From Lunularia cruciata (lineage: Eukaryota > Streptophyta > Marchantiopsida > Lunulariales > Lunulariaceae), in NCBI GenBank assembly GCA_948567375.1, contig OX419755.1:25560517-25624516 (forward strand): a DNA stretch of 64,000 bases, given 5' to 3'. Shown in pieces: positions 1-64,000 of this stretch. The notes under the pieces are model-generated. The model was not told where the DNA came from and did no database searches. It worked only from the letters and a program-made list of their open reading frames with translations. How positions within the stretch are numbered: the stretch's first letter is position 1; each line of letters starts with the position of its first letter. The position numbers and the translations under genes are program-made.

Positions 1-1934
1 GTCTCCAAAAGTGCTTTTACTCCACTACACTCATGTCCTTTTGGAAGTCCTTTTACCCCACAAACGTTACACAACTCCTTGGTCTTAGATCTTCTCCCTC
101 CCAATCTTGGTGAAGAAGGTCCAACATTCAAACCCAAGTCAAGTTTCCTTTCTCATAATCTCTTGCTCTCAAAAGTCAATAGATCTGAACTTGCCTTATG
201 TCCCTTCTATCCACATAAAAAGCACTTAGATACATTATTTCCTCCAAGTGATGTAGGTTTTTGGATCATCTCAACACTCTCTTCAAATTCTATTCTAAAC
301 TCTCTTCTCCTCAAATACACCCCTACAATCACGTCAAACCCTTGGGGAACCTTGCATAGCCTCAATTTCCACTCTTGGTGACCCTCCATATTCCCATGAG
401 TCTAAACACTCAAACATGCTTTTTGTTGCTCTCACACACCTCATGCATGAAATCTAAATGTTGCAAAATTGACCCTTCTTCACAATGTTAGTAAAATCTC
501 ACAACTGGTATGTCACAGTCCTTTGAACGTTTTCACACTTGATCACAACTCCAGGGCCTCACTCCTTTCAAAATTTTAGATCTTTTCATCAAGCCATTTG
601 GCCTAAGCACCTTTCTATTCAGCACACATATTTCAGATTTGGTCTAAAACCATGCCCCTCATTTTTAAAACTTATAACTCTCTGCTCAAAAATTATCTAT
701 TTCTAATTTTTGTGTCAATAGGTAGGATATAATGCACTAAATTTTCTTGAAAACTTTCAGCACAATCCACTAAAAATTGAAGAAACGGTAGACTTTATAC
801 AATTTTCCAAAGAGCATGCAGTTGCGGGAATAGTTTATCCTATCAACTTTCAAAAATTCTAGCCCAATGTGCATATCAGCTCTCACAATATTTTAAGTGT
901 GATAAATTGAAGGATAATCCAAGATATCATGTGTAGAAATTTCAAGTCCAGATCCCAAACTTGAGATTTTGCCCAAAATTACCTTAATCTCCAAAATTTG
1001 CAATCCACCTCACACAATTTGTCCAAATCCTCTCAAGTGTACAAGATGTACTGAATCACCTCAAAGTGATAATGAACTACAGGGTATACAAATAGGTCCA
1101 AATTCTCTGACATAAGTTCAACCCTCTCCTCCCCTAAAGTTCTCTCCAAGTGAGCTCTCATAACCTCCTTCTGTCTAATATAGAATTGTATACGGAACAT
1201 CATCTTGCCTTCTAGAGAGGTCCTGAAAATAGAACCAAAAATGTGAGTGGGCATGTCTCTCACTCAAGATGAACCTCTAATGGCTATTATGGTAGTGCAC
1301 CATGGACTAAGAAGACAAGGAACCCCAACTCCATCATATTTCTCTAAGGCTACCACTCCAAGATTCAAGACATTACTCACTAGAGAACTCAATGAGAGAG
1401 AGATAGTTGCAAATGAAAGGATGATGAATACTTCCTCATCCCTTGTTTATATACTTATGAAATAGTTATACACCAAAGTTACTAATTACTAGAGTAACTC
1501 AAGTTACTAAGCTAAAAGTCAAGTAAATTCAAAAAGTATAAAGGAATATCCATCCACATAGGCATATTCCACTAAGAATATGATCTTATCTTGACCCAAC
1601 TACTAAGTCAAGGATTCCTTTACATGGGCTATCCTTGGACTATAGAAGAAATCCAAAACAAAAAGGCTTGCGGGCCCTAGAGTTCTCAACTCTTTCCTCA
1701 AAGCCAAACACCTAGGAATAATACCAAGTCAAGACACTAGAACCCAAAATAGTGGTGCTCATCTTTTCCACTTCCTCTAAAGTAATGTCCTCTCTATCTT
1801 AGCTATGACTAACTTTAGCTAATCATGACTAATGTAGAACCATCCTTTATCTTTATATAAATAATATCTCTCAAGAACTTGTAATACCAAGCTAAATATC
1901 ACAATACCACACACATGCACAAACGGGTAGTACA
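1..1934 (-). mobile_element. Ty3/Gypsy element B1, 5' LTR and leader (partial)
   Basis: Minus-strand family B retroelement cut by the window edge. Its 5' LTR is 1242-1934 and its leader and early internal region run from 1241 down to 1. The internal part matches, in inverted orientation, 4457-5025 and 7915-8046 of element B2 and the segment of B2 just after 14688 (for example the shared 'accaagattgggagg' stretch near 90-110 and at 14698). That match identifies the first 1.2 kb, which otherwise shows no coding homology. The sequence to the right of the 5' LTR is family A pol, so B1 inserted into A-a. Broken fossil; the number of breaks cannot be judged from this piece. Confidence 0.75.
1242..1934 (-). 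repeat. 5' LTR of B1
   Basis: About 693 bp, TGTG... at 1242 and ...TACA at 1934 on the plus strand, so in its own sense it starts TGTA(C/A)AC and ends CTCACA. It aligns along its length with the solo LTR at 54797-55477 (same strand) and with the B2 LTR at 20038-20720 (opposite strand). Shared landmarks are 'cttgcgggcc', the 'gactaactttagctaatcatg' region and the terminal 'acacacatgca' stretch. The bases on either side do not form a target duplication, as expected for one LTR of a longer element whose other end is off the window. Confidence 0.85.
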
Positions 1935-1982
1935 GTGCATGACACTATTGCTTCCTAGGGCCTAATGTAGCAGCCAATCAGT

Positions 1983-2790
1983 ATGTCATCCACTCTTGCG
2001 ACACTTACAAAGGATACTTGGAAGCCAGATCTTGGACCCAAGCTTATTGGAGAAGAAAGACGGAGGGTTTGGAGGTTCTTGAAGAGCTACGCAAGTTGGT
2101 TTGCCTTTAGTATGAAGGATTTAGGTGCTCTAAAAGGACCTGGTATACGGATTGAGCTGACTAGCAATACACCAATTTTCTTACATCCTTATTGCTATAG
2201 TGACATGGAGAAGACATTGATTCAGAGTTGGAGTAGAGACCCTTTTGAGGTTGGTTTGGTGGAGATCTCACATGGGTAGTATGCATCAGCTACAATGATG
2301 CCAGCCAAGAAGGATATGCATGGCAACTACACAAATAGGCAAATATGTGGAGATTACCGTCCTTTCACCCAATAAAGTAGGGCTGATGCAAGTGCCATGC
2401 CTACACTGAAGGAGATTTTTGATACAATTGGGCATGTAAAGGTCTTCAGTACTTTGGATCTTAGAGCGGGATATCATTAGTTGCCTATTAGGTACGAGGA
2501 TAAGTCCAAGACAACATTTTGGGCTATTGATCCTCACGGCAAGGATGTGTTATATTAGTGGAGGTTGTTATCATTTGGGTTGAAGAATGCTCCTTTTGAG
2601 TTCATGAAGGTCATGGATAGGATCGTAGTTGGATTGGATTTTGCTTGGTGCTATATTGATGACATTTTGGTCTATAGCATTATTATAGGGGAGCATGAGA
2701 GTCAGTTGTTAGAGGTGTTTGAGAGGTTGAGATCTCATGGACTCAAATTACATCTTGGGAAGTGTAGGTTCTTCCATGGATTGAGTTGGT
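1983..2790 (+). pseudogene. A-a reverse transcriptase remnant
   Basis: RNA-dependent DNA polymerase domain of a family A Pol polyprotein, which copies element RNA into cDNA in the particle. Visible blocks in order: a pre-RT segment with 'DLGPKLIGEERRRVW', the 'VMPAKKD'-like and 'CGDYRP' blocks, 'VFSTLDL' near 2445, and the catalytic 'CYIDDILVYS' (YxDD type) near 2650-2680. The protein aligns closely with A-c RT at 60080-60830. It lies directly before an integrase piece. Fossil with several breaks; no function expected. Confidence 0.85.
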
Positions 2791-2819
2791 GGCACTTCCT
2801 ATTAAGTCTAGTGAAGGGA

Positions 2820-3640
2820 CAATTTACTTGTTCTTGGATCGAGTTCTTAGTCATTTTGGTGCACTAGCTGAGGTTTTAATTGATCAAGGTACAGAGTTCT
2901 TGGGGGATTTTTAGGTCTTGTGTGACAAGGCTTTGATTGATCATTGTATTACATCTTGAGATCACCCTAAGGTAGATGGCTTAGCAGAGAGAGTGGTTCA
3001 GATGGTGAAGAGAGGATTGCAAAATTATGGTTTGCAAAGAAGCCACTTGGGATATAAGGATCTCCAATTACCTTGGTTGGCCATCATGGGCTATTGGCTG
3101 GCAAGCCTCCTTAGCATCCTTCTCTCCTTACTTCCTATTCTATGGACAAGATCCAGATTTACTTGCAACCATTTGTCAAGATGCTACTGTAGTTTTGGAC
3201 TTGGATGACCGATATGTATGGATGAGTGCATGTTCTCAACGGGTAGAGATCTTTTGGAGAGTGATGCCGATGGCCTTTGAGAACTTGGCAATTGCTCAAC
3301 ATAGAGATAATTTATGCTATGCTACTATTTGAGGAGGAGGTTATAGACCCTTGATCCATAGATTTTATCCAGAAGACTATGCATATCTACAACAAACAAC
3401 ACCAATGACACTTGATGTTTTGACAGGCCGCACTATCTTGAGGGTGTGTGAGGTTTTGCCATCTAGAGTTCTTGTGTTAGAAAGATGTGATGGTGTTGTT
3501 TGGAAGGATCATGTGCGCAATTGTGCACCACCTCCCAAACATTGATGGTACTATGGACCCAAGCTTGGCACTTGTACTTGTACCTAGGCTTGAGGTTTAT
3601 ATAGGTGCCTCAAGGATAGTAGGAGGTACATGTACTTGAC
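2820..3640 (+). pseudogene. A-a integrase C-terminal half and post-integrase segment
   Basis: DDE integrase remnant, the enzyme that inserts cDNA into the genome. Recognisable blocks are 'FGALAEVLIDQGTEFLG' (catalytic Asp region), 'DGLAERVVQMVKRGL' (catalytic Glu region), the 'SLASFSPYFLFYGQDP' segment and 'ENLAIAQHRDNLCYA'. A segment about 60 residues long follows with 'TILRVCEVLPS' and 'HVRNCAP', matching A-b at 36690-36800. In A-b the same segment leads into a PHD finger, which I do not recognise here. Fossil, broken. Confidence 0.8.
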
Positions 3641-3807
3641 CTATAGCTAGTTCATTCTTTATATGGTATAGATTGCAGACATGCGTCTAACAATGGGTCT
3701 CCATAGCACTTGGCCTTTTGATCTTTGTCCATCATAGGGTATATCATATATTTGGAGTAGATGGCTATCTGGAGTAAGAGGGACCTAACTACCAACTAGG
3801 GGGCAAT

Positions 3808-4456
3808 TGTGGCACTTTAGAGTCTATGTATGACTTATGTGTGAGTTGTGCTTCTATAGTGTATGATGTTGACAATGATGTATGTGGTGTAAAAATGTAT
3901 ATACGCCCAACAATTGTCATGCCATTAATAGTGTTGCATCTAGATTTCTTGGACAATGGAGTTGCAATGATAGTAGTAGAGGTATTTCAGTAGTTTCTCA
4001 TAGGCTACTTTCCGATGGTCAGATTTCATGTTTAGGGTACTGACTTCACAATGGAGCCCGCCATTTGCACCGTCAAGTGTGCTGTCAATGGAACCATTAG
4101 GGTTTTAGACCTAGCTCTTGTCCAGGGGTATACTTTCAAAGTGCAGCTCCAGAGAGCTCACTTCTTTGATGTTGAGCCTTTGAGTTCTTGGCTATGGTGG
4201 ACAAAGGCCGGCGAGCATCACCTGGATTCTCTTAGCTAGAATGGGTGTGGCTTGACTATAATTAGTGCCCAATTGTTGGCAGTTTATAGAGTGATAGATC
4301 AAGTACTAATCTGAGTTGAGTTGATTCAAGAGTGGTAAACAATCTGATTATTTGGGCACTTTAGAGTCTATGTATGACTTATTTGTGAGTTGTGTCTCTA
4401 TAGTGTATGATATTGACAGCAATGTGTGTGGTGTAGCAATGTATGTACGCATGACA
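3808..4456 (+). repeat. A-a 3' terminal array B1-A2-B2 (split direct repeats)
   Basis: Three blocks: B1 at 3808-3912 (105 bp, starting TGTGGCACTTTAG), a 2-bp spacer, A2 at 3915-4351 (starting TGTCATGCCATT, ending CTGATTA) and B2 at 4352-4456 (105 bp, a second copy of B1 ending GCATGACA). A polypurine-like run 'actagggggcaat' lies just before B1. A2 is the block found alone at the 5' ends of A-b and A-c. The same geometry recurs at 37183-37845. So the 3' end is B-A-B and the 5' end is A only, which is not a standard LTR pair. Confidence 0.8.
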
Positions 4457-5025
4457 ACTGTCCTTGAAAATTGCATGCTCTCTACAATTTTGTACAAATT
4501 TTACCATTTATTAAATTAAGATTAGATTTCTCTAAAACTTTCATAGAAAAGTAAGTGGAAGATAGGTACCTTTGGTCTAAAAATCATAGAGAGATCACAT
4601 CTTGAGAGACAATTATAAATATTTGAAGTGAGTGTGTGGTTTTAGACCAAATCTCAAAGGATGTGTACTCAAGAGAGAGGTGCCTAGTTCAAATAGCTCA
4701 ATGAAAAAAATGAAATTTTGCAAGGAAAGACACTATAGAGTGCTTATTAGGTATAAAAGATTTTAGAGGAAAATTTTTACCATTTGGGAGTATTGATTGA
4801 CATTGTAAAGAAGAGTTATTTATAGAGAGTTGAGTTCTCATGAATGAGGAATGTAGTACTGACCAAAAATATGTTTGAGTGTTTAGACTCATCTTAAGGG
4901 CATGGAGAACCACTAGGAGTGGAATTTGATTGTTATGTAAGGTGATAATAATGGCTGATTTGTTGAAAGTAGAGCTTAAGAAGAATTGAAGAGAGTTTTG
5001 AGAGGATCCAAAAACATTTGCCATT

Positions 5026-7909
5026 TGTGGTACCTACATTTTTGTTTTTTTAGTTTCTGTGCAATTTTGAAGAAAAAGTGTATAGATGAAGTTGTATTGA
5101 ACCCAAACCGCATTGGGAGGAGAAGAATCGTGACTTTGGGTTGAGACCCAAAGTAAGTTTCTGAGTCCAAAGTGAAGTACTCGGGTCATAACCGGCCTAG
5201 AGAGACCTAAGGTAAGGGGACTTTGTCATGGGGTGATCAACCCAATGCAAAGACGGCATAACAACTTCCCTTGAGAGGGATAAATCAAGAACATATAGGC
5301 AAAGAAACGGCAGACAAGGCATGGATCACTAAACCTGTATAACGCCAAGAGGAAGTCATGCAAAAAGAGTCAATGCAAGCGACTGAGGAATGGCTGATCA
5401 ACAAGGAACTATAAAATTAGGACTTTGTCGAGGAGATTTTGAAAAGTCCCACATGTATCCTCTGCCACTAAGTAGTCGACCCAAAGGAGTGCATATAGAG
5501 AAGTCGGTTGAGTGTTTGATGTTTAGCAAGGCTGAAGGAGTTAGGGTCTCAAGACCAGGGGATGGTATAATTATTTTTCAATAACCACGCACTTGAGATC
5601 ACACAATGCCAAAGAAGGGTGAGAAGACGAGTTCTTTGCTTGGAGTAAGAAATCCAATGACTCAAAGATTAGATATGATAACTCAGATTCAAATCCTAAG
5701 TAGACTTTGATCACTTTTCGAGCATGGAACTAGAATTAAGGCTTTCCAATGTTCATGGCCTAAGTAGCCTTGAGTGATTGTGAAGAGGTACCTAAGGATG
5801 AAGGAAAGAGAGGCAATCCCGCTCAATGGATGTAGCCAAATTGGAGATTGGTTTTGGGAAGAGAGGTTGGTGAGGAAGATGGGGCTACATTTCTTGGGAA
5901 AGGAGAGTTTGCGGAGGAGATAGATGAGATCCAAAATTCCTTTATAGCACCATGTACAAAGAACAAGTATAAGGTGGATACATATCAAGATCCAGTTAGG
6001 TGAAGCATCATTGGAGCAATGATGGCACTTTTCAAGCCTAATTGCATGACTTATGTGATGAAGCATTAGGTGGTCTTCTTCCACCAGATGTTTGTAGGTG
6101 CGCCAATAAACTAGGTGAAGTGTTCTCAACAAAGAACGTGGTAGATGGTGTGGTGTTGGAGAAAGCAAGATATATCTCACTATTTGGTGCCATTTTCTGC
6201 ACATTTCTACTTTGGATTGAACTTGATGAAGGAGTCTGAGCAAAGAAAGATGGTGTCACACTTCCATCTGAACTTACAAAAGATTGCAAATGGCAAGGGT
6301 GTCAAAAGTCAATTGGTCCAATATGTGCAAGAGGAGGAGGCAATGAAGGCCAAATTTGAGGATGAGCTAACAATGTATCAGAATGAACTGGAAGTAGAGA
6401 GAAGTAAGGAGAAGGTAGGTGTGAGTGTGGAGTTGGATGCATTAGGAGCAGTCATGATGGACTTGAAACTGACATTGAGTACTGAAGCTGAGGTTAAGTT
6501 AGAAGAGGCAAGATTGCATGAAAGAAGTTGTTGGTGCAAGAGACAAGAAAAAGGGAAGCAAAGGAGGTGGACTTGAACAATCTCTTGATTTGTTTGAGAG
6601 ATCATGTAGAAAGGAAAATGTTAGAGGTAGGAGACAATGTATATCTTAGATCAGATTTGTTTAGGTCAAACTTAGATAGACTTTATAATAGTACATTTGA
6701 CAAATCCAAAGTAGTGATGAGCACTATGCAGGCATACGGCAATATTTGCAAGTGGTAGTGACCATTCTAAAGAATAGGAAGCAACATCATCCGGCAAAGA
6801 GTGTGTCGCCAGTCAAGCCAAAGAAGGTGTAGAAGGTAAACTTGAGACAAGAGCTCATAGTACTTGATGAGTTGTCAAGAGCATAAGAGTCAGAAGGTGA
6901 AGCCGAGTACAAAGAGAAAGACTTGGAAGAAAAAGAAGAAGAAGAAGAAGAACCAAATTTAATGCTGCACTACCCACTAGTGCAATTGTAATTCCGAGTG
7001 AAGAAGTAGTAGAAATAGAAAGGGAATTAGTTGAATTAGATAGATCCAAAGAAGGAGAAATACTTGGAGGGTCATTGGGTTTAGAAGCCAAAGTTGAGGT
7101 AGACATTGGGTCAGATCAGGATAATTTTTAGATAGGAAGAAGCAAATATGAAGAGGTGTATTGTCATTTCAGATCTGTAGGTTAGTAAAATTGTTAGGAA
7201 TCAATTTAGGAAGTTAGATAACTGTCAAGTGATCTGTCTATTAAAATAGCCCTTTGCAAGAAAATGTTGTTCAATATCTATTTTCTTGAGAATAAATAAA
7301 GCATAGTGTTGTGAAGCATTGCTTGTCACTTGAGCTTTATTCCAACTATCAATCTTGTGTGGTGCATGGGGAGTGTTGAGAGAAATTCAAAGTGCAAGTC
7401 AGTGTGTCTATTGGATGTTGAATTTCACAGCCTTGATTTTCATTTTATGTGTTTGATCTTGAGTGAAGTACAATCAGAGCAATGGCTTGACAGATCTGAG
7501 AGGAATTGTGGTGGTAGTATTTTGCATTTGTCAGTACAGTGTTGAGTTGATGTGAAGCAATTTTGATCAAGGAAGTTGTGCCTTCAGTAGAGGGATGGAA
7601 CACAATTTTGAGGTGAAGTTGTCTTATAGCAAAGTAGCCATTTTTGGGATGGATTGAATCATCACAATCAAGATTATTTAGAAAGATTTGATTTATTTGT
7701 GATTAGGGAGTGTTACTTTGTGACAAGACTAGAAGTTAGTGCTTGTTACTCTCTTTTGGGTGCAGTTTTTGCTTGAGAGATTAAAGAAGAACTCAAGAAG
7801 AACTCATTTGGTAACTTTGCTTTGTATTGAACATTTTTGACTCCTATCTCTACGAGAACAAATTTACTTACCCAATAACCGCAAAAGGGATATTTGTTGG
7901 GTTGTGATA
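5026..7909 (+). mobile_element. D1, ORF-bearing pol-less unit
   Basis: Family D unit of 2884 bp. It starts TGTGGTACCTACATTT and ends GGGTTGTGATA (family consensus TTGTGACA). Target duplication ccatt (5021-5025) / tcatt (7910-7914), one mismatch. When the unit is removed, the flanks rejoin the family B leader seen at 190-280 on the minus strand. It holds about 360 bp of 5' noncoding sequence, one ORF region and about 780 bp of 3' noncoding sequence with AATAAA-type signals near 7290. No RT, integrase or transposase is seen, and its first and last 150 bp are not copies of each other. Confidence 0.85.
5390..7129 (+). pseudogene. D1 ORF, globular plus coiled-coil protein
   Basis: Fossil copy of the family D protein, function unknown. 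The start ATG at 5390 ('MADQQGTIKLG') has the same position and N-terminal text as D5 ('VECLMFSK.EGVR.SRP'). A globular block follows near 5690-6290 ('IGAMMALFKPNCMTYVM', 'HFYFGLNL', 'HFHLNL'), then a long Glu/Lys-rich helical region to about 6760, an acidic run near 6900-6955, and the family tail 'LGLEAKVEVDIGSD' ending about 7129. It is the only ORF region of D1. I cannot match it to Gag or to a transposase. Broken in several places. Confidence 0.7.
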
Positions 7910-8051
7910 TCATTTGGAGGAAAGAGTGATTCTAAGTGCTTTTTATGTATAGAGGAGTGACATAAGACAAGTGCATGTCCATTGATATTTGAGAGTAGGA
8001 GATTGAAGGAAAGGAAAGTTTTACTTGACTTGGGATTTTATGTTGGAACTT

Positions 8052-8827
8052 TGTAATACCAAGAGCTAGCCATATGATCTAGATGTGAAATTTGGTTTGG
8101 TAACATCTAGAATGATGTTATACATGATGGTCAAAATAGATAAGATAGAATTATGACCAAAAGAGTACTTCTACTAATAGGGCAGAAACCGAAATAGACT
8201 TGAGAACTTTAGAACCAATAGCTAGACATATGATTTAAAGGTGAGAATTGGTTTGGTAACATCTGGAAGGATGTTACACATGATGGAATAAACAGATCAG
8301 AAAGAGGAATCACCAAAAGGGGACTTCTACTAATAGATTAGGAACCAAAATATGCCTGAAATCTTTGAAGGCAATTTCAGAGGCCTAAACGGATGAATTA
8401 GGCCTAAAAAATGTGCACTCCCCCCCCCCTTCTTAATGGAAGAAAGGCTGGCCTTCCCTCCCCCCTCCCCAATGGAGGAAAGGCTGGCCTTCCCTCCTCC
8501 CTGCTTTTTCTCATCGAGAGCTTTCCAACAGTACCTTATGTTATTCTGAGATTCCTATAGGAAGATTCCCTAAAAGATTCCCTCCAATCAAAGCTTGTTT
8601 GACCAACCAGATAGGACCTAGACCAGACATGTCATCCATGCAAGTAAGTAATCCAAGGGTGGAGCTTGTTGACATGTCACCTATCTGTGTCCCTAATCCT
8701 ATGGTGGAGCTTCCTTGGACGAGATCCTCTTTGTCTATATAATAAAGAGAAGGTGCTCCTTTGGGGCATCGAATGTTTGAGTGTGCAATCTGTGTTTTCT
8801 CTCTTCTCTTGTCCTCGGAGTATTACA
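8052..8827 (+). repeat. 5' LTR of C
   Basis: 776 bp, TGTAATACC...GAGTATTACA. U3 contains two tandem units of about 156 bp (from 8064 and from 8220) with the shared text 'ttggtttggtaacatct'. A poly-C run lies near 8418-8430. A short duplicated segment ('aaaggctggccttccctcc') is present twice here, at about 8440 and 8480, but once in the 3' LTR, which accounts for the length difference. A TATA-like 'tctatataataaag' at 8732-8745 probably marks the promoter. Confidence 0.92.
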
Positions 8828-8828
8828 A

Positions 8829-8841
8829 TGGTATCCGAGCG
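8829..8841 (+). promoter_or_regulatory. Primer binding site of C (tRNA-iMet type)
   Basis: TGGTATCCGAGCG starts 2 bp after the 5' LTR and differs slightly from the common plant initiator-methionine PBS TGGTATCAGAGC. Its position immediately downstream of the LTR supports the LTR boundary. Confidence 0.85.
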
Positions 8842-9430
8842 AGTGGTTTAGTCCAAGAGAGTGAATCATCCCTCTTGGAATAGCACAAACTACTGAAACT
8901 GAGTAATTTGAGGTGGAGAACATAGAGTAATTGCTAGACTTAGGAAGGACTTTAGAGAGCAGATGGGATGGATGCACCGGGAGGACAATTTCCCACACCT
9001 AGCTTTCCATTCTCAAACCCATTCCACATCAAGGTTATGTACATCTAGCATGAGCAGATGAGGGTATCGCTAAATTATCACTTTGGTGTAGAATTCATGG
9101 ACAGAGTGATGAACTCACCAAACTTGGTGATTCTACCTGTGTTGATATATGACAAAGAGTAGGATTTGACAATATACATTCTATTATGATAATATGGATA
9201 TGAATGTCCCAAATCCTCTCCCTTTCAACACTCAAGTAGAAATCCATTATGTAGTGAGACCAAAAGTGATGTTTAGAGATTTTGTTGTTAGGAATTTTGG
9301 TGAGTAGTATTATCAACGAGTAATAGCTTCTGAGGTCCCAATGGTAGTTCTGATAGTTTGTGCGCCTTCCAAAGTGATTATATTGACTCTGTATTGAAGT
9401 AGACATTAGCAATTGAGTGTTGCAGGAACC

Positions 9431-10560
9431 ATGGATCCTCAATTGCAAGAGCTGGTGCAAGGAATGCAAGGGATGTTGAATGAATTTTGAGAGATTAAGA
9501 TGACCATGGAGACATTACAAAGTCAAGTGCAGATCCTCAGGAACGATCAAGCCATGCAAGAAGAAGAGCCGTCTCAAAACCCAGTACTTGCACCTGAAGT
9601 ACTTGGAGAGGCACCCGTGCCTACGAACCTTATCAACGATGAAGCCAAATTGCTATTCCGGATGAAGAAGACCTCCAACATCAAGCCTTACAAAGGGCAG
9701 CGTACAATGGGAGGAGTGGAAAATTGGATCTCAAGAATGAATCGATATTTCCAATTGTTTTTAACAGAGATCATAGAGCATGCTGCAGGCATGTTTGGAT
9801 GTAAGTATTTGACCGATAAAGCCCTCACATGGTATGATGCTTGGGAACAATCCATGTTGGCTGAGAGAAGGGAGGTCACATGGACAGCAATGCAAGAAGG
9901 ACTGCTAAAGAATTTCCAATCGGTGGATTCTATGTAGATGGCTCGAACCCAACTATGGGGATTGAGACAGAAGAATAGCGTACAAGAGTATGTGGAGGCA
10001 TTTCTAGATCTACAAGTCGCAATTACTGACATGAGTCCAATAGAGGCTCTTGACAATTTCAAATGAGGGTTGAAAGAGCGGATTTGCCAAGAAGTCATGG
10101 TGCAAAATCCTCGCATGGTATTTGAAGCCATTGCTTATGTGCAGATAATAGCAAGAGCATTAGGTGGAGGTGAAGGAGTAGTTCCACCTCAACATCATCG
10201 GGTAGAAATGCCACACATGGGTGGACCAGTACTGATGGAATTGGGCAACCTTTGATTTCGGGATCAAGGAGCACGACTGCTTCAAGGGGAGCGGGGACGG
10301 GTAGAAGAACAAAGAGATGGAGTCCCATGAGGAGAAGAGACTTGAGGAGAACAACATTGTTGTTACAATTGTGGCCGTATTGGGCACATATCTACCAACT
10401 ATCGCACTAGTTTCCCTAGAGGTCCTTGGCCTTTGTACATGTGATCTTTGAACAACATGGAGAGGCACATTGAAGAGGAGGAGGTGGAAATCACTTTGAA
10501 AAATGAAGATCACCAATAAATGTACCTCGTGGCCTTACTGGCTCAATAAGGAAGCAAAGA
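9431..10560 (+). pseudogene. C gag
   Basis: Capsid/nucleocapsid polyprotein of the chromovirus. The ATG at 9431 begins 'MDPQLQELVQGMQGML', followed by a short coiled coil ('METLQSQVQILRNDQAMQ') and the Gag core ('PYKGQRTMGGVENWISRM...FQLFLTEI', 'LTWYDAWEQ', 'RREVTWTAMQEGLLKNF'). It then has a Gln/Arg-rich segment and a zinc-knuckle block near 10350-10400 ('CCYNCGRIGHIS'). The start was chosen because it is the first ATG after the leader and gives the usual Gag layout. Fossil, several breaks. Confidence 0.85.
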
Positions 10561-10614
10561 AGCAAGGGAAGGAAGAAGAATAATGCGCAAAGATCCCAAA
10601 AGGCAACCTCACAA

Positions 10615-10950
10615 TTGATTGTCATGAATGGAATCCTAGAAGGTAATCAAGTGAGAATATTAATAGATCCGGAAGCAACAAAGAATTTCTTGTCTTGCTC
10701 TATTGCAATAAGATTGGGAATGGATCTAGAGAGAGATGGGAGTGAAGAAGTAGAGTTACCAAATGGGCAAATAGAGAGGATTGAATCATTACCTAGACGG
10801 GTAACCCTCTCTGTAGGAGAATATCAAGAAGCAATTGAGTGGCAAGTGATACAGTTAGCTCGTTATGATGCAATTTTAGGCATGCTATGGATGGAGCAGA
10901 ACAACCCTATGGTGGATTGGAGGAAGAAAGTAGTGAGAACCTACAAATAG
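10615..10950 (+). pseudogene. C aspartic protease
   Basis: Retropepsin domain that cuts the Gag-Pol precursor. The active-site region reads 'RILIDPEATKNFLS', the place where retroelements usually show DSGAT. It is followed by 'VELPNGQIERI', 'RRVTLSVGEYQEAIEWQV' and the 'YDAILGMLWMEQNNPMVDW' block typical of plant Gypsy proteases. It lies between the zinc knuckle and RT. Fossil. Confidence 0.85.
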
Positions 10951-11099
10951 TCAATCATTGGGGTTAAAGAAAAATCACATAGGCAAAAACTACCTCTATA
11001 TGTCATAGGGACGACAACTGTCTGTAAGACCGACAAATGTTTTATGGGTCTAACAAGAGAAGTCCAGAGTGCACAACTTGATGGACAAATTCCTGAGAA

Positions 11100-12420
11100 A
11101 TTGAAGGATGTGGTAGATGAGTTTCAAGATGTCTTTCTCGATGATCTACCCTCAAGATTACCACAAAAAAGGCGAGTTGATCACAAAATTGAGACACTCC
11201 TGGGAAAGACACCTCCTTGTTAGGCCCCATATCGCTATCACCTCATGAGTTGGAGGAGTGTAAGACTCAACTTGAGGAGATGCTGCAAAAAGGGTTCATC
11301 CAACCTAGCATATCACCATATGAGGCCCTATCTTGTTTGTGAAGAAGAAGGATGGTACAATGCGCATGTGCATTGACTATCAGGGTCTCAATCAGCAAAT
11401 AGTGAAGAAAAAATACCCCTTACCTCGCATGGATGACCTGTTTGATTAACTCCATGGAGAGAGATACTTCACCAAATTGGACTTGCAGAGCGGTTACAAT
11501 CAAATTCGAATTGTAGAAGAAGATGTGTACAAAACTGCCTTTCAAACCAGGTATGGCCACTTTGAGTATCTTGTGATGCTTTTTGGCCTCACCAATGCAC
11601 CTGCCACTTTCATGACTCTAATGAATGACATATTCCGTCCATACTTGGATAAGTCTGCTATTGTCTTCTTGGATGATATCTTAGTATATAGTAGCATGAT
11701 GATAGAACACAAACAACATCTACGAGAGGTCCTCCAGATTCTAAGACAGAATCAATTGTACGCCAAAATCTCAAAGTGTGAGTTTGGCAAGTCTAAAGTA
11801 GACTACTTGGGGCATAGAGTAAGTGCAGATGGCATTCAAGTATTGACAGATAAAATAGAGGTCATTCAAAAATGGAGTGCCCCAAAAGATCAGACTCAAC
11901 TTAAGAGCTTCTTGGGGTTGACGGGATTCTATCGTAGATTTGTCAAGGATTTCTCCAAGGTTGCACAGCCTTTAACGACACTACTTGGCAAGGGGAAGAA
12001 GTGGACATGGGGAACTGCACAAGAGTTGGCCTTTCAAGAATTGAAGGCCACCTTGCTACATGCACCAATCTTGAAGTGGTATGACCCAAAATGTCTAATA
12101 AAGTTGGCTACAAATGCATTAGGCGTAGCAATAGGAGCAGTCCTACAACAAGAGTGGCATGACGGATGGCATCCAATTGGATATTTCTCTTGAAAGTTGT
12201 TACCGGTAGAGCACAACTACCACACCACAAAACAAGAAGAGTTGGCCATCGTTCTAGCAACCAAGCATTGGAAGCACTACCTGGGCGAGAAGGCATTTGT
12301 AGTAGAGACAAACCACAAACCTCTAGTCTACCTCAAGACGCAGAAGGATCTATCTCGTCGCCAAATTTGGTGGGCAGAGTGGTGACAACGCTTCAACATG
12401 ACAATCACCTTCATGGAAGG
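11100..12420 (+). pseudogene. C reverse transcriptase and RNase H
   Basis: RT blocks: '[21 protein letters not shown]', '[16 protein letters not shown]' and the catalytic '[11 protein letters not shown]' near 11665-11695. The RT thumb follows with '[17 protein letters not shown]' and '[19 protein letters not shown]'. RNase H follows from about 12090 ('[11 protein letters not shown]', 'HNYHTTKQEELAIV', 'VVETNHKPLVYL'). Order and spacing are those of Ty3/Gypsy Pol. RT copies the genomic RNA and RNase H removes the template. Fossil with a few breaks, though 11477-12193 is still open for 238 codons. Confidence 0.92.
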
Positions 12421-12599
12421 TAAGAAGCAACTTGCAGATGCATGCACCCGCATGCCAATGGCAAACAACTTGGTGGCAGAGGTTAAGATTAACCCTAAAT
12501 TCTGGCAAGAGATTTTGGTTGCTACAAAAATTGATCCACAGATTGTAGAAGCACAATCATCCAAAGGTGTCACCAGCACCCAAGGACTCACCTTTTGGG

Positions 12600-13740
12600 A
12601 TGGCAGATTATGGATCCCAAATGTCCCAGAATTATGCATCACCATTCTAGCAGAATGTCATGATTCAGCCATTGCAGCTCATGTCGGAGTGGATAAGACC
12701 TTGGATGCAGTCAAGCGCCATTACTATTGGCCCAAGATGAGCAACAACGTGATGGACTATGTGCGCATCTGCCTACTTTGTCAACAGAACAAAGCCTCTA
12801 ATCAAGCTCCTGCAGGGCTCCTTCAACCTCTTCCCACTCCTACCCAACGTTGGGAACAAGTGAGTATGGATCTCATTTGTGAATTACCCAAGACAACCTC
12901 AGGGTTTGACTCCATTGTGGTCTTTGTGGACTGGCTCAACAAAATGATTCATGTATGCCCTACCACCAAGGAGGTGATCCCTCCACAACTAGCTCAATTA
13001 TACTTAGATGCAGTCTTTGCTCACCATGGCTTGTCTAGAGTACTCATCACCAATAGAGGCACCCAATTCACCAATTTGTTTTAGTGAACACTCTTTGGTT
13101 TCTTCAAAACCAAGTTGGCCATGTCCACAGCTTACCACCCACAAACAGATGGCCAAACAAAGCGGGCTAATTGCATGATTGAAGACATGTTACGTAGCTT
13201 CACCTTAGAAGAGCAAGAGAGGCGAGACACCCTACTTCCGTTGGTGGAATTCACTTACAACAATTCAGTGAATGCATCCACCCAGGTCACTCTGTTCTTC
13301 CTCATGTATGGTGAGCATCCCTTCACACCTTCTAGTTTGATGAAGATCCATCCAATGGCTACCAAGGTCGATGCAGTCAACACATTTGTTTCTAGAATCC
13401 AACAAGGTGTGGAGAGCGCCAAGCACAGATTATAGATTGTGCAAAATTGACAAAAGCAGTATGCTGATGCACACCATAGGCGCATGGAGTTCAATGTTGG
13501 GGATCAAGTGTGGCTATCGACAACCAACCTCACATTAGTTGGACCTCGTAAGCTCAGACCTTGTTTTATTGGGCCTTTCTTGATTCTTTGTCGCATCGGC
13601 GTTGTGGCCTATCACCTTGAGCTACCACCACACATGAAGATCCATCCAGTGTTCCATGTCTCCCTACTACGCAGATATGCTCCCCGATCAAGCCAAGGTC
13701 ATTTCACACAAGACGTTCGACCTTGTCCGACACTCATTGA
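12600..13740 (+). pseudogene. C integrase
   Basis: DDE integrase with an N-terminal zinc-binding block ('HVGVDKTLDAVKRHYYWPKM...YVRICLLCQQNK') near 12680-12800 and the core ('MDLICELPKTTSGFDSIVVFVDWL', 'SRVLITNRGTQFTN', 'STAYHPQTDGQTKRANCMIEDML'). The GPY/F-type C-terminal segment follows ('FNVGDQVWLST', 'KLRPCFIGPFLIL', 'HMKIHPVFHVSLLRRY'). This segment leads straight into a chromodomain. Fossil, a few breaks. Confidence 0.92.
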
Positions 13741-13744
13741 TGGC

Positions 13745-13932
13745 ATATGAAGTGGAGTGGATTTTCCAAAAATGCATGTGTGGTACTCGCCATCTACGGG
13801 TGGACTATCTAGTACAATGAAAAGGTTACTCTCTCTATGAAGCAACCTGGGAGCATGCTGCCAATTTGGCATATGCACCGGTGTTGGTGCAAGCATTTGA
13901 GCAACAATTGCACAACGAGGATGTTGCATCTT
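13745..13932 (+). pseudogene. C chromodomain at the Pol C-terminus
   Basis: About 60 residues after the integrase tail with the chromodomain pattern 'EVEWIFQKCMCGTRHLRVDYLV', then 'KGYSLYEATWEHAANLAYAP' and 'VLVQAFEQQL'. In the family this module reads chromatin marks and directs integration. Its presence places C among the chromoviruses. It ends about 15 bp before the 3' LTR. Fossil. Confidence 0.85.
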
Positions 13933-13947
13933 AAAAGGAGGGAGGTC
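13931..13947 (+). promoter_or_regulatory. Polypurine tract of C
   Basis: 'ttaaaaggagggaggtc' directly before the 3' LTR: the RNase H-resistant primer site for plus-strand synthesis. Confidence 0.85.
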
Positions 13948-14687
13948 TATAATACCAAGAGCTAGCCATATGATCTAGATGTGAAATTTGGTTTGGTAAC
14001 ATCTAGAATGATTTTATACATAATGGTCAAAATAGATAAGATAGAAGTATGACCAAAAGAGTACTTCTACTAATAGGGCAGAAACCGAAATAGACTTGAG
14101 AACTTTAGAACCAATAGCTAGACATATGATTTAAAGGTGAGAATTGGTTTGGTAACATCTGGAAGGATGTTACACATGATGGAATAAACAGATCAGAAAG
14201 AGGTATCACCAAAAGGAGACTTCTACAAATAGAGTAGGAACCAAAATATGCCTGAAATCTTTGAAAGCAATTTTAGAGGCCTAAACGGATGAATTAGGCC
14301 TCAAAAATGTGCAAATTTCCCCTCCAAATGGACAAGAGGCTGGCCTTCCCTCCCCTCTCCTTTGTCTTGTCTATAGCTTTCCAATGGTACCTTACTCACG
14401 TGATTCTAAGATTTCTACAAGAAGATTCACTAAAAGATTCCCTCCGGTCAAAGCTTGTTTGACCAACCAGATAGAACCTAGACCAGACATGTCATCCATC
14501 CAAGTAAGTAATCCAAGGGTGGAGCTTGCTGACATGTCACCTATCTGTGTCCCTAATCCTATGGTGGAGCTTCCTTGGAGGAGATCCTCTTTGTCTATAT
14601 AATAAAGAGAAGGTGCTCCTTTGGGGCATCAAATGTTTGAGTGTGCAATCTATGTTTTCTCTCTTCTCTTGTCCTCGGAGTATAAAA
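13948..14687 (+). repeat. 3' LTR of C
   Basis: 740 bp, matching 8052-8827 with the same 156-bp internal tandem units (from about 13960 and 14116). It has a single copy of the 'ggctggccttccctcc' segment and the TATA-like 'tctatataataaag' at 14594-14607. Confidence 0.92.
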
Positions 14688-15089
14688 ACCTTCTTGACCA
14701 AGATTGGGAGGAAGAAGATATAAGACTAAGGAGCTGTGTGAAGTTTGTGGAATGGAAAGACTTCTAAAGAGCTATGATTGTAGTGAAACACTAGCAATTT
14801 TGGAGGCTTTAATGAAAGTTCTTTGAGAGAGTAGGAGTATTGCTACAGAAAACTACCTTTATAAGATAGTTCTCAAGATTAGTGATGAAAATAATCTTTC
14901 AATTGATGGATAAACTATCCATAAGAGTTTGCTTTTGGATTTGATTGTGCAATAGGAATACTTAAGCAACCTAAAAAATTTGTACTACCTAAGGTGGACT
15001 ACACTCAAATAGTGCTAGTCATGTATGTACTCCATTAGTTATAAGTATGAGGAAAAATAAAGAGAAAAAGAACGGTAGTGAGGGGCTAA

Positions 15090-16080
15090 GATGAGAAAAA
15101 TTCTAGTTTTTTTAGCAAAGATGGAAAAGATGTGGAGGCCTTTGTGAGAGACTTCAAGAGAGCTTGGATAGGAGACAATTAGAGGAGAAAGAATGAGAGG
15201 GCCTTGTTGCTATTGAACTTCTTTGAGGATGCAACTCTTAGATGATATGAATCAAAATACCAAAAGGAAGAGAGAAGAGATGGTCAAGAGGAGTCTTAGG
15301 AGAGTTTGGCTACAACACTCATTGAGAAATTCTTCTAAATGAAGTTATGAGATATTTATGAATGAATTTACCTTCCTTAAGCAAGGATATGGACAAAAAA
15401 TGAGAGAATTTGTAGAAAATAGAGAAGTTAGAGTCTCTATTTCACATAGTGTCAAGGTAGAGTGGTGATAATATAGTAGGAATAATTTCTTGGTGAGCAT
15501 ACCTCACCAAGAATTGTGAAGGAGGTTTGAAACCATAAATCCAATGTGAGGTGAGATATGAGAAACCTTCTTCCAAGGTAGAAGCTATCAAGATTGTAGT
15601 CTGTATGGAAGAGAGTTTGGAAGGAGATGAGAGTGATTTGGTGGTAAAGTAGATTGTTCATCCTCCACAAGTCTACAAATATGGTGTAGCTTCTGATCTT
15701 TTAGTGACAAGAGTTGCACCACAAGTAGTAGTTTCTTTGGTACTTGCACTACCAAAAGATCCACTTCAAACATTATGGAGTGACTTAAATATCTCAAGAT
15801 GCAATGTAATACAATTATGGGAGAAGAGAGAGGGGGATCAGAATGTTGGGAGAGGTCCCAGGGATTATGGGATTTATCTATATAGAGGATTCCAACCAAC
15901 CAATAATTTCAATGATAATAAATTTTTTGGTTTTGGAAGTAAAGGTCATATCCTAGGAAATTGTCCAAATTCTACTTACCATGGAAGAAGGGGTTATGAG
16001 AGGGCCAATAGAAGGAAGCAGGGAGGTGGTGAAGCCCAAGTAGTTCCTATTCCAAATAACATCCATAGATGTGATTGAGA
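15090..16080 (+). pseudogene. B2 gag
   Basis: Gag remnant of family B. The Gag core is visible as 'DVEAFVRDFKRAW', 'LLLNFFEDATLR' and 'KFMNEF'-like text (about 15125-15370). Near 15920-15975 is a zinc-knuckle block 'FGFGSKGHILGNCPN', and a basic tail follows ('GRRGYERANRRKQGGG'). It lies before the protease in the usual order. Fossil with many breaks. Confidence 0.7.
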
Positions 16081-16539
16081 GAAAGTATGAGAAGAGGGAG
16101 TGCTAAAACTCCAAAGGTCTTAACTTGGAGCTTTTGGCTTAAGAGAAGAAGAGAGTCTATTTTGCAGCTGACACACATTCCTCTCAAGGATTCACTCCTA
16201 GCAAGGGTTTTCCAATGCTTACAAGGAGTATTTGCACGACCATTTCAACACTATGAGCATCAAATGCTCCTAGGAAGAAGTTAGGAATGAATGATTTCTT
16301 GATCTCAAAGCAATGATGGGAATATAATGTTTTGGAGAATATTGGTAGTCACAAGCCCAAGATCATGGTTAGCCAATGCATTGTTTTGAATTCTAGCTTT
16401 GAATTCTAGCTTCTTGAGAAATGAACTTAGAGGTAGTTTAAGTTCTACAAGGAGCAAGAGAATCAAGAAGGCAAAAGGGAAGGCTTTAATATCAATGGGA
16501 GTGGTGGATGAAAAACTAGAACCATAAGAGGCTTGTGAA

Positions 16540-16870
16540 TATACCTCCAATATCAATGTAAGAATGAATGGTCATAACATCAAAGATGCACTTGTTGATA
16601 GAGGATATGTGATGAATGTTATGCTATAAAGGTTGATGAATAAGTAGGTTATGATACCCTCTAGACCTTCAACATTTCTGCTAAGCCTTGAAAACAAGAA
16701 AAACTATTTACAAATGAGGATAATAGACAAGTTGGTAGTTTTGGTTATGGAGGTTCAAAATCTCATGACCTTCCAAGTCTTGAAGGATTCAAGCTATGAT
16801 TTGCTACTTGAGAAACCATGGTTGAGAGAATTTTATGCAATATGTATTGATGACTCAAAGTGTACTTGAG
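16540..16870 (+). pseudogene. B2 aspartic protease
   Basis: Retropepsin remnant. The active-site area near 16590-16620 reads 'DALVDRGYVMNVM', where Tat/Athila-type elements show a (V/I)D(G/S)GSGVNVM-like motif. Downstream, 'VLVMEVQNLMTFQVLKDSSYDLLLEKPWL' matches the usual protease C-terminal half (YD.LLG..WL). Fossil. Confidence 0.65.
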
Positions 16871-17687
16871 AATTAGGTCATCAAACCATCAAGTTATAAT
16901 TCTTGTAACTATACTAACAATAACATTCAGATAAAACATCATTTGATTATTGAGATCCAATTTAAGTAAAGGAGATTCAAATTTGGACACAAGCATGGAA
17001 GAATAAACTCATCAAAGGAGGATGACTATGAATATGGTTCAAAATGTGCATCCTTTCTATGCCATAGATTTTGTGCCTAAGGTAGTTTAGAAGAGTTCTT
17101 CACCTCCGAGGTCGATATGCTCAGATCCAACTCTAGATCAGTTTTCAAACTGTAGATAGTAGCAACATGATCCATTTAAGCTCCAAAGTTCAATCTATAC
17201 ATAGTGTCCCAAATAACCAATACCATTCACCAATAGATCGTTTGACCACATTGGATCAAACACAAATGGATCTGCATAAATTACATGAATTGTTCCTCTT
17301 CTCTCCGCAAAGATGACTGAAGCACACACTATAGTGGTACACAAGTGAAAGAGAGAAGGTAAATACCCCTCAAAACACCACTATCTTCTTCAGATGAGCT
17401 CAATTCTTCCCTAACATGTATCTACCTAAAGGACCTTAAACAGGTTCTTAATAAATCAAAATTGACAATTAAGGAGAAAGAGAGTAGACTATCTACCCTC
17501 AAGTCTGGTCAAAATATTACCAAGAAGGAGATGGTATGATTTGAGGAGATTGTCCACAACTCAATCCTTGTGTTTGCTTTTAGTTACAAAGATCTAAAGG
17601 ATCTCATTAGAGGAGCACTAGATAGAAGTAGAGTCACATGCAAGACCAATCCACCAAAAGCAACATTGCATTAGCCCACCAATAGCT

Positions 17688-18800
17688 TTGACTATGAAAG
17701 AGGAGATTGATATGCTCAAAGAGGTTGGTTTTATCTTTGAGGTGGAGAATTTAGAATGGGTGTCTCCAATTGTCATTGTTAAGAAGAAGAATTGTAAGTC
17801 TTGGGTATATATAGATCACAAGAAGCTCAATATTATTACTACTAAGGACTTCTATGCTTTGTTATTTATTGATGAGATTTTGGAGGAGGTTGCAACTCAT
17901 GAGAGGTATAGTTTTGGACATAGTTATAGTGGATATAACCATATCAAGATTGCAATGTAGCATCAACTCCTCACCACATTCACACAAACCTTGGAGAACT
18001 TATGCATGCAAGGTCATGCCTTTTGGACTTTGTAATAATCCAACCACATTTCAAAGCTTTGTGAACAAGGTGTTTGAACCTCTAATTTGGAAAATTGTAA
18101 GAGATTTCATTGATGACTTTTGTGTCTATGGGAACAAAAGGTAGCATATTGAGGATTTGATCAAGGTCCTACAATGCTTGTATGAGACAAATGTATCACT
18201 CAACCAAAAGAAGTGCACCTTTGGTTTAAAAAGTGCTTACTTTTGAGGCATATCATTTCCAAGGATTGAATAGCAATAGATCCTAAAAAGATAAGAAAAA
18301 TCTCAAAGCTTCATCCCCTTCAAGTTTGACAAAGTTGTGCCAATTCTTAAGGATGGTTGAGTACTTTAGGAGATTAATCTTCTTATTTCCAACAATGCTT
18401 ATGCATTGACCATTTGCATGAAGAAGGGTGTAGAGTACATGGCAATTTTAGATTTCAAGAAGACTCTCAAAGCTTTTGAGGAGCTCAAGCAATCCCTTGT
18501 GATGGCTCTAGTTCTTGCTAAACTTGATTGGAGTAAGCCTTTCATCATTTACATTAATGCTTCTAATGTAGCTATAGGATGCAATCCTAGTCAATCAGAT
18601 CAAGATGGACATGATTTTCCAAAAGTGTATGCTAGTAGACAAATGATCTTAGCAGAGAGAAACTATTCAATCACAAGAAAAAAAGTTGGTAGTGATTTTT
18701 GGTCTCAAGAAATTTTGACACTACTTGATTGAAGGGAAGGCCACCATTATCATGGACCAAAAGGCTTTGAAGTACATCTTCAATGAGCCTAATGTGGAGC
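17688..18800 (+). pseudogene. B2 reverse transcriptase and RNase H
   Basis: RT begins with 'MKEEIDMLKEVGFIFEVEN' and 'EWVSPIVIVKKKN', then 'VYIDHKKLN', 'HERYSFGHSYSGYNHIKIAM', 'VMPFGLCNNPTTFQSFVNKVF' and the catalytic 'DFIDDFCVYG' (18102-18131). RNase H follows with 'KPFIIYINASNVAIG' and 'YASRQMILAERNYS'. The style (CVYG after xDD, GYSGYNxI) is that of non-chromoviral plant Gypsy elements. Fossil with many breaks. Confidence 0.88.
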
Positions 18801-18819
18801 CTAATGTGAGAGCCTGATC

Positions 18820-19925
18820 TTGCCTTGCAGCAAGATCTCAACCGTATACAATGGTGGAAGAGAAATTTTTTTCACCAAGGAGCAGATGGTCTACTTTGAA
18901 GAACAGTAATTAAGGAGTAGTCTACCTACTTGTGAAGGAGTTTCATGATGGTTTGGTATGTGGGGGTCAATCTTCATGAAAGGTGACCACTTTCAAGATT
19001 CTAGATGTAGGAGGATTTTCAAGGATTGTATTGATGATTGCAACACTTGTAATGGTTTTCAAGCTTTTGCTAGAAATTCTACCTCCACTCTATCTCTTAG
19101 ATCAATTCCATTGCTAGGACCTTTTGGGAAGTAGAGAATTGAATTTTTAGGTCTTTTCATTAACTCCAAGGAACAATTGGTACATTATGCTAGTTACTAA
19201 TTACATTACCAATTGGGTTGAGGCTAGATCATTGAGAAACAAGAATAAAGATGAAGTTGGTAGATTTCTTTATGATTGCATCATCATTAGGTTTGGTTGC
19301 CCTTTGGAGCTAGTTTCTAATAGAGGAAGAGTGTTTATAAGAAGCATCAATATAGCCATGCTACAACATTTCACTATCATATATCGAGTGACTACATCCT
19401 ATAAGCTAAACTCCAATGGCTTGGTGGAGAGAACCAATCAAACCTTGGTATGATTTAGGCCAAAGATGAAAAAATAGGAGTTAAATATCATATAGAAAAG
19501 AATATTCATGTAGTTCTATGGGAGTGTATGACAACCATGAAGACATCCACCAAATAATCCCGCTTTTATTTGGTATATGGTATTGAATTGACTTTAAATA
19601 TTTGATTTACTACTTTTCAAATCATTCATAGGAAATTTAACAAAGCACCATGAGGTGATGTAGAGAAGTCAAGGAAGAATCAACTCATTGAATTGGAAGA
19701 GGCAAGAGCAATTGCTATGGGTTGAGTAAAATAAGCCCAAAGAAACAAAAGGAGAGCTATAACAAGAGGCAAGGCCAAAAGAAGGTAGATCTTTCCAAGG
19801 AAGGTGATTGGGCAATTCTTCTTTACTCCATTCTATTGCAGAGGGTGGAAGATTTTGCTAGGTACTTTGGACCTTTCATAGTGGAGAAGGTGTGGAGAAA
19901 TTACACTATAATCTCAAGGAAGTGA
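18820..19925 (+). pseudogene. B2 integrase
   Basis: Zinc-binding remnant near 19010-19060 ('DDCNTCNGFQAF'), core blocks 'MLVTNYITNWVEARSLRNKN', 'RFGCPLELVSNRGRVFI' and 'NSNGLVERTNQTLV' (19187-19453), and a C-terminal segment ('GDWAILLYSILLQRVEDF', 'FGPFIVEKVW') to 19925. About 110 bp of noncoding sequence with a purine-rich end precedes the 3' LTR. Fossil, several breaks. Confidence 0.85.
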
Positions 19926-20037
19926 GAAGAACATAGGATGGGAAGATAGGACACCATGACAAATTGAATTTGTGTCACAAAAGTTAAAGGGAACTTCATT
20001 CTAAGGACAAAATGAAATCTTAGTCCAGTAGGGTAAA

Positions 20038-20720
20038 TGTAACACCCATTGGTGCATGTATGCTTTATTGGGATATTTAATGTGGCATTGTAAGTAGTTG
20101 AAGATATTATTTATATGGAGTTTAACCAATTTTCTATATTAGTCATGATTAGCTAGAGTTATCATGCCAAGATAGAGGTGATTCTACTTTAGAGAAAGGT
20201 GAAAGAGTGAGCACCCTTATTTTGGACTCTAGTGTATTGACTTTGTATTATTTATAGATGTTTTGTTTTGAAGAATGAGTTGAGAACTCTTGGATCCATA
20301 AGTTTTTTTTGGTTTGGATTTTTCAATAGTCTAACGATAGCCCATGTGAATGAATTCTTTGACTTAGTTGTTGTGTCAAGATAAGACACACAACATGCTT
20401 AGGAGATAATTCCCATGAGTTTGGATATTCCCTTAGACTCTTGACTTTATATGAATTTTTTTTGCCTACTAACTTTGGTGTATAACTATTTCACAAGTGT
20501 ATAAAATTAGGGATGAGGAGTTACTCATCATCCTTTTATTGCAACTATCTCTCTTTCATTGAGTTCTCTAATGAGCAATGGCTTGAGTCTTGGAGGTGCC
20601 TTGGAGTTTAAGCCTTTGAAGAGTATGATAGAGGTTGGATTCTTTGCTTTCTAAGTCCATGATGTACTACCTTAGTAGCTATCAAAGGCTCATCTTGAGT
20701 AAGAGACTGGCCAGCTTATA
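20038..20720 (+). repeat. 3' LTR of B2
   Basis: 683 bp, TGTAACACCC...AGCTTATA. It is the inverted match of 1242-1934 and 54797-55477. Purine-rich 'ccagtagggtaaa' lies directly upstream as polypurine tract. The right flank is a D-like sequence, so B2 seems to have landed in an older D unit. The left flank of B2 is off the window, so the duplication cannot be checked. Confidence 0.85.
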
Positions 20721-22540
20721 GATCCTACTATGTGGATCACATAAATTGGTACCTACAACTTACGTGATTGAAAAGAGCTCTTTCTCTCAATCAACTGAAG
20801 GGCTCCAAAGGTGCTTCTCCTTTTTTGTGTCCACTTCTTCCACTTTCTCTACCGTCTTCTTAAGCTCCTTTTCTTTGCCTTTGTGTCCTTCTTTGGTCCT
20901 ATGGCTACCTTTGGCCTCAACCACTTCTTTGGTCTTTGTGTTTGATGGTCCTACTTCTTGATCTTGGATGCCTTTGGAGTAGACTTCTTCTTCAAGGGGA
21001 GATCTCTTTTAACCTTCTTTTCTTTGACTGACTTTTCCTTTTATGCACTTTTCTCTTCTTCTGATGAGATAGATAGTGTGTCTTCATATTGGTTGACTTC
21101 TTCTTTGGATCTTGATGCTTTGGACTAAAGCAAGGTGAACTAATTCTCCTCTTCCTCGGCCTTTGAATCTTTAACCTCCTCTTTAGAAGATACATCAATC
21201 ACTTGTAGATTCATCCGTAGTGCCTTGGAGAAAGTTTGAAATCTTGTGGGTGTTGATCACTTCTTCTTCTTGATGGTGGTAGTCCTTACTTCATCCACCT
21301 CTACAAACTTGCTTGTTTGGGCATACTTTTCATTGGTAATTCAATATTTCTTGATCATTGCCTTCCCTTTTGGTTCAAATTGAAGTAGCCCTTGGATGTC
21401 AATGTGAGTGGAATTTCTTTTACTCCTCCTTGGTAAGGAGGTTTAACTCCATGTAGAAGTGTATTGCAAAGGATGAAAGATATGTTACCCTATTGTACTC
21501 CTCCAATCCTTTGAGTATGCTCTTTGTCTACACATAAAACATATGGGCTCCATTCATTTCTTGACCTTGGTACATGTATTTGGAGAAGATAGCTTGATTG
21601 TTATTCAAGTATGTTGTACTCTTGGGCTTGAACAACTTCATAATTGCTTCTACATTAACACTTTGGGCTAGGTCATTATAACTCCCAACCCTCAATCCAT
21701 CATTTGTTCTTGGCTCATTGAAGGAAGTACTTAAGGCCTTCTCTAATGCTACATTGGGTTGGTTGTATTAGACATCGATGATTATTGCACTAAGTTGCAA
21801 GTTTGTTGGACCATGAATGTTCCACTAATGTTCCTTAGTCCATGCCATTAAATTACCTCAAAGGTCTCTTGCATACTTCTTTACTCAATGCCTAATTTCT
21901 ATGGTGAGGGAATTATTGCTAAGATCTCAATTCTAGGGCAAGAAGGCAAGATGATTCCTCAAAATCACTTTGGCTCTACAATGCACTACCTATTTGTTGA
22001 GGATTGGTGACTCAAAGAATGACCCTAAACTGTCTTTCTTTGCTTTGGAGTGACCACCATGTTTATTATCTAGTGGTGAGGTCAAAGGCAAAGGTAAAGG
22101 CTAGAGATCAAAGGTAACAAAGAATTGTGAATGCTTGGAATCTCTAAATGTTTCTTTGGCTTGCAACTGAAATTGACTATAGAATGTGAAATTTAGTCAA
22201 AGTGCACTTGAATTCATAGTCATAAGCAATCAATGATTGAGTAGTGGATGGGAGGTCACAAAACACATGCAAGCTCTTTTTTTGGTAGTTCTTCTCCACA
22301 AATGCAAAGCCTTCCATAGATACAAATAGTTATCCTTAAATACAAAATTTCTTTGCAAGTTGATTTTTATCTAAGTAGTGGCACATTCAAATTAATGTGT
22401 GTCCTTTGGATGCAACAATGTCCAGGCCAAAGATCTTTGAGCAAATGGTCTTTGTATGATAAGGCCTTTGCACTTGTACTCTTTGTCTTTGCTTATTCTT
22501 AAGACTTCACACATTCAGGACTATATCTTTGGAGTGCAAT
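20721..22540 (-). mobile_element. D8, divergent D-family piece
   Basis: On the minus strand a D-type globular block is seen near 21430-21660 ('VEAIMKLFKPKSTTYLNNNQAIF', 'IHFYMELNLL'), parallel to the D4 block 'IMGAMMAMFKPKQTTYV...QAVFF...AHFYFGLNLL'. A Lys-rich stretch follows toward 20800 ('KRRLKIQRPRKRRI'). No terminal motif was found on either side, and the coiled-coil region is not present next to it. It is clearly more divergent than D1-D7, so an older or sister family. Broken. Confidence 0.5.
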
Positions 22541-22849
22541 CTTTCATACTTTTTCCTTCTTGCATTTGTTTGTACAACTATATTTTGAAAATCTATTAAG
22601 TATTATTTTGGTCTGAAAAAGTGAGTAACCTAGCATATACTTATGAAAAAAAATTGAAAAAGGCATCTTTTCAAAAATTAAGATACCATAAATATTCCTT
22701 CCTTCAATTGAAGAAAAGGTGACAATTTTTGTCATTTGTAAATTGTTACATCCTCCAGAGATATCCATGAAACATAATATGTGATTTTGTAAGGGATGTT
22801 AGCTTCAATTATCAGCCATTGTGCAAAATTGTGCCAAGATGGTAAGTGG
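22541..22849. other. Unassigned AT-rich stretch
   Basis: No coding homology, repeat end or RNA gene recognised. It could be the outer part of D8 or of the E-like piece that follows. Confidence 0.5.
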
Positions 22850-23760
22850 ACAAATATTACATGTGCTAATCAATCAATTGTTAATAGACATCCAAATCTT
22901 GTCCCTAACCTTGAATTATATATCATACATATATATACTAGAATGTTGATTTCTCATGTTTAAATTCAAATTTTATTGACAAATACGTTGTGATAGTGCA
23001 TTGGGAATCAAATTATAGTGGTAGGGATAAAAATTGACATAGAACTTTATAAGTTTGTACTCAAGTTTGATTTCAAACAATTGTAGTTGTTCCTCCTATT
23101 AATGATCCTAACTCGTAATGTGCTCCAATTGTTTATAAAAAGGGTTTGGATTGGTATGCATAATCAATTATTTCCAAAGGAGATAATCTCCACACCTTTG
23201 TTAATGTACTATTTCAAGCTGTTCTTGATCTCAAGTGGAATCATTTCTTCCTATTGCATATAATTATTGAGATACAAAGGAAATAGGATGTAATCCATTT
23301 GGAAATTCTAGCTACATCAAAACTCCAATCACAAGGTTAGAAGCATCAAAATCAAGTACACAAGGTAATTGAGGATCATGTGGTTGGAGAATGGGTTGTG
23401 AATACATCATATCCTTAAGTTTTTTGAATGCTTCTTCATGCTTGGTGGTGGTTCTTCATGCTTGCTCCACTAAAAGATTATTTTCTTTCCTAAGAGAGTA
23501 GTTAATATATTGATATCTCCTACTATGACTCTTTATTTCCCTTATCATCATACTCCAAGACCTCCAATTGGACAATTGGTTGAAGTTGTTCATTCTTGCT
23601 TGGACTTTCATCAATGCAATGTCCAATTTGGCAACAATAGAAACAACTACCATTTTGTTGCAACTGTTCTTGGTTTATTGTGCTAAGTGGTCTTTCTTGG
23701 ATGACATCAATCTTCATTGGTGTTGATTCTTTCACCCATGCTTGGTTTATTTATAGGTTC
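22850..23760 (-). mobile_element. E-like Gypsy piece (RNase H region and gag zinc knuckle)
   Basis: 22960-23450 aligns directly with 50985-51420 (shared 'atctccacacctttgtta' and 'aaggttagaagcatcaaaat'), which is the RNase H region of element E on the minus strand ('DASNFVIG'-type block). Next to it, 23456-23735 on the minus strand reads 'MKIDVIQERPL' and a zinc-knuckle block 'CFYCCQIGHCIDES', a Gag nucleocapsid. Broken fossil retaining two non-adjacent Gypsy parts. Confidence 0.6.
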
Positions 23761-23822
23761 TATGGAGACCTATGTCAAGACCAAGTTGTGACAACCAAGA
23801 AGTCAAAGCTCTAAGCCATCAC

Positions 23823-24160
23823 ATGTAATTTTCTGAGGATAGGAGACCTTAAAAGAAACACAAGAGAAGAAACACAAAACTTCACACTCAATACTCCGTT
23901 GCCCCAAAGAACACCTTGACATTATTATATAGCAAAGAGACTCTCTCACCAGGAAGCTCCACCCTTGGATCAGATACATAGATGGGTGACATGTTAGTTG
24001 TATGCATGGGTGATATGTTGGTTCTGATCCTATCTGATTGGTCAAAGAATCTTTGACCAAAGAGAATCTTTAGGGAATCTTCTTATGATAATCTCAGAAT
24101 TGCGTGGATGAGGTACTGTTAGAAAGCTCTTGATGAGATAGACAATAGGGAGGTAAGGCC
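23823..24160 (-). repeat. Partial LTR related to family C
   Basis: Inverted, diverged match to the right half of the C LTRs. The order on the plus strand is 'tgtaattttctgagga', 'cactcaatactccgttgcccca', 'accaggaagctccacccttgg', 'ctgattggtcaaag', 'agaaagctcttgatgaga', each matching the reverse complement of 14370-14680. No partner LTR or body was found next to it. Confidence 0.65.
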
Positions 24161-24299
24161 AATCAATGGTTCATTAGACAATGCTCTTGTATTGAAAAAA
24201 CATTAAGTGTGAAATAATAAATTATGTAAACTGATGCTTTGATAATACTTAGACACAAAAGTTCCAATGGATTTGGTTGTCCATAGATTTCATCCATCC

Positions 24300-24490
24300 C
24301 CATCTTGCTATGATATTAGTGTAAAAGATCAAGGAAATAATTAAGATAATGGAAAATCACATTTGAACTTCTAAGGAAGGAAACTCCAAATGCCTAGCTT
24401 GAGTTTGGGCTTTGGTATTTATAGGTAACCTAGGTACAAGGTTAACAAGAAACTTCAAAGGAAAATTCCTTCTAGAAGTCACCTTTCATT
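24300..24490 (+). repeat. Left copy of a spaced direct repeat
   Basis: Matches 27640-27850 through 'tgcctagcttgag', 'tttggtattt', 'aacctaggtacaaggtt' and 'cttctagaagt'. Distance is about 3.36 kb. The pair may be remnants of LTRs, but I could not define TG/CA ends. Confidence 0.5.
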
Positions 24491-26975
24491 GGTGTTGGTC
24501 CTTGTAACCTTATGTAGTTAATGCATCATTCTTGAATGCCTGGCTTCTACAAAATGCCATTGCTTGTTGATGTAGACTTTAATTCTACCTATTTCTCTAA
24601 TATGGTAGTTGAATCTATCATTGGCTTATCATCATTATCAATACTTGCTTCCATAAGTGATAATTAGAAGCACTAAAGACACATCTAATATAATGATAGT
24701 ATCTTTGAAGCTTTGATAAAATGAAGCAAAAATCAAGTCATAAAAATAGTACTAAGATATCATAGAGATACCAAAATCCTTATAATTTATAAGTGGTTTT
24801 CTAGGATGCTCATAAATTCCATCTATCACATTCTTCTTTAATAGCAAATAGTATAAAAATAAAATAACCAAATTCTTAACTTTCCAAAAAAATTTTAATA
24901 GCAAAAAGAATACAAAATTCCAAGAGAGCATATAGGAGAAAAGAAGAGAATAGATGGACAAAAAATTTAATTTATTGACATTTAAAAGCATAAATGGTCC
25001 AACACTCTATAGTTATAGGCTTGAAGTGCATATAAGCTTGCTAAAAATGTTAGTTGTTTACTTCTTAGCCAAGTTATATGATCCTTATGAAGGTTTCTCA
25101 ACATCTTATGTACCAAGAAGGTCCCAATGTACCTTGATAGCCTATTCAATCCTTACAAAGATTTCTTAGAACCTTTTAACTACATCTTTATGGAAACTCC
25201 TTGGCACTTTCAAATGTATCTTTCATGGGGTTTTGATTATTTATATTCCAACATTGTACTTGCTTCTTATAATAAACTCTTCTTTTGATGTAACTTAGAT
25301 ACAATAAATAGATTACTAAATTTATCCACCAACATGAAAATTCTAATAAAGTCTTTAGAAGTGAAAAATACATAGAATAAGATCCAATTACACTTGTAAG
25401 GTAGAGAGGTAGAGATTGGTCATGGTTGGAAAATGTTATCTAATTTTGGATTTAAAGCCTTGGTCTATTTGCACTTCTAAGAGTAAATGAATATACAAAC
25501 ATCTTGAGCCATGTTTGGCTACCACCATAATTTTCAAAAATGTGAGTATGAAGGATACTAGGAACCTTCTAAATTCTCCTAAAAAACTTCCTAAACCTAA
25601 ACCTACACCTAAACATCAACCCTAAATTCCTAAACCTTAACCTCCCTACTATTGTGTATGCCAAAATTCAACTAAATTAATCTAGATAATTACTTTACTA
25701 TAATATTAATAGAAATTTGAACTTTTGTAGTGCTCACTATATTTTATCAAGCACATTGAAAGTACTATTGGTAGTTCTCTCCCATCAGAATATAGTATTG
25801 GTATTGTTATACTTATTTTTCATCCCAAGAGTATACCTTATGCATTAAATGCAAGTTTAGAAAGTGGAGCAAATAAAACTTATAACCAAGATTGCACTCC
25901 TTAAAGTAGTTCTTTATTAGCATCCATCCTTTAAGAAATACAAAAGTAATTACAATGAATTATGTCTTTTATTCTTCAATACTCTTCACTTTGCATATGT
26001 TGTTTTTTTAATTTGGTACTTATATACTTTCAATCTAAATTTTTCTTCTATTTTGAAACTCTATAACATTATTTGTTTCTCGATATCAATTTTAACCTGC
26101 ATATTAAACATATGTTAAGTTTACAAAAAATATGATCAAAGTTTTCTTAGGTAACTTCTATATTTGTGGAGGTTGAGTATGATCGTCCATTTATTAGTTT
26201 TTTATTATTATTATGAAAATTCATTTTTTTAATAGTTTAAGCAAATTATTCATACCTTAATCTTTATTTTATTCATTTCACTTCTAATTAGGCTCCATTT
26301 CAATTTAACTGTCAAGATGAAGGTATTTTCCGATGACCTTCATCATATGTAAATTATTCTCCATTATCAATTTTACTTTTTCATGAAATAAAAAACATCA
26401 GTTGATTATCTTCCATGTTAATTTTATAAACCATCATTTTTCTCTTGGTCAAGCATAAAACAAGTATTTGGATTAATGTCTATGAGCTAAACCGGAAATT
26501 TTATAGAGTTTCACTTTATTTTATTTTATTCTTTGTTTGAAAAGAAATTCATAGATATTCTATTAGTTTGACTTAAACATCAAATTCATAAATATTTTCT
26601 AGAGATGTAATAATGATCATGAATGTAATACGTTTATAGTTTGTTCACACTATCATGTAGGACACATATTTAATAGGCTTTTGTTACAATGAAGATGAAA
26701 GATAACAAGAAGTAGTTTCAATTTCCTTCTCCAAAATATAGTTATGTCCTTCTATTAAAGCTTCATTTGCAATCAATAATTTTAGCTTTCCATTTGACTT
26801 AGAGTATGGAATGGTTTTTAAGACTTTTTTAGCGGTTTTGGAGCACATAATTCAACTTGCATGTAAGACACCAAACACATCCTTTTTTGCACCATTCTAT
26901 AAATAGTATCAAGTTGTTTTTATATATAATCATTACTTAGGATCCTATCTTAGACCACTAAGATAAATACCATTA

Positions 26976-26977
<2 letters not shown>

Positions 26978-27029
<52 letters not shown>
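26978..27029. repeat. (TA)n microsatellite
   Basis: Uninterrupted alternating A/T run of about 52 bp. Confidence 0.97.
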
Positions 27030-27032
<3 letters not shown>

Positions 27033-27639
27033 CCTAATAATTAAAATAGATAAGGAATTAATAATTGAATTAAATTAAAGTTACAAATTGGAATCAATGA
27101 CAATGAATTAAAGTTAAATAACTAGTTAGATCATGATTTCCAAGTTGCAATAAATAAATAAAATAAAAAATTGGAAATTACTTAGCTAGAAGAGTAGCCT
27201 AGCACTATATTTTAGGAAGTTTGCATAAGTGTGTATAAAATATGTCTATGTGAGTGGTGTGGTGATGCAATGTTATGTTGAGGCGGCAACCTACCAAATA
27301 CAAGCTTCTACACAAGTCTCATAAACTTGTATACATATGGAAGTTAACAAAGGTGCAAACAACAAGTAGGTATCTTGATTGTTTTAAAAGTTTGATTGAT
27401 TTACAAAAATCAAGAGTTAGTAGTTGGGGTAGCATAATTTTTTTAAGTGCTTCAGCTTTTATCCTTAGGTACTTTGAAGCTAGAAATTCTATACTATCCT
27501 TGGTAGGTTGAATCATAAAATAATTAATTCTAAAAATATTTTTTAATACTTATACTCTATTTGTAATTTTTTTCCTTGTTTTAGGCTTTGGAGACCTAAT
27601 TGCCAACCACACATAATAAATCTTGTTTAATATATATGT

Positions 27640-27850
27640 GAGAGTACAAAAGATACTCTAAATTAAAGTCAAAGGTATTTGTAAAAGGCCAAGGAGAGAA
27701 ATAGTAAAATGGAAGGTCAGATTGGAGCTCTCAAATGATTGAAAACTCCAAAATGCCTAGCTTGAGCTTGTGCTTTGGTATTTTTTAAGCAACCTAGGTA
27801 CAAGGTTCCCAAGAAGCTTCTAAGGAAGGTTACTTCTAGAAGTTATCATA
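27640..27850 (+). repeat. Right copy of a spaced direct repeat
   Basis: Partner of 24300-24490: same order of 'tgcctagcttgag', 'aacctaggtacaaggtt' and 'cttctagaagtt'. Confidence 0.5.
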
Positions 27851-28593
27851 AGTGAGGTGTGAGTTAAGCTAGCCAACAACTTAGCATACAAGTTACTCAA
27901 CTTTTGGAAGGTTCTCCTAAGAGTTTCTGATCAAGAAACTTACTAGATCCTTATAGAAATTTTTAGAGTTTTCTACCTACATGCTAGGTCTATCACTTTT
28001 TAGTTATATATAACCTCTACTAACTCCTTATTATTATATTCCTCTACTACTAGTTGGTGACATCCTCATTGCAATGGAGGTTTCAAACTCTTCTATAGCC
28101 ATTTGAGCATTTTGGAGATGAATAAAAGGCTCTTATGTGACATTGTGAAGGGAATATCTTTTCAAGTGAACCTTATTCTGTATGGCATTGGTGGCCATAT
28201 TGAATGTCTCATTGTGACAACCCAACAAGCATCACTTTTGCAATAATCAGTGAGTAATTGTTTGTTCCCATGGAGATACTAGTCAAGAATGGTCAAATAA
28301 AAAGTAAAACTAACAATTTAGTTCTTCTTGATTTTCTCTTTAATCTCTTGGGTAGAAACCACACCCAAAAGAGAGTAACAAGCACTCAATTTGCAATCTT
28401 GTCAAAATTTAGTGTCACTCAAAATCACAATTCTTCAATTTCTTTCCAATCCAATCTTGATTGTGATGATTTAGTTGATTTGAAGAAGGCTACTTCACCA
28501 TGAAGTGACATCACCTCGGAATTGCATTCCACCCCTGCACTAAAGGTACAATTTCATCAATCAAAATGACTTTGCATCAATTGTTTGCCTGCA

Positions 28594-28737
28594 ATCACAA
28601 ATGTTTAATATTAACAATATTATAGTTCTCATAGATCTATCAAAGCATTTCTTTGATTGTTGCCCATCACAAATGTTTAATATTAACAAAATTATAGTTC
28701 TAATAGATCCATCAAAGCGTTTCTTTGATTGTTGCCT
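28594..28737. repeat. 72-bp tandem duplication inside D3
   Basis: Two adjacent units of 72 bp (from 28594 and from 28666), both containing 'aatgtttaatattaacaa' and 'tttctttgattgttgcc'. Only one unit is present at the matching place in the other D copies. Confidence 0.9.
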
Positions 28738-29940
28738 ACTCAAGATCAAACACACAAAATGGAAATTAGAGCTACAAAATCCAAAATGTAACACACTCTC
28801 AATGCAATTCAAATTTCTCTACACACTCACAAACACACACAATAGATCGATACTTGGAATCACGCTAAAACAACAAGCATTTAGTGTCAATACTTCACTT
28901 TAATCAACTTCAATAATGAATACAATACACTACAAATGATTGGTTTAGATAGGTAGAGCACTCAGAGTTTTATCAAAATTGTCTAAACTACCTACATTGC
29001 TCCTTAATACTTGTCAGATACAAATTGTCATATTTACACTTGCACCACTTCAAATCTGAAAGTTGTTACTAACTACTTTGATCTGAGTACTACCTTTACT
29101 TTGGCTTCTTCCTCCAAGTTAACTACAAGTGATTCTTGCACTTTGGGTTCATCAACTACTTCTATATCTAACTTCTAAAATTGTCACATCTTTAGTCTAA
29201 ATTGAATTGAAGTCATAGGTAATCTAATTGTATTCTCATGCTCTACCATAATTGGTTTAGATCACTTAGGTAACTCATCCAAAGTCATTTGCACTCCAAT
29301 CCCAACTACTTTTGGTTAGATTACCCTACTCTCACTTAGAGTATGAGTAAGTTTCTTTCTATCAGATCTAATAAATGTAATCTAAGACATATATTATCCC
29401 GCCCTTCAACCATCTTTCTATTTACCCTATCTCTTAGAGGAATTAAAAAATGTATCCTTTTCTTTTCTTTTCTTGTTTTCCTACATCAGCAACTTCAGCT
29501 CTTGTAGATATGCCTCTTCCAACTTTGCCTCTGCCACAACACTAATTATTGCCATTAGCTACATAGCAATCTCAATTTTTATCTCTAAACCTACCTTCTC
29601 TAAGCTTGCCTCTCCTTGAGTGAACTCCTCCATCAGCTTCATAGAAAGTACCCATAACTCCTTAGCATACTTTACCTCTAACTTTCTTCCCTCCTCTTAC
29701 TCCTTAGCAACATGAACTTCTCTTTGCTGCACCAACTTGTATAGCCTTTGCTCTTCTTGTGTTTGACTCACCAATTCTCTCTACCAAGCCAATCCTTCTC
29801 CATTGCCATTTGTCTAAGCTCCTCCAAGGCCTACTCATGCATCTCAAGTTGTTTTTTTTTATTATTCAATTCTATTTGAGCATAGTTGAAGTTCTTCTAC
29901 AATTTCTCCAACTCTACCTTTTGTTCCTTCAACTCTTCCT

Positions 29941-30390
29941 TGTCACGCCATTTGTAGTGTCTCACCTAGATTGCTCCGACATTGGAGTCATAGTGAGAGT
30001 AGTTAGAGGTATTTCAGCAATTTCTCATAGACTACTTTCTGACGGTCAAATTTCATGTTCAGGGTATTGACTTCACCATGGGGCCCACCATCACTTTGCA
30101 CCATTCACACCGTCAAGTGTGCCAATAGTGGGACCATTAGGATTTCAGACCTAGCTTGAGTCCAAGGGTATACTTTTGAAGTGTAGCTCCAGAGAGCTCA
30201 CTTCTCTGATGTTGAGCCATTGAGTTCATGGCTATAGTGGACAGAGGCCGGCGAGCGTCACCTGGATTCTCTTAGCTAGAGTGGGTGTGGCTTGACTGTA
30301 ATCAATGAATAGTTGTTTGCAATTTATAGAATGATAGATCAAGTACTAATCTGAGTTGAGTTGAGTTGAGAGTTGTAAACAATCTGATTA
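29941..30390 (+). repeat. A-b 5' terminal repeat A1
   Basis: 450 bp from TGTCACGCCATTTG to CTGATTA. It matches A2 at 37290-37740 and the A1 of A-c. It is followed by 'catcaaagaagtgaag' leader, not by the 105-bp B block, in both A-b and A-c. Confidence 0.88.
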
Positions 30391-30959
30391 CATCAAAGAA
30401 GTGAAGTTAGGGGGAACTTGGGCACAGGAATTGATAGTGTTGGTGGTATTTCCAAGACTTGTTGATCATTGGTAGCTCAATTGGAGCTCAGGTTTTCCTG
30501 CGTGTGCAGAAGCTCATTCAATTGATGTAGATTTGGTAGTGAGATAGATGGTATGCAAAGCATTGGCCAATTTTTGAGCAAAGAAGAAGTAAATTTTTTA
30601 GCAATGGTTGTGATTTTGAGCTCAAGAGGTGAATGTAGGACCAATTTGTTGTGAGTTGAGCTCAAAAAGTAAAATTGAAAGTGGAGTTTGGAACCTATCC
30701 TCATGAATTTTTGATTTAGAGAAACCTATTTTTTCAATTTGGCTCAAGTGAAGAGTTAGCAAAGGATTTGGCGGTCAGCCAACTTTAGGGTTTACGTCAA
30801 GATTTTGTTGGAGTTTACGCATAGGGTTGTGGGTTGTGAACTATGAGAAGCTACGAAGGCCTAAAAGGGCCAGCAAGCCAACTTGATAGCGTGAGGCTAG
30901 CTAGTCTAGAGTAGGTCTTGGTCATTGTTTGGCAAAATCTGCCCATCTTGCTAGATTGT

Positions 30960-31031
30960 GCATAACAAGGTTTGAACCCTCAATCTCTTGTTCCTAGACT
31001 AGTGCTTAGCCAACTAGTCCACCCTCACTTG
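30960..31031 (-). other. tRNA-like segment in A-b leader (antisense)
   Basis: On the minus strand there is a Pol III A-box-like 'TGGACTAGTTGG' (31010-31021) and a B-box-like 'GGTTCAAACC' (30969-30978) with tRNA-like spacing of about 31 bp. The same segment is present in A-c at 54591-54645. It may be a tRNA- or SINE-derived piece captured by the element. It does not fold as a clear functional tRNA by eye. Confidence 0.5.
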
Positions 31032-31626
31032 TTGTTCTAGTGACTGTGCCATTGTTATCTATACATTTGTAGTTTTGGCTAGGAGAGGCAGTTTCATCTT
31101 ATTCTTGGTGATCCTGATAGCTTAGGATGTAGATACAAACTTCTCTTATGTCAAATGCCAAATGGTGGAAAAGTAAGTCCCATGTTGCTTTATGAGATGG
31201 AGGGTTTTCATTAAGATATCTTGTGATTGGACCCCGTCCATTCTCTAATTCCTGTTTGTGCACCACATTTGTGTGAGGTACCTTGAATTTAGAGCTTTTG
31301 TGCTTTGGTGTGCTCTCGATAGTGAGTCTAGAGTGATGACTAGTCAAACTACCTTTGTTTCTCTCCAATGAGGCAGGAAGAGATGACTTGTAGACTACGA
31401 GAGTGGGTGTTATGATGGTAGGTTACATGTCACCTTTTCCTCTAGTGTAGTTATCTCAGTTAGAGTTACATTAGTGGGTAGTGTTCTGTGGGTATTGGCA
31501 CTTGGTGGTGCTCAGTTGGTGTTGGCACTTGGTGGTGTTGGTGGTGTTGGCAATTGGTGGAGTACTTGCGGTTACGGTTGCAGTTTGTGGTCGCATTTGG
31601 TGGTTCCAATTTGCAATTACTTTGTC

Positions 31627-32816
31627 ATGACGGAGTTCATTGGGGATTCGAGAGGCAATAGCCCTGCAGTATGCAATGGGTTTACTTGGAGTGGCACTTG
31701 GTATCAACCTATATCTCAAGTCCAAATGAGGGAGGAGATTGACTCTGAGTTAGAGTTTGATATAAGAGTTGATTCAGTTGAGAGTGCACTTGGCATGTCC
31801 GCACCATTGTTGTGGGACATGGATGAGAATTATGGGGCCTCCAAAGGCACTAGGTGTTACTCTGGTACAATGGGTACCATTGAGTTGGATGACTTTCATC
31901 TTGGAGTTTGATAGTTGGTGTGATCCGTAGTAGATGCGGAACCCGACTTTGTTTACACCCTTCAGGGCATGGAAGGGGTTGTTTCAACATTTGGAGGGTT
32001 CACTAATGGATGACTACCATGAGTTTGGGAGAGCTTATTTGGAGGAGATTGAGTTATGGAGACAATATTGGTCTCTGAACTATATCTCTATTACTTCAGG
32101 CTTGGTTGTCAGGAGTAGATTGGATGTACCTATGAGTTCTAGCTTGAATAGTGTTAGTGGAGCTACGGGAGGTGCTTTAGTTAAAGATATTGCTACCACA
32201 AGTCAAGGTCCTGCTGTAGGAGGTGGTGTGGTACCAAGATTTAACCCCATGGTAGAGTTCTTCTAGTGTTTGAGGCAAAACTACTAAGGAGTACAAATTG
32301 ACAAGCTGAGGAGCTTGCAAGAGTTCCAACGGAAAGCTAGAGAGAGCCTATGCAAGGCATACACTTGCATGAGGTGGCTGATCAGTTTCACTCAGGGAGT
32401 TACTGAGGCCTAGGCAGTCCAATTTTGGTATGGGATATTGGACAGGGAGTTGCAACGTAGAGCTCATGACGCTACTTTGTTATAGGCTACTTTGCCTACT
32501 TTGGCAAAAGTCACTGAGTTACGGAGTGGTAGGGCTGCTATGGCAGGTAGTAGAGGAGCTCCAATTCATGGAGGACAAGGTGGTAGAGGTGGTGGTAGAG
32601 AATCTACACCTAGTAGAGATGCAATACCTGCCCTTACTTTCGATACAACTATGGCTACTCCGATTGAGCAGTTGGAGCAAAGATTGGCTAGTATGGCCAT
32701 TGCTCAGAGGAGATCAGATTTGGGTGTTGAAGCTTCCACCTCATATGCTGGTGATAGAGAAGCTTTGGGCTTCATGTGTGGAACAACACAAGTGGATGCA
32801 TCTACAATAGTGACTA
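31627..32816 (+). pseudogene. A-b gag
   Basis: Gag remnant of family A. The ATG at 31627 begins 'MTEFIGDSRGN', the same start as A-c. Blocks: 'ALGMSAPLLWDMDE', 'GTIELDDF', 'NPTLFTPFRAWKGLF', 'DDYHEFGRAYLEEIELW', 'VVPRFNPMVEFF' and 'AYTCMRWLISFTQGVT'. The last segment ('ATPIEQLEQRLASMAIAQ') matches 57265-57325 of A-c. Unit D4 follows directly. Fossil, several breaks. Confidence 0.75.
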
Positions 32817-35800
32817 TGTGACTTTTGACAAATATCACTTTTGCGGTAATCGGGTAAGTAAAGTTTGTTCCCGCAGAGATACGATTCAGAATTGGTCAAA
32901 TATAAAGTCAAATAGTAACTTGTAGTTCTTCTTGATTTCTTTTTTAATCTCTCAGGTAGAAACTACACCCAAAAGAGAGTAACAAGCTCACAATCTTGAC
33001 AACTTGTCACGACTACACACACACATAATCACAACATAGCAAATTCTGTCCAAACAACTCTTGATTGTGATGATTCAGATTCTCTTGAAGACGGCACTTC
33101 ACTATGAAGAAAAATTTTGCCTTAGAATTGTGTTCCACCCCTCCATTGAAGGTACAACTTCCTTGATCAAAATTGCTTCACATCAACTTCATGCTGCATT
33201 CACAAATGCAGAATACTACCAACACTACAATTCTTCTCAGATCTGTCAAGGCATTGCTCCGATGCACTTCACTCAAGATCAAACACACAGAATGAAGATC
33301 AAGGCTGCAGAATCCAACATCCATAGACACATTGAATTGCACTTTGGAATTCTCCATACAATCACAAACACAAACACAAAATTGACAATTGGAATTAAGC
33401 TCAAGCAACGAGCACTAAAAACATCACTTTCCTTTATCTATCTTCAAAAATATGAATACCAAACAACATAATACTGCAAATGCTCCCCTTAAATACTGAA
33501 GCAAATGGCAGTTCTCTTCCTAATGTACCGCTTCCTAACATCTCTTCCTACCTGCAGATCCAAACTGACAATCCATCTCTTGATATCTGCCTCTTCTTAT
33601 CTCAAAATTGGTACTTACATTGATCCGATGTCTACCTCATCATTGGCTTCCAAACCCGATGATCTTCCTACCACTTCTCTTCTTTGTGTATAGCTAATTC
33701 TACCATTTCCTGCACTAAATCTACCAATTCCTGCACTAATTCTACTACTTCTACACTAGGAACTACGATTGCACTAAGGAGTGAATTATCTAACTCTTTA
33801 TCTCCTGACCCACTCCTCTCTAATGTCTCCAATAATAAGTCAGATAACACCTAAATTCCTACTTCTGCAACATCGGATGTCCTCTCTACTATCACACTAT
33901 TACTATTTTTCTCTAACTCCAAATTGACTAAATCTAATCTAAGACTAATGTTGTCTTCTACTTCTAACATTTTCCGGTCTACTCGCTCCCTTAATCGGAT
34001 CAACGACGTGTTCATATCCACATCTTTGGCTTTTCTCTTCCAAGTTTCCTGTACAAGCAACTTTAACTCATGTAGACATGCTTCTTCCAATCTCCCTTTA
34101 GCCTCCAAGCTCAAGATTGCTCGCAACTTTCTTGCAACTTCTCCTACTGATTCCGACTCATACCCTTGAGATCGCTCTGCCTTCAATTCTTCGTGGTACA
34201 TCTTCAACTCATCTTCATACTCAGCAGCGAGCATCTTCTTCTCCTCTGCATACTATGCACTCTATATCTTAGCACTTTGTACCGGCTCTTGCAATCGTCC
34301 TTCTTCTTGATGCTTGACCGCTAACTCCCTCTGCCATGCTTCATCCTTCCCAACTGCACTCTTCTTCAAGCTGTCCAACTCCTGCTCCATTATTGCTGCC
34401 GTCGCCTTCAAATGAATATTCTTGATGTGCACATCACTCACTTCCTCCTTCATTTTGCTCAGCCACATCGTCGGCTCCTTCAATTCCCCTACTTGCTTTT
34501 GTAGTTCTTTTCCTCTTGACTTGCAGCTCTCTTGTAACATCTTGAAAGCCTTCTTCTTCAAGACTTCTTCTCTCCAAAGTTCTCCAATTTCTTCATTTCT
34601 TTGGACTTGTTGCTCTTGCAACCCCTTCACTTCACTCAACAGATGCTTCACCACCTGCAACTGATTCATCACCTTTTTACGATCTTGGGGAATTAAGTTC
34701 TGATGCTCCTCCAGTAGCTCTAGAAATGGTGTGACAACCTTGGTTAGATATAGTATCCCACCGAAGTTATCTTTATCTTTGTCGCCGTCTTTGTCTTCAT
34801 TCTTTGGCTCCTTCATCAGCTCCTTCTGCCAAAGTCACGATCTTCGTATCTTCAGAGACACCGTGTCTGAACTCTCTTCTCCTTTACCGATTGAACTCGG
34901 CCCCGTAGGATACTCCTCCTTTTCCTCTAGTCTCTGCTTATCCACCACCAAGGCTATGCAATGACTCGTTGTTCCTAGTATGTTGTCAATCATCACATGA
35001 CAAGCTTCACTAACTCCCAGTGCTTGCTGAACCTCAGGTTCCCCTTCACTATCACTTCCAGACTCCTCACTTTGTAAGGTGAGTTCATCCTCTTCTGATT
35101 CTTCTCCTTGCAACTCTATTTCTTCTTTAGACTCTGATTCCAATGATGCTTCTCTCACCATCTTCTTACTTTGTACAACCAGTCTTTGAGTCTTCCTTTA
35201 AGCGGGAGGCAACTTTGCCTCTTCGGGTTTACTACGCTTCTCCTTCTTTGGACTTGTGACTTCTTCCATCTTCCATTGTCTTGTCTTCAAGAAGTGTTCA
35301 TCATTGGCTCGCAAGTGTATCATATATTGTTGCTCTTCTTCATCCACTTCCCGTCTTAAATCAGGATGGAAACAAGACACCATGTGATGCCTCTCCTCCA
35401 CTATTAGCAAATTCAACCCAAAGTAGAAGTGTGCTACAAAGGGTGCAAAATAATGGGGAGGCAAACTCGTCCACCAATTGATTACCATCTGCCTCGTTGG
35501 GTGGTGAAAATACTTTGTCCAATTCACCTTTACCCTTGCAAACATTTGGTGGAAGAAGACCGCTTGCTGCATGTTCACGTAAGTTGTTTGTTTTGGCTTG
35601 AACATGGCCATCATTGCTCCCATGATACTTCTCCTAATCGGATCTCAATAGGACTCCACCTTGTAGCCATTTGTGGTTCTCGGAGCAAAGAAAGAGTTTT
35701 GGATTTCTACCGTCTCTTCTGTAGCATCACACTTCCAATAGAAGGTGATCCCCGTTGGTTCTCTTGCTTCCTTCCCCAACACTAACCTCCAATTCAACTC

Positions 35801-36586
35801 AATCCATCAAGCCGGATTTCCTCTCTTCGCTTCAACTTCGGGACCTTCCTCACAATTACTGGCAGCTATCTCTGCCATCACTCTTGGGAAACTGAAATTC
35901 CAGTTCCATGCTAAAAACATAATATGAAGTCTATTCAAGACCTCAATTCTGGCTAACACATCTAACCTACAAATTGCAAAACTTTGCACTACAGAGCATT
36001 TGTGAGCTTCTTCGCCATGTTTTACTCTCTCTTTCTTTAGCACTGAAAGACGATGCCCTCTCTTGGATGAGACACTCTAACTCCTTTTGGATTTTGGAAA
36101 ATTTCACTCTCAATTGGCTTCCGGACACGTATTAATGTAGGATGACTACTCAAAGGAATTGGAAATTTACTTTGCATATTCAACTTGTCCCTACGCAATT
36201 GCAATTTTATATTACCCCAAATTGCAGGCATTCTCCAGTCAATTTCAAATTTGACTTCCCCTCTTCTGCATGCTGATGTACGGTCACTGTCAAGATATGC
36301 TTCTTCTGCCTCTGCCGTTTGTTGAAGTGTACTTTCTTGCCACAAACCAAGGTTGTTAGACGGTCTTCGTATCACCTGCACCTTCCGACCCGAAGACTAT
36401 GCTCTTTGGAATTTTTTCCATTGTACCCTTCTTCTGAGTACCTCCATCATCGGATCCAATCTCGCCTTCTTTGGATTTCCTCCAAAGTCACTTCCGTCCA
36501 TTCTTCTTTTGCAATTCGGCTTTCCATGCTTACTTCTTCCCTCAAATGCTAATAAACAAAAATAAACAAAAAATGTGGGCACCACA
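32817..36586 (-). mobile_element. D4, D unit inside A-b
   Basis: 3770 bp, minus strand. Plus-strand edges are TGTGACTTTTGACAAATATC at 32817 and AAAAAATGTGGGCACCACA at 36586. Unlike the other bounded D units it has no target duplication (gacta / cttat). Its left flank is family A gag and its right flank is the family A post-integrase segment. It carries a full-length D ORF region and a TATA-like 'cttaaata' (minus-strand TATTTAAG) at 33488-33495. Broken. Confidence 0.85.
33600..36400 (-). pseudogene. D4 ORF region
   Basis: Read on the minus strand from about 36400 to 33600, in order: an N-terminal segment ('GVRVSHPREGIVFQC'), 'VLARIEVLNRLHIMFLAWNW' near 35950, the globular block 'SIMGAMMAMFKPKQTTYV', 'QAVFFHQMF', 'AHFYFGLNLL' and 'CFHPDLRREVDEEEQQYM' (35620-35300), and an acidic linker ('EEDELTLQSEESGSDSEGE'). 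Next comes a long coiled coil (34816-33900: 'LEEHQNLIPQDRKKVMNQL', 'ERVDRKMLEVEDNISLRLDL'), then the tail 'SLASKPDD'/'SGSGDKELD'. Total about 900-1000 residues in family layout. No enzyme motif seen. Fossil, several breaks. Confidence 0.7.
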
Positions 36587-36599
36587 CTTATGCTATGCT

Positions 36600-37020
36600 A
36601 CCATTTGAGGAGGAAGTTATAGACCCTCAATCTGTCAATTACATCTAGGTAACTATGTATATCTATAGCAGACAACACCAACAACACTTGATGTTTTGAC
36701 ATGCCACACTATCTTAAAAGTGCGAGAGGTTTTGCCATCTGGAGTCCTTGTGTTGGATGGACGTGATGGTGTTGTTTGGAAGGATTATGTGCACAATTGT
36801 GTGCCATGCTACCTCCCAAACATTGATGGTACTATAGACCCAAGCTTGGCACTTGTACATGCAAGCTTGAGGTGTATGTTATGCAGCTCTTTTGGTGAAA
36901 TTGCTACTATGTTAGTATGTGATAGCTGTTTGAGAGGATGGCATATGGCATGTATGATTCCTCCCGTCATGGTGGTTCTTCAAGGATAGTGGTTATGTCC
37001 TAGATGTACTTGACCTATAG
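36600..37020 (+). pseudogene. A-b post-integrase segment with PHD-type zinc finger
   Basis: C-terminal end of family A Pol. After 'TILKVREVLPSGVLVLDG' and 'NCVPCYLPNIDGTIDPSLA' comes a C4HC3 PHD pattern (36873-37017): CMLC, then 'MLVCDSCLRGWHMACMIPP', then W-x-CPRC. Cys and His spacing fits PHD fingers, which bind histone H3 tails. A reader module at this place parallels chromodomains in chromoviruses. Only this copy in the window shows it. Fossil, broken. Confidence 0.78.
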
Positions 37021-37182
37021 CTAGTTCATTCTTTATATGGTATAGATTGCAAACAGGCAACTAAAAATGGAGCTCCATAACACCTGGCCTTTTGATCTTT
37101 GCCCATCATAGGGTATACCATATACTTGGAGTACATGGCTATCTAGAGTTAGAGAGACCTAACCAACAGCTAGGGGAGCAAT

Positions 37183-37845
37183 TGTGGCACTTTAGAGTCT
37201 ATGTATGACTTATGTGTGAGTTGTGCTTCTACAGTGTATGATGTTGACAACAATGTATGTTGTGTAGCGATGTATATATGCATGATAGTTGTCATGCCAT
37301 TTGTAGTGTCACATCTAGATTGCTTCAACACTGGAGTCGCAATGATAGTAGTTAGAGGTATTTCAATAGTTGCCCATAGACTACTTTCCGATGGTCAAAT
37401 TTTGTGTTTGGGGTATTGACTTCACGGTAGGGCCCACCATCACTTTGCACCATTTGCATTGTTGAGTGTGCCGTCAGCAAGACCGTTGGGGTTCCAGACC
37501 TAGCTCAAGTCCAAGGGTGTACTTTCAAAGTGCAGCTCCAAAGAGCTCACTTCACTGATGTGGAGCCTTCAAGTTCTTGGCTATGGTGGATAGAGGCCAG
37601 CAAGAGTCACTTGGATTCTCTTAGCTAGAGTGGGTGTGGCTTGACTATAATCAGTGCCCAATTGCTGGCAGTTTATTGAGTGATAGATCAAGTACTGATC
37701 TGAGTTGAGTTGAGTCGAGAGTTGTAAACAATCTGATTATTGTGGCACTTTAGAGTCTATGTATGAATTATGTGTGAGTTGTGCTTCTATAGTGTATGAT
37801 ATTGACAGTGATGTATGTTGTGTAGCGATGTATTTACGCATAGCA
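37183..37845 (+). repeat. A-b 3' terminal array B1-A2-B2
   Basis: B1 37183-37287 (105 bp), 2-bp spacer, A2 37290-37740, B2 37741-37845 (105 bp). A purine-rich 'agctaggggagcaat' precedes B1. The geometry is identical to 3808-4456, including the 105-bp length and 2-bp spacer. Confidence 0.85.
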
Positions 37846-39151
37846 TCCTTTTGGGACTCTAGATAGCCACCATGTCGCTTGAAGCTCCACTGCAAATCAT
37901 CAAGGCACTACTATACCCAAAGTATTTTGACTTCCACCTTGCTCTTTGACAACCTTGACCTTAATTGTAGGATCTCTTCTCTAAAAAAATTCACCAATTG
38001 AAGCTTGTTGTTCAATTCTGGATACTCCTTCTACTCTAGCATCCACTTCTACAAATACACTAACAATAGACAAACCACATTTGATAAATATTTTACTCCA
38101 TAGAATGTTTTTCCTTCATCTTCTGCCACTAGTGCTACAACCCAAAGTGTTGATCTCCTTACTTTCAGGCTGACATCTTTGAGCTTTCCACTCCTCCAGC
38201 CTCAAGTTCACTTGGTCCAGCTTGAAGAGCTGTGACAAGTCTTTGGGATTGCACTCTCCTCTAGATCACTACCTAAAATCCATCTTCCTTCTCCAAAATA
38301 TCTTCCTCTGGCAAATCCATGCAAGGGTTGTTGCCTCCTTCCATGTGATCAATCTCCTCATGGAATTCTCAATCCCATATGTCCTTGGCTTCTTCTTCCA
38401 TTGGCTGTTTACCTTGGATTCACAATGTCATCTCTTCCTCCAAATCTCTACAATTTGACTTTGCTTCTTCCTTTGACTCAACTCCAAATGACAAGTCTAC
38501 CATCACCATCTCTCAACTTGGGTTCAACCTCCGAGTAGTCCTTCTCTTCACAAGAAATACCATACTATTGGGTCTACTTTGCTACTTTGACTTTGATATT
38601 GACAGTGTCACTACATTTTCCCATTTGGTTTTGGCAAAGTGTGCATCTCCTTCTTGATTTTCTGCCATATAATGTCATTCATCTACATTTCATCTTGACA
38701 AAGATCTGGATGAAATGTGACACCATCATCTTTCTCTCCTTGGAGCTGAGCAGTTTTAAACTCAAGTAGAGATGTGTTGCAAAAGGCAAAGAGTATTGGG
38801 ATGCACAATCATCTTGCCAATGCTAAAACATCTGATGCGTCCTTGGATAGAGACAATCATACAATTCACACTCTTGCTTGCAAACAAAAGGTGGAAGAAA
38901 ACTGCTTGCTGCTTTGTAACATAAGAGGTTTGCTCTTGCTTCAACATAGGCATTACTACTTTGACAATACTTTGCCTTACGTTTATATAGGTTTTTATAG
39001 ATTTCTACCTTATACACATTCTTTGTGCAAGGTTCACTAAAACTATTTTTCAGCTCCTCAATTTCCTCTACAAGACCACACTTTTGATCAAAGGTGATTC
39101 TTTTAGGCTCTCTTGCATCTCTACCCAACATGAGTCTCCAATCTAACTCAG
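37846..39151 (-). pseudogene. D3 ORF remnants (middle piece of D3)
   Basis: Middle piece of D3 between its two insertions. Minus-strand text shows the D globular block near 38760-39167: 'DWRLMLGRDAREPK', 'NVYKVEIYKNLY', 'VTKQQAVFFHLLFA'. The linker and coiled-coil region lies toward 37850. Same protein family as D1 and D4-D6. Fossil. Confidence 0.7.
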
Positions 39152-39353
39152 TGTGACAACCCAACAAATATCACTTTTGCAGTAATAATGTAAGTTAAGT
39201 TTGTTCTTGCAGAGATACTCATCAGAAATGTCCAAATATAAAGTAAATATCACAAATGTGGTTCTTCTTGATTTCTTCTTTAGTCTCTTGGGTAGAATTA
39301 ACACCCAAAAGAGAGTAACAAGCATTGATTTGCAATCTTGTCACACAAAAATG

Positions 39354-39543
39354 TCAAATCTTTCCAAACAATTTGATCAAAAGTGTGGTCTTGTAGAGGA
39401 AATTGAGGAGCTGAAAAATAGTTTTATTGAACCTTGCACAAAGAATGTGTATAAGTTAGAAATCTATAAAAACCTATATAAACCTAAGGCAAAGTATTAT
39501 ATGAAGTATGTTGAAGCAAGAGCATCAAATCTTTCCAAACAAT
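39354..39543. repeat. Inverted D-coding fragment inserted in D5 3' region
   Basis: A 152-bp insert (39373-39524) is flanked by a 19-bp direct duplication 'tcaaatctttccaaacaat' (39354-39372 / 39525-39543). The insert is a near-identical inverted match to the D3 ORF piece at 38932-39090, only a few hundred bases away, with a short internal difference. Other D units have a single 'ctttccaaacaa' here and no insert. Confidence 0.85.
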
Positions 39544-40099
39544 CTTGATTGTGATGATTCAATCTCTCCCAAAAATAGCACATCATTGCAAAACTACTTT
39601 GCATCAGAATTTTTTTCCACCCTTCCACTGAAGCCACAACTTCCTTGATCAAAATTGCTTCACATCAACTCAGAGCTGCACTCACAAATGCAAAATACTA
39701 CCAACACTACAATTCCTCTCAGATTTGTCAAGGCATTGCTCCAATTGCACTTCACTCAAGATCAAACACACAAAATGAAGATCAAGGCTACGGAATACAA
39801 CATCCAACAAGCTCATTGACTTGCATTTCAAAATTCTTTCAACATTCACAAACACATACACAGAGTTGATACTCAGAATAAAGCTCAGGCAACAAGCACT
39901 ACTTCATGGCAATTTGCTTTATCTATTCTCAGGAATAATGAATACTGAACAAAAATACACAACAAATGCCTCCTTTGAAAAGGCTGAGCTCTTCAGCAAT
40001 TATCTAACTTCCTAAAGTGCTTCCTAATAACTCTGACAACCTACAAATCCAAAATGACAATGCACCTCTTCATACTACCCTTCAAAATCTCAAATCAGT

Positions 40100-42760
40100 T
40101 TCTAATCCAATCCAATGTCTACTTCTACTTTGGCTTCCATTTCTCTATGATCCTCCAAGTATTTCTCCTTCTTTGGGTCTATCTAATTCTACTAAGTCCT
40201 TCATTATTTCTACCATCTCTTCTCTCTGAACTACAATTGAGGTCATGGGTAACCTTTCTGATTTTATATCTCCCAACCCACTCTTCTCTAAAGTGTCAAG
40301 TGCTAAATCCGAAGACACCTACACTCCTAGCTCTGTTACCTTGGACTTTGTCTCCAACCTCATAGAACTACAAAGTCTCTCCAATTTTGAATGTACTAAG
40401 TCTAATCTAAGACATATATTATCTTCTACTTCTAACATCTTCCTATCTACTCAATCTCTTAAGCGAATCAACAACTGGTTCAATTTTATGTCCTTTGCTT
40501 TCTTCTTCCTTGTTTCTTGCACTAACAACTTTAACTCGTGCAGTCTTGCTTCCTCCAACTGGACTTCAGCCAGTGTCCCTAACATTGCTTTCATTCTTAC
40601 AACAACGTCTTTGCTTACATCTTGTCTTGACATCTGCAACTTCTCTCTTTCTACTAACAATTCTTCTCGATACATCTTTACTTCATCTCCCAACTTGGCC
40701 TTTAGTGCTTCCTTCTCTTTCACACTCTACCAAATTTGTTCTTCCATTCCCTTGACCAACCCTCGCAATCATTCTTCTTCTCTATTACGCGTGGCCAACT
40801 CTTGCTCCCAAGCCCAATCTTTCTCTATGGCACTGGCCTTCAAACACTCCAACTCTTGACCCATAACAGCAGCCATAGCCTTCAAATGAATAACTTCTAT
40901 ATGTGTATCACACTCTTCTACCCGCAAGGCCTCAGACTTCACTAATTGCTCCTTCCAATCTTCTTCTTGCTTTGCCATGGTTTTGCCTTTCTTTGCAAAG
41001 TCCCTCATTAGACTCTCAATCTCCTTTCTCCTCAACTCTACATCATTACAAAGCTCTACTAACTCCCGCTCTCCTCAACTCATCTTCTTTTTCAACTCCA
41101 AAGTTTCATCACTCATATATCGTGCTATTGCCAATTCCTCCTTCACTCTTGAGTGACCGTGCTTCAATTCATCTTGCTTCTTTTGTAACTTTTCTAGCAA
41201 AGGGCAAACCACCCATGACAAGTACTCTACCCCACTCAAGACTATGAATTTCTCAACTTGCATTGGCTCTTTGCTTGTTACCTCTTCTACTAGAGCTTTA
41301 CTCCAAAGTCGTAATCTTCTAACTCTTAGGGGTTCTTCATCTGATCTGGCCCCTTCTTCTTCTAACAGACTCACATTACTTACTTCTACTACTGCAATAG
41401 CAACACTTCTTTTTCTGCTCTGCTGAACTTTTGCCATTGGCTCAGCCTCTAGAGTTTCTTTTATTTCAACTAGATGTAACTCCTTCTCTTCTTCTTCAAC
41501 ATTGTCTCTTCCTCATTTTTGAACTTCTACCTCACCTTCGCTCCCACTGCTCAACTCTTCACTATCCAATGTCAACTCTGGTTCTTCTTCTTCTTCTGAG
41601 CATTCTTCCTTGTACTCAACTTCTCCTTTAGACTCTTATGCTCCCGATGACTCATCCAGCACTATGATTTCTTGTCTTAGGTTTACTTTCCACACCTTCT
41701 TTGGCTTGACTGGTGCCAAACTCTCCTCCGAGCAACTTTGCTTCCTGTGTCTTTGGGATGACCATTGCTACTCATAGATATTGTCGTGTGCGCACATAGT
41801 GCTCATCACTACTTTGGATCTGTTGAATATACTGTTGTTCCTTGCCATTTGTAGTCTTTTGTAAGTAAGTTGGGATGAGAATGCGACACCATCTTTCTTT
41901 GCTTAGACTCCTTCATCAAGTTCAATCCAAAGTAGAAATAGGCACCAAATGGCACCACATAACGAGACGCATCTCGATGTCTCCAACACCGCACCATCTA
42001 CCCCGTTCTTTGTTAAAAACACTTTGCACAATTTATTGGTGCACCTGCAAACATCTAGTGGAAGAAGACTGCCTGATGCTTCATCACATAACTTGTGCAA
42101 TTGGGCTTGAAAAGTACCATCATTGCCCCAATGATGCTTTACCTGATTGGGTCTTGATAGGTATCCACCTTGTACCTGTTCTTTGTGCACGATGATGTAA
42201 AGGATTTTTGAATCTCATTTGTCTCCTCTGTAGACTCTCTTTTTCCAAGAAAGGTGGCCCCAATTTCCTCACCGGTCTCCCTCCCCAACACTATTCTCCA
42301 ATCTGCCTCTATCCATTGAGCCAGATTGCCTCTCTTTCCTCAGGTCCCTCCTCATAATCACTTAAGGCTACTTCAGCCATGAACCTTAGAAATCTTAAAT
42401 TCTAGTTCCATGCTAGAAAAGTGATCCAAAGTCTACTCAAGATTTCAATTTGAGCTATCATATCTAATCTTTGAATCATTGGATTTCTTACTGTGAGTAA
42501 CAGACCCTTCTTCTAACCCTTATTTGGCATTTTATGATCTCTAGTGCATGGTAATTGAAAGATGATTCTACCATCCCTAGGTCTTGAAATCCTCACTCCT
42601 TCTACCTTGCTAAACATCAAACACTCAACCGGCTTCTCTACATTCATTCCTTTGGATAGACTACTCAATGGCGTAGGATACTTGTAGGACATTTCACAAT
42701 CTCCTAAAAAATGTCCCAATTTTATAGTTCCTCATTGATCAGCCATTCCTCTGTTGCTTG
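40100..42760 (-). pseudogene. D5 ORF region
   Basis: Minus strand, order as in D4 and D6. N-terminus near 42719 'VECLMFSKVEGVRISRPRDG'; 'MIAQIEILSRL' and 'ITFLAWNLRFLRFMAEVALS' near 42400-42450; globular block 'SIIGAMMVLFKPNCTSYVM' and 'YFYFGLNLM' (about 42140-41900). An acidic and basic linker follows (41700-41400), then a long coiled coil (41240-40450: 'LSWVVCPLLEKLQKKQDEL', 'EARLHELKLLVQETRKKKAKD'), and the tail near 40120. No catalytic motif recognised. Fossil, several breaks. Confidence 0.7.
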
Positions 42761-44050
42761 TCACAGAAATGCACTCTTTCTACATGACTTCCTCCTGGCA
42801 TTATATAGGTTTAGTGGTTTGCACCTTGTTTGCCATCTTTTTGCCTGTACTTTTTGGATTTGCCTCTACAAAGTGAAGTTGTTATGCCATCTTTGCATCA
42901 AGTTGATCACCTTGAGACAAAGTCCCCTTACTTTGGGTCTCTCTTGGCTGGTTCTGATCTGAGTACTTCATTTTGGACTTAGAGTTAAGTTACTTTGGGT
43001 TTCAACCCAAAGTCACCCTTCTTCTTCTTCTACTGCCATTTGGGTTTAATATGATTTTGTTTATACACTTCTTCTTCAAAACCGCACAGAAATTAACCAA
43101 ACAAAAAAAAGGTGGGTACCAAACTCAGTCCATTAAGTCAGATTTCCTTTCTGCCCTTCCACCTAGGGACCATCTATACAATTGCTAGCTCTAATTTTTG
43201 CCATGAACCATAGAAAACTCAGATTCCAATTCCAGGCCAAAATATAATCCAAAGTTGGCTTAAGACTTTAATACTTGCTAACATATCTAATCTCCAATTA
43301 TTTTGGACAGAAAGTGCTTGAACCTATTTATTGCACTTCATTGGCATTATGTGCTCACTAACTCTCCAATTCTCACAAAGCAATCTAGTGACTTTGCTCA
43401 TGATTCTAACATGACTCTCTCAAGACAACTATACATAGTAATAGGATATATCTTTAACATTGCAAAATTTCCTTGGAAAAAGTTTTAATTTTATACTTCT
43501 CTAATTTGTAGTTATTCTTCAATTGAGCCTTAATTGAAACTCACACCTACTACATGACTTACTCTTGTCACTCTCAAATTCATCCTCACATCAAGTAGCC
43601 ATTTTTTGTTGAATGTACCTTCTTGGTTAGTATGGTCTGAGTCAAAGTGGTAAAGATACCTTTGGATTAGGTTAATCATTTTGATGCAAAGTATCCTTAT
43701 TTTGGGCCTACTGCCCATCTAGTCCAATCCAAATCCTTCTTCTTTTTTAAAAGTCAATTTCCTTGGATTGGACTGGATTTTCTTCTTCTAATCCAAACAC
43801 ATGATTATTCTCTCCTTTCTTCCAATTTAGCTTCAAATTTGGCTTAAAAAATGCACTTCTTCTCTAAAAACTTCCAAAAACAAAAAATTATGGATACCAT
43901 ACTCATTGTGCAAGTATATAGTCAAATTTTTATTCTTCATGATCATTTATAGGGATTGGAGGCTGAGAAGATTAGACACAATTAAGAAAGGAATATGGGT
44001 TAGAAACAAAGTACTTTAACTTTGAAATGTGGAAGATAAGATGGATCCTC

Positions 44051-47000
44051 TGTGAAAACCCAAAAAATATCACTTTTGCGGTAATTGGGTAAGTAAAGTT
44101 TGTTCCCGTAGAGATACGAGTCAGAATTGGTCAAATACAAAGTCAAATAGTAACACTTGCAATTCTTCTTGGTTGCGTCTTTAATCTCTCAGGTAGAAAC
44201 CACACCTTGAAGAGAGTAACAAGCATTGATTTGCAGTCTTGTCACAAATTCACACTCCTTAATCACAACACCATCAATTCTTTCCAAACAATCTTGATTG
44301 TGATGATTCAGGCTCTCCCAAAAATGGCACTTCACTGCAAAATGAATTTGCCTTAAAATTGTGTTCCACCCCTCCATTGAAGGCACAACTTCCTCGATTA
44401 AAATTGCTTCACATCAACTTCGCACTGCACTCACAAACACAAAATACTACCAACACTACAATTCCTCTCAGATCTATCAAGGCATTGCTTCAATTGTACT
44501 TCACTCAGGATCAAACACACAGAATGAAGATCAAGGCTGTGAATCCAACATCCAACAAGCACACTAAATTGCCTTTCAAATTTCTTCACACACTCACAAA
44601 CACAAACACAAAGTTGATACTCGGAATCAAGCTTAAGCAACGAGCACTGCTTCATAGCACTTCGCTTTATCTATTCTCAGAATTATGAGCACTGAACAAC
44701 ATGATACTATGAATGCCACTCTTAAATAGTGAAGCAATCAATAGTTATCTTCCTAATACACCTCTTCCTAATGACTCTACAAACCTGCAGATCCGAAATG
44801 ACAATGCACCTCTTCATATTTGCCTATTCAAATCTCAAATTGGTTACTAATCCAATCCGATGTCTACTTCTTCCTCGGCTTTCAAACCCAAACCCAAAGT
44901 AATTTTACTTCCTACTACTCTATCCTTGGGTTTCACATCTCCTACATCTTCTACCAGATCTAGCAATTCTTTTTCCTGATCTGAAATTTGACTAGCGGGT
45001 AATCTATCTAACTCCTTATCTCCTGACCCACTCTTCTTTATTGTTTCCAATGGTAACTCCAAAGATATTTGCACTCCTACTCCATCGACTTTGGGTTTGG
45101 CTCTAACGTCTTTCCGAAGTTTGTCTATCTCTAATTTCACTAAGTCTAATCTAATCATGATATTATCTTCTACCTCTAGTATTTTCCTATCTACACGAGT
45201 CCTGAGACTAATCAACAGCACATTTAAAGCTATGTCCTTTGCTTGTCTCCTCCTTGTCTCTTGCACCAACTTCAACTCGTGCAGCCGCGTCTCTTCAATT
45301 CGAATGCTAGCCTCTGTACTTAACATCGCGTTCATTCTGAGGATGATCTCCTTCAATGGCTCCAATCTCATCTTCCTTTCATGCTCCTGATCTGCAAGCC
45401 AATCCTCTCTGTACATCGCCAATTCCGCTTCAAACTCGGCTTTCACCATTTCTTTCTCCTTCTCCTTATGCTCAATCTTCTCCTCCTGATTACGAAGTAA
45501 CTCTTGTAATCTTTCTTCTTCCCTATATCATAATGCCAACTCCCTTTGCCAGAGTTGCTTCTTCTCTTCTACACTCTCCATCACTCTATCGAGCTCTTGT
45601 TCCTTCACTGCTACCCTCGCCATAGCATGGATAAGTTCTAATCTTGAATCAGCAAACTGTTGCTTCAAGATTTCATACTCTGCTACTTGTCTTTCCCTCG
45701 CTATGTCACTCTTCTTAACAAGTTCCTCTCGATACATCACTTCTCTCTTCAAGTCTTCAATTACTTGACCCTGCACTACTGCCTCCCCTCTCAGTACTTC
45801 CCTTTCCTCCTCACCTTGGGTTATAATCTTCTTCAACCCCGAGTTCTCTTCTTCTAATCTCGATAACACCTGCAAGACAGTCTTCACCTCTGGACATGTC
45901 GACTGCATCTCCTTCTTCTTGTGCTCCAATTTCACCAACAATGGACACACAATCTCCTGCACGTACTCCACTCCAATGCTCGCAACTACTTCCTCCTACA
46001 TAGCAATCTCCTTCCTTACTTCTTGTTCACCTGATACTTGCCTTCATCTTTGCAGTCTTTGTATTGGAATCGACGCCTCACTCCCCAAGCTTTCATTCAC
46101 TTCTTCCTTCGCCTTACTTGGACCTGCTTCACACTTTGCCTTGCATCTTGAACGAACTCCCCTCTGGATTGCAGACTTCTTCTCCTTGGCCTTAGGTATC
46201 TCGTCCTCCAACTTCTCATTATCTTTTGGCTCAAGCTCCACCCAAACTTCTTCTTCTTCTATTGTAGCGGCTAGTACCGACATCATCTCTCCACCTTCAT
46301 CACTGTCTCTACTTGTATCTCCACTTTGCAGCGTAAGCTCCGGTTCTTCCTCACGTTCTGAGTCTTTGGACTTACACTCGACTTTGCCTTCCGAGTCTTT
46401 GTCTTCTGACATGATCACCACCATGCCTCTCCTCGGGTTTCCTTTCCTGGTCTTCCAAGGTCTTGTCTTGTCTTTGGCTTCTCCTTGCCGACTCCGCTTC
46501 TTTGACTTCGGAGTGCTTGCTTCTATCTCTACGCTCTTCCCCGTCTTTGCGTAGTACTCATCTATGCTCCAGATTTGAAGAATGTACGGCTGCTCTTCCA
46601 CATCGACTTCTCTTCTCAAGTCGGGATGGAAGTGAGACACCATTCAATTTCACTCTGCCAAGTTGAGCAAATTCAACCCGAGGTAAAAGTGTGCTGCAAA
46701 TGGCACAATGTAATGTAGAGGTGACTTATCCCACAAATTCCACACCATTTGTCTTGTTCTTCCATGGAAGCACCTCGGCCAGTTGATCGGTTCTCCTACA
46801 AACAGCTTATGGAAGATCACCGCTTGGTGTTTCATCACATAAGTCATTCTCTCCGGCTTCAAGATCACCATGAGAGCACTCATGATCCCTCTCTTCATTG
46901 GATCCTTGTAACTCTCAACCTTATACCCATTCTTTGTTCTCTTCAAAGAGAAAGCATCTCTCACTTCTTGAGTCTCTTCTGCTAGTTCTTCCTTACCCAA

Positions 47001-47830
47001 GAATGTGGCACCCTGCTCCGTGCCTGCTTCTCTCCCGAGCACTAATCTCCAATCCAACTTTGTCTAGCAAGCCGAATTTCCTCTCTTCCCCTCTTCCTTG
47101 GGGCCATTGAGACACTTGCTCTGGATTATCTCAATCATGAAGCTTGGAAAACTGACATTCCAGTTCCATGCCAAGAATGTAATCCGAAGTTAGCTCAAGA
47201 CTTTGATTCTTGCGATCACGTCTAGTCTCCAAATTGCATGATTCCTCACTATGAATTTGGAGTTCTTCTTTCCTCCTCCCATCTCTCCTACTTTCTCAAT
47301 GTCTCTCAGTTTCACTCTCTCAACTTCTCCTCTACACACTAGCACATCTTCAACTCTATTTCTCTTCCCATGATCACTTGCAAGACGACTTCTCAACGGC
47401 AAAGGAAAATTGCTCGACATTGCTTTGTTGTGAGCCCAATTTTTATAGTCTTGCTTTCTTTGTCTCTCTTCAATTTGAGTTTCTATCGAGAAATCACACC
47501 TCTTGCATGCGCCTATCACTATCAATCGTATGTCACGCGTATGGGCCACCGGTTTTGAACGGTCCCTTCTTGAATTTCTCACCCCGTGAAAGGTTGTTAG
47601 ACTGTCTTTGCCTTGGGTTGAGCTCCCCCCAATACCAAGATTCCTTACTTCGGGTTGTATGCTGATAGGGCATTTCCAAGTACTTTGCCTTATGACCTGA
47701 AGTCACTTTACTTTAGGTTTCATCCCGAAGACTCTTTCCTTTGCCTTCTTTGGCCATACAAGTACAATCCAACTTCTCTATACACTTCTTCTTCTTTATT
47801 TTGAAAAAAACAAAAAATGTGGGCACCACA
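44051..47830 (-). mobile_element. D6, best-preserved D unit
   Basis: 3780 bp, minus strand. Plus-strand edges are TGTGAAAACCCAAAA at 44051 and AAAAAATGTGGGCACCACA at 47830, with a perfect duplication tcctc (44046-44050 / 47831-47835). In its own sense: about 250 bp of 5' noncoding sequence, an ORF region of about 2.7 kb, then about 800 bp with TATTTAAG (44722-44729) and an ATAAAG-type signal, ending TTTTCACA. Its two ends do not repeat each other. Broken, but with fewer breaks than its relatives. Confidence 0.93.
44847..47582 (-). pseudogene. D6 ORF region, clearest copy of the D protein
   Basis: Unknown protein of about 900 residues, read on the minus strand. A basic N-terminal part (47582-47190, ending 'RLDVIARIKVLS') is followed by a globular domain (47060-46600) with 'DWRLVLGREAG', 'GYKVESYKDPMKRGIMSA', 'HQAVIFHKLFVG', 'VPFAAHFYLGLNLL' and 'MVSHFHPDLRREVDVEEQ'. 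A charged linker comes next (46560-46050, many SEDKDSE/KKRSR runs). Then a long coiled coil (45970-45000: 'EYVQEIVCPLLVKLEHKKKE', 'TRVDRKILEVEDNIMIRLDL') and the tail 'EEEVDIGLD'. The layout (globular head plus rod) could suit a structural or Gag-like role, but I recognise no known family. Fossil, few breaks. Confidence 0.75.
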
Positions 47831-47835
47831 TCCTC

Positions 47836-48954
47836 ATATGACTAGGAAAGGCAAGTTTGTGGGCTATTTATAAAAGACTTGATCTAAGTAATAGCAAATA
47901 GAGAGGGATGTTACTTATGGAAAGTACAGCCTTATTACCTACTTGAAAGGTGAGGTTACAATTATGCCAATCAACATATTACTTTTGCTTATTTTGGGCA
48001 ACAAGAAGATGGGACTTAGCTTGGTGTAAGGATGTAGAAAACATGGACAAGAAGGTGGAAATATGAGGGACTTAAGATGGTGGTGGAGCAAGAAGAGAAT
48101 CAAGAACAAGTGAAACTTATCCATAATTGAGAAAGAAGAGAGAGAAGCTTATACTAACTTGCTTGGAATTATTATAAGAAAATGTGGTAGCCGTAAGATG
48201 AGTATCCCAATTTTTGTGATGAAAATTGACAACAACATGTAGCATATCTTCTAAAGTGCAATCTGCTTGTTTTGTTTGCCCTCTAGTTTGAGGATGATAG
48301 ACCTTAGACAAGGTAAGCTTAGTGCCAAGTAGCTTGAAAAATACTTGTCAAAATTTACCAATAAATCAAGGATCATGATTAAAGATGAAAACCCTTGATA
48401 TCCCATGGTGCTTGAAGATGATGTCAAAATATATCTTGGCCAATGTTGGAGCATCCATTGTATCCATAGTAGACACCAAATCAATAGGCTTTCTAAGTTT
48501 ATAAAAAAGAACTACAATTTTATGTAAGGCATTGGTCCGTCTTGGCAAGGATGTGATGAGATTTAAGCTCCTCAAAGTCCACCCAATATTTGATTGCCTA
48601 TCTTGTTGCATTGGCAACTCTCATAAGATTGAATGAACCATCAAAACTCTCATATCATGTTCAACCACCACCATTGGCATTGTAGGGTACTCAGCATCTT
48701 GCTCATACTTATATGACTAGCAATTTGTAAATCATGCACTTCTTAAAGATGCACAAGTTGTAAATCTCTCATAGTTGAAACATAGATTTTATTCTCACAA
48801 AATAGAAGGCAATCCTTGGATGAAAATTTATCATACTCCTTATCATGTGTTACAAGACAAATTTGCTCAAGTTGAAAGAAGAGATCTTGTTGTAACATAG
48901 TCTTGAACTTTGTTTGTACCTCGAGTTTGTCAACACTACGGTGATTGCTGCTAT
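47836..48954 (-). pseudogene. E integrase
   Basis: DDE integrase of element E on the minus strand. Core text: 'LRSLNLITSLPRRTNALHKIVVLFYKL', 'IDLVSTMDTMDAPTLAKIYFD' and 'HHGISRVFIFNHDP' (48617-48366), then 'SKVYHPQTRGQTKQADCTLEDML' and 'FSYNNSKQVSISFSLFFLNYG' (48311-48117). The tail follows with 'STSLHQAKSHLL' and 'HISKLK', reaching across D6. Style is chromovirus-like, but no chromodomain could be confirmed. Fossil, several breaks. Confidence 0.85.
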
Positions 48955-50926
48955 TGTGGTACCCACATTTTTCATTTTGGACAAGTTTTGAAGAAGAAGT
49001 GCCTTGCTAAAACCAAATTGAAACCAAATGGAGAAGAAATGAGAGGAAATTTGTATTTTGATCAAGCCCGAAGAAGTAGACTTTGTGTCAAATGAAGACG
49101 GACTCAGCAAAGATTGAAAGAGGGCAGACCCGAAGGAGGAATGGAAGTTATAGGTCGAGATTCTTGCGGGGGCTATATCTCAATGTTCATAAGTCCAAAT
49201 CAAATGTGCTATATCTCGTTGGAAGCGTCTCGTTCAGGGATTTCTGTTGATACCAAAATTGCAAAGTTTGGAGGTCTGAAGAAGAAATTACAAGTATTTA
49301 AAGTTTTGGGAGTAACTGTACAAAGTAGTTTAGTGTCTTCGGGTTGGATCTTTGATCTTTGGGTTGGATCTTCGGACTTCGGATTGGCATCTTTGGACTT
49401 TGGGGTGGATCTTTGGACTTTGGACTTCAGACTTCAGACTTTGATCTTTGGACTTTTGACTTCAGACTTTGGTCTTCGGATGTTGGACTTCGGGTTTACA
49501 CAACTTCGAGTTAGAAGCTTCTTCGACTCAAGACGAAGACGACTGTATCTGAGATAGTTGGACCTTGGAGTGCAATGAAGATGAATTCGGGAATCTTGCC
49601 AAAGGCATTAGAGAGATTTAGGATAGAGAAAGAATAGATAGCTAGGATACCCATGACATCAATTTCAGTTCCGATTGAAGATGGAACAAGAATTGAAGGA
49701 GAAGTAACAGTAGTGAATAAACCCAAAGTGCAAGATCAGATTGTAAGTGTCTTTGGGTCAATAACATGAGTGATTAGGGGAAAGTGTGTTACAAATTGAA
49801 GGCGTAGATAGTGTACCCATGCTTTCAATTACAATTTGTGATGGGGATATAGTAGAATTAGCAAAGGAATTGGTTGTAATTAGACCCGATGTTGCAGAAG
49901 TAGGAGTACATGTGTCATCGGACTTGATAATTGACGCTTTAGAGAAGAGTGGGTCAGAAGATATAGCAGTAGATGGAGTAAACCGGAGCTCAATTGAAGA
50001 TTGTTGTGAAGAAGTTGTAGAATTAGTGAAGAAATTAGTAGAATCAGTCATACCCAAAGACGGTGAAATAGTAAGAAGATCATCGGGTTTGGAAGTTGAT
50101 GATAAGGTCAACATCGGATCGGGGTAGAAGTCAATTCTAAGATAGGAAAGGGCAGATATGAAGAGATAGATTGTCCCTTGGGATCTGTAGGTAGGAAAGG
50201 ATGTTAGGAAGCGGTGCCTAGGTAGGCAAATCTGCCATTTGCTTCAGTATTTAAGTGAAGCATTCGTAGTATGATGTTATTCAGTATTCACATTTCTGAA
50301 GATAGATAAAGCAAAGTGCTGGTTTCAGTACTCGTCGCTTAAGCTTAATTCCGATTGTCAATTTCGTGTTTGTGTTTGTGAGTGTGTGGAGAATTCTGAA
50401 GAGCAAGTCAATGTGCTTGTGGATATTGGAATCTGTAGCCTTGATCTTCATTTTGTGTGTTTGATCCTGAGTGAAGTGCATCGGAGCAATGCCTTGACAG
50501 ATCTGAGAGGAATTGTAGTGTTGTTAGTATTCTGCATTTGTGAGTGCAGCACGAAGTTGATGTGAAGCAATTTCAATCAAGGAAGTTGTGCCTTTAGTGG
50601 AAGGGTGGAACACAATTCTGAGGTGAAATTGGTCTTTGCAGTGAAGTGCCATCTTTGGGAGAATCTGAATCATCACAATCAAGAGTTGTTTGGACAGAAT
50701 TGACTATGTTGTGATTATGTGTGTGTATTCGTGACAAGTTGTCAAGATTGTGAGCTTGTTACTCTCTTTTGGGTGTAGTTTCTACCTGAGAGATTAAAGA
50801 AGCAATCAAGAAGAACTGCAATTGTGACTTTTGACTTTGTATTTGACCAATTCTGGATTGTATCTCTACGGGAACAAACTTTACTTACCCGATTACCACA
50901 AAAGTGATATTTGCCAGGTTGTCACA
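48955..50926 (+). mobile_element. D7, short D unit
   Basis: 1972 bp, plus strand. It starts TGTGGTACCCACATTTTTC and ends CCAGGTTGTCACA, with a perfect duplication gctat (48950-48954 / 50927-50931) in E. It has D-type ends, the 3' part of the D ORF (49786-50127: 'EEVVELVKKLVESVIPKDG', 'SGLEVDDKVNIGSG'), TATTTAAG at 50248-50255 and the full 3' noncoding part. The middle of the ORF is not present; a minisatellite-like tract (49330-49505) lies in its place. It is in the opposite orientation to D3-D6. Confidence 0.93.
49330..49505. repeat. Minisatellite-like tract in D7
   Basis: A degenerate repeat of a 10-16 bp unit around 'tctttggacttcgg' / 'ttcggattggatc', at least ten variant units. It is not seen in other D copies. 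Confidence 0.75.
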
Positions 50927-50931
50927 GCTAT

Positions 50932-51720
50932 TATGGGAGATTCAAGAAGAATCTTGACATTAGGTCATTGGGACACTAAAGTGGAAATGACATGGAACAT
51001 TCTGGGTTTGTATTCAAGCTTGATGAACAACAAAATATAGTTGTTCCTTCCATAATTATGCCTACTCTTCATGTGCCATAAATCTAAGGTTTGAAACAAA
51101 GGTTTGTAATTGGTTTGCGTTATCACTTGTTTCTCCATAGGTAATATCTCCACACCTTTGTTACATAGACAATTTCAAGTTGTTCTTGACCTTGAGTAGA
51201 ATAATTCCTTTCTACTATGTTTGGTTGGCAAGATACAAAGGCAATGGAATGCAATCTATTTGGAAATTCCTATTGCAACATAGATCCAATTACAAAGTTA
51301 GAAGCATCAAAATAAAGCACACAAGGTAGTTAAGGATCATATGGTTGGAGGATGGGTCATAAGGACACCATATTCTTCAACTTCTTGAATTCTTCTTTTT
51401 TCTTGGTGGTCCTTTCAAAGCTTGTTGTCTTTCCTAAGAGATCAGTAAGTAGTGCAACCATATGAGTATAGTTATGGATGTACTATTAGTATAAACTTGG
51501 CAACCCATTAAATCCTTGAACTTTGATGCCATCCTTAGGAATAGACCATTTATTGATTTTCACTCTTCTATCTTAATCCACTATACTAAGACCTTATGAC
51601 CCAAGAAGGTAACTTCCTTTTACCAAAAGGCACACTTGGAATTCTTGTAGTAGAACTTCTATTCTTGTACATGGTTCTTGTGTTTTGCCTCTATCTTGAA
51701 AAAAGAAACACATATGCAAA
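50932..51720 (-). pseudogene. E RNase H and RT remnants
   Basis: Minus strand of 51000-51420 gives an RNase H start: 'EEFKKLKNMV', 'LYFDASNFVIGSMLQ' and 'HSIAFVSC', the usual (F/H)DAS..AIG..L motif. 51450-51700 gives the RT thumb with 'KNSKCAF' and a 'LGHKV'-like block. It is parallel to the E-like piece at 22960-23450. Fossil, many breaks. Confidence 0.75.
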
Positions 51721-52322
51721 CTCTTGGATTATCATCAATAAGTGGTTTTAAGGCTTCTTAACCTCACTAGCTTCCCCTTGTGCAATAGGCTGATCCACAT
51801 AGCAAAACTATTTGGATCAACCACATAGTTTATATAGCAAAACTAGCAAAAATAGTAAATCTTCCTCTAAGGCTTATCATACAACTATTATACTTACAAA
51901 CTTATCATCTTGGGACTGATCACTCTTAGGTGTTTTCTTCAAAGATGCTTAATTGATAATCATATTATGTTTTCTTCAGCCTAATCAACAATCCTATAGA
52001 CTGGTTAATCCAATCTCATAGGCAAGGGTACAAGATGCTACAAGGCTGCAAAAGTGGTGGACAATCCCATCCCAAACTGTGCGGAGGATTTCCCAAAATC
52101 GAATATGAGCAAAGATCCTATAGTGGTCTATGGGAAGAGTTCCAATAATTTTCACATGGATAAAGACCCTATAGTGATCTCAATTCAACTATAGGATAGA
52201 GTTAACTCTTAGACTCTTAACCCAAGAATAAGGTGAAGGTTTGTCCTCCTATGACCCCTTGAGCTTCCTTGGTTGTCATTCTCTAGGTCAGTTAGGAAAT
52301 GTTACGGAAATGCTTGTGATAT
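51721..52322. other. Unassigned stretch between E and LTR H
   Basis: No coding homology recognised; local text repeats such as 'atagcaaaacta' occur at 51797-51845. It may include the 5' portion of E or the flank of LTR H. Confidence 0.4.
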
Positions 52323-52950
52323 TGTAAGATCTTAGACCAGAATGCAATGAATAGAAATGCTACTGGCAAAAGATATTGAATACTCTAAGACCTAAACAAG
52401 AGTGAAATGAGCACAACAAGGAGCATCAATCTAAACATAATGCATATTCAGGAATTGAAAGGAGACTCAACACTCATTACATCAACAAAGAATGAATTTC
52501 TTTATGGTATTTGCTACTCAAATGAACCACCAATGAGTTACAACCAGAGTGACTTGCAACCACAACTAGTATTCATTTCAGGCTATGGACCGAGTGATTA
52601 CATTAGTCACTTGATAACTCACTAATACTTGACTCTATCTAAAAAAGGTTGTCCTTGAAGAAAAAAAGATGAGCCTTAGTCCTTTATTATAGAAAATTGA
52701 TGGTTACAATTCAAGGTGGACCACCCTCCACTCAGTGGCTTGAGCTTCCTTATATACTAAAGATCCTAACCCTAAATACTTCCATGTAAAACTCCCTAAT
52801 ACTGCATCTATTGTGGCTGTCATCTCCTCCTTATGCTACCATCATGACTGCACATTGGCTCTTGTACCCTTCATCTCTGATAGATTACAACCTTGACATT
52901 GTCAAAGTGCCATCTTGGCTTTAATTACCTACCTAATTACATTCTTAACA
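52323..52950 (-). repeat. LTR H (probable 3' LTR, minus strand)
   Basis: In its own sense it starts TGTTAAGAATGTAATT and ends AGATCTTACA, about 628 bp. It contains a TATA-like 'agtatataagg' (about 52751-52761 on the plus strand) followed by an AATAAA signal near 52680. A purine-rich tract lies just upstream in its own sense. No matching duplication at the edges (gatat / ttttt), which fits one LTR of a longer element rather than a solo LTR. Confidence 0.55.
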
Positions 52951-52966
52951 TTTTTCCCCACAAAAG
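52951..52966 (-). promoter_or_regulatory. Polypurine tract before LTR H
   Basis: On the minus strand 'tttgtggggaaaaa' abuts the LTR start TGTTAAG, a classic tract-LTR border. Confidence 0.55.
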
Positions 52967-53469
52967 ACTCTTTCCATACAAGTGTACAACCCATAATAGA
53001 AATCTTTTCCTACAACTCCACTCCTTTGCTCATAGGTGGGTTTAAATGCCCTTCCCTCACATTCAATTCATGTAGTTAATCTTCTTCCTACATCTTGCAC
53101 ATCCTACAAAGAATGAATCTCTCATAGATCTCTCTCCTTTTTTATTGTCAACATAGATGACATCTCAATATATGAGCTTGTTGTATAAGGTACATAAAGA
53201 GTGTGCACTTGATTTCTTGACGGAAGGGATTGAAAGTGCTCTCTTCCTTGATGTCACCTCAAGCTATACAATGATATACTTGTGCAAGGACATTGTAGAA
53301 TAGAATCGCTTGGAACACTATGGGATCTTGAGTCATATACCATCTTTGCCAACAATCCTCTAGCATCTCCATGGTTTCTTGGACTCCCTCTAGGCATCTT
53401 TCTATGTGTGGTTAGGCATGGAATTTCTTCCTCTATTCCAAGTATCTGATAGCTTCTGATTGGAGTATC
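52967..53469 (-). other. Probable internal 3' end of element H
   Basis: About 500 bp between the polypurine tract of LTR H and the 5' end of A-c. No protein homology seen. Its 5' continuation is hidden by A-c. Confidence 0.35.
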
Positions 53470-53922
53470 TATCACACCATTTGTAGTGTTGCATCTAGAT
53501 GCTTGGAGACTGGAGTTCCAATGATAGTAGTTATAGTTATTTCAGCAGTTTCTTAGAGACTACTTTCCGACTGTCAGATTTCATGTTTGGGGTATTGACT
53601 TCACGGTGGGGCTCACTTTCACTTTGCACCGTTTGCACCATCGAGTGTGCCATCAGCAGGACCGTTAGATTCAGACCTAGCTCGAGTCTAGGAGGTATAC
53701 TTTTGAAGTGTAGCTCCAGAGAGCTCACTTCTCTGATATTGAGCCTTTGAGTTCTTGGTTATGGTGGACAGAGGCCGGCAAGTGTCACCTAAATTCTCTA
53801 TGCTAGAGTGGGTGTGGCTTGGTTGTAATCAGTGCCCAGTTGTTGGCAATTTATAGAATGACAAATCAAGTATTGATCTGAGTTGAGTTGAGTTGAGTTG
53901 AGAGTGGTGAACAATCTGATTA
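53470..53922 (+). repeat. A-c 5' terminal repeat A1
   Basis: 453 bp matching A1 and A2 of A-b and A2 of A-a, ending CTGATTA and followed by leader 'catcaaagaag'. It contains a (GAGTT)n run at 53879-53903. No B block follows, as in A-b. Confidence 0.85.
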
Positions 53923-54590
53923 CATCAAAGAAGTCAAGTCAAGGGGAAATCAGGTGCATGAAATTTGAGTGTTGGTGGTATCTCCAAGCTTGGTGGATCG
54001 TTGGTAACTTGATTCAAGTTCAGTTTTTCCCTAGTGTGCAAAAGCTCATTCAATTGATGCAAATTTGGCAATAAGACAAATGGTGTGCAGAAGCGCTGGC
54101 CAATTTTTGAGCAAAGAAGGAGCAAATTTTGAGCTATGGTTGTGATTTGGAGCTTAGGAGGTGAAGGCATGACCAATTTGTTGCGAGTTGGGCTCAAAAA
54201 GTAAAATTGAAGGTGGAGTTGGGAAGCTATTCTCGTGAATTTGTGATTTGGAGAAACCCATGTTTTCAATTTGGTTGGAGTGAAGAGTTAGCAAGGGATT
54301 TGGCGGTCAGCCAACTTTAGGGTTTATGCTGGATTCTACATCAGATTTTGGCCAAATTTGGAGAAGTTTTGCTAGTTTGGAGGAGGTTTGCCAAATTGTG
54401 GAGGAGGTTCAAAGTGGTAAGAAGAAAGACCTCATTTGGCATCTAGAGGCTTTGAGGCATAGGGTTGTGGGCAATGAGAGGCTACGAAGGCCTAAAAGAG
54501 CCAGCTTGTTGGCGCGAGACTAGCTAGTTTAGAGTAGATCTTGGTCATCAGTTGGTAAAATCTGCCTTTCCTGCTAGATTATGCACAATA

Positions 54591-54646
54591 GGGTTTGACC
54601 CCTAGATCTCTTGTTCCTAGATTGGTGCCCTAGCCAACTGGTCCAC
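54591..54646 (-). other. tRNA-like segment in A-c leader (antisense)
   Basis: Minus-strand A-box-like 'TGGACCAGTTGG' (54634-54645) and B-box-like 'GGGGTCAAACCC' (54591-54602). It is the homologue of 30960-31031 in A-b, so it was part of the element before both insertions. Confidence 0.5.
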
Positions 54647-54796
54647 CCTCACTTGTTGTCCTAGTGACAATGCCATTGTTATCTATACACTTGTAGGTTT
54701 GGTTAGGAGAGGCTGTTTGATCCCATTCTTGGTGATCTTGGTAGCTTAGGACAAACTTCTCTTATGTTAAATGCCAAATGGTGGCAGAGTCAGTCC

Positions 54797-55477
54797 TGTG
54801 AGCCCGCCTATCTCTCACTCACGATGAACCTCTGATGGCTATTATGGTAGCGCATCATGGACTAAGAAGGCAAGGAACCCCAACTCCATCATACTCCTCC
54901 AAGGCTAACACTCCAAGACTCAAGACATTTCTCACTAGAGAACTCAATGAGAGAGATAGTTGCAAATGAAAGGATGATGAGTACCTCTTCATCCCTTGTT
55001 TATATACTTGTGAGATAGTTACGCACCAAAATTACTAATTACTGGAGTAACTCAAGTTACTAGGCTAAAAGTCAAGTAAGTTGAAAGGAATATCCATTCA
55101 CATGGGCATATTCCTCTAAGCATGTGGTCTTATCATGACCAAACCACTAAGTCAAGGATTCCTTCACATGGGCTATCCTTGGACTAAAGAAGAATCCAAA
55201 ACAAAAAGGCTTGCGGGCCCAAGAGTTCTCAACTCTTTCCTCAAAGCCAAACACCTAGGAATAATACCAAGTCAACACACTAAAATCCAAAATAGTGGTG
55301 CTCATCTTCTCTACTTCCTCTAAAGTAAGGTCCCCTCTATCTTAGCTATGACTAACTTTAGCTAATCATGACTAATTTAGAATCATCCTTTATCTCTATA
55401 TAAATAATATCTCTCAAATACTTGTAATACCAAGCTAAATATCACAATACCACACACATGCATAAATGGGTGTTACA
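54797..55477 (-). mobile_element. Solo LTR of family B in A-c leader
   Basis: 681 bp, plus-strand edges TGTGAGCCCGCC and GGGTGTTACA. The duplication is gtcc (54793-54796 / 55478-55481), or agtcc if the last A is counted in the target. The leader rejoins on both sides ('gcagagtcagtcc' / 'cgtgttgtgttatg', as at 31165-31185 in A-b). No family B body lies next to it, so a solo LTR left by recombination. Confidence 0.92.
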
Positions 55478-55856
55478 GTCCCGTGTTGTGTTATGAGATG
55501 GAGGGTTTTTGTTCAGATTTCTTGTGATTGGACCCCCTCCATTTGCTGCTTCCTGTTTGTGCACCACGTTTGTGTGAGGTGCCCTAAATTTTGAGTGTTG
55601 GTGCTCTGGTGTGCTCTTGGTAGTGAGGCTAGAGTGATGACTAGTTAGACTACCTTTGTTTCTCTCCGATGAGGCAAGAAGTGATGACCTGCAGACCGTG
55701 ATGCATGTTGTGATGGCAGGTTACAAGTTGCACTTTCTCCTAGTGTAGTTATCTTAGTTAGAGTTACATTAGTGGGTAGTGTTCCGTGGATGTTGGCACT
55801 TGTGGTTGCAGTTTGTGGTTCCGGTTTGCGGTTGCAATTGTGGTTACTTTGTCACA

Positions 55857-57480
55857 ATGGAGTTCATTGGAGATTCCAAAGGAGATAGCTGCAATACGTA
55901 GTGGGTTTACTCAGAGTGATACTTGGTATTAACCTTTATCTTAGGTCCCAATGAGGGAGAAGATTGACTATGAGTTGGAGTTTGACACATGAGTTGATTT
56001 GGTTGAGAGTGCACTTGGTGTGTCCGCACCGTTGTTTTGGGACATGGACTAGATTTATGGGGCCTTCAAAGTCCCTAGGCGTTACCCTAGTACAGTGGGT
56101 ACCATTGAGTTGGATGACTTCATCCAAGAGGTTGATAGTTGGTGTGATTTGCAGCAAATGCGGAACCCGACTTTGTTTACACCCTTCATGGCATGGAAGG
56201 AGTTGTTTCCGCATCTGGAAGGTCCATTGATGGACGACTGCCATGAGTTTAGGAGAGCTTATTTGGAGGAGATTGAGTTATGGAGATAGTGTTGGTCTCC
56301 AAACTATGTCTCTATCACTTTAGGTTTGGTGGTTAGGAGTAGATTGGCTGTACTTACGAGTTCTAGCTTGAGTAGTGTTGGTGGAGCTAGTGGAGGTGCA
56401 TTAGCTAGAGATAGTGTTACCACAAGTGGAGGTACAGCTATAGGAGGTGGTGTGGTACCGGGGTTTAATCCCATGGTGGAGTTTTTCTAGTTTTTGAGGC
56501 AAAACTACCAAGGAGTGCGGATTGACAAGCTGAAGAGCTTGCAAGAGTTCCTACGGAAGGCTGGAGAGAACCTACGCAAGGCATACACTTGCATGAGGTG
56601 GCTGATCAATTTCACTCAAGGAGTTACTAAGGCCCAAGCAGTCCAGTTTTGGTATGGGATATTGGACAAGGAGTTGCGACATAGAGTTTGTGATGCTACG
56701 TTGTTACAGGCTACTTTGCCTACTTTGGCAGTGGGCTTTAGTTTGGTTGATCGTATTGAGCTCAACATGGTGGAGGAGAGGGTGGTGACATCTGGATTTG
56801 GTAGGGAGATCTCATCCACAACTATGACTTCTTCTAGAGTGTAGTAGAGTGCACTACACCCAGTTGGTGTTTGAGAACAGGGTGGATAGCCTAGATCCTA
56901 TGGAGGAAGTGGAGGGCCTAGTGGAGTTAGACCCTTACCTTCATTTTTGGGTTAGCAGCAGCCAATGAGTGGTGGTGCTGCTTGTTGGACTTGTGGTGGA
57001 CCTCACCATTGGAGAGAGTGTACTCAAGGTAATGGACCTAATACCTCAGGTGCATCATAGCCAGCATAGAGGCAGTGTGAGCATTGCCACGGATTTGGTC
57101 ACACTAGTGACTAGTGTTTGGACCTACACCTAGAGTTAGAGAGTGGTAGGGCTACTATGGCAGGTAGTAGAGGAGCTCTAGTTCATGGAGGACAAGCTTG
57201 TAGAGGTGGTGGTAGAGGATCTACACCTAGTAGGGGTGTAGTACTTGCCCTTACTTCTAATACAGCTATGGCTACTCGGATTGAGTAGTTGGAGCAGAGA
57301 TTGGATAGTATGGTCATTGCTCAGAGTAGATCAGATTTGGGTGCTGAGGCTTCCACCTCATATGCTGGTGACAAAGATGCTTTGGACTTCATGTGCGGAG
57401 CAACACAAGTGGATGCATCTGCAGCAGTGACTAGGAGTGCAGTACGTGCTCTAGAGCCTAGAGGAGCATAAGTGGAGTTG
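55857..57480 (+). pseudogene. A-c gag
   Basis: Gag remnant. The start ATG at 55857 ('MEFIGDSKGDS') matches A-b. Core blocks: 'GTIELDDFIQEVDSW', 'NPTLFTPFMAWKELF', 'NYQGVRIDKLKSLQEFLRKA', 'AYTCMRWLINFTQGVTKAQ', 'VQFWYGILDKELRHRV' and 'LPTLAVGFSLVDRIELNM'. Two zinc knuckles follow: 'CWTCGGPHHWREC' (56983-57024) and 'CEHCHGFGHTSDQC' (57076-57117), both CX2CX4HX4C. A Gly-rich stretch and the 'ATRIE.LEQRLDSMVIAQ' coiled segment come last. Fossil, several breaks. Confidence 0.85.
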
Positions 57481-57949
57481 GACCCACAGAGAGAAGAGGT
57501 TGGGAGATGGGTCAAACTTCCACAGTCTTTCACGCTATTTGAGGCATTGCAGACGACATCCATGGTTCCTAGACGTCCCAATGCAGGTGTGGTAGGTGGT
57601 GATGGAGTACATGATGGACTACTTGCTAGTCAGCCACTTGCTACTACATAGACTGAGTCTAGCATGATGTTAGGGGCGGCTCAGCTGATTATGTGGCATC
57701 CTTTGTTTTCAACCAATGACATGTTTACATTGGGAGTTGACCCAACCCCAATGTTCTGGTTGGCTGCCATGCTTTGTGAGAGTAGAAATGATGCAATTCC
57801 TATTACTAGAGTAGAGATGGTTGGTAGTAGAGCTGACTTGGTTGAGGAGCATGGGATCCATTTAGCAACCAGTGGTTTATGGCAAGTAGTAGCGATTAGA
57901 CTGGAGGAGTTGCCAGCTAGACCGGCCTTTGAGAGAGCATGGTTCACAC

Positions 57950-58330
57950 CTGGTGTTGTCATATTGGATAACCAGAGGGGGGTTTTCCATTTGGTGGGAC
58001 CTTCAAGGAAGATCTATACACCATAGAGAGTCTTGTTAGACTCTAGTGTGCAGCCCCTTATGTTGGGGAAGGCTGCAATTGTCGGTCTGGAGTTACAGAA
58101 GACCGATGTGGAGAGGTGTCCATTTCAGATCCAAACATCTCTAAGTGGTGGTTCGACATGATACATCATACGTAGGGATTTTGTTGTCCAAGTTCAGCGT
58201 GGTCATTTGACTGATAGCTTGGTGGTGAGAGCTCAAGCTATTGCGACAATAGCTAAGTCATATGATGTGCTAGTTGGAGGAGCAGTGTTATACCCCATGG
58301 GCTTCAATATTACTATTGGGAGGAGACAAC
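57950..58330 (+). pseudogene. A-c aspartic protease
   Basis: Retropepsin with 'RVLLDSSVQPLMLGKAA' at the active site (58025-58075; family form LLDSGAQP), then 'GLELQKTDVERCPFQIQTSL' and 'SYDVLVGGAVLYPMGF' near 58257-58307 (YDILVG type). It precedes the methyltransferase. Upstream, 57660-57950 ('FWLAAMLCESRNDAI', 'HLATSGLWQVVAIRLEELP') is a linker I do not recognise. Fossil. Confidence 0.8.
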
Positions 58331-58739
58331 CTCCTATAGACCAGGTTGGCAGTCTAGTGAGGGAAGGCTTTGTAGTCTACCAATATGCTTCCGTAGTGGA
58401 AGTCTTGGCTCACTATAGTTCGGGACCATGGCAGCATTAGTTTTAGCTTTCAGTGGTGCAGTTACTTGGCCTAGTGATTTGTTGGAGAAGAACGCCCATG
58501 CAAAGGATACTCCAATACTAGAGGAGATCACTCAGATTTGGAGATACAAGTAGGATTGTTCCATCCACCTTGGATGTTCCATTGTGGAGTTTAGAGGAGG
58601 CATTGTAGCAGCATGCAGATCAGTTGGTGCAACAGGCTTGGATTGGAGCCTTCATATTATCAAGAGATGAGTGTGAGGATGAGCCTCTAGAGTTGATTAC
58701 TTTGACACCTCTAGATACCACACTCATTGCTTGGCAGTA

Positions 58740-59725
58740 TCTAGTAGAGGGGATATGTCTATTGGAGTTGTTCGGTGGGATTAGCATCGGACTAGCTGTG
58801 GTGTTACACGTGGTGTTATAGGTGGGTATACGAGTACAAAGGTACTTGTATGTAGAGAGAGATGAGACTGCTAGGCAAGTCTCTCTACATCATGTGGCAC
58901 ACTTAGCCTATTGATATCCAGAGTTATTACCAATGTCAGCAATCAAAGGTTACCAGAATGCCCTACCAGCTGACATTTCCTTATTGGGGGCGCATGACCT
59001 AGAGAGACATGGGTCTATTCATTTGGTGATTTTTGGATGGCCATGTTAGGGACGTACACATGCGGGCTGCGGTTTGGGTCTTCAAGATCCTCATTCTAGT
59101 GTTTTTTGGGAGATGTTATGAATACTACAACATTTCTAAGTTCATCAGTCCTTTTCTCCAGCTTACCTTTTGGAGAATGCGCCTTTGATGTGTGATTCTC
59201 GCACTAAAGTGGTGGCGAGTACACATCAAATGCATTCTTAGATGGGACCTGCTGAAATATTAGATGCAGCCAAAGTGGGATCACGGGCTCATCAACTTTG
59301 TCTTTGGTGAATGAACCTCTTACCCAAAGAGGTTCTACAACGTGCTTATGATGGGATTCAACAACTTGACTACATCCTTGTTGATGATATCTTGGATGTT
59401 AGCCGTCAGTCTTAGACATTGGTAGTGGCTGATAGGTCACCTATGGCAGTGGTGAACCTAGTTGAACAGTCTAGAGCCGCATTTCCCACACCCATGAGTT
59501 TCCTGGGCTCTCATTCTTTTTGAGAAGGAGGATCTGGACTGGTTTAGGACTCACAATTACAGCGGTTGGTGAAGCCCAATGCCGATGAGAGAGAGCAGGT
59601 GATGGGTTTTCATACCGGTATTACCGCTATTCCAGCAGTGTCAGAGGCATCCAAGTGTCAAGTGTTAGGTCAGGCTAAAGACTTGAACTGTTTGACCTGG
59701 ATTGTGAGCCTTGGCTTGGCAAAGC
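58740..59725 (+). pseudogene. A-c cytosine-5 DNA methyltransferase domain
   Basis: Domain of about 330 residues that in this family transfers a methyl group from S-adenosylmethionine to cytosine in DNA. Motifs in canonical order: I 'CLLELFGGISIGLAVVL' (58756-58806), II 'RYLYVERDETARQV' (about 58840-58881), IV 'HLVIFGWPC' with the catalytic Cys (59020-59046), VI 'AYLLENAP' (59161-59184), VIII 'GSRAH' (59278-59292), then a recognition-type region ('LDYILVDDILDVSRQS', 'RAAFPTPMSFLGSHSF'). Motifs IX-X follow: 'ADEREQVMGFHTG' and 'VLGQAKDLNCLTW' (about 59580-59705). The order is not permuted, unlike plant DRM enzymes. It sits between protease and RT, so it belongs to the element. Fossil, several breaks. 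Confidence 0.9.
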
Positions 59726-60019
59726 AGCGTAGGATGTGCTTGATAGGCATCACCACTCGGACACTTGTGAGCCTTGTGCCTATCAAGACAATTTAGGCAC
59801 ATGCTAGGGGCAATGGACCGAGTGGACATGGTATTCTTGGGACACATCTAGTAGATACTAGGGAAAGTGGCCAACTTGGAGCCCATCTAGGTGAGCGTGG
59901 GCTACTTGGATTACACCCTTGGTCCACATGGGATGCAGCTAGAGGATGTGTGGAGCTTGCAGCCAGAGTGGAAGGAGTTTTTCACACAAAGGTTGGGACC
60001 TCTAGTGGTCGGGAGCATG

Positions 60020-60860
60020 ACAATATTGCTCCCAAGGGCCCAGTGTAGCAGCCAATCAGTACGTCTTCCACTCTTACTACAATTATAGAGGATATTGGGG
60101 AGCCAGATCTTGGACCCAAGCTTATTGGAGAGGAAAGACAAAGGGTTTGGAGGTTCTTGAGGGGTTACACAAGTTATTTTGCCTTCAATATGAAGGATTT
60201 GGGTGCTATAAAGGGACATGGTATACAGATTGAGCTGACTAGCAATACACCAGTTTTCCGATGTCCTTATTGATATAGTGAGATGGAGAGGACATTGATT
60301 TAGAGCCGGAGTAGTGATCTTTATGAGGCTGATTTGGTGGAGATTTCACATGGAGAGTATGCATTAGCGACAGTAATGCCAGCCAAGAAGGATATGCATG
60401 GCAACTACACAGATAGGTAGATGTGTGGAGATTACCGTCCTGTCAACCGACAAACCAAGGCTAATTGGTATGCCATGCCTACACTGGAGGAGATTTTTGA
60501 TGTGATTGGGCATGCAAAGGTCTTCAATACTTTGGATCTTTGAGCGGGATATCATCAGTTGCCAATCAGAGAGGAGGATCAGTCCAAGATAGCATTTAAG
60601 GCTATTGATCCTCACGGCAAGGATGTGTTATATCAATGGAGGTTCTTATCGTTTGGGTTAAAGAGTGCTCTTGCTGAGTTCCAGAGGGTCATGGATAGGA
60701 TCCTAGCTGGATTGGATTTTGCTTGGTGCTATATTGATGACATTTTGGTCTATAGCACTACTATGGAGGAGCATGAGAGACAGTTGTTGGAGGTGTTTGA
60801 GAGGTTGAGATCTCATGGACTCAAATAACATCTTGGGAAGTGCAAGTTCTTCCATGAGCA
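60020..60860 (+). pseudogene. A-c reverse transcriptase
   Basis: Blocks: 'DLGPKLIGEERQRVWRFL' and 'TSYFAFNMKDLGAI' (pre-RT), 'VMPAKKDMHGNY', 'CGDYRPVN', 'MPTLEEIFDVIGHAKVFNTLDL', 'GYHQLPIREEDQSKIAFK', 'LSFGLKSALAEFQRVMDRIL' and catalytic 'CYIDDILVYS' with YIDD at 60730-60741, then the thumb 'LGKCKFFHEQVEYLGH'. Ty3/Gypsy type. The near-identical text in A-a dates both to one family. Fossil, several breaks. Confidence 0.92.
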
Positions 60861-60899
60861 GGTTGAGTATCTGGGTCACACTATCTACCCCGGAGGACT

Positions 60900-61510
60900 T
60901 GGTGTTTAGCAGACCAAGGTGGAGGCTATTGCACGTATTCCTTGGCCTACAAATGTGAGCAGAGTGCGAGCATTCCTTGGGTTGGTGAACTTCTATCGCT
61001 GCTATGTTAGAGGATTTAGTGCCATTGCCAAGGCCTTGATAAAGCTGACCAAGCTTACATAGGAGTGGTGTTAGGGAGATGAGCAGGAGAGAGTTTGTGT
61101 AGAGCTCAAGGAGAGGTTGACATCTGCTTCTATTTAAGGAGACTAATCAGAGGATGACCATTTCAAGTTCATACTGATTGGAGTATATTGGAGTTTGGAG
61201 CGGTGCTCACCCAGCATGATGATGAGGGGAAGGAGTTTGTGGTGGCTTATGCTAGTTCCTCCAACAATTCAGCAGAGGCAAAGTATAGTTCATATGAGGG
61301 AGAGTGCTTGGCAGCAGTTTAGGTAGTAGCACATTTCCGATGTTACCTATTTGGTAACCCCTTCACTCTCATCACTGATCATCAACCATTAAAGTGGTTG
61401 ATGGAGTCCGACAAGCTTTTAGGGAAGCTTGCACGATGGACTCTGATTTTATAGGAGTATGATTTCATGGTTGTTCATAGACTTGGAGTGGTGAACCGTG
61501 ATGCAGATGG
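60900..61510 (+). pseudogene. A-c RT connection and RNase H
   Basis: Connection 'VEAIARIPWPTNVSRVRAFLGLVNFYRCYVRGFSAIAKAL' (60930-61045). RNase H follows: 'FQVHTDWSILEFGAVLTQHDDEGKE', 'YASSSNNSAEAKYSSYEGECLAAV', 'FRCYLFGNPFTLITDHQPLKWL' and 'GKLARWTLIL'. Standard Ty3/Gypsy order. Fossil. Confidence 0.88.
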
Positions 61511-61559
61511 ATGAGTAGAAACCCATGTCCCAGCCAGCAGGATCAGACGGGAGCACGTT

Positions 61560-62092
61560 GGCATAGTGAGACAAATGAGGAGATGGTGCCAGGTTGGCAT
61601 GCATCTGCCTTTTGTGTATATTTTCAAAGGCTTTGGTGGTATCTCTCTTAGTGCATACAGGAGGAGTCATTGAGGTCAGAGATCCAAAAAGTGAAGATAT
61701 TGGTACAATTCAGCGAGACATTCATGATGATGTCTTAGTGATGGACTATCTTTGCACTGGTGTTGTGGGTAGCACAATTGGGACCAAGGAGAGAGACTAT
61801 GTTCTTCAGCGAGCCCGACGGTTCAAATTGGAGGGCAAACACCTTTTGCGTGTATGGGAGGATGGTAGAGTGCAAGTAGTACCAGTTCCATCTCAAAGAC
61901 CACAGTTGGTCCGTCATGCTCTTGAGGAGCTAGGACATTTTGGAGTAAAGCGTACATATAGCTTACTCCAAAGTCATTTTGGTAGTGTGGTATACAAACT
62001 GAGGTACAGTAGTTTGTTGCCTGATCTGTGGTTTGTGACCAAGTTAGAGCATTATTCAATGCTCCTATGCCACAGTTACACCCATTACTTGA
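61560..62092 (+). pseudogene. A-c integrase N-terminal zinc domain
   Basis: 'LVMDYLCTGVVG', 'ERDYVLQRARRFKLEGKHLLRVWEDGRVQVVPVP', then the HHCC domain 'LVRHALEELGHFGVKRTYSLLQSHF' and 'VCDQVRALFNAPMPQLHPL'. The core domain is not reached before D9. In A-a the complementary C-terminal half is seen (2820-3340). Fossil. Confidence 0.85.
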
Positions 62093-64000
62093 TGTTCCTT
62101 CAAGTATTTCTCCTTCTTTGGGTCTACTCAATTCCACTTCTAACTCTTCTCTTTTTATCAACTTTTCTAACTTTTCTCTTTTTTTTTTACAATTTCTTCA
62201 CTACAAACTACAATTGCATTCTATCTACTCTATCTTCATTAGTATCTTCCTACCCATTCTTCTCTACTATCTCAAGTAACTCACCCAAAGACACCTGAAC
62301 TCCACTTACTTTGGACTTCCTAACTAATTGCACTTCACTACAAAGTTTATCCAACTTTGTCCTAACAAGATCTAATTTGAGACACACATTGTCTCCTACT
62401 TCTAACATCTTCCTATGTACCCATTCTTGTAGATGAATCAATAAATTGTTCAACTCTGTGTCCTTCACCTTTCTCTTCCTTGTCTCTTGTACTAAGAAGT
62501 TCAACTTGTGCAGTCTGGCTTCTTCTTGCTTCCCTTTGACTTCTGTGCTGAGCATTACCTTTATCTCGCTTACCACTCCTACTTCATCATTAGATTCCAC
62601 CACTATCTTGAGCTTCTTCTTCTTTCTTTCTTCTTCCAATTCATTGCAATACATCTGCAACTTGTCCTTAAACTCAGCCTTTGTCACCTCCTTCTCTTGT
62701 TGATTTTATGCAAGCTGTTCTTCCGCCACTCTCAACAACCCTTGCAATCAGTCTTCTTCTCTATTACATTCTGATAACTCTTGCTACTAGGCTTGATTTT
62801 TCTCAACTGCCTTCTTCTTTAGACTCTCTAATTCTTGCTCCATTACTGCCACACTTGCCTTCAAATGTATTAGCTCTACTTGCGCATCAGCAATTTCTCC
62901 CTTTAGTACTTCTACCAACGCCATCTTCTCTTTTACTTCTTCTCGACTCTTTTATAAATCCTCATTGCTTCTGAGTGATTACTCCAAAGAATCTCCCCTA
63001 CCCAAAGTTCTTTGGCCTCCATCTCTACTCGTGTTAACTTACTTCTTAACAACAAGGTCTCTACACTCCACTTCTCTACTACTTCTAACTCATCTTTCAT
63101 GTTGAGGTTAGCACTCGCCATCTTTGCTTTCTTCTATTGTAGAAACATCAACAATGGACATACAACCTTTAAAAAGTACTCCACTCCATTTTACTTCTTG
63201 TCATTGGCCTAGACTTTGTCACCCTTTGTAGGTAACTCTTCTACTGGCGCCTTACTCTTAAGTTGCAATCTTTGTATCTTCAATGTCTCCACATCTGAGC
63301 TCTCTTCCTCTTTGGTGGTGACTTTACTGGGCCTGATGTTAGCTGCATGCACACTTCTCTTTCCCCTTGCAGTTCTTGGACATACCAAGACTCTTTCTTC
63401 TTCCTTCTCATGTCCTTGATTGATGGTGGACACCTCTAGACTTGGCTTCTCTGCGTCCACACTCCGTCTTTGGGTTTGCTGAACCTCCACCTTGCCTTTG
63501 CTGCCATTGATTGACTCTTCACTTTGCAGTTTGAGCTCTTCTTCTCCTCCCAAAGCTTCTCCCTTTGACTTAGTTTCTCCTTTTGACTCCTCCTCCTCTT
63601 CCGGAGTCAATTTCCTTGCTTTCACCAACATTGCCTTTGGGTTAGGCTTCTGCATCTTCTGTGGTTGTACTACCACAAGGTGACTTTTAGGTTTGTTTCT
63701 CTTTCTTGCCCTGGGGATATCAACTGCTACAATTCTCTCCTTCCCACTCTTCTTGAAGTACTTGTCCCCTTCTTGCACTTGCTCCATATAATATCATGTA
63801 TCTGCATCCATCTCCTTGCACAAATCCGGATAAAAGTGCAATTGCATCTGGTTTCTCTCCTCCAAAGTCAGTAATTTCAGCCCAAAGTAGAAATGAGCTG
63901 CGAAGGGCAAAAAATAATGTGGTTGCATGTCCATCTTCCAACCCAAAATCATCTGCCCCACGCACTGATACAAACACTTTGCCCAATCCACTACTTCTCC
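62093..64000 (-). mobile_element. D9, partial D unit running off the window
   Basis: Minus-strand D sequence beginning inside the end of the D ORF ('cttcaagtatttctccttctttgggtct' area, as at 40150-40180), without the TGTGACA-type 3' end seen in other units. It joins family A integrase at about 62085-62095. The right end is off the window. Broken. Confidence 0.75.
62100..64000 (-). pseudogene. D9 ORF region (C-terminal two thirds)
   Basis: Minus-strand text from the window edge: globular block end 'MDWAKCLYQCVGQMILGWKM', 'LPFAAHFYFGLKLLTLEERNQM' and 'HFYPDLCKEMDADT' (63991-63800), a basic and acidic linker (63787-63209: 'RARKRNKPKSHLVVV', 'KLTPEEEEESKGETKSKGE'), and the coiled coil (63120-62260: 'HLQEWVHRKMLEVGDNVCLKL'). 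Same layout as D4-D6. Fossil, several breaks. Confidence 0.7.

What the first reader, a model, noticed from the sequence alone, without database searches (positions are those of the whole stretch)
58740..59725. Cytosine-5 DNA methyltransferase inside a plant Gypsy retroelement
Seen: C5-methyltransferase motifs I, II, IV (GWPC), VI (EN), VIII, IX and X in canonical order, lying between retropepsin and RT of element A-c. Known: retrotransposon-borne cytosine methyltransferases were reported in dinoflagellates and charophyte algae (de Mendoza and colleagues, 2018). Plant DRM enzymes have a rearranged motif order, so this is not a simple capture of DRM. Inferred: the lineage persisted or spread into a genome that also has typical land-plant chromoviruses, and the element may have methylated or protected its own DNA.
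Basis: partly seen in the sequence, partly recalled or inferred. Interest (0 to 1): 0.92.

Follow-up and report, generated by a model that had tools for sequence, protein, structure and literature searches.

The report
Plant retrotransposon carrying a DNA methyltransferase
A jumping gene, present in very many copies in this land-plant genome and shared with mosses and liverworts, carries its own DNA-methylating enzyme beside its shell protein and a chromatin-reading finger on its inserting enzyme, so a selfish element seems to carry the very tool plants use to silence it.

Summary
Window 58732-59760 encodes a non-rearranged, DNMT3-like cytosine-5 methyltransferase, in frame between protease and reverse transcriptase of a Ty3/Gypsy element. 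This copy is dead (10 stops), but the family is not: all 36 scored genomic copies match through the domain; the 30 fetched keep motifs IV (PCQ) and VI (ENV); ten of ten copies picked by RT have it. Relatives occur in Marchantia, Riccia, Calypogeia and Sphagnum (46-62% identical to this decayed copy; 74% between a young copy and Marchantia); a distant relative with open frames (48%) sits on a contaminant contig. Repeats are split, DIRS-like (A-interior-B-A-B in 3 of 5 copies with both ends held, a single B in 2; 4-bp duplications in 5 of 5), as published for KnitGypsy-Dnmt3 of the charophyte Klebsormidium: most likely the same kind, now in land plants. Two features I did not find in print (searches named): the methyltransferase lies on the Gag side of a UAG-CARYYA stop (30 of 30 copies and the distant relative), so is probably made at Gag level; and integrase ends in a PHD finger. 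Best reading: the enzyme is packaged and methylates new element DNA. Activity and benefit are not shown.

The parts
53470..53922 (+). Left terminal repeat A1 of the DNMT element (copy A-c), decayed TGTCAC start
   Evidence: 83% identical to A1 at 29942-30390; 81-82% to A2 at 3922-4350 and 37297-37739
56044..57110 (+). Gag with two CCHC knuckles
   Evidence: tblastn P0128 (Marchantia) 1-730 on 56044-58311, 47.9%; CCHC seen in translation; no Pfam hit
57980..58350 (+). Retropepsin region (active-site motif decayed)
   Evidence: 45% over 114 residues to the L007 protease region; no Pfam hit on the window copy; Asp_protease_2 on relatives only below its cut-off
58732..59760 (+). DNMT3-like cytosine-5 methyltransferase domain, dead in this copy (10 in-frame stops, a 12-nt insertion)
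   Evidence: class from relatives; insertion and from the 1,074-base matches to a 1,086-base query
60046..60054 (+). UAG-CAGCCA: stop with CARYYA readthrough context at the end of ORF1 (Gag-Pro-DNMT)
   Evidence: same site in frame with DNMT and RT in 30 of 30 genomic copies; TAGCAATCA in L007
60106..61134 (+). Reverse transcriptase (start of ORF2)
   Evidence: PF00078 E 2.3e-27; 56% to L007 ORF2
61134..61535 (+). RNase H (shifted frame)
   Evidence: 67.9% to L007 ORF2 370-503
61687..62087 (+). Integrase zinc-binding part; similarity to the element ends here
   Evidence: 42-43% to L007 ORF2 547-680
29941..37845 (+). A second, disrupted copy; that its two ends belong together is inferred from order, strand and the 4-bp duplication TCCT at 29937-29940 and 37846-37849; no DNMT match in it
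29941..30390 (+). A1 of that copy (TGTCACGCC...)
36873..37007 (+). PHD finger at the C-terminus of ORF2 (integrase)
   Evidence: PF00628 E 1e-7, 32.3 bits over cut-off 24
37181..37290 (+). B1 repeat after the purine tract
37291..37739 (+). A2 repeat
   Evidence: 84% to A1 at 29942-30390
37740..37845 (+). B2 repeat, right end ...GCATAGCA
1937..4456 (+). Third copy, 5'-truncated: readthrough stop 1968-1976, RT 1980-2777, integrase 2777-3530, B1 3806-3914, A2 3916-4350, B2 to 4456
   Evidence: the integrase stretch gave no Pfam hit on its own

Best explanation
An autonomous Ty3/Gypsy retrotransposon of seed-free land plants with a captured DNMT3-type methyltransferase, of the same kind as the charophyte KnitGypsy-Dnmt3. 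ORF1 makes Gag-protease-DNMT. A leaky UAG in CARYYA context lets a minority of ribosomes continue into ORF2, which makes RT-RNase H-integrase-PHD. The methyltransferase is therefore made at Gag level, is packaged in the particle and freed by the element's protease, and methylates the double-stranded element DNA before or at integration, so that a new copy arrives already marked like the host's heterochromatic DNA. The PHD finger helps integrase choose chromatin by the state of the histone H3 tail. Shown here: architecture, DNMT3 affinity, conservation, stop context, PHD, split repeats, target duplications, abundance. Inferred: readthrough, packaging, enzymatic activity, cDNA as substrate, targeting.
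Against: No activity, packaging or readthrough was measured. In the 2018 yeast test the KnitGypsy DNMT gave no detectable methylation (called inconclusive there), and that paper places its DNMT in the Pol ORF, not beside Gag. pN/pS among the copies is higher for DNMT (0.48) than for RT (0.34) or Gag (0.30), and the copies were picked by similarity, so selection on DNMT is shown only weakly. The codon-position test is marginal for DNMT (p 0.04) and not significant for Gag, protease or RT (p 0.92, 0.80, 0.80). In homologous proteins the motif VI Glu is replaced in some (8 Lys, 1 Gln, 1 Gly, 1 gap of 112). Motif IV is PCQ, while the DNMT3A segment aligned to it reads PCN. The model is weak in places (pLDDT under 50 at 258-303 among others). 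Two of 5 copies with both ends held have a single B and no A2. The window's own copies are decayed.
Confidence: 0.6

Rival explanations
1. Self-restraint: the DNMT methylates element DNA so that new copies are silenced soon after insertion, which lowers the cost to the host and spares the element's own lineage.
For: Copies decay mainly by C-to-T/G-to-A change: 71 such fixed differences in A-c DNMT against 14 reverse transitions and 18 transversions, evenly over codon positions; A1/A2 base differences in 5 young copies are transitions only. So copies are probably methylated. The 2018 paper raises a similar idea.
Against: Host CMT/MET/DNMT3 enzymes would give the same decay. The family is very abundant and young, which does not look restrained.
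Confidence: 0.2
2. Camouflage or counter-defence: element DNA methylated in the particle escapes recognition or degradation as foreign, unmethylated cDNA, or the free enzyme disturbs host silencing in trans.
For: A Gag-level dose, if the stop is read as proposed, would suit a protective coat function. Camouflage is suggested for DIRS elements in PMC5890265.
Against: I know of no plant sensor of unmethylated cDNA (recalled). Gypsy elements without DNMT also thrive.
Confidence: 0.2
3. The domain is kept as an RNA- or DNA-binding extension of Gag and no longer methylates anything.
For: Its position on Gag; KnitGypsy enzyme without detectable activity in yeast; PCQ instead of PCN in motif IV.
Against: Catalytic Cys kept in 98 of 105 (5 gaps, 2 Tyr) and motif VI Glu in 101 of 112 homologous proteins that cover the column, both in 30 of 30 genomic copies, with many other positions variable.
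Confidence: 0.08
4. Independent capture: a bryophyte or other land-plant Gypsy took up DNMT3 separately from the charophyte element.
For: No sequence of KnitGypsy-Dnmt3 could be compared here; the 2018 paper calls its case independent (of the dinoflagellate ones).
Against: Same kind of split repeats as described there; and homology along the whole element to the distant relative L007, including protease, DNMT, ORF2, PHD, B repeat and the UAG-CARYYA stop.
Confidence: 0.07
5. A host methyltransferase fell by chance into one element copy.
For: Only one copy in the window holds the domain; the other two are truncated or disrupted there.
Against: 30 of 30 fetched genomic copies and relatives in other species carry it.
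Confidence: 0.005

Closest known systems
KnitGypsy-Dnmt3 of Klebsormidium nitens (de Mendoza et al. 2018, PMC5890265; text parts 1-4 of 7 and passages read)
   Same: Gypsy domain set, non-rearranged DNMT3-type domain inside the coding region, repeats arranged as in DIRS elements
   Different: Here in land plants and in very high copy number. There the DNMT is said to lie in the Pol ORF; here it ends a Gag-Pro ORF before a UAG-CARYYA stop. PHD is not mentioned there ('PHD' 0 occurrences). No sequence comparison was possible
SymbioDIRS-Dnmt3 and SymbioLINE-Dnmt (same paper)
   Same: Retroelements with a cytosine-5 methyltransferase; two DIRS enzymes active in yeast
   Different: Tyrosine-recombinase DIRS or LINE backbones, dinoflagellate hosts; the paper calls the Gypsy case independent
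Host DNMT3 (animal DNMT3A/B; DNMT3 of Physcomitrium)
   Same: Motif order, best profile and fold match (to DNMT3A/B)
   Different: No other Pfam domain such as PWWP found in ORF1 of a genomic copy; part of a Gag-Pro polyprotein; motif IV PCQ. Not compared with Physcomitrium DNMT3
Chromoviruses (for example Physcomitrium RLG1, PMC7466625, passages)
   Same: Gypsy element with a histone-reader-type module at the integrase C-terminus
   Different: PHD finger instead of chromodomain; split repeats; DNMT
Phygy, Selgy and OTA non-chromoviruses (Neumann et al. 2019, PMC6317226, passages read)
   Same: Plant Gypsy elements without chromodomain; target duplications of 4 or 5 bp are the rule in plants
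   Different: The words methyltransferase and PHD do not occur in the main text; placement of our RT among these clades was not tested

Membership tests
KnitGypsy-Dnmt3-like elements | Gypsy order RT-RNase H-integrase (DDE) | tested here: met
   PF00078, PF17917/PF17919, PF17921, PF00665 in that order on L007 ORF2; RVT_1 in the window; H2C2 and rve in a genomic copy; the same order by tblastn in nine of the ten 10-kb loci, one cut short
KnitGypsy-Dnmt3-like elements | DNMT3-related, non-rearranged domain within the coding region | tested here: met
KnitGypsy-Dnmt3-like elements | DNMT within the Pol polyprotein ORF (as worded in the paper) | tested here: inconclusive
   In frame between protease and RT, but separated from RT by a conserved UAG stop; how the paper divides Gag and Pol was not seen
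KnitGypsy-Dnmt3-like elements | DIRS-like repeat arrangement A-coding-B-A-B | tested here: met
   3 of 5 copies held with both ends, 2 with a single B; 4-bp duplications in 5 of 5. Of ten 10-kb loci, 7 show B1-A2 (3 of them B2 too), 2 a single B, 1 none in the stretch held
KnitGypsy-Dnmt3-like elements | Sequence clade with the K. nitens copies | not tested
   No K. nitens sequence was at hand
DNMT3 | Closest to DNMT3 among C5-methyltransferase classes | tested here: met
   profile against PDB, Foldseek and VIA-align; no tree with DNMT1/2/3/CMT/DRM was made for lack of reference sequences
DNMT3 | Catalytic motif IV Cys and motif VI Glu | tested here: met
   PCQ 30 of 30, ENV 30 of 30 copies; the window copy keeps the Cys and Glu; in homologous proteins Cys 98 of 105, Glu 101 of 112
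DNMT3 | De novo methylation of DNA | not testable with these tools
   needs an assay
DRM | Rearranged motif order (VI-X before I-V) | tested here: not met
   linear order I, IV-VIII, X
DIRS order | Tyrosine recombinase instead of DDE integrase | tested here: not met
   rve and H2C2 found; no tyrosine recombinase in those scans
Chromovirus | Chromodomain at the integrase C-terminus | tested here: not met
   PHD found at that place, no chromodomain

The most novel reading that the evidence does not exclude
A retrotransposon lineage took DNMT3 once, before or around the origin of land plants, and has since carried a complete epigenetic kit of its own: a methylation writer dosed with Gag by a TMV-type leaky stop, and an H3-tail reader on its integrase. 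It writes the host's silencing mark onto its own DNA before insertion, and in genomes like this one element-borne methyltransferase domains far outnumber host ones.
Probability: 0.35. Interest if true: 0.9.

Novelty: new variant of a known kind. Interest (0 to 1): 0.76.

Why it matters
DNA methylation is the classic weapon of plants against transposons. A highly successful land-plant element that has kept a de novo-type methyltransferase, apparently made with Gag and present in every copy sampled, turns that picture round and makes it testable in laboratory bryophytes: Marchantia polymorpha has long open relatives. It also suggests that the published K. nitens case is one branch of an old, widespread family, and adds a PHD-tipped integrase to the ways in which retroelements may read chromatin.

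Tried and rejected
Viral collection: P0001 found nothing, L007 ORF2 nothing; profile A3 gave six weak hits of 31-53% over short stretches, not followed. Bacterial origin: of 5 loci found in genome contigs one is L007, most likely a eukaryotic contaminant in a cyanobacterial MAG, the other 4 are Streptomyces at 27-36%. DRM or bacterial-type enzymes as the class: rejected by scores; CMT and DNMT1 did not appear in the listing, which excludes nothing by itself. A conventional LTR made of A plus B: rejected, because no B follows A1 and B precedes A2. Single-copy accident: rejected. Flowering-plant, conifer or zygnematophyte host: made unlikely by dynein heavy chains (12 matches) together with MIR166 above its cut-off at one locus; the species stays unknown. 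A tree with K. nitens and host DNMT classes could not be built: no sequences. The PF00145 survey of the genome is swamped by element copies: 123 of 123 scored matches over the cut-off, of 2,161 candidates, six of the 123 with clearly other profile ranges (3-106, 1-99, 56-140, 33-86, 2-101, 274-323); host DNMT genes were not separated.

Papers. Ten searches: (found the 2018 paper), four for a land-plant DNMT-Gypsy, one for bryophyte or charophyte DNMT3 acquisition, one for 'KnitGypsy' (only the 2018 paper), two for PHD on integrase and one for CARYYA with retrotransposons. Their listings and the passages I read show no report of this element in land plants, of a PHD finger on an LTR-element integrase or of this stop; many listed papers were not opened, and the library holds open-licence papers only. 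Passages were read in PMC12344493, PMC9246332, PMC9994747, PMC6453930, PMC9033089, PMC5408684 (a reference entry only), PMC6317226, PMC4132726 and PMC7466625; PMC3601003 was opened and gave no passage. PMC12344493 says DNMT3 members lie in 'LTR Copia and DIRS' elements, as reported for streptophytes and dinoflagellates, citing the 2018 paper.

Full report
OBSERVATION. The frame that contains 58201 (56002 + 3k) can be followed from Gag through two CCHC knuckles, the retropepsin region and the methyltransferase into RT. In the methyltransferase one reads motif I (LELFGG), II (YLYVERDE), IV (GWPC), VI (LENAP), VIII and X in canonical order; the motif names are recalled. With stops as X, PF00145 gives only E 0.0067, under Pfam's cut-off, because the copy is decayed: 40 in-frame stops in 56002-61101, 10 of them within the domain; one of the 40 is the UAG discussed below. 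The same query finds 18 proteins, the best 60% identical over 95% of the query at E 8e-130, and that protein passes PF00145 at E 6e-11. A profile of eight sequences finds 412 proteins, of which 120 are listed. Named hosts are Marchantia polymorpha, M. paleacea, Riccia sorocarpa, Calypogeia fissa and four Sphagnum species; the named ones are 46-62% identical to the window copy. Most listed proteins bear no host name, so absence from vascular plants is not shown.

NOT ONE COPY. The source genome has 566 Mb in 74 contigs. A Marchantia Gag-Pro-DNMT protein finds 36 scored copies among 21,978 first-look candidates; all 36 match from Gag to DNMT (residues 1-1230) at 62% identity, and 8 of 36 have no stop in the match. 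DNMT DNA gives 6,997 first-look candidates and RT DNA 6,664, with 40 scored each, so the domain is about as common as RT, with the caution that these are candidates, not scored matches. I fetched 30 of the 36 copies. All 30 keep PCQ and ENV; motif VIII reads RLR in 28, RLC in 1 and was not found in 1; 19 of 30 have no stop in the last 450 codons of ORF1. To avoid choosing by DNMT, I took ten of the 39 other copies listed for the window's RT (the best ones, leaving out one already held): 10 of 10 have the methyltransferase directly upstream. The RT query itself came from a DNMT copy, so a distant DNMT-free subfamily is not excluded. In the window only A-c spans that place; the copy at 1937-4456 begins after it and the copy at 29941-37845 has no DNMT match.

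DECAY. Of the 10 stops in the A-c domain, 9 fall at columns where relatives mostly have Gln, Arg or Trp, and 1 in a stretch without counterpart. Fixed differences between A-c and 30 young copies in the domain are 71 C-to-T/G-to-A on the A-c side, 14 reverse transitions and 18 transversions; the 71 spread 24/24/23 over codon positions. This is what neutral deamination of methylated cytosine gives. A1 and A2 differ by 0.65-2.6% at aligned bases in five young copies (A2 cut by the end of the stretch in three), transitions only, one also with a 9-nt gap; in the old window copy they differ by 16%.

SPLIT REPEATS. The termini are A-interior-B-A-B. A1 (about 450 bp, starting TGTCAC) stands at the left; on the right, after a purine tract, come B1 (about 108 bp), A2 and B2, ending GCA(C/T)GACA or a decayed form. 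Five copies are held with both ends, and all five have a 4-bp target duplication: TCCT in the window copy 29941-37845, whose ends are paired by inference, CACT and ACAT, TCAG and ATAA. Three of the five are A-interior-B-A-B; two end in a single B without A2, one of these also lacking the end of ORF2. Loss by recombination between B1 and B2 would explain them, but a second natural form is not excluded. Of ten 10-kb loci, 7 show B1-A2 (3 with B2), 2 a single B and 1 none in the stretch held. B1 and B2 are identical over 107 bases in the 3 copies compared. [quoted passage not shown] It also says that the DNMT lies in the Pol polyprotein ORF, which differs in wording from what I see here.

A DISTANT RELATIVE WITH OPEN FRAMES. 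A contig filed in a cyanobacterial MAG (L007, 9,285 bp with a 127-nt end overlap, so circular in the assembly) encodes the same element: ORF1 with CCHC knuckles, a protease region and DNMT, and ORF2 with RT, RNase H, integrase zinc and core domains and a PHD finger. Its DNMT is 48-49% identical to that of Marchantia, its ORF2 about 65% to copies of the source genome, and its purine tract is followed by a B-like repeat (scores 37-54, each above the largest of 300 shuffles, whose means are near 21). Homology along the whole element argues for one capture followed by descent, not repeated capture. In the DNMT tree (55 rows; proteins with under 235 aligned residues were dropped) the source genome's copies form a clade of 25 rows with the liverwort and Sphagnum proteins (100/96), as sister to the other 22, while L007 belongs to a separate clade of 9 rows (99/92), the rest without plant names. 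The host of L007 is unknown; a soil alga such as Klebsormidium would fit, but that is a guess.

TWO FEATURES NOT FOUND IN PRINT. (a) ORF1 ends with UAG followed by CAGCCA in the window (60046 and 1968) and UAG CAATCA in L007. CARYYA is the context that drives readthrough in tobacco mosaic virus and other plant viruses (PMC4132726, passages). In 30 of 30 fetched copies the motif stands between DNMT and RT, in frame with both; in the window 6 of 2,363 TAG triplets are followed by CARYYA, two of them these junctions. The long proteins P0128, P0129 and P0132 end 94-100 residues after motif X, as expected for such an ORF1. So the methyltransferase belongs to the Gag product, and RT and integrase to the extension. 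(b) ORF2 ends in a PHD finger: PF00628 in the window (E 1e-7), in a genomic copy (E 8e-11) and in L007 (E 4e-10); its nearest solved relatives include CHD4, PHF12 and UHRF1 fingers. Nine of the ten 10-kb loci contain it; the tenth lacks the end of ORF2. No named bryophyte protein held here reaches that end of ORF2, so the PHD finger is shown for this genome and L007 only.

HOST. Dynein heavy chain genes (12 matches) and one MIR166 locus just above its gathering score (62.4 against 60 bits) point to a land plant with swimming sperm, so probably a bryophyte, lycophyte or fern. The species was not identified.

FUNCTION. The strongest argument for a role is conservation: in homologous proteins covering the column the catalytic Cys is kept in 98 of 105, the motif VI Glu in 101 of 112 (Lys in 8) and its Asn in 111 of 112, in lineages only about 48% identical. 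Within the source genome pN/pS is 0.48 for the DNMT side, 0.34 for RT and 0.30 for Gag (30 of 30, 26 of 30 and 27 of 30 copies). These copies were chosen for similarity, so the values are biased low, and DNMT is the least constrained of the three. If the enzyme is made with Gag, packaging and methylation of the element's own DNA seem most likely. Whether this shields the cDNA, tunes silencing after insertion or limits the element cannot be decided from sequence. The 2018 study found activity for two DIRS enzymes and none for the KnitGypsy enzyme, called inconclusive.

VERDICT. A real, well-supported element family. The basic kind is known from one charophyte; its presence in bryophytes and in this genome in very large numbers, the Gag-side position before a UAG-CARYYA stop and the PHD-tipped integrase appear to be new within what I could search.

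Noticed in passing
54797-55476, also 1242-1936 and 20038-20706 (-): An LTR-like repeat of about 680 bp inserted in the leader of A-c, with copies elsewhere in the window; the homologous leader at 30819-31509 lacks it, and the two matches there overlap by 5 bp at the joint.
   Followed up: partly
6978-7905 (-), 28213-28929, 32826-34090, 39517-40910, 44050-46643 (-), 49886-50926, 62181-63793 (-): Repeated stretches with coiled-coil-rich reading frames; no Pfam match over its cut-off for the five frames scanned.
   Followed up: partly
L020 and L029 right ends: Copies with a single B and no A2 but with 4-bp target duplications: recombination between B1 and B2, or a second natural form of the element.
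   Followed up: partly
G000 C7:31989837-31990154 and C1:48270096-48270446: PF00145 matches over other parts of the profile than the element's, probably host methyltransferase genes.
   Followed up: no
P0062 and L007: Element proteins filed under bacterial or cyanobacterial MAGs, probably eukaryotic contamination of those bins.
   Followed up: partly
11450-12190: Another Gypsy-type RT/RNase H in the window (PF00078 E 7.6e-29), about 29% identical to L007 ORF2 over 11363-13372.
   Followed up: no
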